Assembly: GCF_964340395.1 (NCBI RefSeq)
Contig: NC_135554.1
Span: 1,456,001-1,520,000, forward strand
Length of the DNA stretch: 64,000 bases
Source of the DNA: Glandiceps talaboti
Taxonomy: Eukaryota; Hemichordata; Enteropneusta; Spengelidae
Direction of reading: 5' to 3'
This document shows, piece by piece, positions 1 to 64,000 of the stretch. A model generated the notes under the pieces. The model was not told the DNA's origin and did not search any database. It saw nothing but the letters and a program-made list of their open reading frames with translations. A program made the position numbers and the translations under genes. Numbering within the stretch: the stretch's first letter is position 1; every line of letters begins with the position of its first letter.

Positions 1-305
1 TTTATAATTATATTATAGCATTACCAATTCCAGTGAATTTTGTGACATCATCGCTGTACATTATTAGTGATAATGTACTCCGTTATTGGGCATCGCGGCC
101 CCGGAATGAGCAGAACAAATTTGTGTTCACAGCAGTTCATTGAAGTGTATATGTGTGTGTGTGTGTACGTACGTGTGTCGCTATGATTAGTATTCAGCTT
201 CCGGGCCGAACATGGCAGGTGATGTTCAGCGCTGTGTATATTATGCGTTGTTTTGCGATTCTCGGTCTACAAATTCACTGGAATTGGCAAAACTATAAAA
301 TAATA

Positions 306-418
306 ACAATAATGTACGCCCTCCCAGTCCATAATGAACTCAAGCATACTTTGCACTCCATTATGTCGTTCAAAGTTTGCTTTCGTCCATTATGGGCTGG
401 GAGAGCGTACATTATTGT
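306..418. repeat. Hairpin: 31-bp inverted repeat with 51-base loop
   Basis: Arms 306-336 and 388-418 are reverse complements with two mismatches, starting and ending in ACAATAATGTACGC / GCGTACATTATTGT. It could be a tiny foldback element or a structured transcript. No coding potential is seen here. Confidence 0.7.
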
Positions 419-1030
419 TTAAATATATACATTGTGTAATAAGTGATTTTTACAAGGATTTTGACACCAGAATTCAAATATCATGATGTTATACAATGTA
501 GGTCTTTTCCCTCGGGTAAATCAGAATGTGAATTATCGAATCGTCCATTGATATACTGTTGTACATGTGCTACATTTTGCTGAAAGTTCATTTCAAAAAT
601 GGATACTACTACTGTAGGCTAGGGATTAAAATAAACTACACATGTACACTTCGACTCTACTACCCTTGCTTGTAGCCCGTTAGTTGTTTTTTTAACTTCG
701 TTGCTTGATCGGTCATGCATCTTCGATCATATGTCGATATGGTCATCCTTGTTCTCGGAGTCATAAAAGTCAGTTACCAAAAAAATTTCATTTCATTCAC
801 AGTCATCAAAGTCTAACATTTCACTGTCGAAATCCACGTCAACAAACATGTTTGGGAACAACCTAATACAACTACATACATTGTAGTACATGTACATTTG
901 TACAAGTACACATTATGCATATATACTATACATGTACAAATGTAGTACATACATGTACATGTACACAGGAACACATTTTCCGTCTGACAGACTGTCAACA
1001 TCCGGTTGGGACGTATCTCTGGCCATAGCT
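419..1030. other. Non-coding stretch with palindromic TGTACATGTACA-rich patch
   Basis: No gene is seen. Positions about 885-965 are dense in the self-complementary words GTACATGTAC and TGTACAT, a low-complexity patch that makes short spurious ORFs on both strands. Confidence 0.6.
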
Positions 1031-1031
1031 G

Positions 1032-1175
1032 AGTGTACAGTTTGCTGTGATTTTGAAATCTTTTTTGTTTTATGCCCATTTTTTCGTTCTGATGTTTAAC
1101 AGGAAGCAAACGCTACAAATTCCTGTAACGTTAACCCAAATAGACGAGATAATGCTGAAAACATGAACGATACAA
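1032..1175. repeat. Dispersed repeat, copy 1 (second copy near 61.7 kb)
   Basis: About 140 bp share word order and many exact blocks with 61,677-61,812, for example TTTGCTGTGATTTTG, a TTTAAC-GGAAG block and CTGAAAAC-TGA-CGAT. The copies are diverged, so this is an old interspersed element. Family not recognised. Confidence 0.6.
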
Positions 1176-1852
1176 ATGTACATGTATGTCAGTGTACTGC
1201 CCGCTGCATGCCATGCGTTGCTACATTAGCCAGACGGAAATTGAGGTGCTGCATTTGCCGATTTTGATGGAAATTGGGGTACCTCTGAACACTTCTTGGG
1301 TCTTGAAGGCTTCGTAAGTAATGTTGGCATTAGGAAATGTCTGAATTTTTGGCAGGCAAGGCGTAATTTAGCAGAATAATCCACCCAACCACAGTCCCTC
1401 TATCACCCACCTTTGCGATTCTGATCTGAATTGCTTCCATCTATTTACATTTACATTTAATGCAGAATTGTAGCTTTGCTTCCAGTTAAACATCGGAACG
1501 AAAAAAGTACAAACACAGAAGAAAAAGTCTTCAAAATCACATCAAACGATACAATTATTGCAGTTACTGAAGCCCAAATATAGTGTTACTTTACGTGATA
1601 AAATGTAACATTGCAACTTCACACATATACAACATGTAATTAGGATTAAAAGATTATCGCTACAGCAAATAATTGACATCTTCACACCAAGGGAAAAGCC
1701 GCATTTCTAGTCTGTATTTTTATTGGTCTGAGCAAGGGCATGAGGCAACAATTCTGGTGTCTATAACAATATTGAATAACGTGAATATAGACAACATCAA
1801 CAAGTTTCGTCAAGTTCTTGTTTATCATTATTTCAGTATCCCAAATCGCTAA
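1176..1852. other. Non-coding, nothing recognised
   Basis: AT-rich DNA with stops in all frames. No motif, repeat or RNA gene is recognised. Confidence 0.5.
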
Positions 1853-2251
1853 TTAATATCTAATTATAATACACAGAGAAACACATATATTTAACTCAAT
1901 CGAATTGCACTGGAATACAAATAGAATGTACGGGACGCCGGACGCTGCTGAGTGTACCGATTGAATAGCGCCCCCAACGGCCGTATAATTTACTTCTCTG
2001 TCTTGTCGCGCGATCGCGAGATCGAATGATTCGAATCTTGGAATTTGAAAATTCAACCTCCACGCGCTCAACATTTGTTCAATTTGCTCAATTTGCTCAT
2101 TTGCTAAAAAAGGAAGGGTAGGACACTCTTGTGTTCTTTTCTGTATTACAAGTTTAAGCAGCGGATGCGTTCGGAGCTCGAACATGGCAAACAGTGCGTC
2201 AGCTGTCGCGAGAGAACTAAGCATCGATTTTGCACCATGATCATGTTCCAT
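1853..2251 (-). CDS. Unrecognised 132-residue ORF, doubtful
   Basis: An open frame begins at ATG 2251 in a locally GC-richer stretch. The first ~100 residues are mixed and not low-complexity; the last ~20 are hydrophobic and read through AT-rich DNA. No domain is recognised, and no splice partner, polyadenylation signal or homology is visible. It may be a lone exon, a relic of a mobile element or chance. It lies about 2 kb upstream of TM2D1 on the opposite strand. Confidence 0.2.
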   Translation of the reverse strand: MEHDHGAKSMLSSLATADALFAMFELRTHPLLKLVIQKRTQECPTLPFLANEQIEQIEQMLSAWRLNFQIPRFESFDLAIARQDREVNYTAVGGAIQSVHSAASGVPYILFVFQCNSIELNICVSLCIIIRY

Positions 2252-2984
2252 TAAAGCATTACAGACTAAATCTATCCTTATACTTTCTTTTCCTTTATTC
2301 TATTTTAGAGTCTTCCATATTTATATAAACTTTTTCTGCGATTATTAAAAATGTTTCCAGAAAGTGTACAAATACATACGTACAAATCATTTCTGGCCTC
2401 ATACCCAAAATAACAAATATGTGTGTATAATGAGTTTATTAAAATATACTTTAAATAAAGAAATAAGTATGTAAATGAGACCCATAGCTAACTTGGGCCT
2501 TTGTCACCTGTATCACATCATTATCATTTTCGGGTTTCACCAGAATTGTTGCCTCATGCCCCTGGTCTGAGATGTAACTAAATTGTTCAAATTGTTGCAC
2601 AATCAATTTCAAATCATGAATACAAAGCCAGTATGTAGTGAGAAAAAAAAAATAGCTCTTTTATTGGCACAATAAATGTATTTTTGCCATGCACAACAAA
2701 ATCCTTTACATTTTTCAATTTGACATTTTTAGAAAGGGGTACAAAACAGATTTCATTATAAAAGACCCTCCCTCACCCCCATCCCACACTAAAAGAATTT
2801 ACTTTTTATCCTACATTGAACTATTGATCTCAACCCCAAATCAATGTAGGCCTTCTAATGCTGATGATCATAGTTATCATACCTTATATGTACAGGAACT
2901 AGACTAACTATATACATGGACATTGAAATTTGAATATCCAATATCTAGACACAGGCTAGGTCAGGCACTCCCCTTATATGAGTA
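2252..2984. other. Non-coding, nothing recognised
   Basis: AT-rich sequence with frequent stops and A-runs. No gene or structured repeat is seen. Confidence 0.5.
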
Positions 2985-3330
2985 TACGTATATGTGCCGC
3001 CCTTTGGGGTGCATTTTCTAGCCCTTTTGGTCTAAAATGGTGCGTGTTTTTTCCAGTTGAAGAGTCTAAAATGGGGTCAACTTTCCATTATGTTTTATTT
3101 TGCTTGGTCTAAAATGTGGTCCACTGTCCTTATCAAATCGTAATTGCTATTAATGTTGCCTCCTAAGGAAGTAGTATTTAGGATTAAACTTTCATCTTTT
3201 AGAAACCTGTAATGGTCTAAAATGGGGTCTTGATTTTTGGTCAAAGTGGGTCTAAATGGGGCCTGGGGTTTCCAGCACTGGCCACACACCCCTACCATAG
3301 TTGGCCACTGGTACCGCCCCCGGGTGCGGA
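2985..3330. repeat. Degenerate short repeat with GTCTAAAATGGGGTC motif
   Basis: The word TCTAAAATG(G)GGTC recurs about six times between 3,030 and 3,260, bounded by GCCGCCCTTTGGGGTGC at the left and a CCGCCCCCGGGTGCGG block near 3,315. This looks like an old non-autonomous interspersed element with internal subrepeats. The ORF across it on the minus strand is most likely by chance. Confidence 0.45.
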
Positions 3331-3899
3331 GGATGCTATCTGCGATATCATTGTGAGACAGCCGGTCACGAAATGAACTACTACCCTGCACGAGCTTAGG
3401 TGCTTTCCCTAGTTATGATATTAAATGTATGGACATTTAAATACAGGAGCATGGCTAATTATTTTGTTTAGTTGTTCAAACCAAGGTGGACCCCCCCCCC
3501 CCCCGTAAAAACTGTATCGCTCCCTTTATTGGGGCGAATTGAAATTGGCTACTATACATGCGTGTCTACAAGTGCATCTTAGACTCCGTAACGTATGCAT
3601 CCTGAGAGTCGAGGTTAAGGCAAGCCAAACTATCCGACTAGCCTATACATTACAGGTGATTTTGTTGAACTTGTTGGGAATTCCACACATGCCAATGAGT
3701 TTTTTCACTGTAAACATTACCCAATGTACACTACACGTACATGTACGGTACACACCCATTTGACTTGCATTATAGAGAGGTAGATAAAACTTACCAGATA
3801 AATGACAATACTCCACGGCAAGCAACTTATATAAGTCCTTTTCAACAACAAACAAAATTAAATGATTAAAGGATCTATTTGGGAAGTGACTTAAACGTA

Positions 3900-4000
3900 A
3901 AAAAACTCCACTTATCGTACGCGGTCAGCGGAAGCTCAAATTTGCAAATGGCAGCCGCCAGGGAACTTCCGGTCAGTATAGTAAGTTTAGGTAGAATCCT
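3900..4000 (+). promoter_or_regulatory. Candidate TM2D1 promoter region (ETS and YY1-like motifs)
   Basis: A GC-richer patch about 250-320 bases upstream of the TM2D1 start. It holds a perfect ETS-type site ACTTCCGG (3,965-3,972) and a YY1-like AAATGGCAGCCGCC (3,947-3,960), a pair typical of TATA-less promoters of housekeeping genes. An ATG at 3,948 opens an 11-codon stretch up to a GTAAGT at 3,981, so it could instead be a small upstream exon. No TATA box is seen. Inference only. Confidence 0.35.
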
Positions 4001-4223
4001 TCCGCTTACTGTCAATTTCAGGTATTATGCCAATATTCTCAAGAAATGTTTATAGAATGTACACTACTACATTTCAATATTCACATAACATAATACCTAC
4101 CCTGATAAACAAAATAGACATTTGAGCTCTTCAGACGGTATGTGTATGTTGCTCTATTTTATTTTAGCGGATGGTGAAATGAGAAGAGAATGGTTAGACT
4201 GAAAACGAGGCAATAACTTCAGA

Positions 4224-4351
4224 ATGGCTACTTCCGGGATTTTCCAAAAGGACGTGATTTTTATAATTGTACTGTTTGATTTGTTACTTGTTGATGTTAC
4301 GACTTCTTCGACAGATTACGTACTTGATTGTGAGCAGCTTCTCATGGGGCA
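4224..4351 (+). CDS. TM2D1: TM2D1 coding exon 1
   Basis: Starts at the ATG in AGAATGGCT and codes for the signal sequence and DCEQLLMGQ. It ends in CA, two bases into the Gln43 codon. The following bases ATATCCTTTT match the U12-type 5' splice site. Reading on without splicing gives a stop after 17 codons and loses the conserved Cys that follows GQY in this family. Confidence 0.85.
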
Positions 4352-7300
4352 ATATCCTTTTCGATACTCATGTTTGATCGCAACATATATAAGTCAGGAA
4401 TCCTAACGAGTCACATCAGAATGGTCAGTCATCACCCGTTCCAGATTCGTGAAATCGGTCGATACAAAATACAGGTACAGGCCAGGCCAGGTCAGGTATC
4501 GACTGAATATTTTTTTTCTTGATTCACATTCATATCCAAAGATGTGAATCCGTAATTATATTTGGTGTAGATTTTCGATTAGTTGTCAGGTTATTCTTTC
4601 TCAGCAATTCACTATCAGTTTAAGGTACACAGGGAAGAATCGCCTTGACTATTTCCAACGTAATCCGACACAGCACGAAGTGTTTTGGACTTTGAACTTT
4701 ATGTCCATGCTCACTTCCCACCATGGCCGGCGGCCAGTCAAAAAGGAGGAACAGATAGTCCAATGTTCCTGCTCCTTTACCAAAATATACTCAAGAATTG
4801 TCATTCCCGACAAAAAAAACTTATTTACTGCATGCACTATCGGGCGATCCATTATGCAGAGACCTACTTCCGCATTCCACTCCATTATCATGGCGCCACC
4901 CGTAACCTCTCATGAATATTTACTAAAATACGTCATCTTCGGCTTAGTTCGGCAAGATTTTTCCACGTTCGGACTAATCCTTTGACCCAACTTTGCGTGT
5001 TAGCGGGAAGTACCCGGATGATAATGTAGTTTTATGGTAATTCTTCAGACTCTGACCTATCGATGTTTGGTACTCGCTTTTCAATCGGATCACTCGTTGC
5101 AGTTTTACGTGATTTCGCCTGGGACTTGAAAATGACAACGTTTGGACTAAAAAATGGACCATTTTCACAGCTTTTACTTATAATTAATTGGGAATTCACC
5201 TATTTTTTTTATCAAACATCGATAGAGTATGTTGTTTTGAATGTGTCTAGGTCACAGTTCAGGGTGTACGCCAAATACATTTACAGGAAACGCTCGCCGA
5301 AATTTTCACCAATTTTTTCCCCAAATCTTGTCCAAATTTGACATCTTTGTAAAGAAAATTTCTTCCACCAAGCAATTATTTTTTCATACATCGATTCACT
5401 AGGTATTTTTAAGTCTGTATTCGGAGTTTCATGAAAATTTAACGGCAAATTTCCATATGAGTGGCATGTGAAGTCAACAATGTATGTTAGTAATTGTTAC
5501 AGATCTAAGGGCCTGCAATCGGCAGCGGTCGGCCAGCAGTTCTTCCCTGTGTACCTTAAATTGTTGTTTGCAAAATCGCCACATAATAAACCATATTCTT
5601 AAATGGCAGCCGAGATCTCGCACAATGCGAGAGTTGCGCGTGATCTACTGCTTGGGGGGCATACACTGCATTAATTTATCAACAATGGGCGATAGTATAG
5701 TGTCTGACGAACGATCAAAACCCAGCATAACATTTCTCAAAAAATGGAAGGCATCAGAACTCAAAAGCTATTTAAAAGACCATGGCCTGCCAACATCTGG
5801 AAGAAAAGATTATTTGATTGAATTTGCCTGCATGAAGGCATAAGGGGCCGTACCAAACGTAATTCCTTCGTTTAGGGGGAGGGGTAAGAGTTCATTTCAT
5901 TTTGTGTGCGTCAAAATCACTATAAGGATTTTTAATTCTTACTAAAATGGAATCAAAAGAGGCAACGCTATGACAGTCAGAAACTTTGCTGACATACACA
6001 GAGAGAGATGCATGTTGTTCTAAAATAACCATATGGCCAAGTAACCGACCTGGCCAGGGAGTGATGTACAATAAATCAGTGGGTTTTTTAAGGCTGGTAA
6101 GCCAATAAATGTTACTGGGGTTCCCCAATCAATTTACCGGAGTTCCCCATGGGTGTGGCCACGAAACATTGGAAAACTTACAAAAATGCTTTGAAAATGG
6201 TGTTTTAACAAATAAAAAGCAAGTTAACTTCATAAAATACCTTCAGCATGATGATAATTTTTTGGGAAAAACCATGCATAGTCCGATTGTTTTGCTTTCC
6301 GCCATAGTACTGTGAGTCGATTGTTTTTGTTTTGACACATACTGTAATGACCCTGTTGCAATGAACATAAAAAGAGGCAACACTAATGTTGCAATTTTCG
6401 TTGTCATTTTTATGTCTACATGGAAAATTACTGGTTCATACGGACACAGCACAGTGCACTCAACACGTCACGCTCCCATGTCAAAAACACTCACTGTCGT
6501 ACACATGTCTAGCGATAGTTTTCTTCAACATGTTCAGATGTTTTGTTTACAAAAACGAAAATCATAGTCGGAGACGATACGGCACCATGGTAGGGTTTCA
6601 GTGAGCACGGGTCGTTTTTTTGGAAGCAAATGAAACCACTTTGTCTCTGTGTGGATGGTAAAGAAAATCAAAAGAAAATGAAATAAAGCGAGTATATATT
6701 TTCAAGTAGGACAGTTATCAGTCACAGACAAAACTTTCTGCATTAAATAGACGACTTCGCTAAGATTTTGAAAGGTCAAAGAATGTACTGTGACGACACT
6801 TGCAACGTCTGAACTATTAAACTAAAGGGAAGAGACAGAGGAGGAACTTAGCCGTTCAATACTGAAGTAGCCATGGAAAATCTTACTTTCGTATTTTTTC
6901 TTAAAGGAAGCAAATTATAGAAAACTTAAATTGAAAACCATAGATATCGATTTTGGAGCACATGTACGGTGAGTGACCTTACGTCACCCATACTTATCAA
7001 CATGTAAACTAGCATATTCTTTCACTGTAAAAACAACAACAACAACAACTAATACTAATACTACTACTACTAGTAGTAGTACTACTACTACTATACTATT
7101 ATGTAGACAGGCAGAGCTCTTCGAGGAAATCAATGATGTGATTCGTTTTTTGACATTCTAATATGAACATATCTCCTGTCGGACGTCCTATATGTACGTA
7201 TAAATAAATTTAATTTGCAATCCATGTCTGAATGGGACCTTCTTTCAGGCGCATATTGACTGACTGACACCATCCATCCATCCATCCATATCCATCATCT

Positions 7301-10300
7301 ATCCATCCATAGAGTGACGTTTTTTTCTACATTAGACAAGAATTATTTTTAGATATTGTGTTATTGTCGGCGTTATTTTTCAAAAATAATCAAATGTATT
7401 TTTGCGATGTCATTCCGACAGTGTTATTCGTTTAAATATTTTTGTGTCATGTGACCTAGACGAAAATTCGAACATTCCTATTCCAACCTAGAAAAGAATA
7501 CATTTTCTCATACCTAATCAGCACACATAAAACCCAACCCTTTCCAGCACATCATTTATGGCTGAATCGACCTATAAACATTACGTTTGTGTAACTGTAA
7601 CAAAAACAAGGCTGTCGTGTCGCTGGATTTCTGTGCGATTGACCTGTTAAGGCTGTTAGTACCACAAGCTTGGAACACATAGTAATACTAATAGACTTGA
7701 CACAGTGTAGAGAAAGATCAAATGTTATTACATTATATTTAATTAAATATTACATTATATTTAATTAACGTCCACCCATTAGGTTGAAACTAAGTCATTC
7801 ATCATCTAGTAATTAGTATTCAGTTCTTATCCTAAATCGCACAGATCTGTTTGTGGTGTTAGACTTCATAAGGCTGAGCAGCGAAGATGGCGATGCAAAT
7901 TCGAATATACAGGGAGGTTTTCGAATTAAAAGTGATACCTGTGTCGGCTGGTTAAATGCTCGACACAAAATCCACTTCTTGAAGAAAATACGTTACGGTG
8001 AAATCAGACTGGTCTTGTAGCAGGAGGACACTATTTTCACAAGCATAGAACTTTTTGAAGATGGAAAACTTATGAAAAATATTATTAAACCAGTATTGTG
8101 ACCTCGTTTATTATACCTTAGGTGTGATTACCTCTCAACCTGGACGGTTTTCTATCGATGTATTGTGCCACATCATGTGCCCGGATATTAACGAAGACAT
8201 TGTTTGGTTCACTTCTTCTGTGATCTCTCTTTGATTTGAACCTAGTGGCACAAATGTTGCAATAATGTAATGATAAAAAGTGCCCTTAACAGCTCAAGAA
8301 AGTGAAACATTGTTCATGTTTTGATTTTCGATGAGTTTCAAAAAATGAATGTTAAAAAATTGATATCAACATCAAAAAAAAATTCTAAATTACATGTATT
8401 TCTAAATGTTGATTGGTACGTATTCATAATTTAAAATTACCTCAAAAAAAAGAATCATATCATCTCTGGATAGATTTGGATTTCACTTGGGCATCATTAG
8501 TCACGCACCATGACACGTAAAAACAGACTGTTGTCACAGCCCACCCATCCATGAGCAGTGGACTTGCCCCACATTGAGACCACATATTATTACATTGCGT
8601 CATGTGTTGTTAGCTAGTGAAGCCCTTTTTCCGATCTCTGCAAGTTCGATGGGTACGAAAATATTGCACATCACTTTCATTTCAATTAATTAGAATTCAA
8701 TACTTGGGAATTACAATGTACCATTTTGTTCATTTTAGTGACATTTTATTTAGTGTCACGTAAGTAGTGTCAGTGAACAACACGACACAAGATGTCATAT
8801 GTTTGATGTGGCCTCTAAAATTGAACTAAAGTGTCATAGATGGTGGTATTGCTAACGTTTATTTCAGCACTCACAACAAGTTAATCGATCAACTGATGTA
8901 TGTTGATTCAATCCTTCTATTAATATGAAAATCAAAAGTTCGATCACCTGAAATAATTATTCAGCAATAGTTTAGTAATTCAAAACAGATTTGAAGATGT
9001 TTTCACGTGATAGTTGAAACATGTGAAAGCCACAGCCGCCGTGAATGTGTTCATCACTGTCTTGGTGCGACAGTCAAAATCGACGTGCATAAATTACATG
9101 CAAATCAAAACGACTCGACAGAAACAACTTGAAGGCTGAAAAGCATGAGAACTGGTAAATACAATTTCCAGTTGAAACTATGTTTTGCAGAGACAGTAAA
9201 ACGTTTTACAATTTGAATTGCAATTAGAGTTTGTTATGTTTATCGATGTCATGGTATATGATACCTTGGAGTAATTATACAGACAGTATAATTACTCCAA
9301 GATGATACATACATGTAGGACAAGTCGTTGGAAGGTTACTGAAGTCAATCCAAGTCGGTTTGAACAGCCATAAACAAAGTTGCAGTGGTCATTTCCACCC
9401 ATACTGAACGTAGACGCTCTGAGCGACAACCTACGCTATACTGTGACACAAGTTACACAATGGTTTCCTTTCAGTGTTTGTCCCCCCCCCCCCCCACTCA
9501 TCTAAAATAGCCAGCCCAAAAAACTGCTCTGCTACAAAACATTCTATTATTCTTGGACTAAGTGCATAATATAAATACTAATTATGATACCTGCCATTGA
9601 AAATATACATAACACATTATGGGGAGGATGGCACATTGAAACAATAAGCTGGCCTGAAGTCCTTCTGTAGACACCTGTGTTTATACATGTGTGAAAGTCA
9701 TATATAGCATATCTTTGTTTCTCTTCACTAATACTATACTGGAGGCAATCAATGGTGAAAATGTCTGACTAGAGTTGACAGCTTTTCAAAACAATTATGA
9801 CCAACTGTCATTTGATATGCACTTTGCTGACTGTATCAAGGAAAGATACCAGGTGGACAGAAAATGTACCTGCCACTACAGTTCATGACCTCTCAATGTC
9901 TACACTCACAGCAACTTCAATCAAATGGCCAGTAGCTCATTGAATATTTTTCTTTGGAGATAAAACTCGGAAATATTACTAGTACAGTGTTTCGCACACA
10001 TCAGAAAATATTTACAGTGGTATTTAAAGCATCCTACCTTTGATGTTGTTGATAGTTTTAGTTCTGAGTTTCAAGGACACCTAATGTCAGCTTTCCTATC
10101 AAGTTTACAATGCTGTCATTTGATATAGCAGGACCAAGTCATGTTATACAGCCAGTGATGGTAATTAAAAACCAGATTTAAACTGAATGCCACCAGTAGG
10201 GAATCACTAATTATGCAAATTAAACTAAAAGAACTATGGTAACGTGCTTTCTTAGGTGTATGTGTGTGTGCCAAATTATACATTTTTTATAGTGAGGGAT

Positions 10301-13004
10301 GTTTTTTTTCTTCAAAATGTTGGTTTTTCTTGAACTCTTGTCATGAATTTGAAGAGGGAATAATAAACACAGCAGTGTAACAGTTCTGAAACAAGTGGTT
10401 ACAAGAGTAGGATTTCTCAAAGTTTTTATTCAATCATATGTTCACTAATTTTGAAGTTGTTCTTTGTCCTTGTCTGAAAAAAAAAATCATAAATTTGAGC
10501 ACTGCTATTCATTGGTATTCAGATTAAAAATTGTGACTAGCTGGCTGTCCAATCTTTCTAAACAATATATAATATACTCTGTAGAAATGACTTAAAATTA
10601 CATAATTTTAATTGCCTTCTTTTTCTAAGGTGTAATGTGTAGTACACAATTTTCAAAAAATAGCTTACTGGGAACTGTTATTATGAATGGAACTATTTTA
10701 TGTAGTTAGGTATTATATATAAGTGGTCTATGTATAATGGAGTATCTCAGACCACGATATCTCCATAATGGTCTGAGGTAATATATATGATTTCATAGAC
10801 AATAAATAATTGACCCCACTCCCTGTCAAATGACCCCACTTTTTGCAACCAATCTTATTCTTTACTATGCCAGTTCCTAGTTGCTCAAGTTCAGGTGTCA
10901 GTGGAATGTCTTTCCTTACTGCTAATGATGGTGGTATTGTTCAAATTGGACATTTGTGGCATTTCACATCCTCCCAACTGACTGCCATCTTGCAAGAGTT
11001 GCAAGTCAGAATTATAGCTGACAGTGTGTTCATGAAGCACCTCCGAGGTTTATCTATTTGATGTGCCTCAATTTGCAACTTGCAGTTTGGGCAGAGAATA
11101 CATGATACACCTTTGTTCTGGAATGCCAGTGAGATGCACACACCACAAAACAGGTGTCTCTAGGGGTCTGTTCAATAACCCCTATCAAATAATGCACAAG
11201 ATGTCACCATTTACAGGGACACTAAATTTAATGGGAGTGTGAATTCAATAGATGATGACATTTTTCTTGCATGTAATAGATGATGTATATGCTGTATACA
11301 GTCATTTGGAAACGGCGATTTCTGATGTGGTGCAGACTGACACTCCAGTTTTCTGTCATTGTGAGCCCCTTCCTCGTTTATCCTTTTTAGGTCACCCACC
11401 CTTTGTTTGTATTTGAAACAAATAAGCAGACAGGGCAATCTGCCTCATTTTTATCATAGGAAGCCCAGTATCAATTGTATTAAGGGTAGAATTAACATTA
11501 CAAATACAAGACCAAATATTGCTCTCACTACATGTATATTTATCAAGCATATCTGTTATATAGTTTTCCCAATTTGAATAACACATGGAAGATAAGTATG
11601 CTGACTTTAATAAACAATCATCACTAATAACTAATCTATGCCAATACTTCAACATATGCTTAATAACAACAAAATTAACAGGAAAACGCCCCAATTCCCC
11701 TATAATACCATTTATTGGAGCTCTCTTAGAAACACCTAATAAAAATCTATGAAAAGAGTAACTAATCTCATCAAGAAAATTTTTCTTTTGATTTATTTCG
11801 CAACCCCAGACTTTGCAACCATAAGTCATGATAGAAACTATTAAACGATCAAAAAGATCTAAAGCTATATCAACTGAGATACATCCATCAGAAGATACGA
11901 GTCTACGTAAACTGAAAAGAGCTTTCATGGACTTTAACTTCAAGTTACAGAAATTTCTTTTAAACTTACCATTAGCAGAAATTATAATACCCAAGTAGCA
12001 ATATTCCTTAACATTATCAATTGAAATTCCATTTAAATGAAAACTAACACTTTTAATAAAACGGTTGCTCTTATTGAAAACAATGACTTTAGTTTTCTTG
12101 ATGTTTACAGTTAATTTCTATTTTGAACAAAAGTTGTGTAACTTATCCAAACAGTGTTGTAAACCATTGGTAGATTCTGACAATAACAAAAGATCATCAG
12201 CATAAAGAAGGCAATTTAGAGAAAGAGAGTTAAACTTAACTGATAAATCCTCATTGGAATCAAAGATACAAGGTAAATCATTTAAATAAATATTAAATAA
12301 AGTTGGACTTAAATTACGACCTTGCTTGACGCCTACCAAAGAACTAAAAAAATTTGTGAGATCAGCATTTGTTTTTACACAATACTCAACATTATCATAC
12401 ATAGATTTAATCAAATCATAAAATTTACCATTTACACCATAATTCCTCAGTTTCCAAAATAGACCATTACGCCAAATGCTATCAAATGCTTTGCGTAAGT
12501 CAACAAAACAGCTGTAAAGATACTTATAACAATTACTTGACTTGGTAGTAGAGTACACATATTTCTCAATTGCTGATTTAAGTACAAAAATATTATCAGA
12601 TGTTCTCCTCTTGGCCCTGAAACCTGACTGGAAAGGAGTGTAAATTTTGTTATCATCTAAAAAATTAACAAGTCTACCATTTAAGACTGAGGTGAGAAGT
12701 TTTGCTAGTTTTGTTTTATATTGTATATGCACCAAAACTGTGGAATCACCTTCCATCTGACCTTCGTTGATAGAGAAATTTGAATATTCAAGGCAAATCT
12801 TAAAACGTTCATATTTTGTCAATGTTATTCTTGAAGTAGTTGTGTCTTAATTTTTATGGGTTTCTGGTGTGTCCTGTATTGTTTCTTTTGTTATTTTAAT
12901 TTTATGATGTGATGTGGTGTTTTTCACTGAATCATGCGATTTGTTATGTGCAGACCATTGAAAGATGTTTTGTGTAATGGTCTTTAAACAATATATTATT
13001 ACTA

Positions 13005-13047
<43 letters not shown>

Positions 13048-13288
13048 AAGGAAATTTTTTCATTAATTTTCATTTCTTTCCATGTTTTTTGTCAAATTTT
13101 GGTAAAATCATCCACATATTATGGTGATTTTGGTTACCATGAGAACGGATGTTAATAAAATGACCCCTTTTTTTAACTCAGCATAAAAACTACCCCAGCT
13201 AAGGTGGTTAATATTCAAATAAACTCGATTATTACAAATTCTATTATTATTATATAATATTATTTAATTATTATTATTATTACAAGTG

Positions 13289-13337
<49 letters not shown>

Positions 13338-16300
13338 ATTGTGTGAGAGACAGTTTAGAGGAATGGTGCCTTTTGGTCCTATTGTCAATAAAATGTATCC
13401 GTTTGAGCATATATTTGCTATGCCGGCTCATATTTGCTATGCTGGCTGATGTTTGAGGGCGTCCTTTCACAACTTTATCTGTACATACTTAATTCTGCAT
13501 TCAATTTGTGAGAGTCTAAAATATAATAAAAAGCAATTTCAATATTGCATGTCAGGAAAATGTTATGTAAATTGTTATGATTATTTACAACTTTACAGCT
13601 AATCAATATCTTTGGAATAGTGACAGCATACAAGTCACAAAACAGAATGACCATTACTCTACATACTACATTATCAGTAGAGTACATGGCCGGCATGCTA
13701 TTTGAAGTTTTGCAGGCAGGGAAAATGGACGTGTTTTAGAACAATTTTGTTTCATAATAGATTGCACAAATTGGTAAATTTTATATGGAGAGTGTTGGAA
13801 ATGTTTTAAAGTCACAGTTCAAGGTTCAAGTTTACTTACAAAGAAATGAATCCGCTTGAAAAAAAATAATGCTTTGACGCCATATACGTGTAAAATTTTG
13901 ACTGAAAGTTCATTATCTTTCTGTAATTTCAAAAGTATTATAAGAAATAATGAATCATAAGTGAATCACAGGTGATATTATTTAAGCCACTTCATTTCCA
14001 ATTAGCAGATGGGTATTGCCTGGGGCTCCGGTGCAATTTTAGATCTAACCATCTTTTCCACTGCTGCTGCATTAATTGGCGCATTTCCAAATTGTCTCAT
14101 CATGCAACAGTCACGACAGTACCACAGTAAAATGTGGATCAAGATGAATGGGACAGCGAAATTTCAGACAATTGTCTTTTGGTGACTCATTTGGGAATGT
14201 TGACTGCTAAAATCAACGAATGTATTCCAAAAAACAACCCTTTCAAATATAGTTAATCTTTTTGAAGGCGTAGCTGATATTTTCTTGAAGTTATTTGAAA
14301 TTGATAAATATTCTACACGATACTGTGATACTACAAACCAGCCATATTTGAAATTGGCTAGTGAGTTCATTATTGACTTCGAACTGACAGTGCCTCCATA
14401 TGGAGTTGCACAGGATACCTAATTTGTATGAAAATGTGACAGCTACATATGTGCGTGGAAATTACACCTGTGTAAATGGACTGTTTAATCATGAAGCAAC
14501 TAACAGTTTCCCTGACTGCAACTTTGGATGGATGTTTTCGTACACGAGTGTCTCATGTCAAACCGAACTTTATTACTCAAAGACCTACATAATCGAACAT
14601 CCATCATGTCATATATTTAACTGAAGTTTATGTACTACGTATGCATATATGTATATGATTTACACTGCCAAGAAAGGACAGTTGAACTGTGCTCAAATAG
14701 CAAAAGGTATGTAGAGCTGATGACTCTTCGTTAGCAGACATGTTTAACGTTTGCATATGTTAGCGCAACTCAAAAGAACAAAAATGTCAAGATGGGGTTG
14801 TAACTTGTATTTTCAAGTTGATGGTAATTTGTATTAAATCGTAATTTCACTCAGTATATCGTTATTTCTGTGTAATGCTGTCATTATTGCTAATGGTTGC
14901 CAGCTTTTACATGTAAAATGAGTGAAGGCCTTCTTCACATTCCTGCACATCGGTTTGTTTATGTACATTTATATGCATGTAGCACCCTCCTTGCGCATTA
15001 CATGTTGTATGCAGTCTGGCCCTGCACTTTGATATTTGGGATCGTAATTAAACCTTGTGATCGGCAAAGATCTTCTGACATACATGTTAAAGCTTTAACG
15101 ACCAGTCAGTTTGTGACTCGTTGCATATTTTATTTGGACTTAGAATAACAAAATATTTGATATTTTAATAGCAAACCCATTCATTTGTAGGTGTATGTCA
15201 GATGTATTTTTTACTAAAACATGGCATTTGTATTAATGTAAGCGTATTTTATGTTTCCATGGACGCCACTGTCCAATTTTAGATATTACGTGTATGTCTT
15301 ACAATAGATAGCACTAGTGCATATATGCCAAAAATAAGCAGGCAGGCTAACATGATATAAATAATCTTCGTGAGTTTTGATAACCACAGACAAGGAAAGT
15401 CTTTCGATAATGCAGCTGTACACAACACGTAAGCACGGCAATACTTGTTATAAGTTAGCAAGTCATACAGTTTTGGAAGATTCCATTTTACCATGATTGC
15501 TTTCACAACATGGACATTCACATGTATGCAGTAGTCCATTGGTGTAGGGTCTATGAGTAGTCCAGGTCGGTTTCATTTCTTGCGTTAGCACACCCAGCGT
15601 CCCCCATTGCTCAAAGTGTAAACAGTGGTGGATAATTGTCAAAATAAACATCACTGTCCCTGTATCACAGAAATATTGGCACACAGTCACACTTCCTCTA
15701 TCACAGAAGGAGTGGTAACATTGCCAAACAATGTGTTTGTCCATAGACCCCACTATGGTTTGTCAATCCTTTCTGTGATGTACTTGTTTTGACTAGATCT
15801 ACCCTGACCAACATAGTCCTAGATTTTGGTAGCAAATATCAAAGTTAGATTCAAACATATTTATAGATTTGATGACTGTACTAACATTTCCTTAACTTTG
15901 TCACATATCATTGTGAGATACCTGATATTGACCCAAAGACACAGTCTGCAAGAGATTGTGATGAAGATGGCATAGTATCAGGTATTCTTTTCTCATGTTC
16001 CTTTTTTAGCACAACTAGTGCTATAGGCATGGCAAAATGTGTGTGTGTAAATGACTTAAACTCAAAAACTGCGATATTTGGTGGGGACATTACTTAGGGT
16101 GTGTAGATGGAAAATAGTTCAAATGAAAATGATCACATCACAGATGTGTTTTTTGGGTCAAAAAGTGATTTTTGGTAACTTAGACTCCATAAGATCTGGG
16201 CAGATTGGCCTGAAATTTGGTTGGAATGTTCTTCGGGGTTGTTTAGTTTAAGAATTGTTCATGACAAGATGATCCCATCAATGATATGCAAATTTAGGCT

Positions 16301-19300
16301 AAAAATGTGTCTTTTTGGTCAAAAGTCTTTAATTCCAAAATTACACAGCAGATGGCTGAGATTTGGTGGGAACGTTCTAAGGGGTGTTTAGATTAAGATG
16401 TATTCTTGATGTGATGATTTCATCTGTGATATGCAAATTTTTTAATTAGGGATGTGTACAAGAAGATGTAGTCACAATATCATCATCCCGTCAGTAATAT
16501 GCAAATTAGGTCTAAAAATCTCAATTTGGTCAAAATCTTGAAAACTACATGGTGAATGGGGCTGAAACTTGGTAGGGATGTTTCTGGAGGTGTTATCTGC
16601 AATTTTTGTTCAAAACATTTGACACAACTGCCCCTTGCAACCATGGCCATGCCCTTCAGCAACAGTAAGACTCACATCAGTTTTACAAAATAATATTAAA
16701 TTATTAGAAAAATATGATCGTTTCTGAGTTTTTAGCACAACTGAACTACAGTGTAGGTTCAGTAGTGCTATAAGCATCGAGCAGTGTCTGTCCATCTGTC
16801 TGCCAGGTCTGTGTGAGTGTGGACGACTTAAACTCAAAACTGCCAACCTGATTCCCTTGGTATTTGGTGGGGACATTACTTGTGGGGTCTAGTTGGGAAA
16901 TTGTTCAAATGAAAATGATCGCATCACAGATGTGTGATTTGGGTCAAAAAATGTAATTTTTGGTAAAAAAAAACCTTTAACTCAGAAACTACTTGGCAGA
17001 TTGGTGTGAAATTTGGTGGGAACATTCTTAAGGGGGTGTAAAGTAAGATTTGTTCATGATGATTCCATCAATAATATGCAAAGTAGGGCTAAAAATGTGT
17101 CTTTTTGTTAAAAAATCTGTAATGTCAAAACTATTCAGTAGATTGGGCTGAAATTTAACAGTGATGCATATGTGGGTGTTAAGATGAAGAAATATAATGA
17201 TCTCATCAGTGATATGCAAATTAGGTGTACAAATGTGAATTTTGGTCAAAAATTTATATCTCAGAAATTACTTGGTCAATGAGACTGAATCTTGGTGAGA
17301 TGTTTCTAAAAGTGTTATTCTGAAGATTTTCTTCAAAATATTTTGACTTATTGGCCCTAGCAACCATGACCACGCCCTTAGGAACAACCAAATGGTAGTA
17401 TATTTTGGTCAAATAACATCATCTGGTAGGCAAGAGAATAAAAATGTATGCAAATATCCCTAGCAACCATGACTATGCCCATAGCAACAGCCAAACAGTC
17501 ATGTATTTCACAAAGATAACAGGAATTAATAGACAAATGAATAAACATTCAAAAAATGGATATAAATTTGCCTAGCAACCACACCCATAGCAACAGACAA
17601 ATGATCACATATATTGTGAAGATAACGAGGATTAATAGACAAATGAATAAACATTTAAAAATGTGTGCAAATATGCCGAGCAATAAGACCACGCCCATAG
17701 CAACAGCCAAATCATCACGTATATTGCAAAGATAATATCAGGAATTCATACAGAAGTGAACAAAAACATTAAAAAATGTATGCAAATATATATAACAACA
17801 TGACCACACCCAGAGCAACAGCCAAATGATCATGTATATCGCAAAGATAGCAACATGGTTGGATAGGCAACTGGATAGTCATTCAGCAAATGAACACCTA
17901 TTGTTAGCATGGACTAGCATATGGATAAACATTTTTTAAAAACTGTACAGTTGTGCTACAACGCCACTGGCAGTATTTTTTCTTCTGTATGGAAGAGATG
18001 TATTTAGTGGGTGAAAGGCTGTCTGTCTGTGTCATCGTTTTCTCTAAAAACGGCTGGCTCAATTCAAACGAAATTTGGTAGATGTGTTCAGTAGGGTAAT
18101 GGCAAGAATTGATTAGGTTTTAGTAAACATCCCATGAATATTAATAAGCAATTAATGTAATTAATGGTTTTTGGTAATTAGGCTATATCTCAAGAATACA
18201 AGCTTCAAATTCATTATAACTTGGTACATACATTTGCGATACCAAAGCGCACCTGTCCTGAAAATATTAGTGATGTAGCTTTTAGTTTTAATAAGTTATT
18301 GGTATATTTTTGTAGGCCACAAAAATGGAAAAAATAGTTTCTCGTCAGGAAATGTCTAAAGTGGTGTGACGATGCGATTATTTTTTTTACATTCTCAACA
18401 AATGTTAATCAATCTACTTATCATTGTAGTTACTGTTCTTTTTATTTAGTACTTTACAGCAAGTGTGTATGTGGGGCAGATGTCATAGGCTAGTTCATGA
18501 TTACTTTTGCAGTTAATTAACGCGGGAAGGGGGGTACTTAAGTGATGGGCGCTGACCAGGAACAATTTTCTTTTGTTTTGGGCCTTTAAATCTCTTTCTA
18601 TGGTGAGTGCTATGCTACGACCTCAGACTACTAACTACTTTGTGGTCTGAGCTACAATGTTCTATAAAGCTTCACATTACATGTTGTGGTTGGCCAGGAG
18701 ATCACTAACAGCAATGGGCAAATAGTAATCAATGAGAAAAAATATCTTATTGTATATGTTCTGTTGTATTCCAACAATTGTCTGTAGGAACGACAATCTC
18801 AAAACTTTGCCCTTACGGAAGGCATTCAGTTTAAATCTGGTTTAATATATACTTTTATAAAACTGTGATGGTTAAGTGTTGAACATGTTTTCCAGCAACA
18901 GGTAGAATTCATGTTTTAAAATATATGTAGAATAAGTGTAAACAACATTCTATTTAAAAATTCTGAGCACTTCATTGACCTATGATATACTACTACTTAT
19001 ACTCCCAGACAAGGTAAATTTGTCAACATCAGTTAAATTGTAATTTATATACAATGTATACACAGCGTATGACCGAGAATTCTATTGTTATCAAAGCTCA
19101 TGGCACAGGATGATTCACTTTCAAACATATAATATTCCCAATGCATGAATGTTTAAATTAAAAATGTACATGCACTTAAGTTTACATTTCATTTTTGAGG
19201 TCATTAGGTTAGTGTTAATTCAGATTAAACTCTGTTAATTCAGATTAAACTCTGATATTGTTAATTAAGATTAAACTGTGATATTGTTAATTCAGATTAA

Positions 19301-22300
19301 ACTCTGATAGTGTTAATTCAGATTAAACTCTGTTAATTCAGATTAAACTCTGATATTGTTAATTCAGTTAAACTCTGATAGTGTTAATTCATATTAAACT
19401 CTGACAGTGTTAATTCAGATTAAACTCTGATAGTGTTAATTCAGATTAAACTCTGTTAGTGTTAATTCAGATTAAACTCTGATAGTGTTAATTCAGATTA
19501 AACTCTGATATTGTTAATTCAGATTAAACTCTGACTGTTAATTCAGATTAAACTGATATTGTTAATTCAGATTAAACTCTGACTGTTAATTCAGATTAAA
19601 CTCTGATAGTGTTAATTCAGATTAAACTCTGACAGTGTTAATTCAGATTAAACTCTGACTGTTAATTCAGATTAAACTCTGACAGTGTTAATTCAGATTA
19701 AACTCTGATAGTGTTAATTCAGATTAAACTCTGATAGTGTTAATTCAGATTAAACTCTGACAGTGTTAATTCAGATTAAACTCTGATAGTGTTAATTCAG
19801 ATTAAACTCTGACTGTTAATTCAGATTAAACTCTGATAGTGTTAATTCAGATTAAACTCTGATAGTGTTAATTCAGATTAAACTCTAACAGTGTTAATTC
19901 AGATTAAACTCTGATAGTGTTAATTCAGATTAAACTCTGACAGTGTTAATTCAGATTAAACTCTGATAGTGTTAATTCAGATTAAACTCTGACAGTGTTA
20001 ATTCAGATTAAACTCTGATAGTGTTAATTCAGATTAAACTCTGACTGTTAATTCAGATTAAACTCTGACAGTGTTAATTCAGATTAAACTCTGACAGTGT
20101 TAATTCAGATTAAACTCTGATAGTGTTAATTCAGATTAAACTCTGACTGTTAATTCAGATTAAACTCTGACAGTGTTAATTCAGATTAAACTCTGACAGT
20201 GTTAATTCAGATTAAACTCTGACAGTGTTAATTCAGATTAAACTCTAACAGTGTTAATTCAGATTAAACTCTGACAGTGTTAATTCAGATTAAACTCTGT
20301 TAGTGTTAATTCAGATTAAACTCTGACAGTGTTAATTCATATTAAACTCTGACAGTGTTAATTCAGATTAAACTCTGATAGTGTTAATTCAGATTAAACT
20401 CTGACAGTGTTAATTCAGATTAAACTCTGACAGTGTTTATTCAGATTAAACTCTGTTAGTGTTAATTCAGATTAAACTCTGATAGTGTTAATTCAGATTA
20501 ATCTCTGACAGTGTTAATTCAGATTAAACTCTGATAGTGTTAATTCAGATTAAACTCTGATAGTGTTAATTCAGATTAAACTCTGATAGTGTTAATTCAG
20601 ATCAAACTCTGATAGTGTTAATTCAGATTAAACTCTGATAGTGTTAATTCAGATTAAACTCTGATAGTGTTAATTCAGATCAAACTCTGATAGTGTTAAT
20701 TCAGATTAAACTCTGACAGTGTTAATTCAGATTAAACTCTGATACTGTTAATTCAGATTAAACTCTGACTGTTAATTCAGATTAAACTCTGACTGTTAAT
20801 TCAGATTAAACTCTGATAGTGTTAATTCAGATTAAACTCTGATAGTGTTAATTCAGATTAAACTCTGATAGTGTTAATTCAGATTAAACTCTGACTGTTA
20901 ATTCAGATTAAACTCTGACTGTTAATTCAGATTAAACTCTGACTGTTAATTCAGATTAAACTCTGATAGTGTTAATTCAGATTAAACTCTGACTGTTAAT
21001 TCAGATTAAACTCTGATATTGTTAATTCAGATTAAACTCTGATTGTTAATTCAGATTAAACTCTGATAGTGTTAATTCAGATTAAACTCTGACAGTGTTA
21101 ATTCAGATTAAACTCTGACTGTTAATTCAGATTAAACTCTGACAGTGTTAATTCAGATTAAACTCTGATAGTGTTAATTCAGATTAAACTCTGATAGTGT
21201 TAATTCAGATTAAACTCTGATAGTGTTAATTCAGATTAAACTCTGACAGTGTTAATTCAGATTAAACTTTGACTGTTAATTCATATTAAACTCTGACAGT
21301 GTTAATTCAGATTAAACTCTGATAGTGTTAATTCAGATTAAACTCTGATATTGTTAATTCAGATTAAACTCTGACAGTGTTAATTCAGATTAAACTCTGT
21401 TAGTGTTAATTCAGATTAAACTCTGTTAGTGTTAATTCAGATTAAACTCTGACTGTTAATTCAGATTAAACTCTGACTGTTAATTCAGATTAAACTCTGA
21501 TAGTGTTAATTCAGATTAAACTCTGATAGTGTTAATTCAGATCAAACTCTGATAGTGTTAATTCAGATTAAACTCTGACAGTGTTAATTCAGATTAAACT
21601 CTGATAGTGTTAATTCAGATTAAACTCTGACTGTTAATTCAGATTAAACTCTGACTGTTAATTCAGATTAAACTCTGACTGTTAATTCAGATTAAACTCT
21701 GATAGTGTTAATTCAGATTAAACTCTGATAGTGTTATCTTCAAATGGAAATTCATCTGTGTTGGTAAACCATAGTATTCAATTTGAACTTTTGTTCCAAA
21801 CACAACTAGAAAATTTACCTGAAATTTTCGACTGTACACTTCAGTCTTTGTCAACAGATTGACCCACTATTCAGCACACGTGACCTTACAGGACACGTGA
21901 GCCTAATAAGGGGTCAAAGGTGCCTGGAAGTTTGTATCGTCCCCCGTCTCTGTTTAGTGATGACACTGAAACCAGATATTTTGAACGGGGAGTGAAAGAA
22001 GCTATTTACATCCGAGCACTCAAACCATCACTAAACAGAGACGGGGGACGATACAAACTTCCAGGCACCTTTGACCCCTTATTAGGCTCACGTGTCCTGT
22101 AAGGTCACGTGTGCTGAATAGTGGGTCAATCTGTTGACAAAGACTGAAGTGTACAGTCGAAAATTTCAGGTAAATTTTCTAGTTGTGTTTGGAACAAAAG
22201 TTCAAATTGAATACTCTGATAGTGTTAATTCAGATTAAACTCTGATAGTGTTAATTCAGATTAAACTCTGATAGTGTTAATTCAGATTAAACTCTGACTG

Positions 22301-24725
22301 TTAATTCAGATTAAACTCTGACTGTTAATTCAGATTAAACTCTGACTGTTAATTCAGATTAAACTCTGACTGTTAATTCAGATTAAACTCTGATAGTGTT
22401 AATTCAGATTAAACTCTGACTGTTAATTCAGATTAAAGTCTGACTGTTAATTCAGATTAAACTCTGACTGTTAATTCAGATTAAACTCTGACTGTTAATT
22501 CAGATTAAACTCTGATAGTGTTAATTCAGATTAAACTCTGATAGTGTTAATTCAGATTAAACTCTGACAGTGTTAATTCAGATTAAACTCTGATAGTGTT
22601 AATTCAGATTAAACTCTGATAGTGTTAATTCAGATTAAACTCTGATAGTGTTAATTGAGATTAAACTCTGACTGTTAATTCAGATTAAACTCTGATAGTG
22701 TTAATTCAGATTAAACTCTGATAGTGTTAATTCAGATTAAACTCTGATAGTGTTAATTCAGATTAAACTCTGTTAGTGTTAATTCAGATTAAACTCTGAT
22801 AGTGTTAATTCAGATTAAACTCTGATAGTGTTAATTCAGATTAAACTCTGATAGTGTTAATTCAGATTAAACTCTGATAGTGTTAATTCAGATTAAACTC
22901 TGATAGTGTTAATTCAGATTAAACTCTGATAGTGTTAATTCAGATTAAACTCTGATAGTGTTAATTCAGATTAAACTCTGATAGTGTTAATTCAGATTAA
23001 ACTCTGATAGTATTAATTCAGATTAAACTCTGACTGTTAATTCAGATTAAACTCTGATAGTGTTAATTCAGATTAAACTTTGACAGTGTTAATTCAGATT
23101 AAACTCTGATAGTGTTAATTCAGATTAAACTCTGATAGTGTTAATTCAGATTAAACTCTGACAGTGTTAATTCAGATTAAACTCTGACTGTTAATTCAGA
23201 TTAAACTCTGATAGTGCTAATTCAGATTAAACTCTGACTGTTAATTCAGATTAAACTCTGATAGTGTTAATTCAGATTAAACTCTGACAGTGTTAATTCA
23301 GATTAAACTCTGATAGTGTTAATTCAGATTAAACTCTGACAGTGTTAATTCAGATTAAACTCTGATAGTGTTAATTCAGATTAAACTCTGACTGTTAATT
23401 CAGATTAAACTCTGATATTGTTAATTCAGATTAAACTCTGATAGTGTTAATTCAGATTAAACTCTGATAGTGTTAATTCAGATTAAACTCTGACAGTGTT
23501 AATTCAGATTAAACTCTGATAGTGTTAATTCAGATTAAACTCTGATAGTGTTAATTCAGATTAAACTCTGATAGTGTTAATTCAGATTAAACTCTGACTG
23601 TTAATTCAGATTAAACTCTGATAGTGTTAATTCAGATTAAACTCTGACTGTTAATTCAGATTAAACTCTGATAGTGTTAATTCAGATTAAACTCTGATAG
23701 TGTTAATTCAGATTAAACTCTGATAGTGTTAATTCAGATTAAACTCTGATAGTGTTAATTCAGATTAAACTCTGACAGTGTTAATTCAGATTAAACTCTG
23801 ACAGTGTTAATTCAGATTAAACTCTGACAGTGTTAATTCAGATTAAACTCTGTTAGTGTTAATTCAGATTAAACTCTGATAGTGTTAATTCAGATTAAAC
23901 TCTGATAGTGTTAATTCAGATTAAACTCTGATAGTGTTAATTCAGATTAAACTCTGACAGTGTTAATTCAGATTAAACTCTGACAGTGTTAATTCAGATT
24001 AAACTCTGACTGTTAATTCAGATTAAACTCTGATAGTGTTAATTCAGATTAAACTCTGATAGTGTTAATTCAGATTAAACTCTGATAGTGTTAATTCAGA
24101 TTAAACTCTGACAGTGTTAATTCAGATTAAACTCTGACAGTGTTAATTCAGATTAAACTCTGTTAGTGTTAATTCAGATTAAACTCTGATAGTGTTAATT
24201 CAGATTAAACTCTGATAGTGTTAATTCAGATTAAACTCTGATAGTGTTAATTCAGATTAAACTCTGATAGTGTTAATTCAGATTAAACTCTGACAGTGTT
24301 AATTCAGATTAAACTCTGACTGTTAATTCAGATTAAACTCTGATAGTGTTAATTCAGATTAAACTCTGATAGTGTTAATTCAGATTAAACTCTGATAGTG
24401 TTAATTCAGATTAAACACTGACTGTTAATTCAGATTAAACTCTGACAGTGTTAATTCAGATTAAACTCTGATAGTGTTAATTCAGATTAAACACTGATAG
24501 TGTTAATTCAGATTACACTCTGATAGTGTTAATTCAGATTAAACTCTGATAGTGTTAATTCAGATTAAATAATTTGTGTGATTTCATTTATAGTTAACTG
24601 TTACCCAGCCCCTAACATCAGCTGTGATGATATGCAGTTTGGATTTCAAAAAGACATACCTTGCAGATACACGTGAGTAGTAATTGCAGATTTTTTATTT
24701 TAGGTTCAGTGGTTTTATAGGCATG

Positions 24726-24793
<68 letters not shown>

Positions 24794-27700
24794 CAAAGAC
24801 AAAAACTGCCAGACCTTCATATGTGGTGGGACATTACTTAGGGTGTGTAGATAGGAAATTGTTCAAATGAAAGTGATTGCATCACACATGTATTCTGGTG
24901 TCAGAAAATGTAATTTTTCGTACCCCTTAATATATTTCTAAAAATCTAATCCAAATCTGCCAAATCACAAAATACCCCCAGACAAAACTCCTGCTTAGTA
25001 TAGATAAATGGGTTGTGATTTGCTTTACATGTAATGTAGATTTGTACAGTAACTAATTACAGTGTACACTCATACAACTTGTATATCAACTGACTTTCTG
25101 CAATTATTGTAACACCTATAACCAGATTTAGACTGAATGTCTTGCAATTTCATGAGTTGTGCAGGAAATTTAGCTCTATATCTGTGATTTTTCAAGTCCC
25201 AATGAAAGTGAGTTGTCAAAAATGTTGTTCAAATGCCTCCTATTCTCAGCACAGGAAAGCTTGCCATCCTTGACTTCGCTCGGCTTTTGTGATCCCCTAT
25301 ATACCCGGGATATGCACACCTGTTTCCACGGCAAATAATAAACAAAATTCAAACCCACATAACATTGCTATAATTATGCATCAGAAAGTTTACATACTTC
25401 ATGGTAAACATCATAACAGTTTAACAGCTGTAATACAGTGAAGTGATACAGTATTATTACCCTACTTCGTCACTGGGTAAAGTGTATACATTCCTATTTC
25501 AACCGACAGATGTACCATCTGCTCGAAATCTTTAATCACTACGGGAAAATTGTCAAGATTTGTTGAGTGGCATGCCGTCACTGTACACTAATTATGTAGA
25601 GGTCAATGTATAGGTCGCCAGTATTCTTTTTGATACATTGTTGGGAAATTTTTTTCGTAGGCTAGGCTTGGTCTATTTTCCATATTTGACCACATACATT
25701 TATACATACGGTGTAAATTATAGATTATTACACTTGATAAATATGTGAGAGTGTATTTATTTCCTGAGATACCTTGCTAGATACACAAGCCTTGCAACAA
25801 ACAGCGGTAGTTTGTTAACGAGAGAAATCGGAAAAGAACACAGTAAAAAGGAGACAGTTCGAGGTCAATGTAATATACTTCCTAAATTTCTAATCGAAAA
25901 TCTAAAAAGATGTGATTTCTCTTTATTCATCTGTGAATTAGTGTGTGATATTTCAAAATGATATGTCCATATTTGACGAAATTGAAACGACTTTACTGGT
26001 GGGATATAGTTTACATCTTGGTGGGTACACTTTACTGGTGGGATATAGTTTACATCTTGGTGGGTACACTTTACTGGTGGGATATAGTTTACATCTTGGT
26101 GGGATATAGTTTACATCTTGGTGGGTACACTTTACTGGTGGGATATAGTTTACATCTTGGTGGGTACACTTTACTGGTGGGATATAGTTTACATCTTGGT
26201 GGGTACACTTTACTGGTGGGATATAGTTTACATCTTGGTGGGTACACTTTACTGGTGGGATATAGTTTACATCTTGGTGGGTACACTTTACTGGTGGGAT
26301 ATAGTTTACATCTTGGTGGGTACACTTTACTGGTGGGATATAGTTTACATCTTGGTGGGTACACTTTACTGGTGGGATATAGTTTACATCTCTATGGTTA
26401 CACTTTACTGGTGGGATATAGTTTACATCTTGGTGGGTACACTTTACTGGTGGGATATAGATTACATCTTGGTGGGTACACTTTACTGGTGGGATATAGT
26501 TTACATCTTGGTGAGTACACTTTACTGGTGGGATATAGTTTACATCTTGGTGGTTACACTTTACTGGTGGGATATAGTTTACATCTTGGTGGGTACACTT
26601 TACTGGTGGGATATAGTTTACATCTTGGTGGTTACACTTTACTGGTGGGATATAGTTTACATCTTGGTGGGTACACTTTACTGGTGGGATATAGTTTACA
26701 TCTTGGTGGGTACACTTTACTGGTGAGATATAGTTTACATCTTGGTGGTTACACTTTACTGGTGGGATATAGTTTACATCTTGGTGGTTACACTTTACTG
26801 GTGGGATATAGTTTACATCTTGGTGGTTACACTTTACTGGTGGGATATAGTTTACATCTTGGTGGTTACACTTTACTGGTGGGATATAGTTTACATCTTG
26901 GTGGTTACACTTTACTGGTGGGATATAGTTTACATCTTGGTGAGTACACTTTACTGGTGGGATATAGTTTACATCTTGGTGGGTACACTTTACTGGTGGG
27001 ATATAGTTTACATCTTGGTGAGTACACTTTACTGGTAGGATATAGTTTACATCTTGGTGGTTACACTTTACTGGTAGGATATAGTTTACATCTTGGTGGT
27101 TACACTTTACTGGTGGGATTTAGTTTACATCTTGGTGGGTACACTTTACTGCTGGGATATAGTTTACATCGCTATGGTTACACTTTACTGGTGTGATATA
27201 GTTTACATCTTGGTGAGTACACTTTACTGGTGGGATATAGTTTACATCTTGGTGGGTACACTTTACTGGTGGGATATAGTTTACATCTTGGTGAGTACAC
27301 TTTACTGGTAGGATATAGTTTACATCTTGGTGGTTACACTTTACTGGTAGGATATAGTTTACATCTTGGTGGTTACACTTTACTGCTGGGATATAGTTTA
27401 CATCGCTATGGTTACACTTTACTGGTGTGATATAGTTTACATCTTGGTGGGTATGCTTTACTGGTGGGATATAGTTTACATCTTGCTGATGTTCTTTTAC
27501 AGGAATGGTGTGTACCATGAAGTAGCTGTTTTGTTATCTGTATTCCTGGGTATGTTTGGAATTGACCGGTTCTACCTAGGTTATCCTGCAATTGGACTTC
27601 TTAAACTCTCAACACTAGGTTTTTTCTTTCTTGGTCAGCTTATAGACATCATTCTTATAGCTTCACAGGTAAGGCATCACAGGACAGTTTTACAACTGAA

Positions 27701-28754
27701 ATAAGGTTCAGTACTTACAGTATTTCTGAGTTTCTGAGTTTTCTGCATTTGACAAGTTGAATATATTTCCCGAGGCCTTTGATAGATGGGGAGATGAGAT
27801 ATACATTGTCCACATATATGACAAGAATTGCAATTCTCCTTACTTCACAGCCAACCCTGGCATGAGACAGTGTCCTGTTAAGTGAATCAACATAAACATT
27901 GGAAAGAAATGGAGATAAGACTCCCCTTGTTGAACTCTATTTGTTATGTTAAACAACATGGAAAGAGAATTTGACAAATAAATATGGAATTTTTGGATAA
28001 CAAACCAATTCAAAAGTAGCTGAGCAATAACGGTCAACACTCATCTGTCATTCAATTTCTTTAAGAGAGTCCAGGAATTCACTCCATCAAACACCTTTTC
28101 AGCATCAACACTGAAATGAAAACTAAGCTGCCATCCCACTAATAGTATACATTTGTTTGTAACACCTGATTCTTTCTTTTAATAAAGCCTGCAAAAGACT
28201 AATTTTCAACCCTGTGTCAGTGTTTCGACACTTCCAACATGTATCAAGCCAACATTTTCACGAATACAGTCCCTAAAACAAATCTACAAATGTAGTCAGT
28301 TTACCCCCTACAAATGTAGTCAGTTTACCTCCTACAAATATAGTCACAGTTTACCTCCTACAAATGTAGTCAGTTTACCTCTACAAATGTAGTAAGTTTA
28401 CCTCCTACAAATGTAGTCAGTTTACCTCCTACAAATGTAGTCAGTTTACCTCCTACAAATGTAGTCAGTTTACCTCCTACAAATGTAGTCAGTTTACCCA
28501 TTAGTCTATTTACATTGTGTATCAATTATGTCACATTGTGAAAAATCAAACAGTCAACTCTTAATGGTTTAACATCAGTCTGGTAGGATTAGAAACATTT
28601 ATTTTCTTGTGATAATATATGTACATGCTATATGTCTTTTCAGGTTGTTGGACCTGCTGATGGGTCAGAGTACATCATTGATTTCTTTGGGTCGCGACTG
28701 ATACACATAACCCAGGACAACCAGACATACTACAAAGTACCAGATTACTGGTGA
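4224..28754 (+). CDS. TM2D1: TM2 domain-containing protein 1 (TM2D1, beta-amyloid-binding protein-like), five coding exons
   Basis: Joined exons 4224-4351, 15905-15981, 24594-24672, 27503-27668 and 28644-28754 give 186 residues (human about 207). In order: a hydrophobic signal sequence (about 6-27); a cysteine-rich luminal region with C36, C46, C61, C71, C79 and C92, including MGQYHC (41-46), IDPKTQ (51-56) and CYPAPNISC (71-79); a TM2 domain with two membrane helices (about 101-115 and 130-152) joined by GIDRFYLGYPAIG, whose DRF is at 116-118; then VGPADGS (152-158) and a short tail. N-glycosylation sequons occur at N76 and N176. TM2D1 proteins are secretory-pathway/plasma-membrane proteins; human TM2D1 binds amyloid beta, and fly TM2D genes act in Notch signalling. 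The CPAPN-type block, VGPADG and exon order favour TM2D1 over TM2D2 or TM2D3. All four junction phases fit. No frameshift or stop is present, so the gene appears functional. Confidence 0.9.
4618..5561. mobile_element. TTAA-flanked non-autonomous TIR transposon (about 0.94 kb)
   Basis: Both ends carry the same inverted repeat: TTTAAGGTACACAGGGAAGA at about 4,619 and its exact reverse complement ending at 5,560. TTAA at each outer edge could be the target duplication, as for piggyBac or Kolobok superfamilies. No transposase is recognised inside; the ORFs on both strands within it are short and unconvincing. It lies in TM2D1 intron 1, only 270 bp from the U12 donor. Confidence 0.65.
5685..5843 (+). 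pseudogene. SAP-domain ORF fragment (52 residues), probably transposon-derived
   Basis: From ATG 5685 the ORF reads a short leader and then a clear SAP-type helix-turn-helix: FLKKWKASELKSYLKDHGLP, then TSGRKDYLIEF. SAP motifs bind DNA in chromatin proteins and also occur at the N-terminus of several invertebrate transposon-encoded proteins. The ORF ends after FACMKA with no splice donor nearby and no recognisable partner domain, so it is probably a relic or a 5' piece of a mobile-element gene. It is in TM2D1 intron 1, just outside the TTAA element. Confidence 0.5.
5844..7030. other. Intronic non-coding, nothing recognised
   Basis: Several 60-78 codon ORFs overlap on both strands here, but none shows a domain or a plausible composition. 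No repeat is recognised. Confidence 0.45.
7030..7101. repeat. Microsatellite (AAC)n/(ACT)n
   Basis: A run of AAC, ACT and AGT trinucleotides, including a self-complementary ACTAGTAGTAGTACTACT core. A CATC/ATCC tetranucleotide patch follows at about 7,270-7,310. Confidence 0.8.
7320..10799. other. Intronic non-coding with small hairpins and one dispersed motif
   Basis: No gene is seen. Contents include a 22-bp tandem duplication of ATTACATTATATTTAATTAA near 7,728-7,770, a C-run at 9,482-9,496, the hairpin at 9,265-9,301, and at about 10,166 the word ACCAGATTTAAACTGAATGC, which recurs elsewhere in the window. Confidence 0.5.
9265..9301. repeat. Perfect 16-bp hairpin, 5-base loop
   Basis: CTTGGAGTAATTATAC, loop AGACA, then its exact reverse complement. 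It could be the core of a foldback element. Function unknown. Confidence 0.7.
10800..11165 (-). pseudogene. RING-type zinc finger fragment, one internal stop
   Basis: On the minus strand the frame reads HLFCGVCISLAF, then CILCPNCKLQI. This is the second half of a RING finger (H-x2-C-x2-C ... C-x2-C). About 20 residues later comes a second Cys pattern, CNSCKMAV and KCHKC. An in-frame TGA follows CHKCPI, after which the same frame continues with PLTPELEQLGTGIVKNKI. The combination recalls invertebrate RING/zinc-finger proteins linked with transposons (RAG1-like N-terminal regions are one possibility), but it is too short to assign. The first half of the RING is not found upstream. It lies antisense inside TM2D1 intron 1. 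Confidence 0.45.
11392..12715 (-). pseudogene. Non-LTR retrotransposon reverse transcriptase, 5'-truncated, one stop
   Basis: Minus-strand reading gives RT motifs in order: KLLTSVLNGRLVNFL, QSGFRAKRRTSDNIF, CFVDLRKAFDSIW, VGVKQGRNLSPTLFNIYLND and the catalytic LLYADDLLLL. It then continues to a C-terminal region that ends at a stop at 11,392. A TAG at 12,118 interrupts the frame within NFCSK*KLTVN; relatives usually have Trp there, so one G-to-A change explains it. The endonuclease domain and start are missing. CR1/jockey-type LINE, dead copy, in intron 1 antisense to TM2D1. Confidence 0.8.
12715..13047 (+). mobile_element. 3' end of a second LINE on the opposite strand, ending in (TTA)n
   Basis: Plus-strand reading gives APKLWNHLPSDLR, the usual C-terminal block of CR1/L2-type ORF2, then a frameshift and FKANLKTFIF. 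A 3' UTR follows that ends TTTAAACAATATATTATT and then (TTA)n at about 12,999-13,047. The minus-strand LINE abuts it head-on, so one inserted into or beside the other. Confidence 0.65.
13287..13336. repeat. Microsatellite (AAT)n
   Basis: About 16 AAT units follow an AT-rich TTATTATT patch and directly precede the dispersed repeat at 13,337. Confidence 0.9.
13337..13545 (+). repeat. Dispersed repeat, copy A (inverted copy at 43.4 kb)
   Basis: About 200 bp match the reverse complement of 43,351-43,562 closely; the differences are mainly substitutions plus one 6-bp insertion. It contains a short internal tandem, ATATTTGCTATGC-GGCT twice. In both copies the minus-sense frame (RPQTSASIANMSRHSKYMLK here) stays open and the 6-bp change keeps frame, but no domain is recognised. 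Confidence 0.75.
13546..15904. other. End of intron 1, non-coding up to the U12 branch site
   Basis: No gene or TE domain is recognised. The 74-codon ORF at 14,400-14,624 has several cysteines but no splice sites that fit TM2D1 and no domain. Confidence 0.5.
15905..15981 (+). CDS. TM2D1: TM2D1 coding exon 2
   Basis: 77 bases. The first A completes Gln43, followed by YHCEIPDIDPKTQSARDC and DEDGIVS, then a G that joins TT of exon 3 to make Val69. C46 and C61 and the DPKTQ block match the TM2D1 luminal region. The donor is GTATTC. It is preceded by the U12 branch site and AC acceptor. Confidence 0.85.
15996..16640. mobile_element. Non-autonomous TAGCACAACT-type element, copy 1 (partial)
   Basis: Begins TTTTTTAGCACAACTAGTGCTATAG and runs through the block TTTGGTGGGGACATTACTTA, GGGTGTGTAGATGG and ATGATC-CATCACAGATGTG. 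The same order recurs at 16,734, 24,700, 28,934 and 59,700. No protein is seen. Confidence 0.65.
16734..17960. mobile_element. TAGCACAACTG-type TIR element, copy 2 (near full length)
   Basis: The left end is TTTTTAGCACAACTGAAC and the right end CTGTACAGTTGTGCTACAAC, giving an 11-bp inverted repeat TAGCACAACTG / CAGTTGTGCTA. The body carries the shared GGTGGGGACATTACTT block and several AAATTTGGTGGGAA-like subrepeats. No transposase frame is seen, so it is a non-autonomous DNA transposon, about 1.2 kb. Confidence 0.6.
17355..17860. repeat. About five degenerate ~105-bp tandem units within the TIR element
   Basis: Units share CTAGCAACCATGACCACGCC, CATAGCAACAGCCAAATGAT and AAAGATAACAGGAATTAATA in the same order. 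They form the right part of the 16,734-17,960 element. Confidence 0.65.
17961..19210. other. Intronic non-coding, old TE-like DNA
   Basis: Contains a GAAAGGCTGTCTGTCTGTG block that resembles non-autonomous elements. At about 18,805-18,842, in reverse orientation, lies the motif CTGAATGCCTTCCGTAAGGG, which forms the 43-bp array near 44 kb. No gene is seen. Confidence 0.5.
19211..21734. repeat. 26/24-bp satellite array, left block
   Basis: The 26-bp unit reads GTTAATTCAGATTAAACTCT plus GATAGT or GACAGT. A frequent 24-bp form ends in GACT, and a few 20-bp forms lack this tail. Long and short forms are interspersed irregularly. It is very AT-rich, without coding potential, and fills much of TM2D1 intron 2. 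Confidence 0.95.
21735..22215. mobile_element. Two Penelope-like element 3' ends, head-to-head, forming a 190-bp perfect inverted repeat
   Basis: Arms 21,773-21,962 and 22,026-22,215 are, by my reading, exact reverse complements around a 63-base loop. Loop plus right arm encode RGVKEAIYIRALKPSLNRDG and GRYKLPGTFDPLL before a stop at 22,100-22,102. This is the C-terminal part of the GIY-YIG endonuclease typical of Penelope-like retroelements. The left arm encodes the same from SLNRDGG on in the opposite direction and its 3' UTR runs 38 bases further, to 21,735. RT domains are absent. Head-to-head truncated copies are a known Penelope arrangement. The unit sits inside the 26-bp satellite, which resumes directly on both sides. 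Confidence 0.8.
22134..22170 (+). ncRNA. Degenerate hammerhead-like motif in the Penelope 3' end
   Basis: TTGACAAA, stem GACTG, loop AAGTGTA, stem CAGTC, then GAAA and ATTTC. The stem followed by GAAA resembles stem II and the core of hammerhead ribozymes, which are known in Penelope-like elements. The other core strand (CUGANGA) is not matched, so activity is unlikely. The same sequence occurs inverted in the left arm. Confidence 0.3.
22216..24570. repeat. 26/24-bp satellite array, right block
   Basis: Same unit as the left block. Together the blocks hold roughly 190 units. The array ends at CAGATTAAAT, 24 bases before TM2D1 exon 3, so it supplies part of the likely branch-point region of intron 2. 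Confidence 0.95.
24594..24672 (+). CDS. TM2D1: TM2D1 coding exon 3
   Basis: 79 bases between acceptor TTCATTTATAG and donor GTGAGT. Codes for (V)NCYPAPNISC, then DDMQFGFQKDIPCRY and two bases of Thr95. The CxPAPNISC and GF-K-I-C pattern is the TM2D1 luminal signature. Confidence 0.9.
24700..24935. mobile_element. TAGCACAACT-type element, copy 3 (partial) with (GT)n
   Basis: Begins at TTTTAGGTTCAGTGGTTTTA and contains about 32 GT units (24,727-24,792). It then runs into the shared GTGGGACATTACTTAGGGTG and GTTCAAATGAAAGTGATTGC blocks. Confidence 0.6.
24936..25989. other. Intron 3 non-coding
   Basis: No gene is seen. At about 25,118 the word ACCAGATTTAGACTGAATG again matches the dispersed motif seen at 10,166 and 18,805. 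Confidence 0.5.
25990..27485. repeat. 39-bp minisatellite, about 38 units
   Basis: The unit is CTTTACTGGTGGGATATAGT plus TTACATCTTGGTGGGTACA. Because 39 is a multiple of three, long artificial ORFs arise (a 13-residue GYTLLVGYSLHLG repeat on plus and a similar one on minus). These are not genes. One shortened unit occurs near 26,095. Variants such as CATCGCTATGGTTACAC recur in a spaced pattern near 27,165 and 27,400, a sign of block duplication. The array ends 17 bases before TM2D1 exon 4. Confidence 0.95.
27503..27668 (+). CDS. TM2D1: TM2D1 coding exon 4 (TM2 domain)
   Basis: 166 bases between acceptor GTTCTTTTACAG and donor GTAAGG. Codes for both membrane helices of the TM2 domain and the DRFYLGYPAIGLLK loop. 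Ends in phase 0 after IASQ. Confidence 0.95.
27745..28145 (-). pseudogene. Decayed non-LTR reverse transcriptase fragment in intron 4
   Basis: Minus-strand frames give VDAEKVFDGVNSWTLLKKLN, then NRVQQG and, after a frameshift, GVLSPFLSNVYVDSLN. The would-be catalytic segment reads VIYVDNVYL instead of YADD, so it is inactive. Both ends of the element are missing. Clade not assigned. Confidence 0.6.
28280..28497. repeat. 24-bp minisatellite, about 9 units
   Basis: The unit is CTACAAATGTAGTCAGTTTA plus CCTC. CTACAAATGTAG is itself a near palindrome. It lies in intron 4, 146 bases before the last exon. Confidence 0.9.
28644..28754 (+). CDS. TM2D1: TM2D1 coding exon 5 (C-terminus)
   Basis: Acceptor TATGTCTTTTCAG. 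Codes for VVGPADGSEYIIDFFGSRLI and the tail to YKVPDYW, with stop TGA at 28,752-28,754. VGPADGS is shared across TM2D proteins. Confidence 0.95.
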   Translation, partial: VVGPADGSEYIIDFFGSRLIHITQDNQTYYKVPDYW

Positions 28755-28864
28755 CACAACTTGTATACTTATATTATTGTACATATATTTAGTGTTGTAT
28801 ATATTTTGAATATCATCAAGTGATTTTCATACAGATATTGGTGGGGTTTTTTGAAGAATATGTG

Positions 28865-28870
28865 AATAAA
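28865..28870 (+). terminator. Polyadenylation signal AATAAA for TM2D1
   Basis: AATAAA followed by a second AATAAATA, 111 bases after the TM2D1 stop. It fits a short 3' UTR ending before about 28,900. Confidence 0.6.
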
Positions 28871-28933
28871 TAAATATGAATATAATAGCATTTCTATGTG
28901 ACTATATATTCCAGCGTCACAATGCAAAAAATG

Positions 28934-28983
28934 GTTTTTAGCACAACTTAACTGAGGTTCAGTAGTGATTTAGGCATGGTGAA

Positions 28984-29030
<47 letters not shown>

Positions 29031-29460
29031 AAGTAAAAGTAAAAAACCTTCAGACTAATTGCCTTGGTATTTCATGGGAATATTACTTTGGGTGTGTAGA
29101 TGGAAAATTATTCAAATGAAAATGATCGCATCAGAGATGTGTTTTTGATCAAAAAATGTGATTTACCACTGGGCAGCTTGGTCTGAAATTTGGTGGGAAT
29201 GTTCTGAGGGGTGTGTAGATTAAGAATTGTTCATGACCTGATCCCATCAGAAATATGCAAATTATATTTAAAAATGTGTCTTTTGGGGCAAAAACGTTAA
29301 TTCCAAAACTACTGAGTAGATATGACTGAAATTTAATGGGGATGCATCTGGGAATGTATAGATAAAGAAATATTCATGACATGGTGATCCATCAGTGATA
29401 TACAAATTAGGTCTAAATATATCAAATTGGGTCGAAATCTATATGATGAAATCGGCTATT
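28934..29460. mobile_element. TAGCACAACT-type element, copy 4
   Basis: Starts TTTTTAGCACAACTTAACTG and carries GGTTCAGTAGTG, a GT/GTAT microsatellite (28,988-29,027) and the shared GTGTGTAGATGGAAAATTATT and ATGATCGCATCAGAGATGTG blocks. Confidence 0.65.
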
Positions 29461-29776
29461 GATATGGGACCACTTGACTTTAGAAACTCGATCTGGTGAC
29501 AATACGTCCACAAAAAATACAAATGGCAATAGTAAAGTCCAATAATTGGCACTTTGTTGATAGTGAACACTATGTTGGAAGCAAGGAATGCTGACACAAT
29601 TGACAGCATCAACACATCTCAGCTAATAACAAAAGGTATTTACAGTATTGTATTGCTACTCCGTGAGCGACCAGCAACAGCACATCGTCTCCGTTATATG
29701 TTACTTTTTTGACTGTTCTACAAGTACGTGTGGATTTTACTGCTTGGTATACTGTTTAGTAACTGTTCAAGTTGAT

Positions 29777-32722
29777 ATGGATGCAGTTTCTTTTTGGACC
29801 TTGCTGTTCTACTTTCTTCTCGTCTATGGTGTGGGTACAACTTGCCATGATGGTGGGCAAAATAGGTATTCCCGTGAGCAGCTGTTGGCTGTTTGATGGG
29901 ACCATGGTGATCCGCCAAAAATACCACCTGAATTGGAAGAAATATTACAATCAGAGTCTAACCAAAATTGTCATCAACCACACCAACCTTTACACCGTAG
30001 ACGACGTGGAAAGAGAGGAGGAGTGAAACAGAGACTTCGTAAACGTAAATACAACCCCCCACTTCCATCTATTTTGTTAGCAAATGTACGCTCACTCAGA
30101 AATAAGATAGATGAACTCCATGTAAACACAAAATACCTGACAGAATATCGCGATTCATGTCTATTGTGTTTTAGTGAAACATGGCTGACAGATAATATAT
30201 CAAACAATGCTCTACAGGTGGACGGGTTTTATGGACCATTCAGGACAGATCGGGATCATGACGTAACAGGGAAAGCCATCGGTGGTGGAGTATGCATCTA
30301 TGTTAATGCGAAATGGTGTAAAGAAATACAAGTTAGAGAAAGCATCTGCACAAAGGATATTGAACTACTGTGTATGTCATTCAGACCATACTATCTTCCG
30401 AGGGAGTTTGGCCTGATATTTGCCGTAGTTGTGTACATCCCACCATCAGCTGATACCGCAAGTGCCGCAGCAATTATTCGTAAAGTAGTTGATCGACAGG
30501 AAACCCTGTCACCAGATTCGCCTAAACTAGTGCTAGGAGACTTCAACTCTTGTTCACTATCCAATCAGCTCCCGAACTATCACCAGTATGTCACCTGTTA
30601 TACTCGTAAAGCAAAAACCCTGGATCTTTGTTATTCAAATATCATCAACGCCTATAAAGCCATCAGGAAGTCACCGCTGAGCACTGGTGATCATAATGCA
30701 GTGCACCTGATACCTACCTACCGACAAAAACTTAAACAAAACAAACCACAGACTAGGTCAGTTCAGATATGGTCTCAACAATCAATCGAGGATCTTCAAG
30801 GATGTCTAGCCAGTACAGATTGGTCAGTTCTCACAGAAAACAACTCCCTTGAAAGATCAACAGATATAATAACAGACTACCTTAAGTTTTGTGAAGACAT
30901 GCTAGTAGAGAAAAGGATAATAAAAACGTACGCTAATAATAAACTCTGGGTTACGTCTAACTTAAAACACCTGTTGAAGGAGAAAGCAATTGCTTTCGCT
31001 GAAGGTAGGGTCTCTGATGGAAAGTGTCTGCAAAGGAAATTAAAACAAGAGATACGCGATTGCAAAGACAGGTACAAAATGAAAATTGAAAGTCAGTTCC
31101 AGTCCGGTGATTTGAGGAAAGCATGGAATGGCCTTGCTGTTCTTTCTGGTAAACAGGAAAAAACGAACAGGAAGACGGAAGTGGTAGAAGCAAAGACATT
31201 CGCTAATGAACTGAATGATTTCTATTGTCGTTTTGACACACATAACTTCCAACAGCAACAAGAGAATGCTAGAAATATTGTAACAAGTAAATTAGAGCAA
31301 TCAGATATGCCACAAATATCAGAGATGGAGGTTAGTTTAAAGTTAAAGTGCATTAATCCTAGAAAAGCACAGGGTCCTGATAATATATCTGGTAGATTCC
31401 TTCGTCATTGTCATCTAGAAGTGGCTAGTATCTTCACTACACTTTTCAATTGGTCTATATCAACACATACTATTCCAAGTCTGTGGAAAACATCGGCCAT
31501 TTCACCTGTTCCTAAGCACAACAATCCCACTAAGCTAAACGATTACAGACCAATAGCTCTTACATCCATTGTTATGAAATGTCTCGAAAGTATTGTTTTA
31601 ACTCGCATTACTGACCAAGTTAAGAATCTTACTGACCCACTTCAATTTGCGTACAGAGCTAACAGATCAGTTGAAGATGCTGTTATAGCCCTATTACATC
31701 AAGCCCTTTCCCATCTGGAACAACCCAAGTCTTTTGTCCGTATTCTATTCGTTGACTTTTCATCAGCTTTCAACACCATACAGCCACATCTGATGGTGAA
31801 CAAGTTAAATGCAATGAATGTAAACCCCAACATAATACTCTGGGTGTTAGATTTTCTAACTAACAGACGGCAATATGTAAGAGTAAATGCAATAGGTATG
31901 AATAATCGTAATCCGTCCGCAACAGTGTCTAGTATGCGCAGTACGTCTACTGGCGCACCCCAGGGCTCGGTAATCTCTCCTGTTCTGTTTACTTTGTACA
32001 CAAATGATCTTAAAAGTACAAGTGAAAAGGGACAGATGGTCAAATATGCTGATGATACAGCATTTGGAGATTACTCAAATGATGAAAAACACTTTGAAAA
32101 TCAAGTGCACCACTTAAAACAGTGGTGTGAGGACAATTATCTAGAATTAAACACAAAGAAAACAAAAGAAATGGTAATTGACTTTAGTAGATCTAGAAGG
32201 GAAGTTAAAGCACTTGAAATTAACTCTGAGGTTGTAGAACGTGTTTCAATATACCGCTACCTAGGAACACTCATTGATGACAAACTTACATTCCAACAGA
32301 ACACCGATGCTGTATATAAGAAATGCCAACAGCGAATGTACTTACTGCGTAAACTAAGATCACTGAATATTAGACCAGATATATTGAAAGCATTCTACTC
32401 TAGCCACATTGAGAGTGTAGTTACCTTTTCGTTTCTAAGCTGGTTTGGAGGGTTGACTGTTTCAAATGTTAACAAATTACAGACAGTTGTCAATACCTGT
32501 ACTAAAATATGTGGAACTGAATGTAAAAGCATGAAATCATTATATGGAAAACGAGCACTTGTTAAAGCCACAAAAATTACCAATGACCCTTCCCATGCCT
32601 TAGTTCAGTATTTTGAGATGCTTCCCTTGGGTCGCAGGTATCGAATTTTATCCTTGAGAACACGTCGTGCTCGGCTCAGTTACGTACCTTCAGCCATCAG
32701 AATACTTAACCAGAGAATGTAA
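29777..32722 (+). mobile_element. Rex1/L2-like non-LTR retrotransposon ORF (endonuclease + reverse transcriptase), one in-frame stop
   Basis: One frame runs from ATG 29,777 to TAA 32,722, broken only by a TGA at 29,894 inside SREQLLAV*WDHGDPP. An Arg CGA codon there would need one C-to-T change. After a basic stretch (RRRRGKRGGVKQRLRKRK) comes an APE-type endonuclease with ANVRSLRNK, CFSETWL, VYIPPS, LGDFNS and STGDHNAVH. The RT follows with ILFVDFSSAFNTIQPHLM, STGAPQGSVISPVLF and the catalytic KYADDTAFG (YADD 32,045-32,056), ending in SYVPSAIRIL. Length and domains look complete, so apart from the stop this may be a young copy. ORFs on the minus strand here are shadows. Confidence 0.9.
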
Positions 32723-32876
32723 GAAGTAAAGGAATGTGAATGTTTTTATGTAGTCTTTTACACAGTTTTTATTGTCTTCGTACTTTTGTTGTTCTTAGTA
32801 CTACTTTAATGTGTAAGATTATATGTATGCTTTTCTGTGTTGTTGCAAGACAAATTTCCCCGTGAGGGATAATAAA

Positions 32877-32935
<59 letters not shown>

Positions 32936-32936
32936 G
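32723..32936 (+). mobile_element. 3' UTR and (AAT)n tail of the Rex1/L2-like LINE
   Basis: Ends AAATTTCCCCGTGAGGGATA then ATAAAGT and about 18 AAT units (32,880-32,934). The small CCCC/GGG hairpin plus AATAAAGT and a short tandem tail is the usual 3' end of Rex1/L2-type elements, where the RT begins copying. Confidence 0.8.
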
Positions 32937-32949
32937 TATTGTCCGCTCA

Positions 32950-33655
32950 TAGACCAGGTGAGTCACAGAATTAGACCAGGTGAGTCACAGAATAGACCAG
33001 GTGAGTCACAGAATTAGACCAGGTGAGTCACAGAATTAGACCAGGTGAGTCACAGAATTAGACCAGGTGAGTCACAGAATTAGACCAGGTGAGTCACAGA
33101 ATTAGACCAGGTGAGTCACAGAATAGACCAGGTGAGTCACAGAATAGACCAGGTGAGTCACAGAATTAGACCAGGTGAGTCACAGAATAGACCAGGTGAG
33201 TCACAGAATTAGACCAGGTGAGTCACAGAATTAGACCAGGTGAGTCACAGAATTAGACCAGGTGAGTCACAGAATTAGACCAGGTGAGTCACAGAATTAG
33301 ACCAGGTGAGTCACAGAATTAGACCAGGTGAGTCACAGAATTAGACCAGGTGAGTCACAGAATTAGACCAGGTGAGTCACAGAATTAGACCAGGTGAGTC
33401 ACAGAATTAGACCAGGTGAGTCACAGAATTAGACCAGGTGAGTCACAGAATTAGACCAGGTGAGTCACAGAATTAGACCAGGTGAGTCACAGAATTAGAC
33501 CAGGTGAGTCACAGAATAGACCAGGTGAGTCACAGAATAGACCAGGTGAGTCACAGAATTAGACCAGGTGAGTCACAGAATAGACCAGGTGAGTCACAGA
33601 ATAGACCAGGTGAGTCACAGAATAGACCAGGTGAGTCACAGAATAGACCAGTTGA
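32950..33655. repeat. 21/22-bp array (about 32 units) carrying TGAGTCA and CAGGTGAGT
   Basis: The unit is TAGACCAGGTGAGTCACAGA plus A or AT. Length alternates between 21 and 22 bases through GAA(T)TAGACC. Each unit holds the AP-1 core TGAGTCA and a full consensus 5' splice site CAG|GTGAGT. The 21-bp form keeps a reading frame, which makes the MSHRIDQ repeat ORF at the right end; this is not a gene. Confidence 0.95.
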
Positions 33656-33880
33656 GAAATACAGCAGTACCCAAAGTTGGTAGATTGAAACATTTTGTCT
33701 CTCAATGGGAAGATATTAGTTCTAATGCCATAATTCTAGATATTGTTTCTCATTGTCACATTGAATTTTATGATGACAAACCACCATCACAGACATATAT
33801 TCCAAGGGAAATTAAGTTTAATCAAATAGAGAAATAATCAATGGTGAAATAGACCAATTGGTTTCAAAAGGAGTGATGAG
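33656..33880 (+). pseudogene. DIRS-like (tyrosine-recombinase) retroelement RT fragment, frameshifted
   Basis: Reads VGRLKHFVSQWEDISSNAII, then LDIVSHCHIEFYDD and IPREIKFNQIEK. A one-base frame change follows, then EIINGEIDQLVSKGVM. This is the segment that precedes the RT core in DIRS-type elements (GRL-HF--W--I, then IP--I-F---E, then EI--L--KG). It is cut on the left by the 21/22-bp array and on the right by the 50-bp satellite, so no RT core remains. Confidence 0.55.
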
Positions 33881-36800
33881 ACGGTTGATGAGACCTAACT
33901 GCTACATGGCATCACATTGAAATCCACAGTACAGTTGATGAGACCTAACTGCTACATGACATCACATTGAAATCCACAGTACAGTTGATGAGACCTAACT
34001 GCTACATGACATCACATTGAAATCCACAGTACAGTTGATGAGACCTAACTGCTACATGACATCACATTGAAATCCACAGTACAGTTGATGAGACCTAACT
34101 GCTACATGCCATCACATTGAAATCCACAGTACAGTTGATGAGACCTAACTGCTACATGACATCACATTGAAATCCACAGTACAGTTGATGAGACCTAACT
34201 GCTACATGACATCAGATTGAAATCCACAGTACAGTTGATGAGACCTAACTGCTACATGACATCACATTGAAATCCACAGTACAGTTGATGAGACCTAACT
34301 GCTACATGACATCACATTGAAATCCACAGTACAGTTGATGAGACCTAACTGCTACATGACATCACATTGAAATCCACAGTACAGTGGATGAGACCTAACT
34401 GCTACATGACATCACATTGAAATCCACAGTACAGTTGATGAGACCTAACTGCTACATGACATCACATTGAAATCCACAGTACAGTTGATGAGACCTAACT
34501 GCTACATGACATCACATTGAAATCCACAGTACAGTTGATGAGACATAACTTCTACATGCCATCACATTGAAATCCACAGTACAGTTGATGAGACCTAACT
34601 GCTACATGACATCACATTGAAATCCACAGTACAGTTGATGAGACCTAACTGCTACATGACATCACATTGAAATCCACAGTACAGTGGATGAGACCTAACT
34701 GCTACATGACATCACATTCAAATCCACAGTACAGTTGATGAGACCTAACTGCTACATGGCATCACATTGAAATCCACAGTACAGTTTATGAGACCTAACT
34801 GCTACATGCCATCACATTGAAATCCAGAGTACAGTTGATGAGATCTAACTGCTACATGACATCACATTGAAATCCACAGTACAGTTGATGAGACCTAACT
34901 GCTACATGACATCACATTGAAATCCACAGTACAGTTGATGAGACCTAACTGCTACATGACATCACATTGAAATCCACAGTACAGTTGATGAGACCTAACT
35001 GCTACATGGCATCACATTGAAATCCACAGTACAGTTGATGAGACCTAACTTCTACATGACATCACATTGAAATCCACAGTACAGTTGATGAGACCTAACT
35101 GCTACATGACATCACATTGAAATCCACAGTACAGTTGATGAGACCTAACTGCTACATGCCATCAGATTGAAATCCACAGTACAGTTGATGAGACCTAACT
35201 GCTACATGACATCACATTGAAATCCACAGTACAGTTGATGAGACCTAACTGCTACATACCATCACATTGAAATCCACAGTACAGTTGATGAGACTTAACT
35301 GCTACATGACATCACATTGAAATCCACAGTACAGTTGATGAGACCTAACTGCTACATGACATCACATTGAAATCCACAGTACAGTTGATGAGACATAACT
35401 GCTACATGGCATCACATTGAAATCCACAGTACAGTTGATGAGACCTAACTGCTACATGGCATCACATTGAAATCCACAGTACAGTTGATGAGACCTAACT
35501 GCTACATGACATCACATTGAAATCCACAGTACAGTTGATGAGACCTAACTGCTACATGACATCACATTGAAATCCACAGTACAGTTGATGAGACCTAACT
35601 GCTACATGGCATCACATTGAAATCCACAGTACAGTTGATGAGACCTAACTGCTACATGACATCACATTGAAATCCACAGTACAGTTGATGAGATCTAACT
35701 GCTACATGGCATCACATTGAAATCCACAGTACAGTTGATGAGACCTAACTGCTACATGACATCACATTGAAATCCACAGTACAGTTGATGAGACCTAACT
35801 GCTACATGACATCACATTGAAATCCACAGTACAGTTGATGAGACCTAACTGCTACATGACATCACATTGAAATCCACAGTACAGTTGATGAGACCTAACT
35901 GCTACATGACATCACATTGAAATCCACAGTACAGTTGATGAGACCTAACTGCTACATGACATCACATTGAAATCCACAGTACAGTTGATGAGACCTAACT
36001 GCTACATGACATCACATTGAAATCCACAGTACAGTTGATGAGACCTAACTTCTACATGACATCACATTGAAATCCACAGTACAGTGGATGAGACCTAACT
36101 GCTACATGACATCACATTGAAATCCACAGTACAGTTGATGAGACCTAACTTCTACATGACATCACATTGAAATCCACAGTACAGTGGATGAGACCTAACT
36201 GCTACATGACATCACATTGAAATCCACAGTACAGTTGATGAGACCTAACTGCTACATGACATCACATTGAAATCCACAGTACAGTTGATGAGACATAACT
36301 TCTACATGGCATCACATTGAAATCCACAGTACAGTTGATGAGACCTAACTGCTACATGCCATCACATTGAAATCCACAGTACAGTTGATGAGACCTAACT
36401 GCTACATGACATCACATTGAAATCCACAGTACAGTTGATGAGACATAACTTCTACATGGCATCACATTGAAATCCACAGTACAGTTGATGAGACCTAACT
36501 GCTACATGCCATCACATTGAAATCCACAGTACAGTTGATGAGACCTAACTGCTACATGCCATCACATTGAAATCCACAGTACAGTTGATGAGACCTAACT
36601 GCTACATGACATCACATTGAAATCCACAGTACAGTTGATGAGACCTAACTGCTACATGCCATCACATTGAAATCCACAGTACAGTTGATGAGACCTAACT
36701 GCTACATGACATCACATTGAAATCCACAGTACAGTGGATGAGACATAACTTCTACATGCCATCACATTGAAATCCACAGTACAGTTGATGAGACCTAACT

Positions 36801-39800
36801 GCTACATGACATCACATTGAAATCCACAGTACAGTGGATGAGACATAACTTCTACATGGCATCACATTGAAATCCACAGTACAGTTGATGAGACCTAACT
36901 GCTACATGGCATCACATTGAAATCCACAGTACAGTTGATGAGACATAACTGCTACATGGTATCACATTGAAATCCACAGTACAGTTGATGAGACCTAACT
37001 GCTACATGACATCACATTGAAATCCACAGTACAGTTGATGAGACCTAACTGCTACATGCCATCACATTGAAATCCACAGTACAGTTGATGAGACCTAACT
37101 GCTACATGCCATCACATTGAAATCCACAGTACAGTTGATGAGACCTAACTGCTACATGGTATCACATTGAAATCCACAGTACAGTTGATGAGACCTAACT
37201 GCTACATGACATCACATTGAAATCCACAGTACAGTTGATAAGACATTACTTCTACATGGCATCACATTGAAATCCACAGTACAGTTGATGAGACCTAACT
37301 GCTACATGCCATCACATTGAAATCCACAGTACAGTTGATGAGACTTAACTGCTACATGACATCACATTGAAATCCACAGTACAGTTGATAAGACCTAACT
37401 GCTACATACCATCACATTGAAATCAACAGTACAGTTGATGAGACATAACTTCTACATGGCATCACATTGAAATCCACAGTACAGTGGATGAGACCTAACT
37501 GCTACATGACATCACATTGAAATCCACAGTACAGTTGATGAGACCTAACTGCTACATGACATCACATTGAAATCCACAGTACAGTTGATGAGACCTAACT
37601 GCTACATGACATCACATTGAAATCCACAGTACAGTTGATGAGATCTAACTGCTACATGACATCACATTGAAATCCACAGTACAGTTGATGAGACCTAACT
37701 GCTACATGCCATCACATTGAAATCCACAGTACAGTTGATGAGACCTAACTGCTACATGACATCACATTGAAATCCACAGTACAGTTTATGAGACCTAACT
37801 GCTACATGACATCACATTGAAATCCACAGTACAGTTGATAAGACATAACTTCTACATGGCATCACATTGAAATCCACAGTACAGTTGATGAGACCTAACT
37901 GCTACATGACATCACATTGAAATCCACAGTACAGTTGATGAGACCTAACTGCTACATGGCATCACATTGAAATCCACAGTACAGTTGATGAGACCTAACT
38001 GCTACATGGCATCACATTGAAATCCACAGTACAGTGGATGAGACCTAACTGCTACATGACATCACATTGAAATCCACAGTACAGTTGATGAGACCTAACT
38101 GCTACATGACATCACATTGAAATCCACAGTACAGTTGATGAGACCTAACTGCTACATGACATCACATTGAAATCCACAGTACAGTTGATGAGACCTAACT
38201 GCTACATGACATCACATTGAAATCCACAGTACAGTTGATGAGACCTAACTGCTACATGGCATCACATTGAAATCCACAGTACAGTTTATGAGACCTAACT
38301 GCTACATGACATCACATTGAAATCCACAGTACAGTTGATGAGACCTAACTGCTACATGGCATCACATTGAAATCCACAGTACAGTTGATGAGACCTAACT
38401 GCTACATGCCATCACATTAAAATCCACAGTACAGTTGATGAGACATAACTTCTACATGGCATCACATTGAAATCCACAGTACAGTTGATGAGACCTAACT
38501 GCTACATGCCATCACATTGAAATCCACAGTACAGTGGATGAGACCTAACTGCTACATGGCATCACATTGAAATCCACAGTACAGTTGATGAGACGTAACT
38601 GCTACATGGCATCACATTGAAATCCACAGTACAGTTGATGAGACCTAACTGCTACATGACATCACATTGAAATCCACAGTACAGTTGATGAGACATAACT
38701 GCTACATGCCATCACATTGAAATCCACAGTACAGTTTATGAGACCTAACTGCTACATGCCATCACATTGAAATCCACAGTACAGTTTATGAGACCTAACT
38801 GCTACATGACATCACATTGAAATCCACAGTACAGTTGATGAGACCTAACTGCTACATGACATCACATTGAAATCCACAGTACAGTTTATGAGACCTAACT
38901 GCTACATGACATCACATTGAAATCCACAGTACAGTTGATGAGACCTAACTTCTACATGGCATCACATTGAAATCCACAGTACAGTTGATGAGACCTAACT
39001 GCTACATGACATCACATTGAAATCCACAGTACAGTTGATGAGACATAACTGCTACATGCCATCACATTGAAATCCACAGTACAGTTGATGAGACCTAACT
39101 GCTACATGACATCACATTGAAATCCACAGTACAGTTGATGAGACCTAACTGCTACATGGCATCACATTGAAATCCACAGTACAGTTGATGAGACCTAACT
39201 GCTACATGGCATCACATTGAAATCCACAGTACAGTTGATGAGACCTAACTGCTACATGCCATCAGATTGAAATCCACAGTACAGTTGATGAGACCTAACT
39301 GCTACATGCCATCACATTGAAATCCAGAGTACAGTTGATGAGATCTAACTGCTACATGCCATCACATTGAAATCCACAGTACAGTTGATGAGACCTAACT
39401 GCTACATGGCATCACATTGAAATCCACAGTACAGTTGATGAGACCTAACTGCTACATGACATCACATTGAAATCCACAGTACAGTTGATGAGACCTAACT
39501 GCTACATGACATCACATTGAAATCCACAGTACAGTTGATGAGACCTAACTGCTACATGACATCACATTGAAATCCACAGTACAGTTGATGAGACCTAACT
39601 GCTACATGCCATCAGATTGAAATCCACAGTACAGTTGATGAGACCTAACTGCTACATGCCATCACATTGAAATCCAGAGTACAGTTGATGAGATCTAACT
39701 GCTACATGCCATCACATTGAAATCCACAGTACAGTTGATGAGACCTAACTGCTACATGGCATCACATTGAAATCCACAGTACAGTTGATGAGACCTAACT

Positions 39801-42800
39801 GCTACATGACATCACATTGAAATCCACAGTACAGTTGATGAGACCTAACTGCTACATGACATCACATTGAAATCCACAGTACAGTTGATGAGACCTAACT
39901 GCTACATGCCATCACATTGAAATCCACAGTACAGTTGATGAGACCTAACTGCTACATGACATCACATTGAAATCCACAGTACAGTTGATGAGACCTAACT
40001 GCTACATGACATCACATTGAAATCCACAGTACAGTTGATGAGACATAACTGCTACATGGCATCACATTGAAATCCACAGTACAGTGGATGAGACCTAACT
40101 GCTACATGACATCACATTGAAATCCACAGTACAGTTGATGAGACCTAACTGCTACATGGCATCACATTGAAATCCACAGTACAGTTGATGAGACTTAACT
40201 GCTACATGACATCACATTGAAATCCACAGTACAGTTGATGAGACATAACTGCTACATGACATCACATTGAAATCCACAGTACAGTTGATGAGACTTAACT
40301 GCTACATGACATCACATTGAAATCCACAGTACAGTTGATGAGACCTAACTGCTACATGGCATCACATTGAAATCCACAGTACAGTTGATGAGACCTAACT
40401 GCTACATGACATCACATTGAAATCCACAGTACAGTTGATGAGACTTAACTGCTACATGACATCACATTGAAATCCACAGTACAGTTGATGAGACCTAACT
40501 GCTACATGGCATCACATTGAAATCCACAGTACAGTTTATGAGACCTAACTGCTACATGCCATCACATTGAAATCCACAGTACAGTTGATGAGACCTAACT
40601 GCTACATGGCATCACATTGAAATCCACAGTACAGTTGATGAGACCTAACTGCTACATGCCATCACATTGAAATCCACAGTACAGTTGATGAGACCTAACT
40701 GCTACATGACATCACATTGAAATCCACAGTACAGTTGATGAGACCTAACTGCTACATGGCATCACATTGAAATCCACAGTACAGTTGATGAGACCTAACT
40801 GCTACATGGCATCACATTGAAATCCACAGTACAGTTGATGAGACCTAACTGCTACATGACATCACATTGAAATCCACAGTACAGTTGATGAGACCTAACT
40901 GCTACATGACATCACATTGAAATCCACAGTACAGTTGATGAGACCTAACTGCTACATGACATCACATTGAAATCCACAGTACAGTGGATGAGACCTAACT
41001 GCTACATGGCATCACATTGAAATCCACAGTACAGTTGATGAGACCTAACTGCTACATGACATCACATTGAAATCCACAGTACAGTGGATGAGACCTAACT
41101 GCTACATGACATCACATTGAAATCCACAGTACAGTTGATGAGACCTAACTGCTACATGACATCACATTGAAATCCACAGTACAGTTGATGAGACCTAACT
41201 GCTACATGCCATCACATTGAAATCCACAGTACAGTTGATGAGACCTAACTGCTACATGACATCACATTGAAATCCACAGTACAGTTGATGAGACCTAACT
41301 GCTACATGACATCAGATTGAAATCCACAGTACAGTTGATGAGACCTAACTGCTACATGCCATCACATTGAAATCCACAGTACAGTTGATGAGACCTAACT
41401 GCTACATGCCATCACATTGAAATCCACAGTACAGTTGATGAGACATAACTTCTACATGACATCACATTGAAATCCACAGTACAGTTGATGAGACCTAACT
41501 GCTACATGACATCACATTGAAATCCACAGTACAGTTGATGAGACCTAACTGCTACATGCCATCACATTGAAATCCACAGTACAGTTGATGAGACCTAACT
41601 GCTACATGCCATCACATTGAAATCCACAGTACAGTTGATGAGACCTAACTGCTACATGGCATCACATTGAAATCCACAGTACAGTTGATGAGACCTAACT
41701 GCTACATGGCATCACATTGAAATCCACAGTACAGTTGATGAGACCTAACTGCTACATGGCATCACATTGAAATCCACAGTACAGTTGATGAGACCTAACT
41801 GCTACATGCCATCACATTGAAATCCACAGTACAGTTGATGAGACCTAACTGCTACATGGCATCACATTGAAATCCACAGTACAGTTGATGAGACCTAACT
41901 GCTACATGACATCACATTGAAATCCACAGTACAGTTGATGAGACCTAACTGCTACATGACATCACATTGAAATCCACAGTACAGTTGATGAGACCTAACT
42001 GCTACATGGCATCACATTGAAATCCACAGTACAGTTGATGAGACCTAACTGCTACATGACATCACATTGAAATCCACAGTACAGTTGATGAGACCTAACT
42101 GCTACATGACATCACATTGAAATCCACAGTACAGTTGATGAGACGTAACTGCTACATGGCATCACATTGAAATCCACAGTACAGTTGATGAGACCTAACT
42201 GCTACATGACATCACATTGAAATCCACAGTACAGTTGATGAGACCTAACTGCTACATGACATCACATTGAAATCCACAGTACAGTTGATGAGACCTAACT
42301 GCTACATGACATCACATTGAAATCCACAGTACAGTTGATGAGACTTAACTGCTACATGGCATCACATTGAAATCCACAGTACAGTTGATGAGACCTAACT
42401 GCTACATGACATCACATTGAAATCCACAGTACAGTGGATGAGACCTAACTGCTACATGACATCACATTGAAATCCACAGTACAGTGGATGAGACCTAACT
42501 GCTACATGGCATCACATTGAAATCCACAGTACAGTTGATGAGACCTAACTGCTACATGACATCACATTGAAATCCACAGTACAGTTGATGAGACCTAACT
42601 GCTACATGCCATCACATTGAAATCCACAGTACAGTTGATGAGACATAACTGCTACATGGCATCACATTGAAATCCACAGTACAGTTGATGAGACCTAACT
42701 GCTACATGCCATCACATTGAAATCCACAGTACAGTTGATGAGACCTAACTGCTACATGCCATCACATTGAAATCCACAGTACAGTTGATGAGACCTAACT

Positions 42801-43351
42801 GCTACATGGCATCACATTGAAATCCACAGTACAGTTGATGAGACCTAACTGCTACATGCCATCACATTGAAATCCACAGTACAGTTGATGAGACCTAACT
42901 GCTACATGGCATCACATTGAAATCCACAGTACAGTTGATGAGACCTAACTGCTACATGGCATCACATTGAAATCCACAGTACAGTTGATGAGACCTAACT
43001 GCTACATGCCATCACATTGAAATCCACAGTACAGTTGATGAGATCTAACTGCTACATGCCATCACATTGAAATCCACAGTACAGTTGATGAGATCTAACT
43101 GCTACATGACATCACATTGAAATCCACAGTACAGTTGATGAGATCTAACTGCTACATGACATCACATTGAAATCCACAGTACAGTTGATGAGACCTAACT
43201 GCTACATGCCATCACATTGAAATCCACAGTACAGTTGATGAGACCTAACTGCTACATGGCATCACATTGAAATCCACAGTACAGTGGATGAGACCTAACT
43301 GCTACATGCCATCACATTGAAATCCACAGTACAGTTGATGAGACCTAACTG
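33881..43351. repeat. 50-bp satellite, 189 units plus a partial one
   Basis: The unit is ACAGTTGATGAGACCTAACT, GCTACATGACATCACATTGA, AATCCACAGT. The units keep exact 50-base phase from first to last, so there is no net indel in 9.45 kb. Variation is by substitution at a few sites: GAC/GCC/GGC before ATCACA, TTGATG/TGGATG/TTTATG, GCTACA/TCTACA and ACCT/ACAT/ATCT. Linked rare variants recur as blocks (see findings). No coding frame. Confidence 0.97.
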
Positions 43352-43562
43352 AAATTACTTTTATTATATTGTAGACTCTCACAAATTGAATGCAGAATTA
43401 AGTTTGTACAGATAAAGTTGTGAAAGGGTGCCCTCAAATGTCAGCCAGCATAGCAAATATGAGCCGGCATAGCAAATATATGCTCAAATGGATACATTTT
43501 ATTGACAATGTCAATAGGACCAAAAGGCACCTTTCCTCTAAATTGTCTCTTACACAGTGCTA
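43351..43562 (-). repeat. Dispersed repeat, copy B (inverted relative to 13.3 kb)
   Basis: Matches the reverse complement of 13,337-13,545 from GAAATTACTTTTATTATATT to TCTCTTACACAGTG. The satellite array cuts it at 43,351, whereas copy A continues further at this end. Confidence 0.75.
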
Positions 43563-44132
43563 ACAAATTCAACTGCAAACAGCTGTTTAGATTGTGTGTC
43601 ACTCAGGGTTATTCAAAAAATGCGGCATTTCCATGTGAACAACCCAGATAGGGAATGTTTATATTTTTGGTGATTACTTGCCAGTGAGTCATCAGTGAGT
43701 CAGGACTACAATAAAGTTTATACACCTCTTCTCGTTTAAAGTTTATACACCTCTTCTCGTTCAATCAGGACTATAATAAGGTTCATTTTCCTCTACTTGT
43801 TGAATCACGACTACATTAATTTATGTATAATACCTATAACTCAGAAGTTTGCATTCCAGCAATGTGTGGAGGCCCAGACATCTTTGGTTTGCCTAAGGGA
43901 GGCATTCGGTTTGAATCTTGTTAATGACGCTGTCGTTCATGTTTGTCAGTATTTATGTGCGGTTGTGTGTTTGTTTGTTTTCATAAAAATAATTAAGCTT
44001 GAGCCCCCTTTGATAAAACACAAAGCGGAAAATCAAATTTAATCTGAAAGTACCAAAAAAATGCAGTTATACTAGTCACTCTAGACGTAGTATGCAGCAG
44101 TATGATTCATGTAAAAGCCTCATACAACTCAT
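43563..44132. other. Non-coding with short direct repeats
   Basis: Contains a duplicated GTTTATACACCTCTTCTCGT (43,717 and 43,740) and a degenerate copy of the GGCATTCGGTTTGAATC motif near 43,900. The 81-codon ORF at 43,797 has no recognisable domain. Confidence 0.5.
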
Positions 44133-44617
44133 ACCAGATATGAATTGAATGCCTTCCGTAAGGGTAAAGCTGTTAGATGGATATGAACTGAATGCCTTCC
44201 GTAAGGGTAAAGCCGTTAGATGGATATGAACTGAATGCCTTCCGTAAGGGGAAAGCCATTAGATGGATATGAACTGAATGCCTTCCGTAAGGGTAAAGCC
44301 GTTAGATGGATATGAACTGAATGCCTTCCGTAAGGGGAAAGCCGTTAGATGGATATGAACTGAATGCCTTCCGTAAGGGGAAAGCCGTTAGATGGATATG
44401 AACTGAATGCCTTCCGTAAGGGGAAAGCCGTTAGATGGATATGAACTGAATGCCTTCCGTAAGGGGAAAGCCGTTAGATGGATATGAACTGAATGCCTTC
44501 CGTAAGGGTAAAGCCGTTAGATGGATATGAACTGAATGCCTTCCGTAAGGGTAAAGCCGTTAGATGGATATGAACTGAATGCCTTCCGTAAGGGTAAAGC
44601 CGTTAGATGGATATGAA
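44133..44617. repeat. 43-bp tandem array, about 11 units
   Basis: The unit is TTAGATGGATATGAACTGAA, TGCCTTCCGTAAGGGGAAAG, CCG, with GGGG/GGGT as the main variant. The first unit reads ACCAGATATGAATTGAATGC, which links it to the dispersed motif at 10,166, 18,805 and 25,118. Confidence 0.95.
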
Positions 44618-45304
44618 CGCTTAACTGTCCTGATCAAATTTCATGTGAGAACTACATTGTATTTATCAAAGCGAGTATGGCGTAGATTGTCTGCTAATAT
44701 TCGCCTATGCAACACTGCAATGCGAAAATGATATACTGCAGTTACAACATGAAATACTGCAATGCTTGGATGCCGTACGCCGGTTCGAGAATGTCATTAT
44801 GACTTGTTGATATGATGACATACTGTAATGCGAGTTTACCGTTCGCTATTATGCACTTCCAGGCACAGAGACAACTAAGAAGATATACTTGTCTGTGTTC
44901 CAGGTGAGGATGCTACATGTTGATGTACGCCCCCATGTGAAAACTTTGTAATGATGAATTGACATTATGCCATTATTCAATGACAACATGCAATAATGCA
45001 GTACTGCGATGATGACATGATATGCAGTGACTGTTTGTCGAATTGCAATGCATAATATAGTGTTTTTATTTACCCAAAAGCACAAATGAACATTACAGAT
45101 ACACATACAAAAATACTATTTCGTGGGTAAATAGGAGAATCGGGATTTAGCTTACAGCTATTCAAGCCTGTCCCCTACCATAGTTATATACAATGTTTGA
45201 CAGCAAAGTGATATAGCAAAAGGAAATACATAGTGTCTCGGAGTTCATAGTACTTATGAAGAACATACGGTAACAATAAATTGTACAGTGGTTTAATTTA
45301 CTCT
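44618..45304. other. Non-coding; right part is the LINE 3' UTR
   Basis: From about 45,050 to 45,304 the minus strand reads as a retrotransposon 3' UTR ending TGCTTTTGGGTAAATAAAAA. The left part is unrecognised; the region is rich in ATG-ATGACAT-like words. No gene is seen. Confidence 0.45.
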
Positions 45305-46218
45305 TCTAGAAGAAATTGTTTATAAGATCGCTTAAATTCGTTTAGCGTATTGATACATCTTATGTTGACAGGGATGCTATTCCAGATTTTTGCCCTGAGA
45401 AGGAGAAAGAAAACTGACCTGAATTTGTTCTGGCATAATATGGATAAATATTTTGATATGAACAGAGTCTTGTATTGTAGTTATGGTGTGAAGGTTCAAA
45501 ATAATCATACAAAGTGTGTGGTGATAGTTGATGGGTCAAGCCATGAATAAAGGAACCTATCAAATATCTATGCAGTTTAAAAACATCTAAAATATTCAAC
45601 TGAGCAAACAAAGGAGATGAGTGATCCGTTGGAGATTTAAACAAAACTGTTCGAACAATCATTTTCTGTGACATTAATATACTATTTAGATGTGATGAAT
45701 AAGTGTTACCCCAAACCTCAAGGCCATAGTTGATATGGGAGAGTATGAATGTGTTGTACAAGAGTAGTAAAATGTGTAATGGTAATATATGTCTAAGTCT
45801 ATACAAAATCCCACACTTTATTCTGATTAGCTTGTTTACCTTTTCGATGTGGTCGGACCAAGAGAGATGTTTGTCTAAAGTAATTCCCACAAAGGGGACA
45901 ACATCCTCCTCCTTGATGCTTTTGCCTTGTAATGTGATATCACCAATCAAATTTACTTTCTTTTTGCGCCCTCTAAATACGATAAAATTTGATTTTTCAC
46001 TATTTATCGTCAATTTGTTTGTATTGCACCAACGTTGAACCTCGTGTAATTGACCCGAAACATGATCCAAATTAATTTCCCCAACCTGTCAATAGGTATG
46101 AAAGAGATTGGTATCGTCTGCGAACAAACGGAAATCAAAGAAAGAGGACGAGTTTGGAAGATCATTTATATACATTTAATACGAGTATTAATATGAAGCA
46201 AGCTAGAGGAATACAGAC
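45305..46218 (-). pseudogene. Non-LTR retrotransposon RT, C-terminal part, frameshifted
   Basis: On the minus strand it begins LNVYINDLP and FRLFADDTNLFHT (catalytic F/YADD box). A frame change follows, then a long open run: WCNTNKLTINSEKSNFIVF, GITLDKHLSWSDHI, INYGLEVWGNTY. After another frame change comes IWNSIPVNIR and FKRSYKQFLLEE with a stop at about 45,305. The 5' part is missing: the right edge is exactly the TAA target site of the TIR element at 46,222. CR1/jockey-like, inactive. Confidence 0.8.
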
Positions 46219-48374
46219 TAAGGGGTAGACCATTCGATATCCTGGGGGGGGGCTTGGAAGATTGGTGGAGAGTCATTATTTTTTTCCCACCTGCTTGCCT
46301 GAGAATTATTTTTTTTCTCCTTCACCTATGCTGGCAACTTTTCTTTTTCTTTGCTTCTTCCGGATTTTCTTTACGTCAATGTTGAACACCTACATCTGTT
46401 GCCACAATTTTCTGTTTGGTTTTCGCACAGGGTAATACAGAGAGTAAAAAGATGCTGTTCTATCACACAGATTTTATTTAGAAAACTACATATTTCATAC
46501 ATGTTTGATTTTCAATTAAATAAACATCATTGACAGTTTTTGTGCCATGGTATGATGACACACTGAAAATACAAATCGGAAGCTTGATTGGTGAGCTCAG
46601 ACATTCAGATAGACCGGTCAGTTTCCCCAGCTTGGGGGGTGTCAGTAATTTTTTCCCATTGGCCCAACAAAAAGTCACTGGCCCCCATGAATAAAGTTTC
46701 ATAGCATCTGACAGTAAGCTGTAGAGGGAAGAGCTTTGAGACTGGGATACGTCCATCTCTTTTGTGTGAGTGTGTGTGAATGGGGGGGGGGGGTTCTAGA
46801 AGCCCTGGAGGATTTTACTTCTAAAGGCAATGTTTAGGCTATTCACAGACACTTTCAGACAATAATTTACAAACTTTACAAGACAGCTCTAACATGTAAA
46901 AAGCAACTACGTGAGGTTGAAACATTTTTGAAATAAAGTTTCATAGCATCTTGACACTAAGAGGTGGAGGAAAGAACTTTGATTTGAGACTGGAACATGT
47001 TTACCTCTTATGGGGGAGGGGGGTTCTAAGGGGTGTCCCCCTAGAAGCCCTGGAGGATTTTTACTCTTAAAGCCAATTTTCAGGCTATTAACAGACACTT
47101 TCAGACAATAATTTGCAAGCTTTACAAGACAGGTCTAACAATTGTAAAAAGCAACTACACATGGTTGAAACATTTTTGAAATAAAGTTTCATAACATCTT
47201 GACAGTAAGAGGTGGAGGGAAGAACTTTGATTTGAGGCTTGGACATGTCTACCTCTTACGGGGGGGGGGGTCCTAGGGGGTCTCCCCTAGAAGGTTTTAC
47301 CAATTTTGGTGAAGGCTTATTGTTGGTTTAACGAATGAGTGGCCTCTGGGGTGATGGAGTCCAAGGGGTCTCCCCCTGCCAGATCTGCAGTTTTTTGTTT
47401 CTATTTAGGCAATATTTAGGTTATTCATAGCCTCTGAGATATATATTGCCAAGCATCGAAAAGCTAAAGTAAATATAACTTTTCAAATAAGTTTTCCATG
47501 TTATAAAAGTGGGCCTGTAACATTGGTATAGGGGCATTGATATTGCATGCATAGTAAAGTTACTGATGTGTGAGAGCATTTTAGGTCATACCTAGTGTAC
47601 AATAGAGACTTGAATTTGTGTTGTGGTGTCGATACATGTAGTGTCTGAAATAGGAAGTATATCATCCCTTCTGACAAATTCATACCGAAGAGACTAGAAC
47701 AATTTAGATAAAGTTCTTTTATAAACTATCCAATAGTATGAAGATTACCATTACATAACCTTCAAGTTCACTTTTGCCCCAAAGTGCAAGATAAGTGAAG
47801 CACTGATTGTGAAACAGCCAAACACTTACATGGCATGCTCTGTAACTAGTGTGGTAGCTAGGTAATACATGTATTATATGTATAATTTTATGTATAGGTA
47901 TGTTTGAACCCTTACATGAAGTAATATTTAAACCATTTATGATAGAAACAGAGACAAGAACAAATATATATATGTACCGCAGGCTAACGAAACTGACTGG
48001 TCTCTGACATGTGTTTGAAACTGTTTGTCATGATCTGACAAGTGTCCTGGTTGGAGAGGTACGAGCAGGTTGAACAGTATACTCGAACCTCAATCTGATT
48101 AAAACGCCCAGGAAAAAAAAAACGCAATAACGATGGAATAAAGGTAAATACAGGAAAACCAGCCTATCTAACATCAGATTTTAATCAGATTGACTCGAAC
48201 CTGTGCATCATTTCCCTGCCAAGATTTTTTTTCTAGCAGCAGTGGGCCATCTTTTTTTTTCCATCACCCACTCATATCCGGATTTTTTTAAAGCAAATCC
48301 ATTTGGCATCTTTTTTTTCCCCGAAATCTTCCAAGCCCCCCCCCCCCTCAGGATATCGAATGGTCTACCCCTAA
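46219..48374. mobile_element. 2.15-kb non-autonomous TIR transposon with TAA target duplications (Harbinger-like)
   Basis: The left end at 46,222 is GGGGTAGACCATTCGATATC then a G-run and CTTGGAAGAT. The right end at 48,371 is the reverse complement, with a C-run. TAA flanks both sides (46,219-46,221 and 48,372-48,374). A 3-bp TWA target site fits PIF/Harbinger elements. The inside has two to three ~270-bp degenerate tandem blocks (46,650-47,400) sharing AATAAAGTTTCATAGCATCT, TACCTCTTA and TAGAAGCCCTGGAGGATTTT. A 14-bp inverted pair, CAATCTGATTAAAA, occurs at 48,091 and 48,179. No transposase is seen. Confidence 0.75.
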
Positions 48375-48390
48375 CTACTGGTCAACAAAC

Positions 48391-48579
48391 ATGGCCGACC
48401 AAGTGCACCTATGCCGTTGTCGACCGATTTCAGGTTCCTCTGGTGCTCCTCCCAACCGTTTTAACGCCTGCCATCGAGCACATAGTCCTGCTTGCATACG
48501 GAATAAGTCGTCCCTTCATTCTCCGTCCTGCAAAGAGCCAGCTGTGAAACCTGGGCTTACCACAAATGGTGGTAACTAA
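48391..48579 (+). CDS. Unrecognised Cys-rich ORF, possible first exon
   Basis: ATG 48,391 sits in AAACATGG, a good vertebrate-like start context. The 62-residue ORF is GC-richer than its surroundings and contains six cysteines (CRCRP, CHRAHSPAC, SPSCKEPAV). A GTAACT at about 48,572 could be a splice donor just before the stop. No domain is recognised and no downstream exon was found. It starts 17 bases outside the TIR element. Confidence 0.3.
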   Translation: MADQVHLCRCRPISGSSGAPPNRFNACHRAHSPACIRNKSSLHSPSCKEPAVKPGLTTNGGN

Positions 48580-50637
48580 AGAATTAACACACTCTGTGAC
48601 TAAATATTAGCAATAAATCGACTATTTAGTAATTTTACCTCACCGTGGCTACAAAAGTTCCAGTTCGGGGGACCAAATTCCAGAAATCACAAGTTCAACA
48701 GTAATTTCAGAGTTCCACCTTACGTACGATGACCTCGTGGACATCCCAATCAAATATGGCAGCGTTTGTAAGGTGGGATTTTTGAAATTACAGCCAGAAC
48801 TGGAAATAATCCGATTTCGACACTTTTTTTTGCATCTTACCGTGAAAGAGATCTAAAATGAGTATATATTCGATTGATTGCTAAAATTTGAGCGTTTGGT
48901 AGGTAATTATTCTATAATTGGTGCGGGTGCATTTTGCTCTCGCACTCGAGATAGGATTGATACATTGTTCTTTGCAGGACGTACAGTGTTGAGGGTCATG
49001 TCAGTAATCTAGACCCATGCACCGTTTACAAGCAGGACTACTGAACACGCAGAGATGAAACCCGTTCAATGTGCCCTGTTATGTAGGCTGTAGGAACACT
49101 TTTGGACCACTAGATGTTTATGAGGATCGACAGCTTCGGACTTGGTCTGTTAAGAAAAACATGACCCTCCCCATTCTCTATTTTGACCCATTTTGTAAAA
49201 TATGACCCTCCCCGTGACAACTGCACATACTGAACGTTAATCAATATTCCCATTATATGTATACATACAAATTAAATGATTTTGACTCTCTGCATTAGAA
49301 AGCAATATTTGTACATATAAAGTGACAAACAGTAAACAGTAAAAAAAAACTGTCTAGTGACATTTGTCTTATACAATGGAAATCACAAACCCTGAAACGA
49401 AACGTCGCCTGGTTCGACAAAATTCTCACTAACATTGCCACAGTTTTTGTCTGGCCAGACAAAATATCTCCTTGATGTTGTAAATGTTCTCGTCTGGCTC
49501 GACAAAAATCTAATTAATATTTCCACATGTTATTTTTCCTGTTTTCAACACAGTTTTACCTGTGAAAACTGAAAGACGGTAATGTAATGTCTCTTCACCG
49601 ACTCTAACTGCCCCTTTTGCGTTCATCGAACTCCCTTTGAAGGAATGCGATAAATAAATTATTCGTTAATTTCATTTGGGCATTTATCCATGTTACATTT
49701 CTTCAATGCTGGCCTTGAATACAAAACGTTTTCAAGGATAAGATATGAAAGTTTGACCGTTGCAAGAAAACATTTCGGCAAAACTTAAAGCTAAAGTTTG
49801 TCAACTATTTTTTATTGATTTAGCTTTTGAATACAGGATCTGTCGGCACTCAGATGTTTTAGAGGTTCAGTCTAGCACAAGATTTATGTATAGAGAAGGT
49901 TAATCCAATCGTTATTGGAGGGTGTGATTGTCCTGTGATATATTAGACAGGGTCCACTGCTTACCATCCATTACCCCGGACAATAGAGCTTGCGTGCGAA
50001 ACACCTGACATTATCCAAATGTGCGTGCAAATACATGTAAATTAGAGCGGTAGCTAAAGTGAGCACCCCTTTCACGTTACACCGAAACTGCCAAATTATG
50101 GCGATTATTTGCATTCTACAATGGGTGTAAGCGTTAACGAATCTGAAGAGAGTCAACATAGCATTCCTTCAACGCCCAAATTAAAAAGTTGACTAAAGTT
50201 GGAGTGCCGCTAAACTTCCAACCATTTCGACTAATCTACTATGACAAATAATTGGTGCAGAGTTTCAGGAAAACGGTGTACTGGGTGGGCAGTAATATCA
50301 CTATCATACACTTACCATTCAATCATCCCAAATATGGTGGATTTATTTTTTGATCAGGACTCGAATATATTCCAACCTAGTGGTCTATTAAAGTTATTGA
50401 ACATTGCATGTCTTTCAGGTTTATAACTTTAGTTTGTCCATTCTATTGCAATCAGACACTTTCTAACAAATCGGTCTCCTTGAAAGGACAATGGACGTCT
50501 ACCACTTTAATTCAAATCAGATGCACGAGACAAACAAGTATTATCTAAGAATGACAACGTAACTGTAACGTATTTGGCTTACAAATTCAGAAGATGACTT
50601 AGTCTAGTAATTTTACTCTTTATTGACGAGGCCACTT
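48580..50637. other. Non-coding with one transposon remnant
   Basis: Apart from the repeat at 49,142-49,375 nothing is recognised. At 49,405-49,510 the words GTCTGGC and CGACAAAAT recur three times. The ORFs at 49,971 and 50,241 lack any domain. Confidence 0.5.
49142..49375 (-). mobile_element. Fragment of the same element as 61.9-62.9 kb, inverted
   Basis: The reverse complement matches about 62,590-62,830 block by block: GTCTGTTAAGAAAAACATGA, CCTCCCC, ATTTTGTAAAATATGACCCT, GACAACTGCACATACTGAAC and TTAATCAATATTCCCATTAT, then GACTCTCT and AGTGACAAACAGTAAA. Confidence 0.75.
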
Positions 50638-51082
50638 ATTTTTTATTTCATTTATTTATTTTATTCATTTATTAAGCCTTCACAAGAAGAGAAACGAAAC
50701 AATGAAAAAAAGAAAACACGATACATTACAATCATACAATACAATACAATACAATATAATGTTAGAATGGCATCAACAACATGCTAAGAATTCGACAACT
50801 CCGTGGATCCTTCGCATATAAAAGCTGTCGGATAAGTTTTCAAATTTTATCATCCGTAAAACAAAAGACAATTTCACTGAAAAATTCTGAAATTACAGTT
50901 CATTCATACGTGATTAATTGAATTGAGTTGCTTTGATAAAGATACAATGACTTTGTTCTTTTCTGAACATTCTGCAAAAACAACGAAAATCAAGCAAATC
51001 ATGATTACATACGGTGAACGGTTAACTGATTTCTACACTTTAACACACAGAAAAATATAATGAAATAAACTCTGAACCAACG
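50638..51082 (-). mobile_element. Probable 3' UTR end of the minus-strand LINE
   Basis: Read on the minus strand it contains a TGTATTGTATTG run, then GTGAAGGCTTAATAAATGAA and several AATAAA/ATAAATAA words at about 50,640-50,690, like a LINE 3' terminus. It is separated from the ORF end by the 40-bp array. The link is inferred. Confidence 0.4.
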
Positions 51083-53990
51083 ATGGAATACTTTAACATT
51101 TCTACATCACTATAAATAGACCATAGAATACTTTAACATTTCTACTTCACTATAAATAGACCATGGAATACGTTAACATTGCTACGTCACTATAAATAGA
51201 CCATGGAATACGTTAACATTGCTACGTCACTATAAATAGACCATAGAATACTTTAACATCTATACGTCACTATAAATAGACCATAGAATACTTTAACATT
51301 TCTACATCACTATAAATAGACCATGGAATACGTTAACATTGCTACGTCACTATAAATAGACCATAGAATACTTTAACATCTATACGTCACTATAAATAGA
51401 CCATAGAATACTTTAACATTGCTACGTCACTATAAATAGACCATGGAATACGTTAACATTGCTACGTCACTATAAATAGACCATGGAATACGTTAACATT
51501 GCTACTTCACTATAAATAGACCATGGAATACGTTAACATTTCTACGTCACTATAAATAGACCATGGAATACGTTAACATCACTACGTCACTATAAATAGA
51601 CCATGGAATACTTTAACATTGCTACGTCACTATAAATAGACCATGGAATACTTTAACATTTCTACATCACTATAAATAGACCATAGAATACTTTAACATT
51701 TCTACGTCACTATAAATAGACCATGGAATACTTTAACATTTCTACGTCACTATAAATAGACCATGGAATACGTTAACATTTCTACATCACTATAAATAGA
51801 CCATGGAATACGTTAACATCACTACGTCACTATAAATAGACCATGGAATACTTTAACATTGCTACGTCACTATAAATAGACCATGGAATACGTTAACATT
51901 TCTACGTCACTATAAATAGACCATGGAATACTTTAACATTTCTACATCACTATAAATAGACCATAGAATACTTTAACATCACTACGTCACTATAAATAGA
52001 CCATGGAATACGTTAACATTGCTACGTCACTATAAATAGACCATTGAATACTTTAACATTTCTACGTCACTATAAATAGACCATGGAATACGTTAACATT
52101 GCTTCGTCACTATAAATAGACCATGGAATACGTTAACATTGCTTCGTCACTATAAATAGACCATGGAATACGTTAACATTGCTTCGTCACTATAAATAGA
52201 CCATGGAATGCGTTAACATTGCTACGTCACTATAAATAGACCATGGAATACGTTAACATTGCTATGTCACTATAAATAGACCATAGAATACTTTAACATC
52301 TATACGTCACTATAAATAGACCATGGAATACGTTAACATTGCTTCGTCACTATAAATAGACCATGGAATACGTTAACATTTCTACATCACTATAAATAGA
52401 CCATGGAATACGTTAACATTGCTTCGTCACTATAAATAGACCATGGAATACGTTAACATTGCTACGTCACTATAAATAGACCATGGAATACGTTAACATT
52501 GCTACGTCACTATAAATAGACCATGGAATACGTTAACATTGCTATGTCACTATAAATAGACCATAGAATACTTTAACATCTATACGTCACTATAAATAGA
52601 CCATGGAATACGTTAACATTGCTATGTCACTATAAATAGACCATGGAATACGTTAACATTGCTATGTCACTATAAATAGACCATAGAATACTTTAACATT
52701 TCTACATCACTATAAATAGACCATGGAATACCTTAACATTGCTTCGTCACTATAAATAGACCATGGAATACGTTAACATTGCTACGTCACTATAAATAGA
52801 CCATGGAATACGTTAACATTGCTACGTCACTATAAATAGACCATGGAATACGTTAACATTGCTATGTCACTATAAATAGACCATAGAATACTTTAACATC
52901 TATACGTCACTATAAATAGACCATGGAATACGTTAACATTGCTATGTCACTATAAATAGACCATGGAATACGTTAACATTGCTATGTCACTATAAATAGA
53001 CCATAGAATACTTTAACATTTCTACATCACTATAAATAGACCATGGAATACCTTAACATTGCTACGTCACTATAAATAGACCATGGAATACGTTAACATT
53101 TCTACATCACTATAAATAGACCATGGAATACTTTAACATCACTACGTCACTATAAATAGACCATGGAATACGTTAACATTGCTACGTCACTATAAATAGA
53201 CCATAGAATACTTTAACATCACTACGTCACTATAAATAGACCATAGAATACTTTAACATCACTACGTCACCATAAATAGACCATAGAATACTTTAACATT
53301 TCTACGTCACTATAAATAGACCATAGAATACTTTAACATCTATACGTCACTATAAATAGACTATGGAATACGTTAACATCACTACATCACTATAAATAGA
53401 CCATGGAATACTTTAACATTGCTATGTCACTATAAATAGACCATTGAATACGTTAACATTTCTACTTCACTATAAATAGACCATAGAATACTTTAACATT
53501 GCTACGTCACTATAAATAGACCATGGAATACGTTAACATTGCTACGTCACTATAAATAGACCATGGAAAACTTTAACATCACTACGTCATTATAAATAGA
53601 CCATGGAATACTTTAACATTTCTACGTCACTATAAATAGACAATGGAATACTTTAACATTGCTATGTCACTATAAATAGACCATTGAATACGTTAACATT
53701 TCTACTTCACTATAAATAGACCATAGAATACTTTAACATTGCTACGTCACTATAAATAGACCATGGAATACTTTAACATTGCTATGTCACTATAAATAGA
53801 CCATGGAATACTTTAACATCACTACGTCACTATAAATAGACCATGGAATACGTTAACATTGCTACGTCACTATAAATAGACCATGGAATACGTTAACATT
53901 GCTCCGTCACTATAAATAGACCATGGAATACGTTAACATTGCTACGTCACTATAAATAGATCATGGAAAACTTTAACATTGCTACGTCAC
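51083..53990. repeat. 40-bp minisatellite, about 73 units
   Basis: The unit is GCTACGTCACTATAAATAGA then CCATGGAATACGTTAACATT. Phase is constant throughout, with no net indel in 2.9 kb. Variants are CATGG/CATAG, CGTT/CTTT, and GCTACG/TCTACA/ACTACG/TATACG. Each unit contains TATAAATAGA, which resembles a TATA box, but nothing indicates promoter use. Confidence 0.97.
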
Positions 53991-54740
53991 GTCTGGCAGG
54001 GAGCCGGGAGTTCCGAATGTTGCCACCCTCTGTCTGTACTTACGTAGAGCATAATCATTTCTAGCCGAAGCGATGACGACGTCGTTTGCTTTGCTGAGTC
54101 GCGTGTTGTATTTATGGACTGCTGAAAGAGGAGCAAGTAGATAAGGGGGACATTGCCACGATAACATTTATAGTCCATAATACTTGTTGTCTTTCGTTGA
54201 GAGATGGCCATCAATATATGTCTGCCTAACTTAAGATGATGGAGTTCGAATTGCACACCGAATGATGGCTTTCCCGCCCTATTTGATAGACGTTTGAGTT
54301 AGATAGCAACGTAGAATTACTTTGACGAGACTACGTCACTTTTAGTCAAAAAGTGGTAACACCATTGATTCGATAAACATTTTTGTTGTTTGCTGCGAGA
54401 GACAATTTCTGATGCGCCGAATAATTCCTAGTCTTTGTGATATTTTAGCGACAGTTTTGTTAACATGGGATTCCCAGGAAATCAGTTGGTCGAACCTCAG
54501 ACCAGTCTGTCTTTTTAGTGGTCTGAGGTCGAACCAAATACCTAGGTACTTAATTGAATCAAACTGCTCTAACTGTACGTCGTCAATTTTAATATTGAGA
54601 TTATTTGTGGTATTCTGGACTTTGTTCTTTGTGCTAAACATCACTGTCTTGTCTTTTTTGATCATATCCAGTGTAAGTTTGTTGGATGCGAGTCAGGAGT
54701 GGTACTGACATCACTAACATCATTTGCAGAACTTGCTGAA
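53982..54740 (-). pseudogene. Non-LTR retrotransposon ORF2 C-terminal region, frameshifted and with stops
   Basis: On the minus strand: LASNKLTLDMIKKDKTVMF just after a TGA where Trp is usual, then YLGIWFD, LISWESHVNK and IRRIRNCLS. After frame changes come FELHHLKL and PPYLLAPLSAVHKYNTRLSK, NDVVIASARNDYALRKY, ending SLPDVT at a stop inside the first 40-bp unit. This is the post-RT thumb and C-terminal domain of CR1/jockey-type LINEs. The RT core is missing. Confidence 0.75.
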
Positions 54741-56067
<1,327 letters not shown>

Positions 56068-57621
56068 TTAACGTCGTTGTACGTGGATTTTGTACAATTG
56101 TGGTCTTAACGTTATGCCATATCGACCCTCTAAACCTGGTAAGCGTTCATTGCTTTTATCAAATTGACATTGGTGGAGTAATATCGCCAATGCTAAGAAT
56201 ACTTCAAGTTTTGCCAAAGTTTCCCCAGGACATTTTCTTCTACCAACAGAAAATGAGACTAGTTTTGAGACTGCCTCTTTGTTCAATGTTTGTCCGTCAG
56301 AGTTGATAAAGCGCTCAGGACAAAATTCATGTGGCTCTGACCAAAGCTTGGGATCGTGATTTACTGACCATAGATTGAAGAATAACACAGTATCTTTTGG
56401 TATGACGTAGTCATCTAGTATTGACGTACAGGTAGTTGCATGTGGAAGGGTGAATGGAACAACAGAGGCATGACGCAGAACTTCCAGTATGAACGAATCA
56501 GTATATACTAGTTGACTGCGATCGTTGAAAGTTGGTAGTCGTGTGCGTCCCACAACTCGGTCCATTTCATTCTGAACTTTATACTGAACAGTTGGGTATT
56601 TGACCAGGTAGAGAAGCGCCCAGTGCATACAAGTAGCCGTAGTATCGAAACCAGCTCCGAAGAGATCCTGTGCTGTTGCAAGGATGTGTTTCTCTGTTAA
56701 TCCAACACGCCTCATTTCATTAGAATCCATCTCTTGACTCACTTTCAGTAAGTTGTCCATGACGTCACGTTGAACACCTCCAAACGTCTGACGATGATCC
56801 GCAATTCGTTTTCGTATCCATAAATCAAGTTCTTTCTGGATAGCTCTTAGTTCATTTCCTTTCGGGTTTGGCAGATATTTCATCCACGACATATAGTCGG
56901 CTGGGTTTGTGAAGCCAGAAGCGTTGTCAGCAAATCGATCAGCTAACAATACTACTCGCTGTAACTCTTCGTCGTCGTGAGCGTACCGTTTACCAAATTC
57001 AATAACGCTTATGATGTTGGCGAAGGCTATTCTGATTGCACTTTGCGGATCCAAAACGTTGCCCTCCTCGTTGTTATTATCTGTTAAGACATTCATTAAT
57101 TCAAATATTTCATTTTTTATTATCTCTTGTAATATGTCTAATTGGTGACCACTGGTATACATTCGTAACGCAGTCGTTGCAATTCTTCTATGTACTTTCC
57201 ATCTTTCACTGTAACGACCGAACGCCATGCTGAAACCACCACTGATTTCATTAAACGACTGTAAGCTTGGTCTGTCAGCAAAGTGTGATGATCGTTTGAC
57301 GAGTGCTTCTTTGATGGCAACCATGCCATTGACAATGATTACAGGAGTATTGCCGATATAGATCCGAAATACATCGCTATATATATGACGGAGTTTTGTT
57401 AATGTGGTGTGTGGACTTTCGCCAAGTTGAAGAAAATTTCCAAATATTGGTATTCCTCTTGGACCGGGTATTTTGTCCAGGGTATAATTTCTCCCTGCAA
57501 AATATTTCCTTATCACCACCAAAGTCAACAAGAAGGTGACAAAAACGATAAAATGTGAAGCGTTGGTGTTATCAGCGAATAGAATGCTAGCACATATACC
57601 ACTTTTTGTACCTTCATTCAT
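56068..57621 (-). CDS. Cytochrome P450, CYP1-like (clan 2), intronless
   Basis: One open frame of 517 residues, the usual microsomal P450 length. It has an N-terminal membrane anchor (about 23-37), the hinge IPGPRGIPIFGN (51-62), a C-helix WKVHR (141-145), the I-helix oxygen-binding FGAGFDTT (321-328), ExxR as EVLR (380-383), PERF (435-438) and the heme loop FSVGRRKCPGE (457-467) with ligand Cys464. VPFTLPHATT, VIPKDTV, LWSVNHDPKLW and LLHQCQF match vertebrate CYP1 proteins, CYP1B1 best. It should be an ER monooxygenase taking electrons from P450 reductase; CYP1 enzymes oxidise planar aromatics, steroids and fatty acids. Vertebrate CYP1 genes have introns, so the single exon suggests intron loss or a retrocopy, but every key residue is intact. 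The start at ATG 57,621 gives a 22-residue luminal lead, normal for CYP1. Confidence 0.9.
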   Translation of the reverse strand: MNEGTKSGICASILFADNTNASHFIVFVTFLLTLVVIRKYFAGRNYTLDKIPGPRGIPIFGNFLQLGESPHTTLTKLRHIYSDVFRIYIGNTPVIIVNGMVAIKEALVKRSSHFADRPSLQSFNEISGGFSMAFGRYSERWKVHRRIATTALRMYTSGHQLDILQEIIKNEIFELMNVLTDNNNEEGNVLDPQSAIRIAFANIISVIEFGKRYAHDDEELQRVVLLADRFADNASGFTNPADYMSWMKYLPNPKGNELRAIQKELDLWIRKRIADHRQTFGGVQRDVMDNLLKVSQEMDSNEMRRVGLTEKHILATAQDLFGAGFDTTATCMHWALLYLVKYPTVQYKVQNEMDRVVGRTRLPTFNDRSQLVYTDSFILEVLRHASVVPFTLPHATTCTSILDDYVIPKDTVLFFNLWSVNHDPKLWSEPHEFCPERFINSDGQTLNKEAVSKLVSFSVGRRKCPGETLAKLEVFLALAILLHQCQFDKSNERLPGLEGRYGITLRPQLYKIHVQRR

Positions 57622-58600
57622 CGTGATTCTGTTCGCTGTTTGTTCTTGTAACTTTCAGTTCACTTTCATTTGGTGTAGAATAACATGTGATAGTTTGGTG
57701 ACAGTTAATGACAATTGGTCAAGACTCTCCACCACTGGACTCGTACTTGGTCGAATCACAATTATCACAATGGTCTGAGCTACTTCACAATGTTATGGCA
57801 GGTTTGCGTGCAAAGGTCCAGAGAGTTATTGTCCTAGTGAGTGGCTTTGCGTGAACAGGTACGAGTGGAGTGATAGAAATTGACGAGTTTCGTCTAATAC
57901 CAAAAGTCTATGGTATAAAGGTGAAATTCAAACAGTACATATGCCGGCAGAGTTTTTGTCCGATCTCAAATATTCAATGAGCTATCTCCGAAAGCTTCCT
58001 TTGAGAAACTGTTGAATTCATCGTATTACAGGTATAACTATATCAATGGTATAATGCCAATCCTTTAGACCCAATCAAACGGGAGAGATAATTGGTCTGA
58101 TATTTGCTTCATACCCTCTCTGTAATCGGTTAAATGATCTAAGGTCGTCCTATTCATACCACGGTTTAGGATCATTCAAATACCTTTGAGTACCTCACAA
58201 TTGCTGTGTACTTCAGCTCTCACGTGAATTTTGACCTTCGACCTCCGTTGTAACTGCAAGCTAAACAAGTCTATTCACTTCTACTCAGATGATTTATATT
58301 TGGACAAAGTGTACAAAGGTAAAGCACGGCATGACGGGATGAATATAAGATTGATAATACTTTGTCCCGATGGCCCTTAACGGTCGAAAGTGGTGGTTTG
58401 CGTGCTACCAAATGTAAATGATGTAGACTTAATCTACAAAGAACAACAAAGGCATTCCTATGGAAGATGTTTACGGGCAGGGTAGACAAAACCCTTTTTA
58501 TCCGGTGGAAGTTTTTGTGTGATTAAACTTAAAATCGCGGGTCGATTCTCATGAGGAGGTTTGACGAGGCATCAGAACTATACAAATATTTCACTTTACT
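57622..58600 (-). promoter_or_regulatory. P450 upstream region with three TTGCGTG (XRE) cores and a CCAAT box
   Basis: TTGCGTG, which fits the AHR/ARNT response core TNGCGTG, occurs at 57,804-57,810, 57,847-57,853 and 58,398-58,404, all on the plus strand. An ATTGG (CCAAT on the gene strand) lies at 57,714-57,718, about 95 bases before the ATG. No TATA box is seen. AHR control of CYP1 genes is established in vertebrates; here it is an inference. Confidence 0.45.
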
Positions 58601-59145
58601 TCATTCAGTTGGTTGGTTGGTTGGTTGGTTGTCTTAGATTGAATGTTGAAACAATAATTTAACTACATGTCACTTGGTATAACTATTTTCTCATCAATGT
58701 TACTAAAACATGGCAAATGAACGCCCAATGTTTTGGTGCGATATCTCAATTTCCCCAATTCGTTTTGCAGCTTTATTGATAATTGTCAGTTGGTATTTTA
58801 AAGTAAACATACGGGAAAAAAATGAAATTTAAAGGTCCGTTCTCAATCCCTTAGAAAACCTTGACAAAATAACAGACTAGAAGAGTCGTTGGATTGACAT
58901 ATCTACCGAGACAGAACGATGCCAATAAATACAAACACTGACAATGTAACCACTACTTACGTGTGAATGAGCCGATTGACATGAAAAACCTTAACCGTAT
59001 TAGATTTGACCTTTGAACACTGTGACATACGTTACTCTGAAATCTGCGGTGGCCTGAGTGTTATCACTGAAGAAATTAAGACTTTTTTTAACAGAAAAAA
59101 TCTTTTTAATTACTTTCGAACAAAACATACTAAATCGGTGAACAT
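58601..59145. other. Non-coding; (GGTT)n at 58,609-58,632
   Basis: A short GGTT tetranucleotide run, otherwise AT-rich DNA with no recognisable feature. Confidence 0.5.
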
Positions 59146-59600
59146 AAAACTTAAATTTGGAACAACACAGTACATACGGGAACACACAAAACTTAAATTT
59201 GGAACAACACAGTACATACGGGAACACACAAAACTTAAATTTGGAACAACACAGTACATACGGGAACACACAAAACTTAAATTTGGAACAACACAGTACA
59301 TACGGGAACACACAAAACTTAAATTTGGAACAACACAGTACATACGGGAACACACAAAACTTAAATTTGGAACAACACAGTACATACGGGAACACACAAA
59401 ACTTAAATTTGGAACAACACAGTACATACGGGAACACACAAAACTTAAATTTGGAACAACACAGTACATACGGGAACACACAAAACTTAAATTTGGAACA
59501 ACACAGTACATACGGGAACACACAAAACTTAAATTTGGAACAACACAGTACATACGGGAACACACAAAACTTAAATTTGGAACAACACAAACTAAATTTG
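59146..59600. repeat. 42-bp minisatellite, 10 apparently identical units plus a partial one
   Basis: The unit is AAACTTAAATTTGGAACAAC, ACAGTACATACGGGAACACA, CA. I see no differences between units, unlike every other array here. Because 42 is a multiple of three and the unit has few stops, two frames on each strand stay open (for example KLKFGTTQYIREHT repeats). These ORFs are artefacts. Confidence 0.95.
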
Positions 59601-59699
59601 GAAACTCGAAAACCACTCTAAATCTGTGAACGGGTAAACCTTAAGGAAGGTCCATATGTAGAATTAAAAGTAATGAGAATTCGAACAAATATTTTTTTA

Positions 59700-59985
59700 T
59701 TTTTTTTTTAGCACAAATGAACTATTAGTTTCAGAAGTTCTATACCCATGTTGTAGTGCCTGTCTGTTTATCTGTATCATGTGTGTCTGTGTGTGGACAA
59801 TTTAAATTGATATTTGGTGGGGATATTGTAGGTCTAAAAATCTTTTGGTCAATAAATATTAAATTTGGGGAAATTGAGCTGAACTTTGACGAGTATATTC
59901 CTTGGGACGACAAGTCTGAAAACGTATTCAGCACATGTCATGATGATCTCATCTGTGATATGCAAATTAGCATCAATGCATCAAA
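59700..59985. mobile_element. TAGCACAACT-type element, copy 5 (diverged)
   Basis: Starts TTTTTTTAGCACAAATGAAC and keeps the order GTGTGTCTGTGTGTGGAC, ATATTTGGTGGGGATATTG and ATGATCTCATCTGTGATATG plus CAAATTAG, as in copies 1 and 2. Confidence 0.55.
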
Positions 59986-60327
59986 GTAAGGGAGAGTTGA
60001 AGCATACGTTCTTAAGATTAATTACAAAATTTCATGATGAATTATGCAAATGCCACTAAACTCCAAAATTACAACATCTCTTTGTTATTATCAATATATA
60101 CACTAAATAATATGATATTTGAAGTATGCTTTCTAAGATACTGAATAATTCCTGAAATAATTAATTATGTAATCGCGTCATTTAAAAAACCTTCATCGAC
60201 ACTTGGGGGTAATGTGTGCCAAGTACCGCTCGCTAAACAGATCCTTTGCTCATATCAGTAAGTAGAATATTCAGTCACTTTCTGCCTAGTCAGGTTTCTA
60301 AAGAAACCAAAGACTTGACGAACCTAT
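59986..60327. other. Non-coding, nothing recognised
   Basis: AT-rich DNA with stops in all frames, between the TAGCACAACT copy and the ORF1 remnant. Confidence 0.5.
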
Positions 60328-60727
<400 letters not shown>

Positions 60728-61530
60728 GCACAGGGGCATGTATTATTGCTTAGATCGCCGTTTTCTTAGGAAAATACGAATCTTGCTGCTACAAATGTAT
60801 CAATCTCTATTAGTCTATACTACTTTGAAATATTTAGAAGGGTGGACATCTTTTTTCGTTAACCTTTCAAATTTGAACAAAACATACCGACATGAAGAAA
60901 AGGTGCCAAATAAAGTTATACACTATCACTGGGGGCAAAAAAAATGTAGACCTTTTACAATAAGCGAGCACTGTATAAAATCCTCTGTATGTCAAAGGCA
61001 AGTCAAGTGATATAACTGTCAAATGTTCACTGCTGATTGACTGAGAAAGAGGCATTGACTAATGACATCAGATGACCGCTGTATTTCAAAATCAGAAGCA
61101 CGTCCCATAACGTATTACCAGTATGAACAGTTAACCATGGATGGCGAAAAGTTCTCGACAGCTTCCTGGTGAGTATACTTGTACGATTTCCAATACACCT
61201 GCATTTTTACAATGTCAAACTGTGAATCTATGTATACTGGAATTTATTTCATTTTTGGTGGCCCATAGTAGTGATGCTTCCGGGGGATTTGAAGGGCTTT
61301 CTTTACATAGGTGTAGTTTCGAACAGCCAATCGGCAACGAGTTGATTATTCAAAATAGCTAGACATACAGAGGAGTTTATACAGGATCGTGTCTCGATGT
61401 CCCCCTTCTCTCGTTTCTCCTTACAGGTAGGAATATATAGTCAAAAGGTTGTAATATTTAGTCTGTAGACCTGGAAAACAACAATCTATGAAATATTACA
61501 AGCCCCTATGTCACCAGGTCGAACAAATAA
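60728..61530. other. Insert or spacer between two ORF1-like pieces
   Basis: About 800 bases with no recognised domain separate the coiled-coil piece from the piece at 61,531. It may be an inserted element. An ATGGCGAAAAG start with a GTGAGT donor lies near 61,141, unconfirmed. Confidence 0.35.
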
Positions 61531-61665
61531 ATGAATGGAAAGGTGCTGAGAAATGAAGACGAGCTAATGAAGCTACGCTTACGTAATCCAGAACTTGACG
61601 ACTACATACGGCGTCAAAACTTGCGTTTCTCTGGAATACAGGAGGAAGAAAAGAGGATACTGTAA
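61531..61665 (+). pseudogene. LINE ORF1-like remnant, second piece
   Basis: A 44-residue frame: NGKVLRNEDELMKLRLRNPE then LDDYIRRQNLRFSGIQEEEK. The YIRR-NLRF-GI-EEE pattern is the hallmark at the junction of coiled coil and RNA-binding domain in L1-type ORF1 and related proteins. It probably continues the 60,328-60,727 remnant. Confidence 0.5.
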
Positions 61666-61676
61666 TAATTGTAGCA

Positions 61677-61812
61677 TTGGCTGTGATTTTGGGGAATTTT
61701 TCTGCTGTTTTTGGGCTTTTTTGTCGTTCCGCTGTTTAACTGGAAGAAAACTATACAATTCCTCTAACATAAACGCAAATAGAGGAGATCACGCTGAAAA
61801 CGTGAGCGATGT
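61677..61812. repeat. Dispersed repeat, copy 2 (first copy at 1.03 kb)
   Basis: Matches 1,032-1,175 in the same orientation and order, with moderate divergence. It directly follows the ORF1-like piece. Confidence 0.6.
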
Positions 61813-61860
61813 TGTATTTATCAACGAATATTGCCCTACCTGTTCTGGCTTCAGTAATTA

Positions 61861-62297
61861 GGGAGCCTTCAGTATTTACAGGGGGGGGACCGCCGGAGGA
61901 ATGGGGGGGGGTCACATTTTATAAACCTGTTCTTGGGGAGGGTCATATTTGCATTACAATGTTTGGGATGGTCACATTTTACAATGATCCGTAGTTTTGT
62001 GACAAAAATTGAAGATTCAATTATTGTCAATTTGTTTTGTGTGTTTTGATATGTGAAAGTGAGATGAGCAACAGTTATTTTACGAGTACTTTACATGCCA
62101 AAATACAAAAATAAAAATACATATATTGTAAGAAAATACGTTTCACAAACATGTCGTCTAGCAAAATAGCAATAGTGAATGTGAGCATTTTGAATCACCT
62201 TGAATCACAATGCATTTTGTTGAGTGTACCACCATCTCACCTTATCATTCACACTGTCCGTGAATGTTGTTGCTAAATATGATGGTGATGGTAGCAG

Positions 62298-62355
<58 letters not shown>

Positions 62356-62868
62356 AATGATGATGATTAGTTTTGAATGTCATAGAGAACACGAAAAGTG
62401 ATACATGTACTGACTCAAGTAGTAACAGTGAGTCAGATTAGAGCAGTGATAATGGCAATACCACTGATAATGGTGAAGGTGATTATGATGACAATGATAT
62501 CAGGGAACTTTTAGAAGTGACCAGATCAGGCAGAGTATGCGCAACATGGAAAGTACGTTTTAGATACTAACTAGATTGTGTATGATTATAAGAGAAAGGT
62601 CACTAGCCAGTTTTTTACTGTTTGTCACTTTATATGTAGAAATATTGCTTTCTAATAGAGAGTCAAAATCATTTAATTTGTATGTATACATATAATGGGA
62701 ATATTGATTAACGTTCAGTATGTGCAGTTGTCATGGGGAGGGCCATGTTTTACAAAATGGGACAAAGGGGAGGGTCACTTTTTACAAATGGAGAATTTGG
62801 GGAGGGTCATGTTTTACTTAACAGACCATGTGTGATTTCCTCTGCTCCCCTGTAAATACTAAGGGACC
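61861..62868. mobile_element. About 1.0-kb TIR element with GGGGAGGGTCA subrepeats
   Basis: The left end GGGAGCCTTCAGTATTTACA and the right end (reverse complement TCCCTTAGTATTTACAGGGG) form an imperfect ~25-bp inverted repeat. Subterminal GGGGAGGGTCA-TTTTAC words repeat three times at each side. A (GAT)n microsatellite lies at 62,297-62,358. An inverted fragment of the same family is at 49,142-49,375. No transposase is seen. Confidence 0.6.
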
Positions 62869-63080
62869 GGACAGAATTTACGGCAGGGGGGGGGCCTGGG
62901 GAGAAATTATCTCTGACTTGGTTTTTTTCCTGCCCCCCCCATCCACTGTGACCAAAATTTCACAGCCCCCCCTTTCAAAAGTATAAAAATTTCATGCCCT
63001 CCCCCCCCCCAAAAAAAAAGAAAAAAAAGTGCACAATATCCTGCCCCCTACAATAACTAAAAAGAGTACAAATTTTTTTG
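62869..63080. repeat. G-run/C-run rich patch
   Basis: GGACAGAATTTACGGCAGGG followed by a G-run, then CCTGCCCCCCCC and CCCTCCCCCCCCCC words. It resembles the terminal part of a related GGGGG-ended element whose right end is not identified. Confidence 0.4.
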
Positions 63081-64000
63081 TTACTGTAGCACAACTGTAA
63101 TATTTCTTTTGGTACTACTATTATGTTACTATTTCAGCCCAAACAACTTAGTAGTTGTAGAGGAAGTTTTTTAGAAAACAAAACAAAATAAAACATTTTG
63201 ACTATACATGTAATCATACACATGTGGTATAATCTTGTTTATTTCCCAACTAGACACCATAAGTAGTCATCACTTAATACCAAGGCATTTGATGTGGTGG
63301 TTTTAACTGTCATTCACTGATACATACACAGAAACACAGACACAGAGTAAACACACATTCACATGCGTGATTTGTGAAAAACTGTAGTGGGGACATTTGT
63401 TGGGAGTATCTAAGGACATCACATCACCTACATAGTGTATTCAAATATCTATTTATACTCATAACACAATAACTATCTAATGTCAGACATTTGTGGTAGT
63501 CATGAAGTGCTAGCAAACTAAGGATTTTATGCACACTTAGGTCTGAAAAATATAGCTTTCACTTTCCTACACCAAATGCATTACCAATACACATGTAAAT
63601 GTAAGACATTTGTGACTTCATGAAAGTGCAAAGAAATTCAGAATGTTGTGGAATGCTTAGATGTAATCAATATGCTTTCAGTTCCAAAACCATACATATT
63701 TAAACCTATAGTGTCAGGCATGTGACTTCATGATGGGGACAGCAAATTCAGAATTGTATTCAATACACTGTACAGTGATCAGATGAGTATTACTCACAGT
63801 TTTCTAAACCTTCACATTAAGCTTGAAGTGCAGTGCAGGGCCGTAGCCTGACCAAATTGCCGAGGGGGACAGAACTTTGTGTTGGTGCAATCATGCATTT
63901 AAAATTTAGAAAAATGCTAATTTACATAAATTTGCTTGTAATTTACATAATACATATTTTAGCATACGCAATTATATATATGTAAGGTCAGAAAAAAATG
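63081..64000. other. Non-coding; possible sixth TAGCACAACT-type end at 63,086
   Basis: TGTAGCACAACTGTAATATT at about 63,086 and GTAGTGGGGACATTTGTTGG near 63,390 recall the TIR family. The rest has weak internal similarity (TGTGACTTCATGA words at 63,600-63,740), and no gene is seen to the window end. Confidence 0.4.

Follow-up and report, generated by a model that had tools for sequence, protein, structure and literature searches.

The first intron of a TM2D1-like gene in Glandiceps talaboti, lying within the 64,000-nucleotide stretch of DNA analysed here (the window), is, to judge from its splice signals, almost certainly of the AT-AC type and excised by the minor (U12-dependent) spliceosome. 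Donor and branch site each match the U12-type consensus at nine of nine positions, the ends are AT and AC, and the intron falls in phase 2 at a junction defined by homology, which bears out the original prediction of a U12-type AT-AC intron at this place.

Gene model and splice signals of intron 1

The TM2D1-like gene is complete, with five exons encoding 186 amino acids at 4224-28754 on the plus strand, and the predicted protein runs from MATSGIF to KVPDYW. The features of the gene and of its first intron are:

4224..4351 (+): TM2D1 exon 1, coding part, with the start codon, DCEQLLMG and two bases of Gln43; phase 2
4352..15904 (+): TM2D1 intron 1, predicted AT-AC, U12-type, 11,553 bp, phase 2
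4352..4361 (+): predicted U12-type 5' splice site, ATATCCTTTT
15888..15896 (+): predicted U12-type branch site, TTCCTTAAC, with candidate branch A 15894 or 15895
15900..15904 (+): predicted 3' splice site, GTCAC; the stretch 3' of the branch site is only TTTGTCAC
15905..15981 (+): TM2D1 exon 2, (Q)YHCEIPDIDPKTQSARDCDEDGIVS
15982..24593 (+): TM2D1 intron 2, GT-AG, 8612 bp, phase 1
24594..24672 (+): TM2D1 exon 3, VNCYPAPNISCDDMQFGFQKDIPCRYT, with first and last codon split with the neighbouring exons
27503..27668 (+): TM2D1 exon 4, TM2 domain with DRF motif
28644..28754 (+): TM2D1 exon 5, VVGPADGSEYIIDFFGSRL tail and stop

Introns 2, 3 and 4 were modelled as GT-AG introns of 8612, 2830 and 975 bp. 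The 186-residue model was matched by Pfam TM2 (E = 5.1e-16) and carries the features of the TM2D1 family, namely a Cys-rich ectodomain with GQYxC, the TM2 domain with its DRF motif and a TM2D1-type tail; the hydrophobic N-terminus of the exon 1 translation, judged by eye, is a likely signal peptide. Within the TM2D family, the comparison was made with human TM2D1, which served as the tblastn query. With this query identity was 62.5% for exon 4, 48.7% for exon 5 and 42.9% for exon 3 (E = 0.011); the match of exon 1 was weak (E = 4.2) and stood below unrelated matches, and exon 2 was not among the matches listed, at most 25. When 1839 reading-frame pieces were ranked against part of human TM2D1, the exon 3 piece came first, the exon 1 piece fifth and the exon 2 piece eighth (tied with the sixth and seventh), with unrelated pieces, including minisatellite frames, interleaved among them. 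Overall similarity thus counts for less in exons 1 and 2 than the C-x5-GQYxC motif, their order, their open frames and the correct phases leading into exon 3; for the predicted exon 2 it is motif, frame and phase that carry the assignment. Relatives were also sought in a prokaryote collection, which gave two bacterial TM2-region matches only, and in a viral collection, which gave none.

The coordinates and sequence first read for intron 1 were confirmed. It opens with ATATCCTTTT and closes with TTCCTTAACTTTGTCAC, and its terminal AC is at 15903-15904. The donor ATATCCTTT has no mismatch to the nine positions of the extended consensus RTATCCTTT, and the branch site TTCCTTAAC, near the 3' end, has none to the nine of TTCCTTRAY; both consensus sequences served as the yardstick, and scoring used a simple home-made consensus matrix. 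By this matrix the donor and acceptor of intron 1 were the best AT donor and the best AC acceptor on the plus strand of the window. Across both strands, the donor tied for the top score with a minus-strand site at 30352-30360, and the acceptor with its branch site was second among 8622 AC sites, one minus-strand site scoring slightly higher (13.37 against 13.25).

Either motif taken alone is within chance for 64 kb: at least two donor 9-mers appeared in 23 of 100 shuffles (mean 0.93 per shuffle), and at least one branch site/AC pattern in 35 of 100 (mean 0.57). The coincidence of both signals at the homology-defined junction is beyond chance. The probability of finding both at the junction required by the protein was about 1e-9, an estimate rather than a calibrated E-value, obtained from a first-order model of intron 1 with six equivalent registers, 13 branch offsets and AT-AC ends only. 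An Rfam scan of the window returned no family at the gathering score, and a tRNA scan returned nothing.

Counted back from the first base of exon 2, the candidate branch A lies 11 nt (15894) or 10 nt (15895) away, which puts it at the lower end of the 11-13 nt given as optimal in PMC6717393. Minor introns are described as avoiding phase 0 (PMC10639083, PMC7367187) and as tending toward the 5' end of genes (PMC2426677), and both the phase 2 and the position of intron 1 fit. In human, about 22-26% of the minor introns belong to the AT-AC subtype (PMC6717393, PMC10639083). Like the AT-AC U12-type introns of other animals, intron 1 has a ATATCCTTT donor, a TTCCTTAAC branch site, an AC end and phase 2, and likewise is a single such intron among GT-AG introns of its gene; apart from a branch distance at the short edge of the optimum, no difference was found in the features tested. 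It shares the extended donor from position 2 onward and the branch site with GT-AG U12-type introns but differs from them in its ends, which are those of the minority AT-AC subtype.

The steps of U12-type splicing are well established for this class of intron. Applied to intron 1, the donor ATATCCTTT at 4352 would be recognised through base pairing by U11 and later by U6atac, and U12 would pair with TTCCTTAAC at 15888-15896, leaving A15894 or A15895 bulged as the branch point. In the second step the cut would fall behind C15904, and the resulting join of CA to ATATCAT would be translated as ...LLMGQYHCEIP.... The sequences, the frame and the fit to the protein are direct observations, and from them we infer that intron 1 is actually spliced here and that the minor machinery is used.

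The exon 1/exon 2 junction

Exon 1 ends with GGG CA and exon 2 begins with A TAT CAT TGT, which together encode G-Q-Y-H-C, and no gap is left in the protein between the two exons. A local search for junctions covered donors from 4318 to 4419 and acceptors from 15780 to 15929, with GT-AG, GC-AG, AT-AC, AT-AG and GT-AC ends. GQYHC was produced by one of the 26 in-frame pairs, 4352-15904; the other 25 were without it and were rejected. The presence of ATATC on both sides of the junction allows six registers with identical mRNA, and among these AT-AC or GT-AG ends occur in 4352-15904 only. Splicing at this place had been said to restore Gln43 and the GQYxC motif. The join does form GQYHC, but Gln43-Tyr44 is found in the unspliced frame too, which reads GQYPFRYSCLIATYISQES and then stops, so that GQY also appears when exon 1 is read on into intron 1. 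Restoring Gln43 alone is therefore no evidence for the splice, and it is the continuation YHCEIP that discriminates.

The further claim that no GT-AG choice gives an in-frame product was too broad, although it is true that no GT-AG join keeps GQYxC. Within the ranges searched a sole GT-AG pair is in frame, and the major spliceosome could in principle remove an intron with its first base at 4320 and the first base of the following exon at 15918. Such a join would delete 15 residues, VLDCEQLLMGQYHCE, including two Cys and the GQYxC motif, it would use an acceptor, CACATATCATTGTGAG, that has no polypyrimidine tract, and it would leave the full set of U12 signals unexplained. We regard it as very unlikely.

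Just as unlikely is a further coding exon inside 4352-15904, which would divide the interval into two introns. An alternative exon supplying GQYxC was sought there in the three forward frames, and one place fitted GxYxC, QYxC or GQ followed by Y, F, H or W: GNYTC at 14457, in the ORF 14388-14624. The score of this ORF against part of human TM2D1 was reached by 182 of 1000 shuffles and placed it 29th of the 1839 pieces; against the TM2D1 protein of the present gene the score was reached by 738 of 1000 shuffles, for a rank of 716th of 1839. The ORF had no Pfam match and was rejected, and exons 1 and 2 already join gap-free. Lastly, the major spliceosome does handle a portion of AT-AC introns (PMC6717393), but that intron 1 is such a U2-type intron is least probable of all, since its extended donor and branch site, which define the U12 class rather than the end dinucleotides (PMC3584512), each match U12 at all nine positions.

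Intron lengths, repeats and neighbouring features

Intron 1 had been described as long and full of transposons. At 11,553 bp it is the longest intron of TM2D1, but its length is not exceptional beside that of intron 2 (8,612 bp); according to a pan-eukaryotic survey (PMC10639083), the lengths of minor introns are correlated with those of major introns across species. The statement about transposons was exaggerated: 29 stop-to-stop ORFs of at least 70 codons overlap intron 1, and 2 of the 11 that were scanned with Pfam matched above the curated cut-off. Inside the intron lie:

11392..12846 (-): retroelement remnant, with a reverse-transcriptase match at 12118-12846 and then an in-frame stop
5472..5843 (+): SAP-domain ORF

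The open continuation of the remnant at 11392-12117 (-) had no Pfam match. The SAP-domain ORF is probably a fragment of a mobile element, and TTA/TAA microsatellites are also present. The count covers the Pfam-scanned ORFs, and the true transposon content of the intron may be higher.

The donor of intron 2, GTATTCTTT at 15982-15990, departs from the U12 donor consensus at a single base. Intron 2 was nevertheless rejected as a second U12 intron, because the closest fit to a branch site within its final 40 nt has two mismatches and runs into the 3' end; possibly it is a former minor intron. Minisatellites of 26 bp (19210-24569, about 209 copies) and 39 bp (25990-27485, the main array with about 36 copies) make up the larger part of introns 2 and 3; they stop only 24 nt short of exon 3 and 17 nt short of exon 4 and so reach into the 3' splice-site region. 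Intron 4 holds a 24 bp array at 28284-28498.

Downstream of the gene, a 941-codon stop-to-stop frame at 29897-32722 (+), in which endonuclease and reverse-transcriptase domains are accompanied by a match to ALKBH8_N, reads as a retroelement of non-LTR-like type. An array of 50 bp units (33884-43351, about 189 copies, 97% match) is closely preceded by a 22 bp array at 32950-33656, and further arrays occupy 44137-44618 and 51083-53990. A single ORF at 56068-57654 (-) matches cytochrome P450, covering positions 2-461 of 462 in the Pfam profile (E = 4.4e-105).

Age and meaning of intron 1

According to PMC10639083, which cites others, 94% of human minor introns are kept in chicken, and from this high conservation we infer that intron 1 is likely to be old and conserved in animals. 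That it was instead gained recently, or converted from a major-class intron, in the present lineage and is not ancestral is improbable. Under a recent gain, the ATATC found both at the donor and at the start of exon 2 could be left over from an insertion or a duplication; as the conserved Gln-Tyr codons would explain most of this repeat, such an origin is no more than a possibility.

Our literature search found no relevant paper tying TM2D1, TM2D genes or CG10795 to U12-type or minor introns, and supplementary gene lists may well include TM2D1. The paper in which both words, TM2D1 and U12, occur is an unrelated expression study of mouse colon.

Intron 1 of TM2D1 is a valuable find for annotation and, as an intron, a typical representative of a class already known. 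Gene predictors that allow only GT-AG introns would break TM2D1 at this point; beyond annotation, the intron is a further example of a class that has been described well. The TM2D family has been connected with Notch signalling in flies, and TM2D3 with Alzheimer risk (PMC8714088). Should intron 1 belong to the U12 class in other animals as well, the minor spliceosome would be required for the expression of TM2D1.
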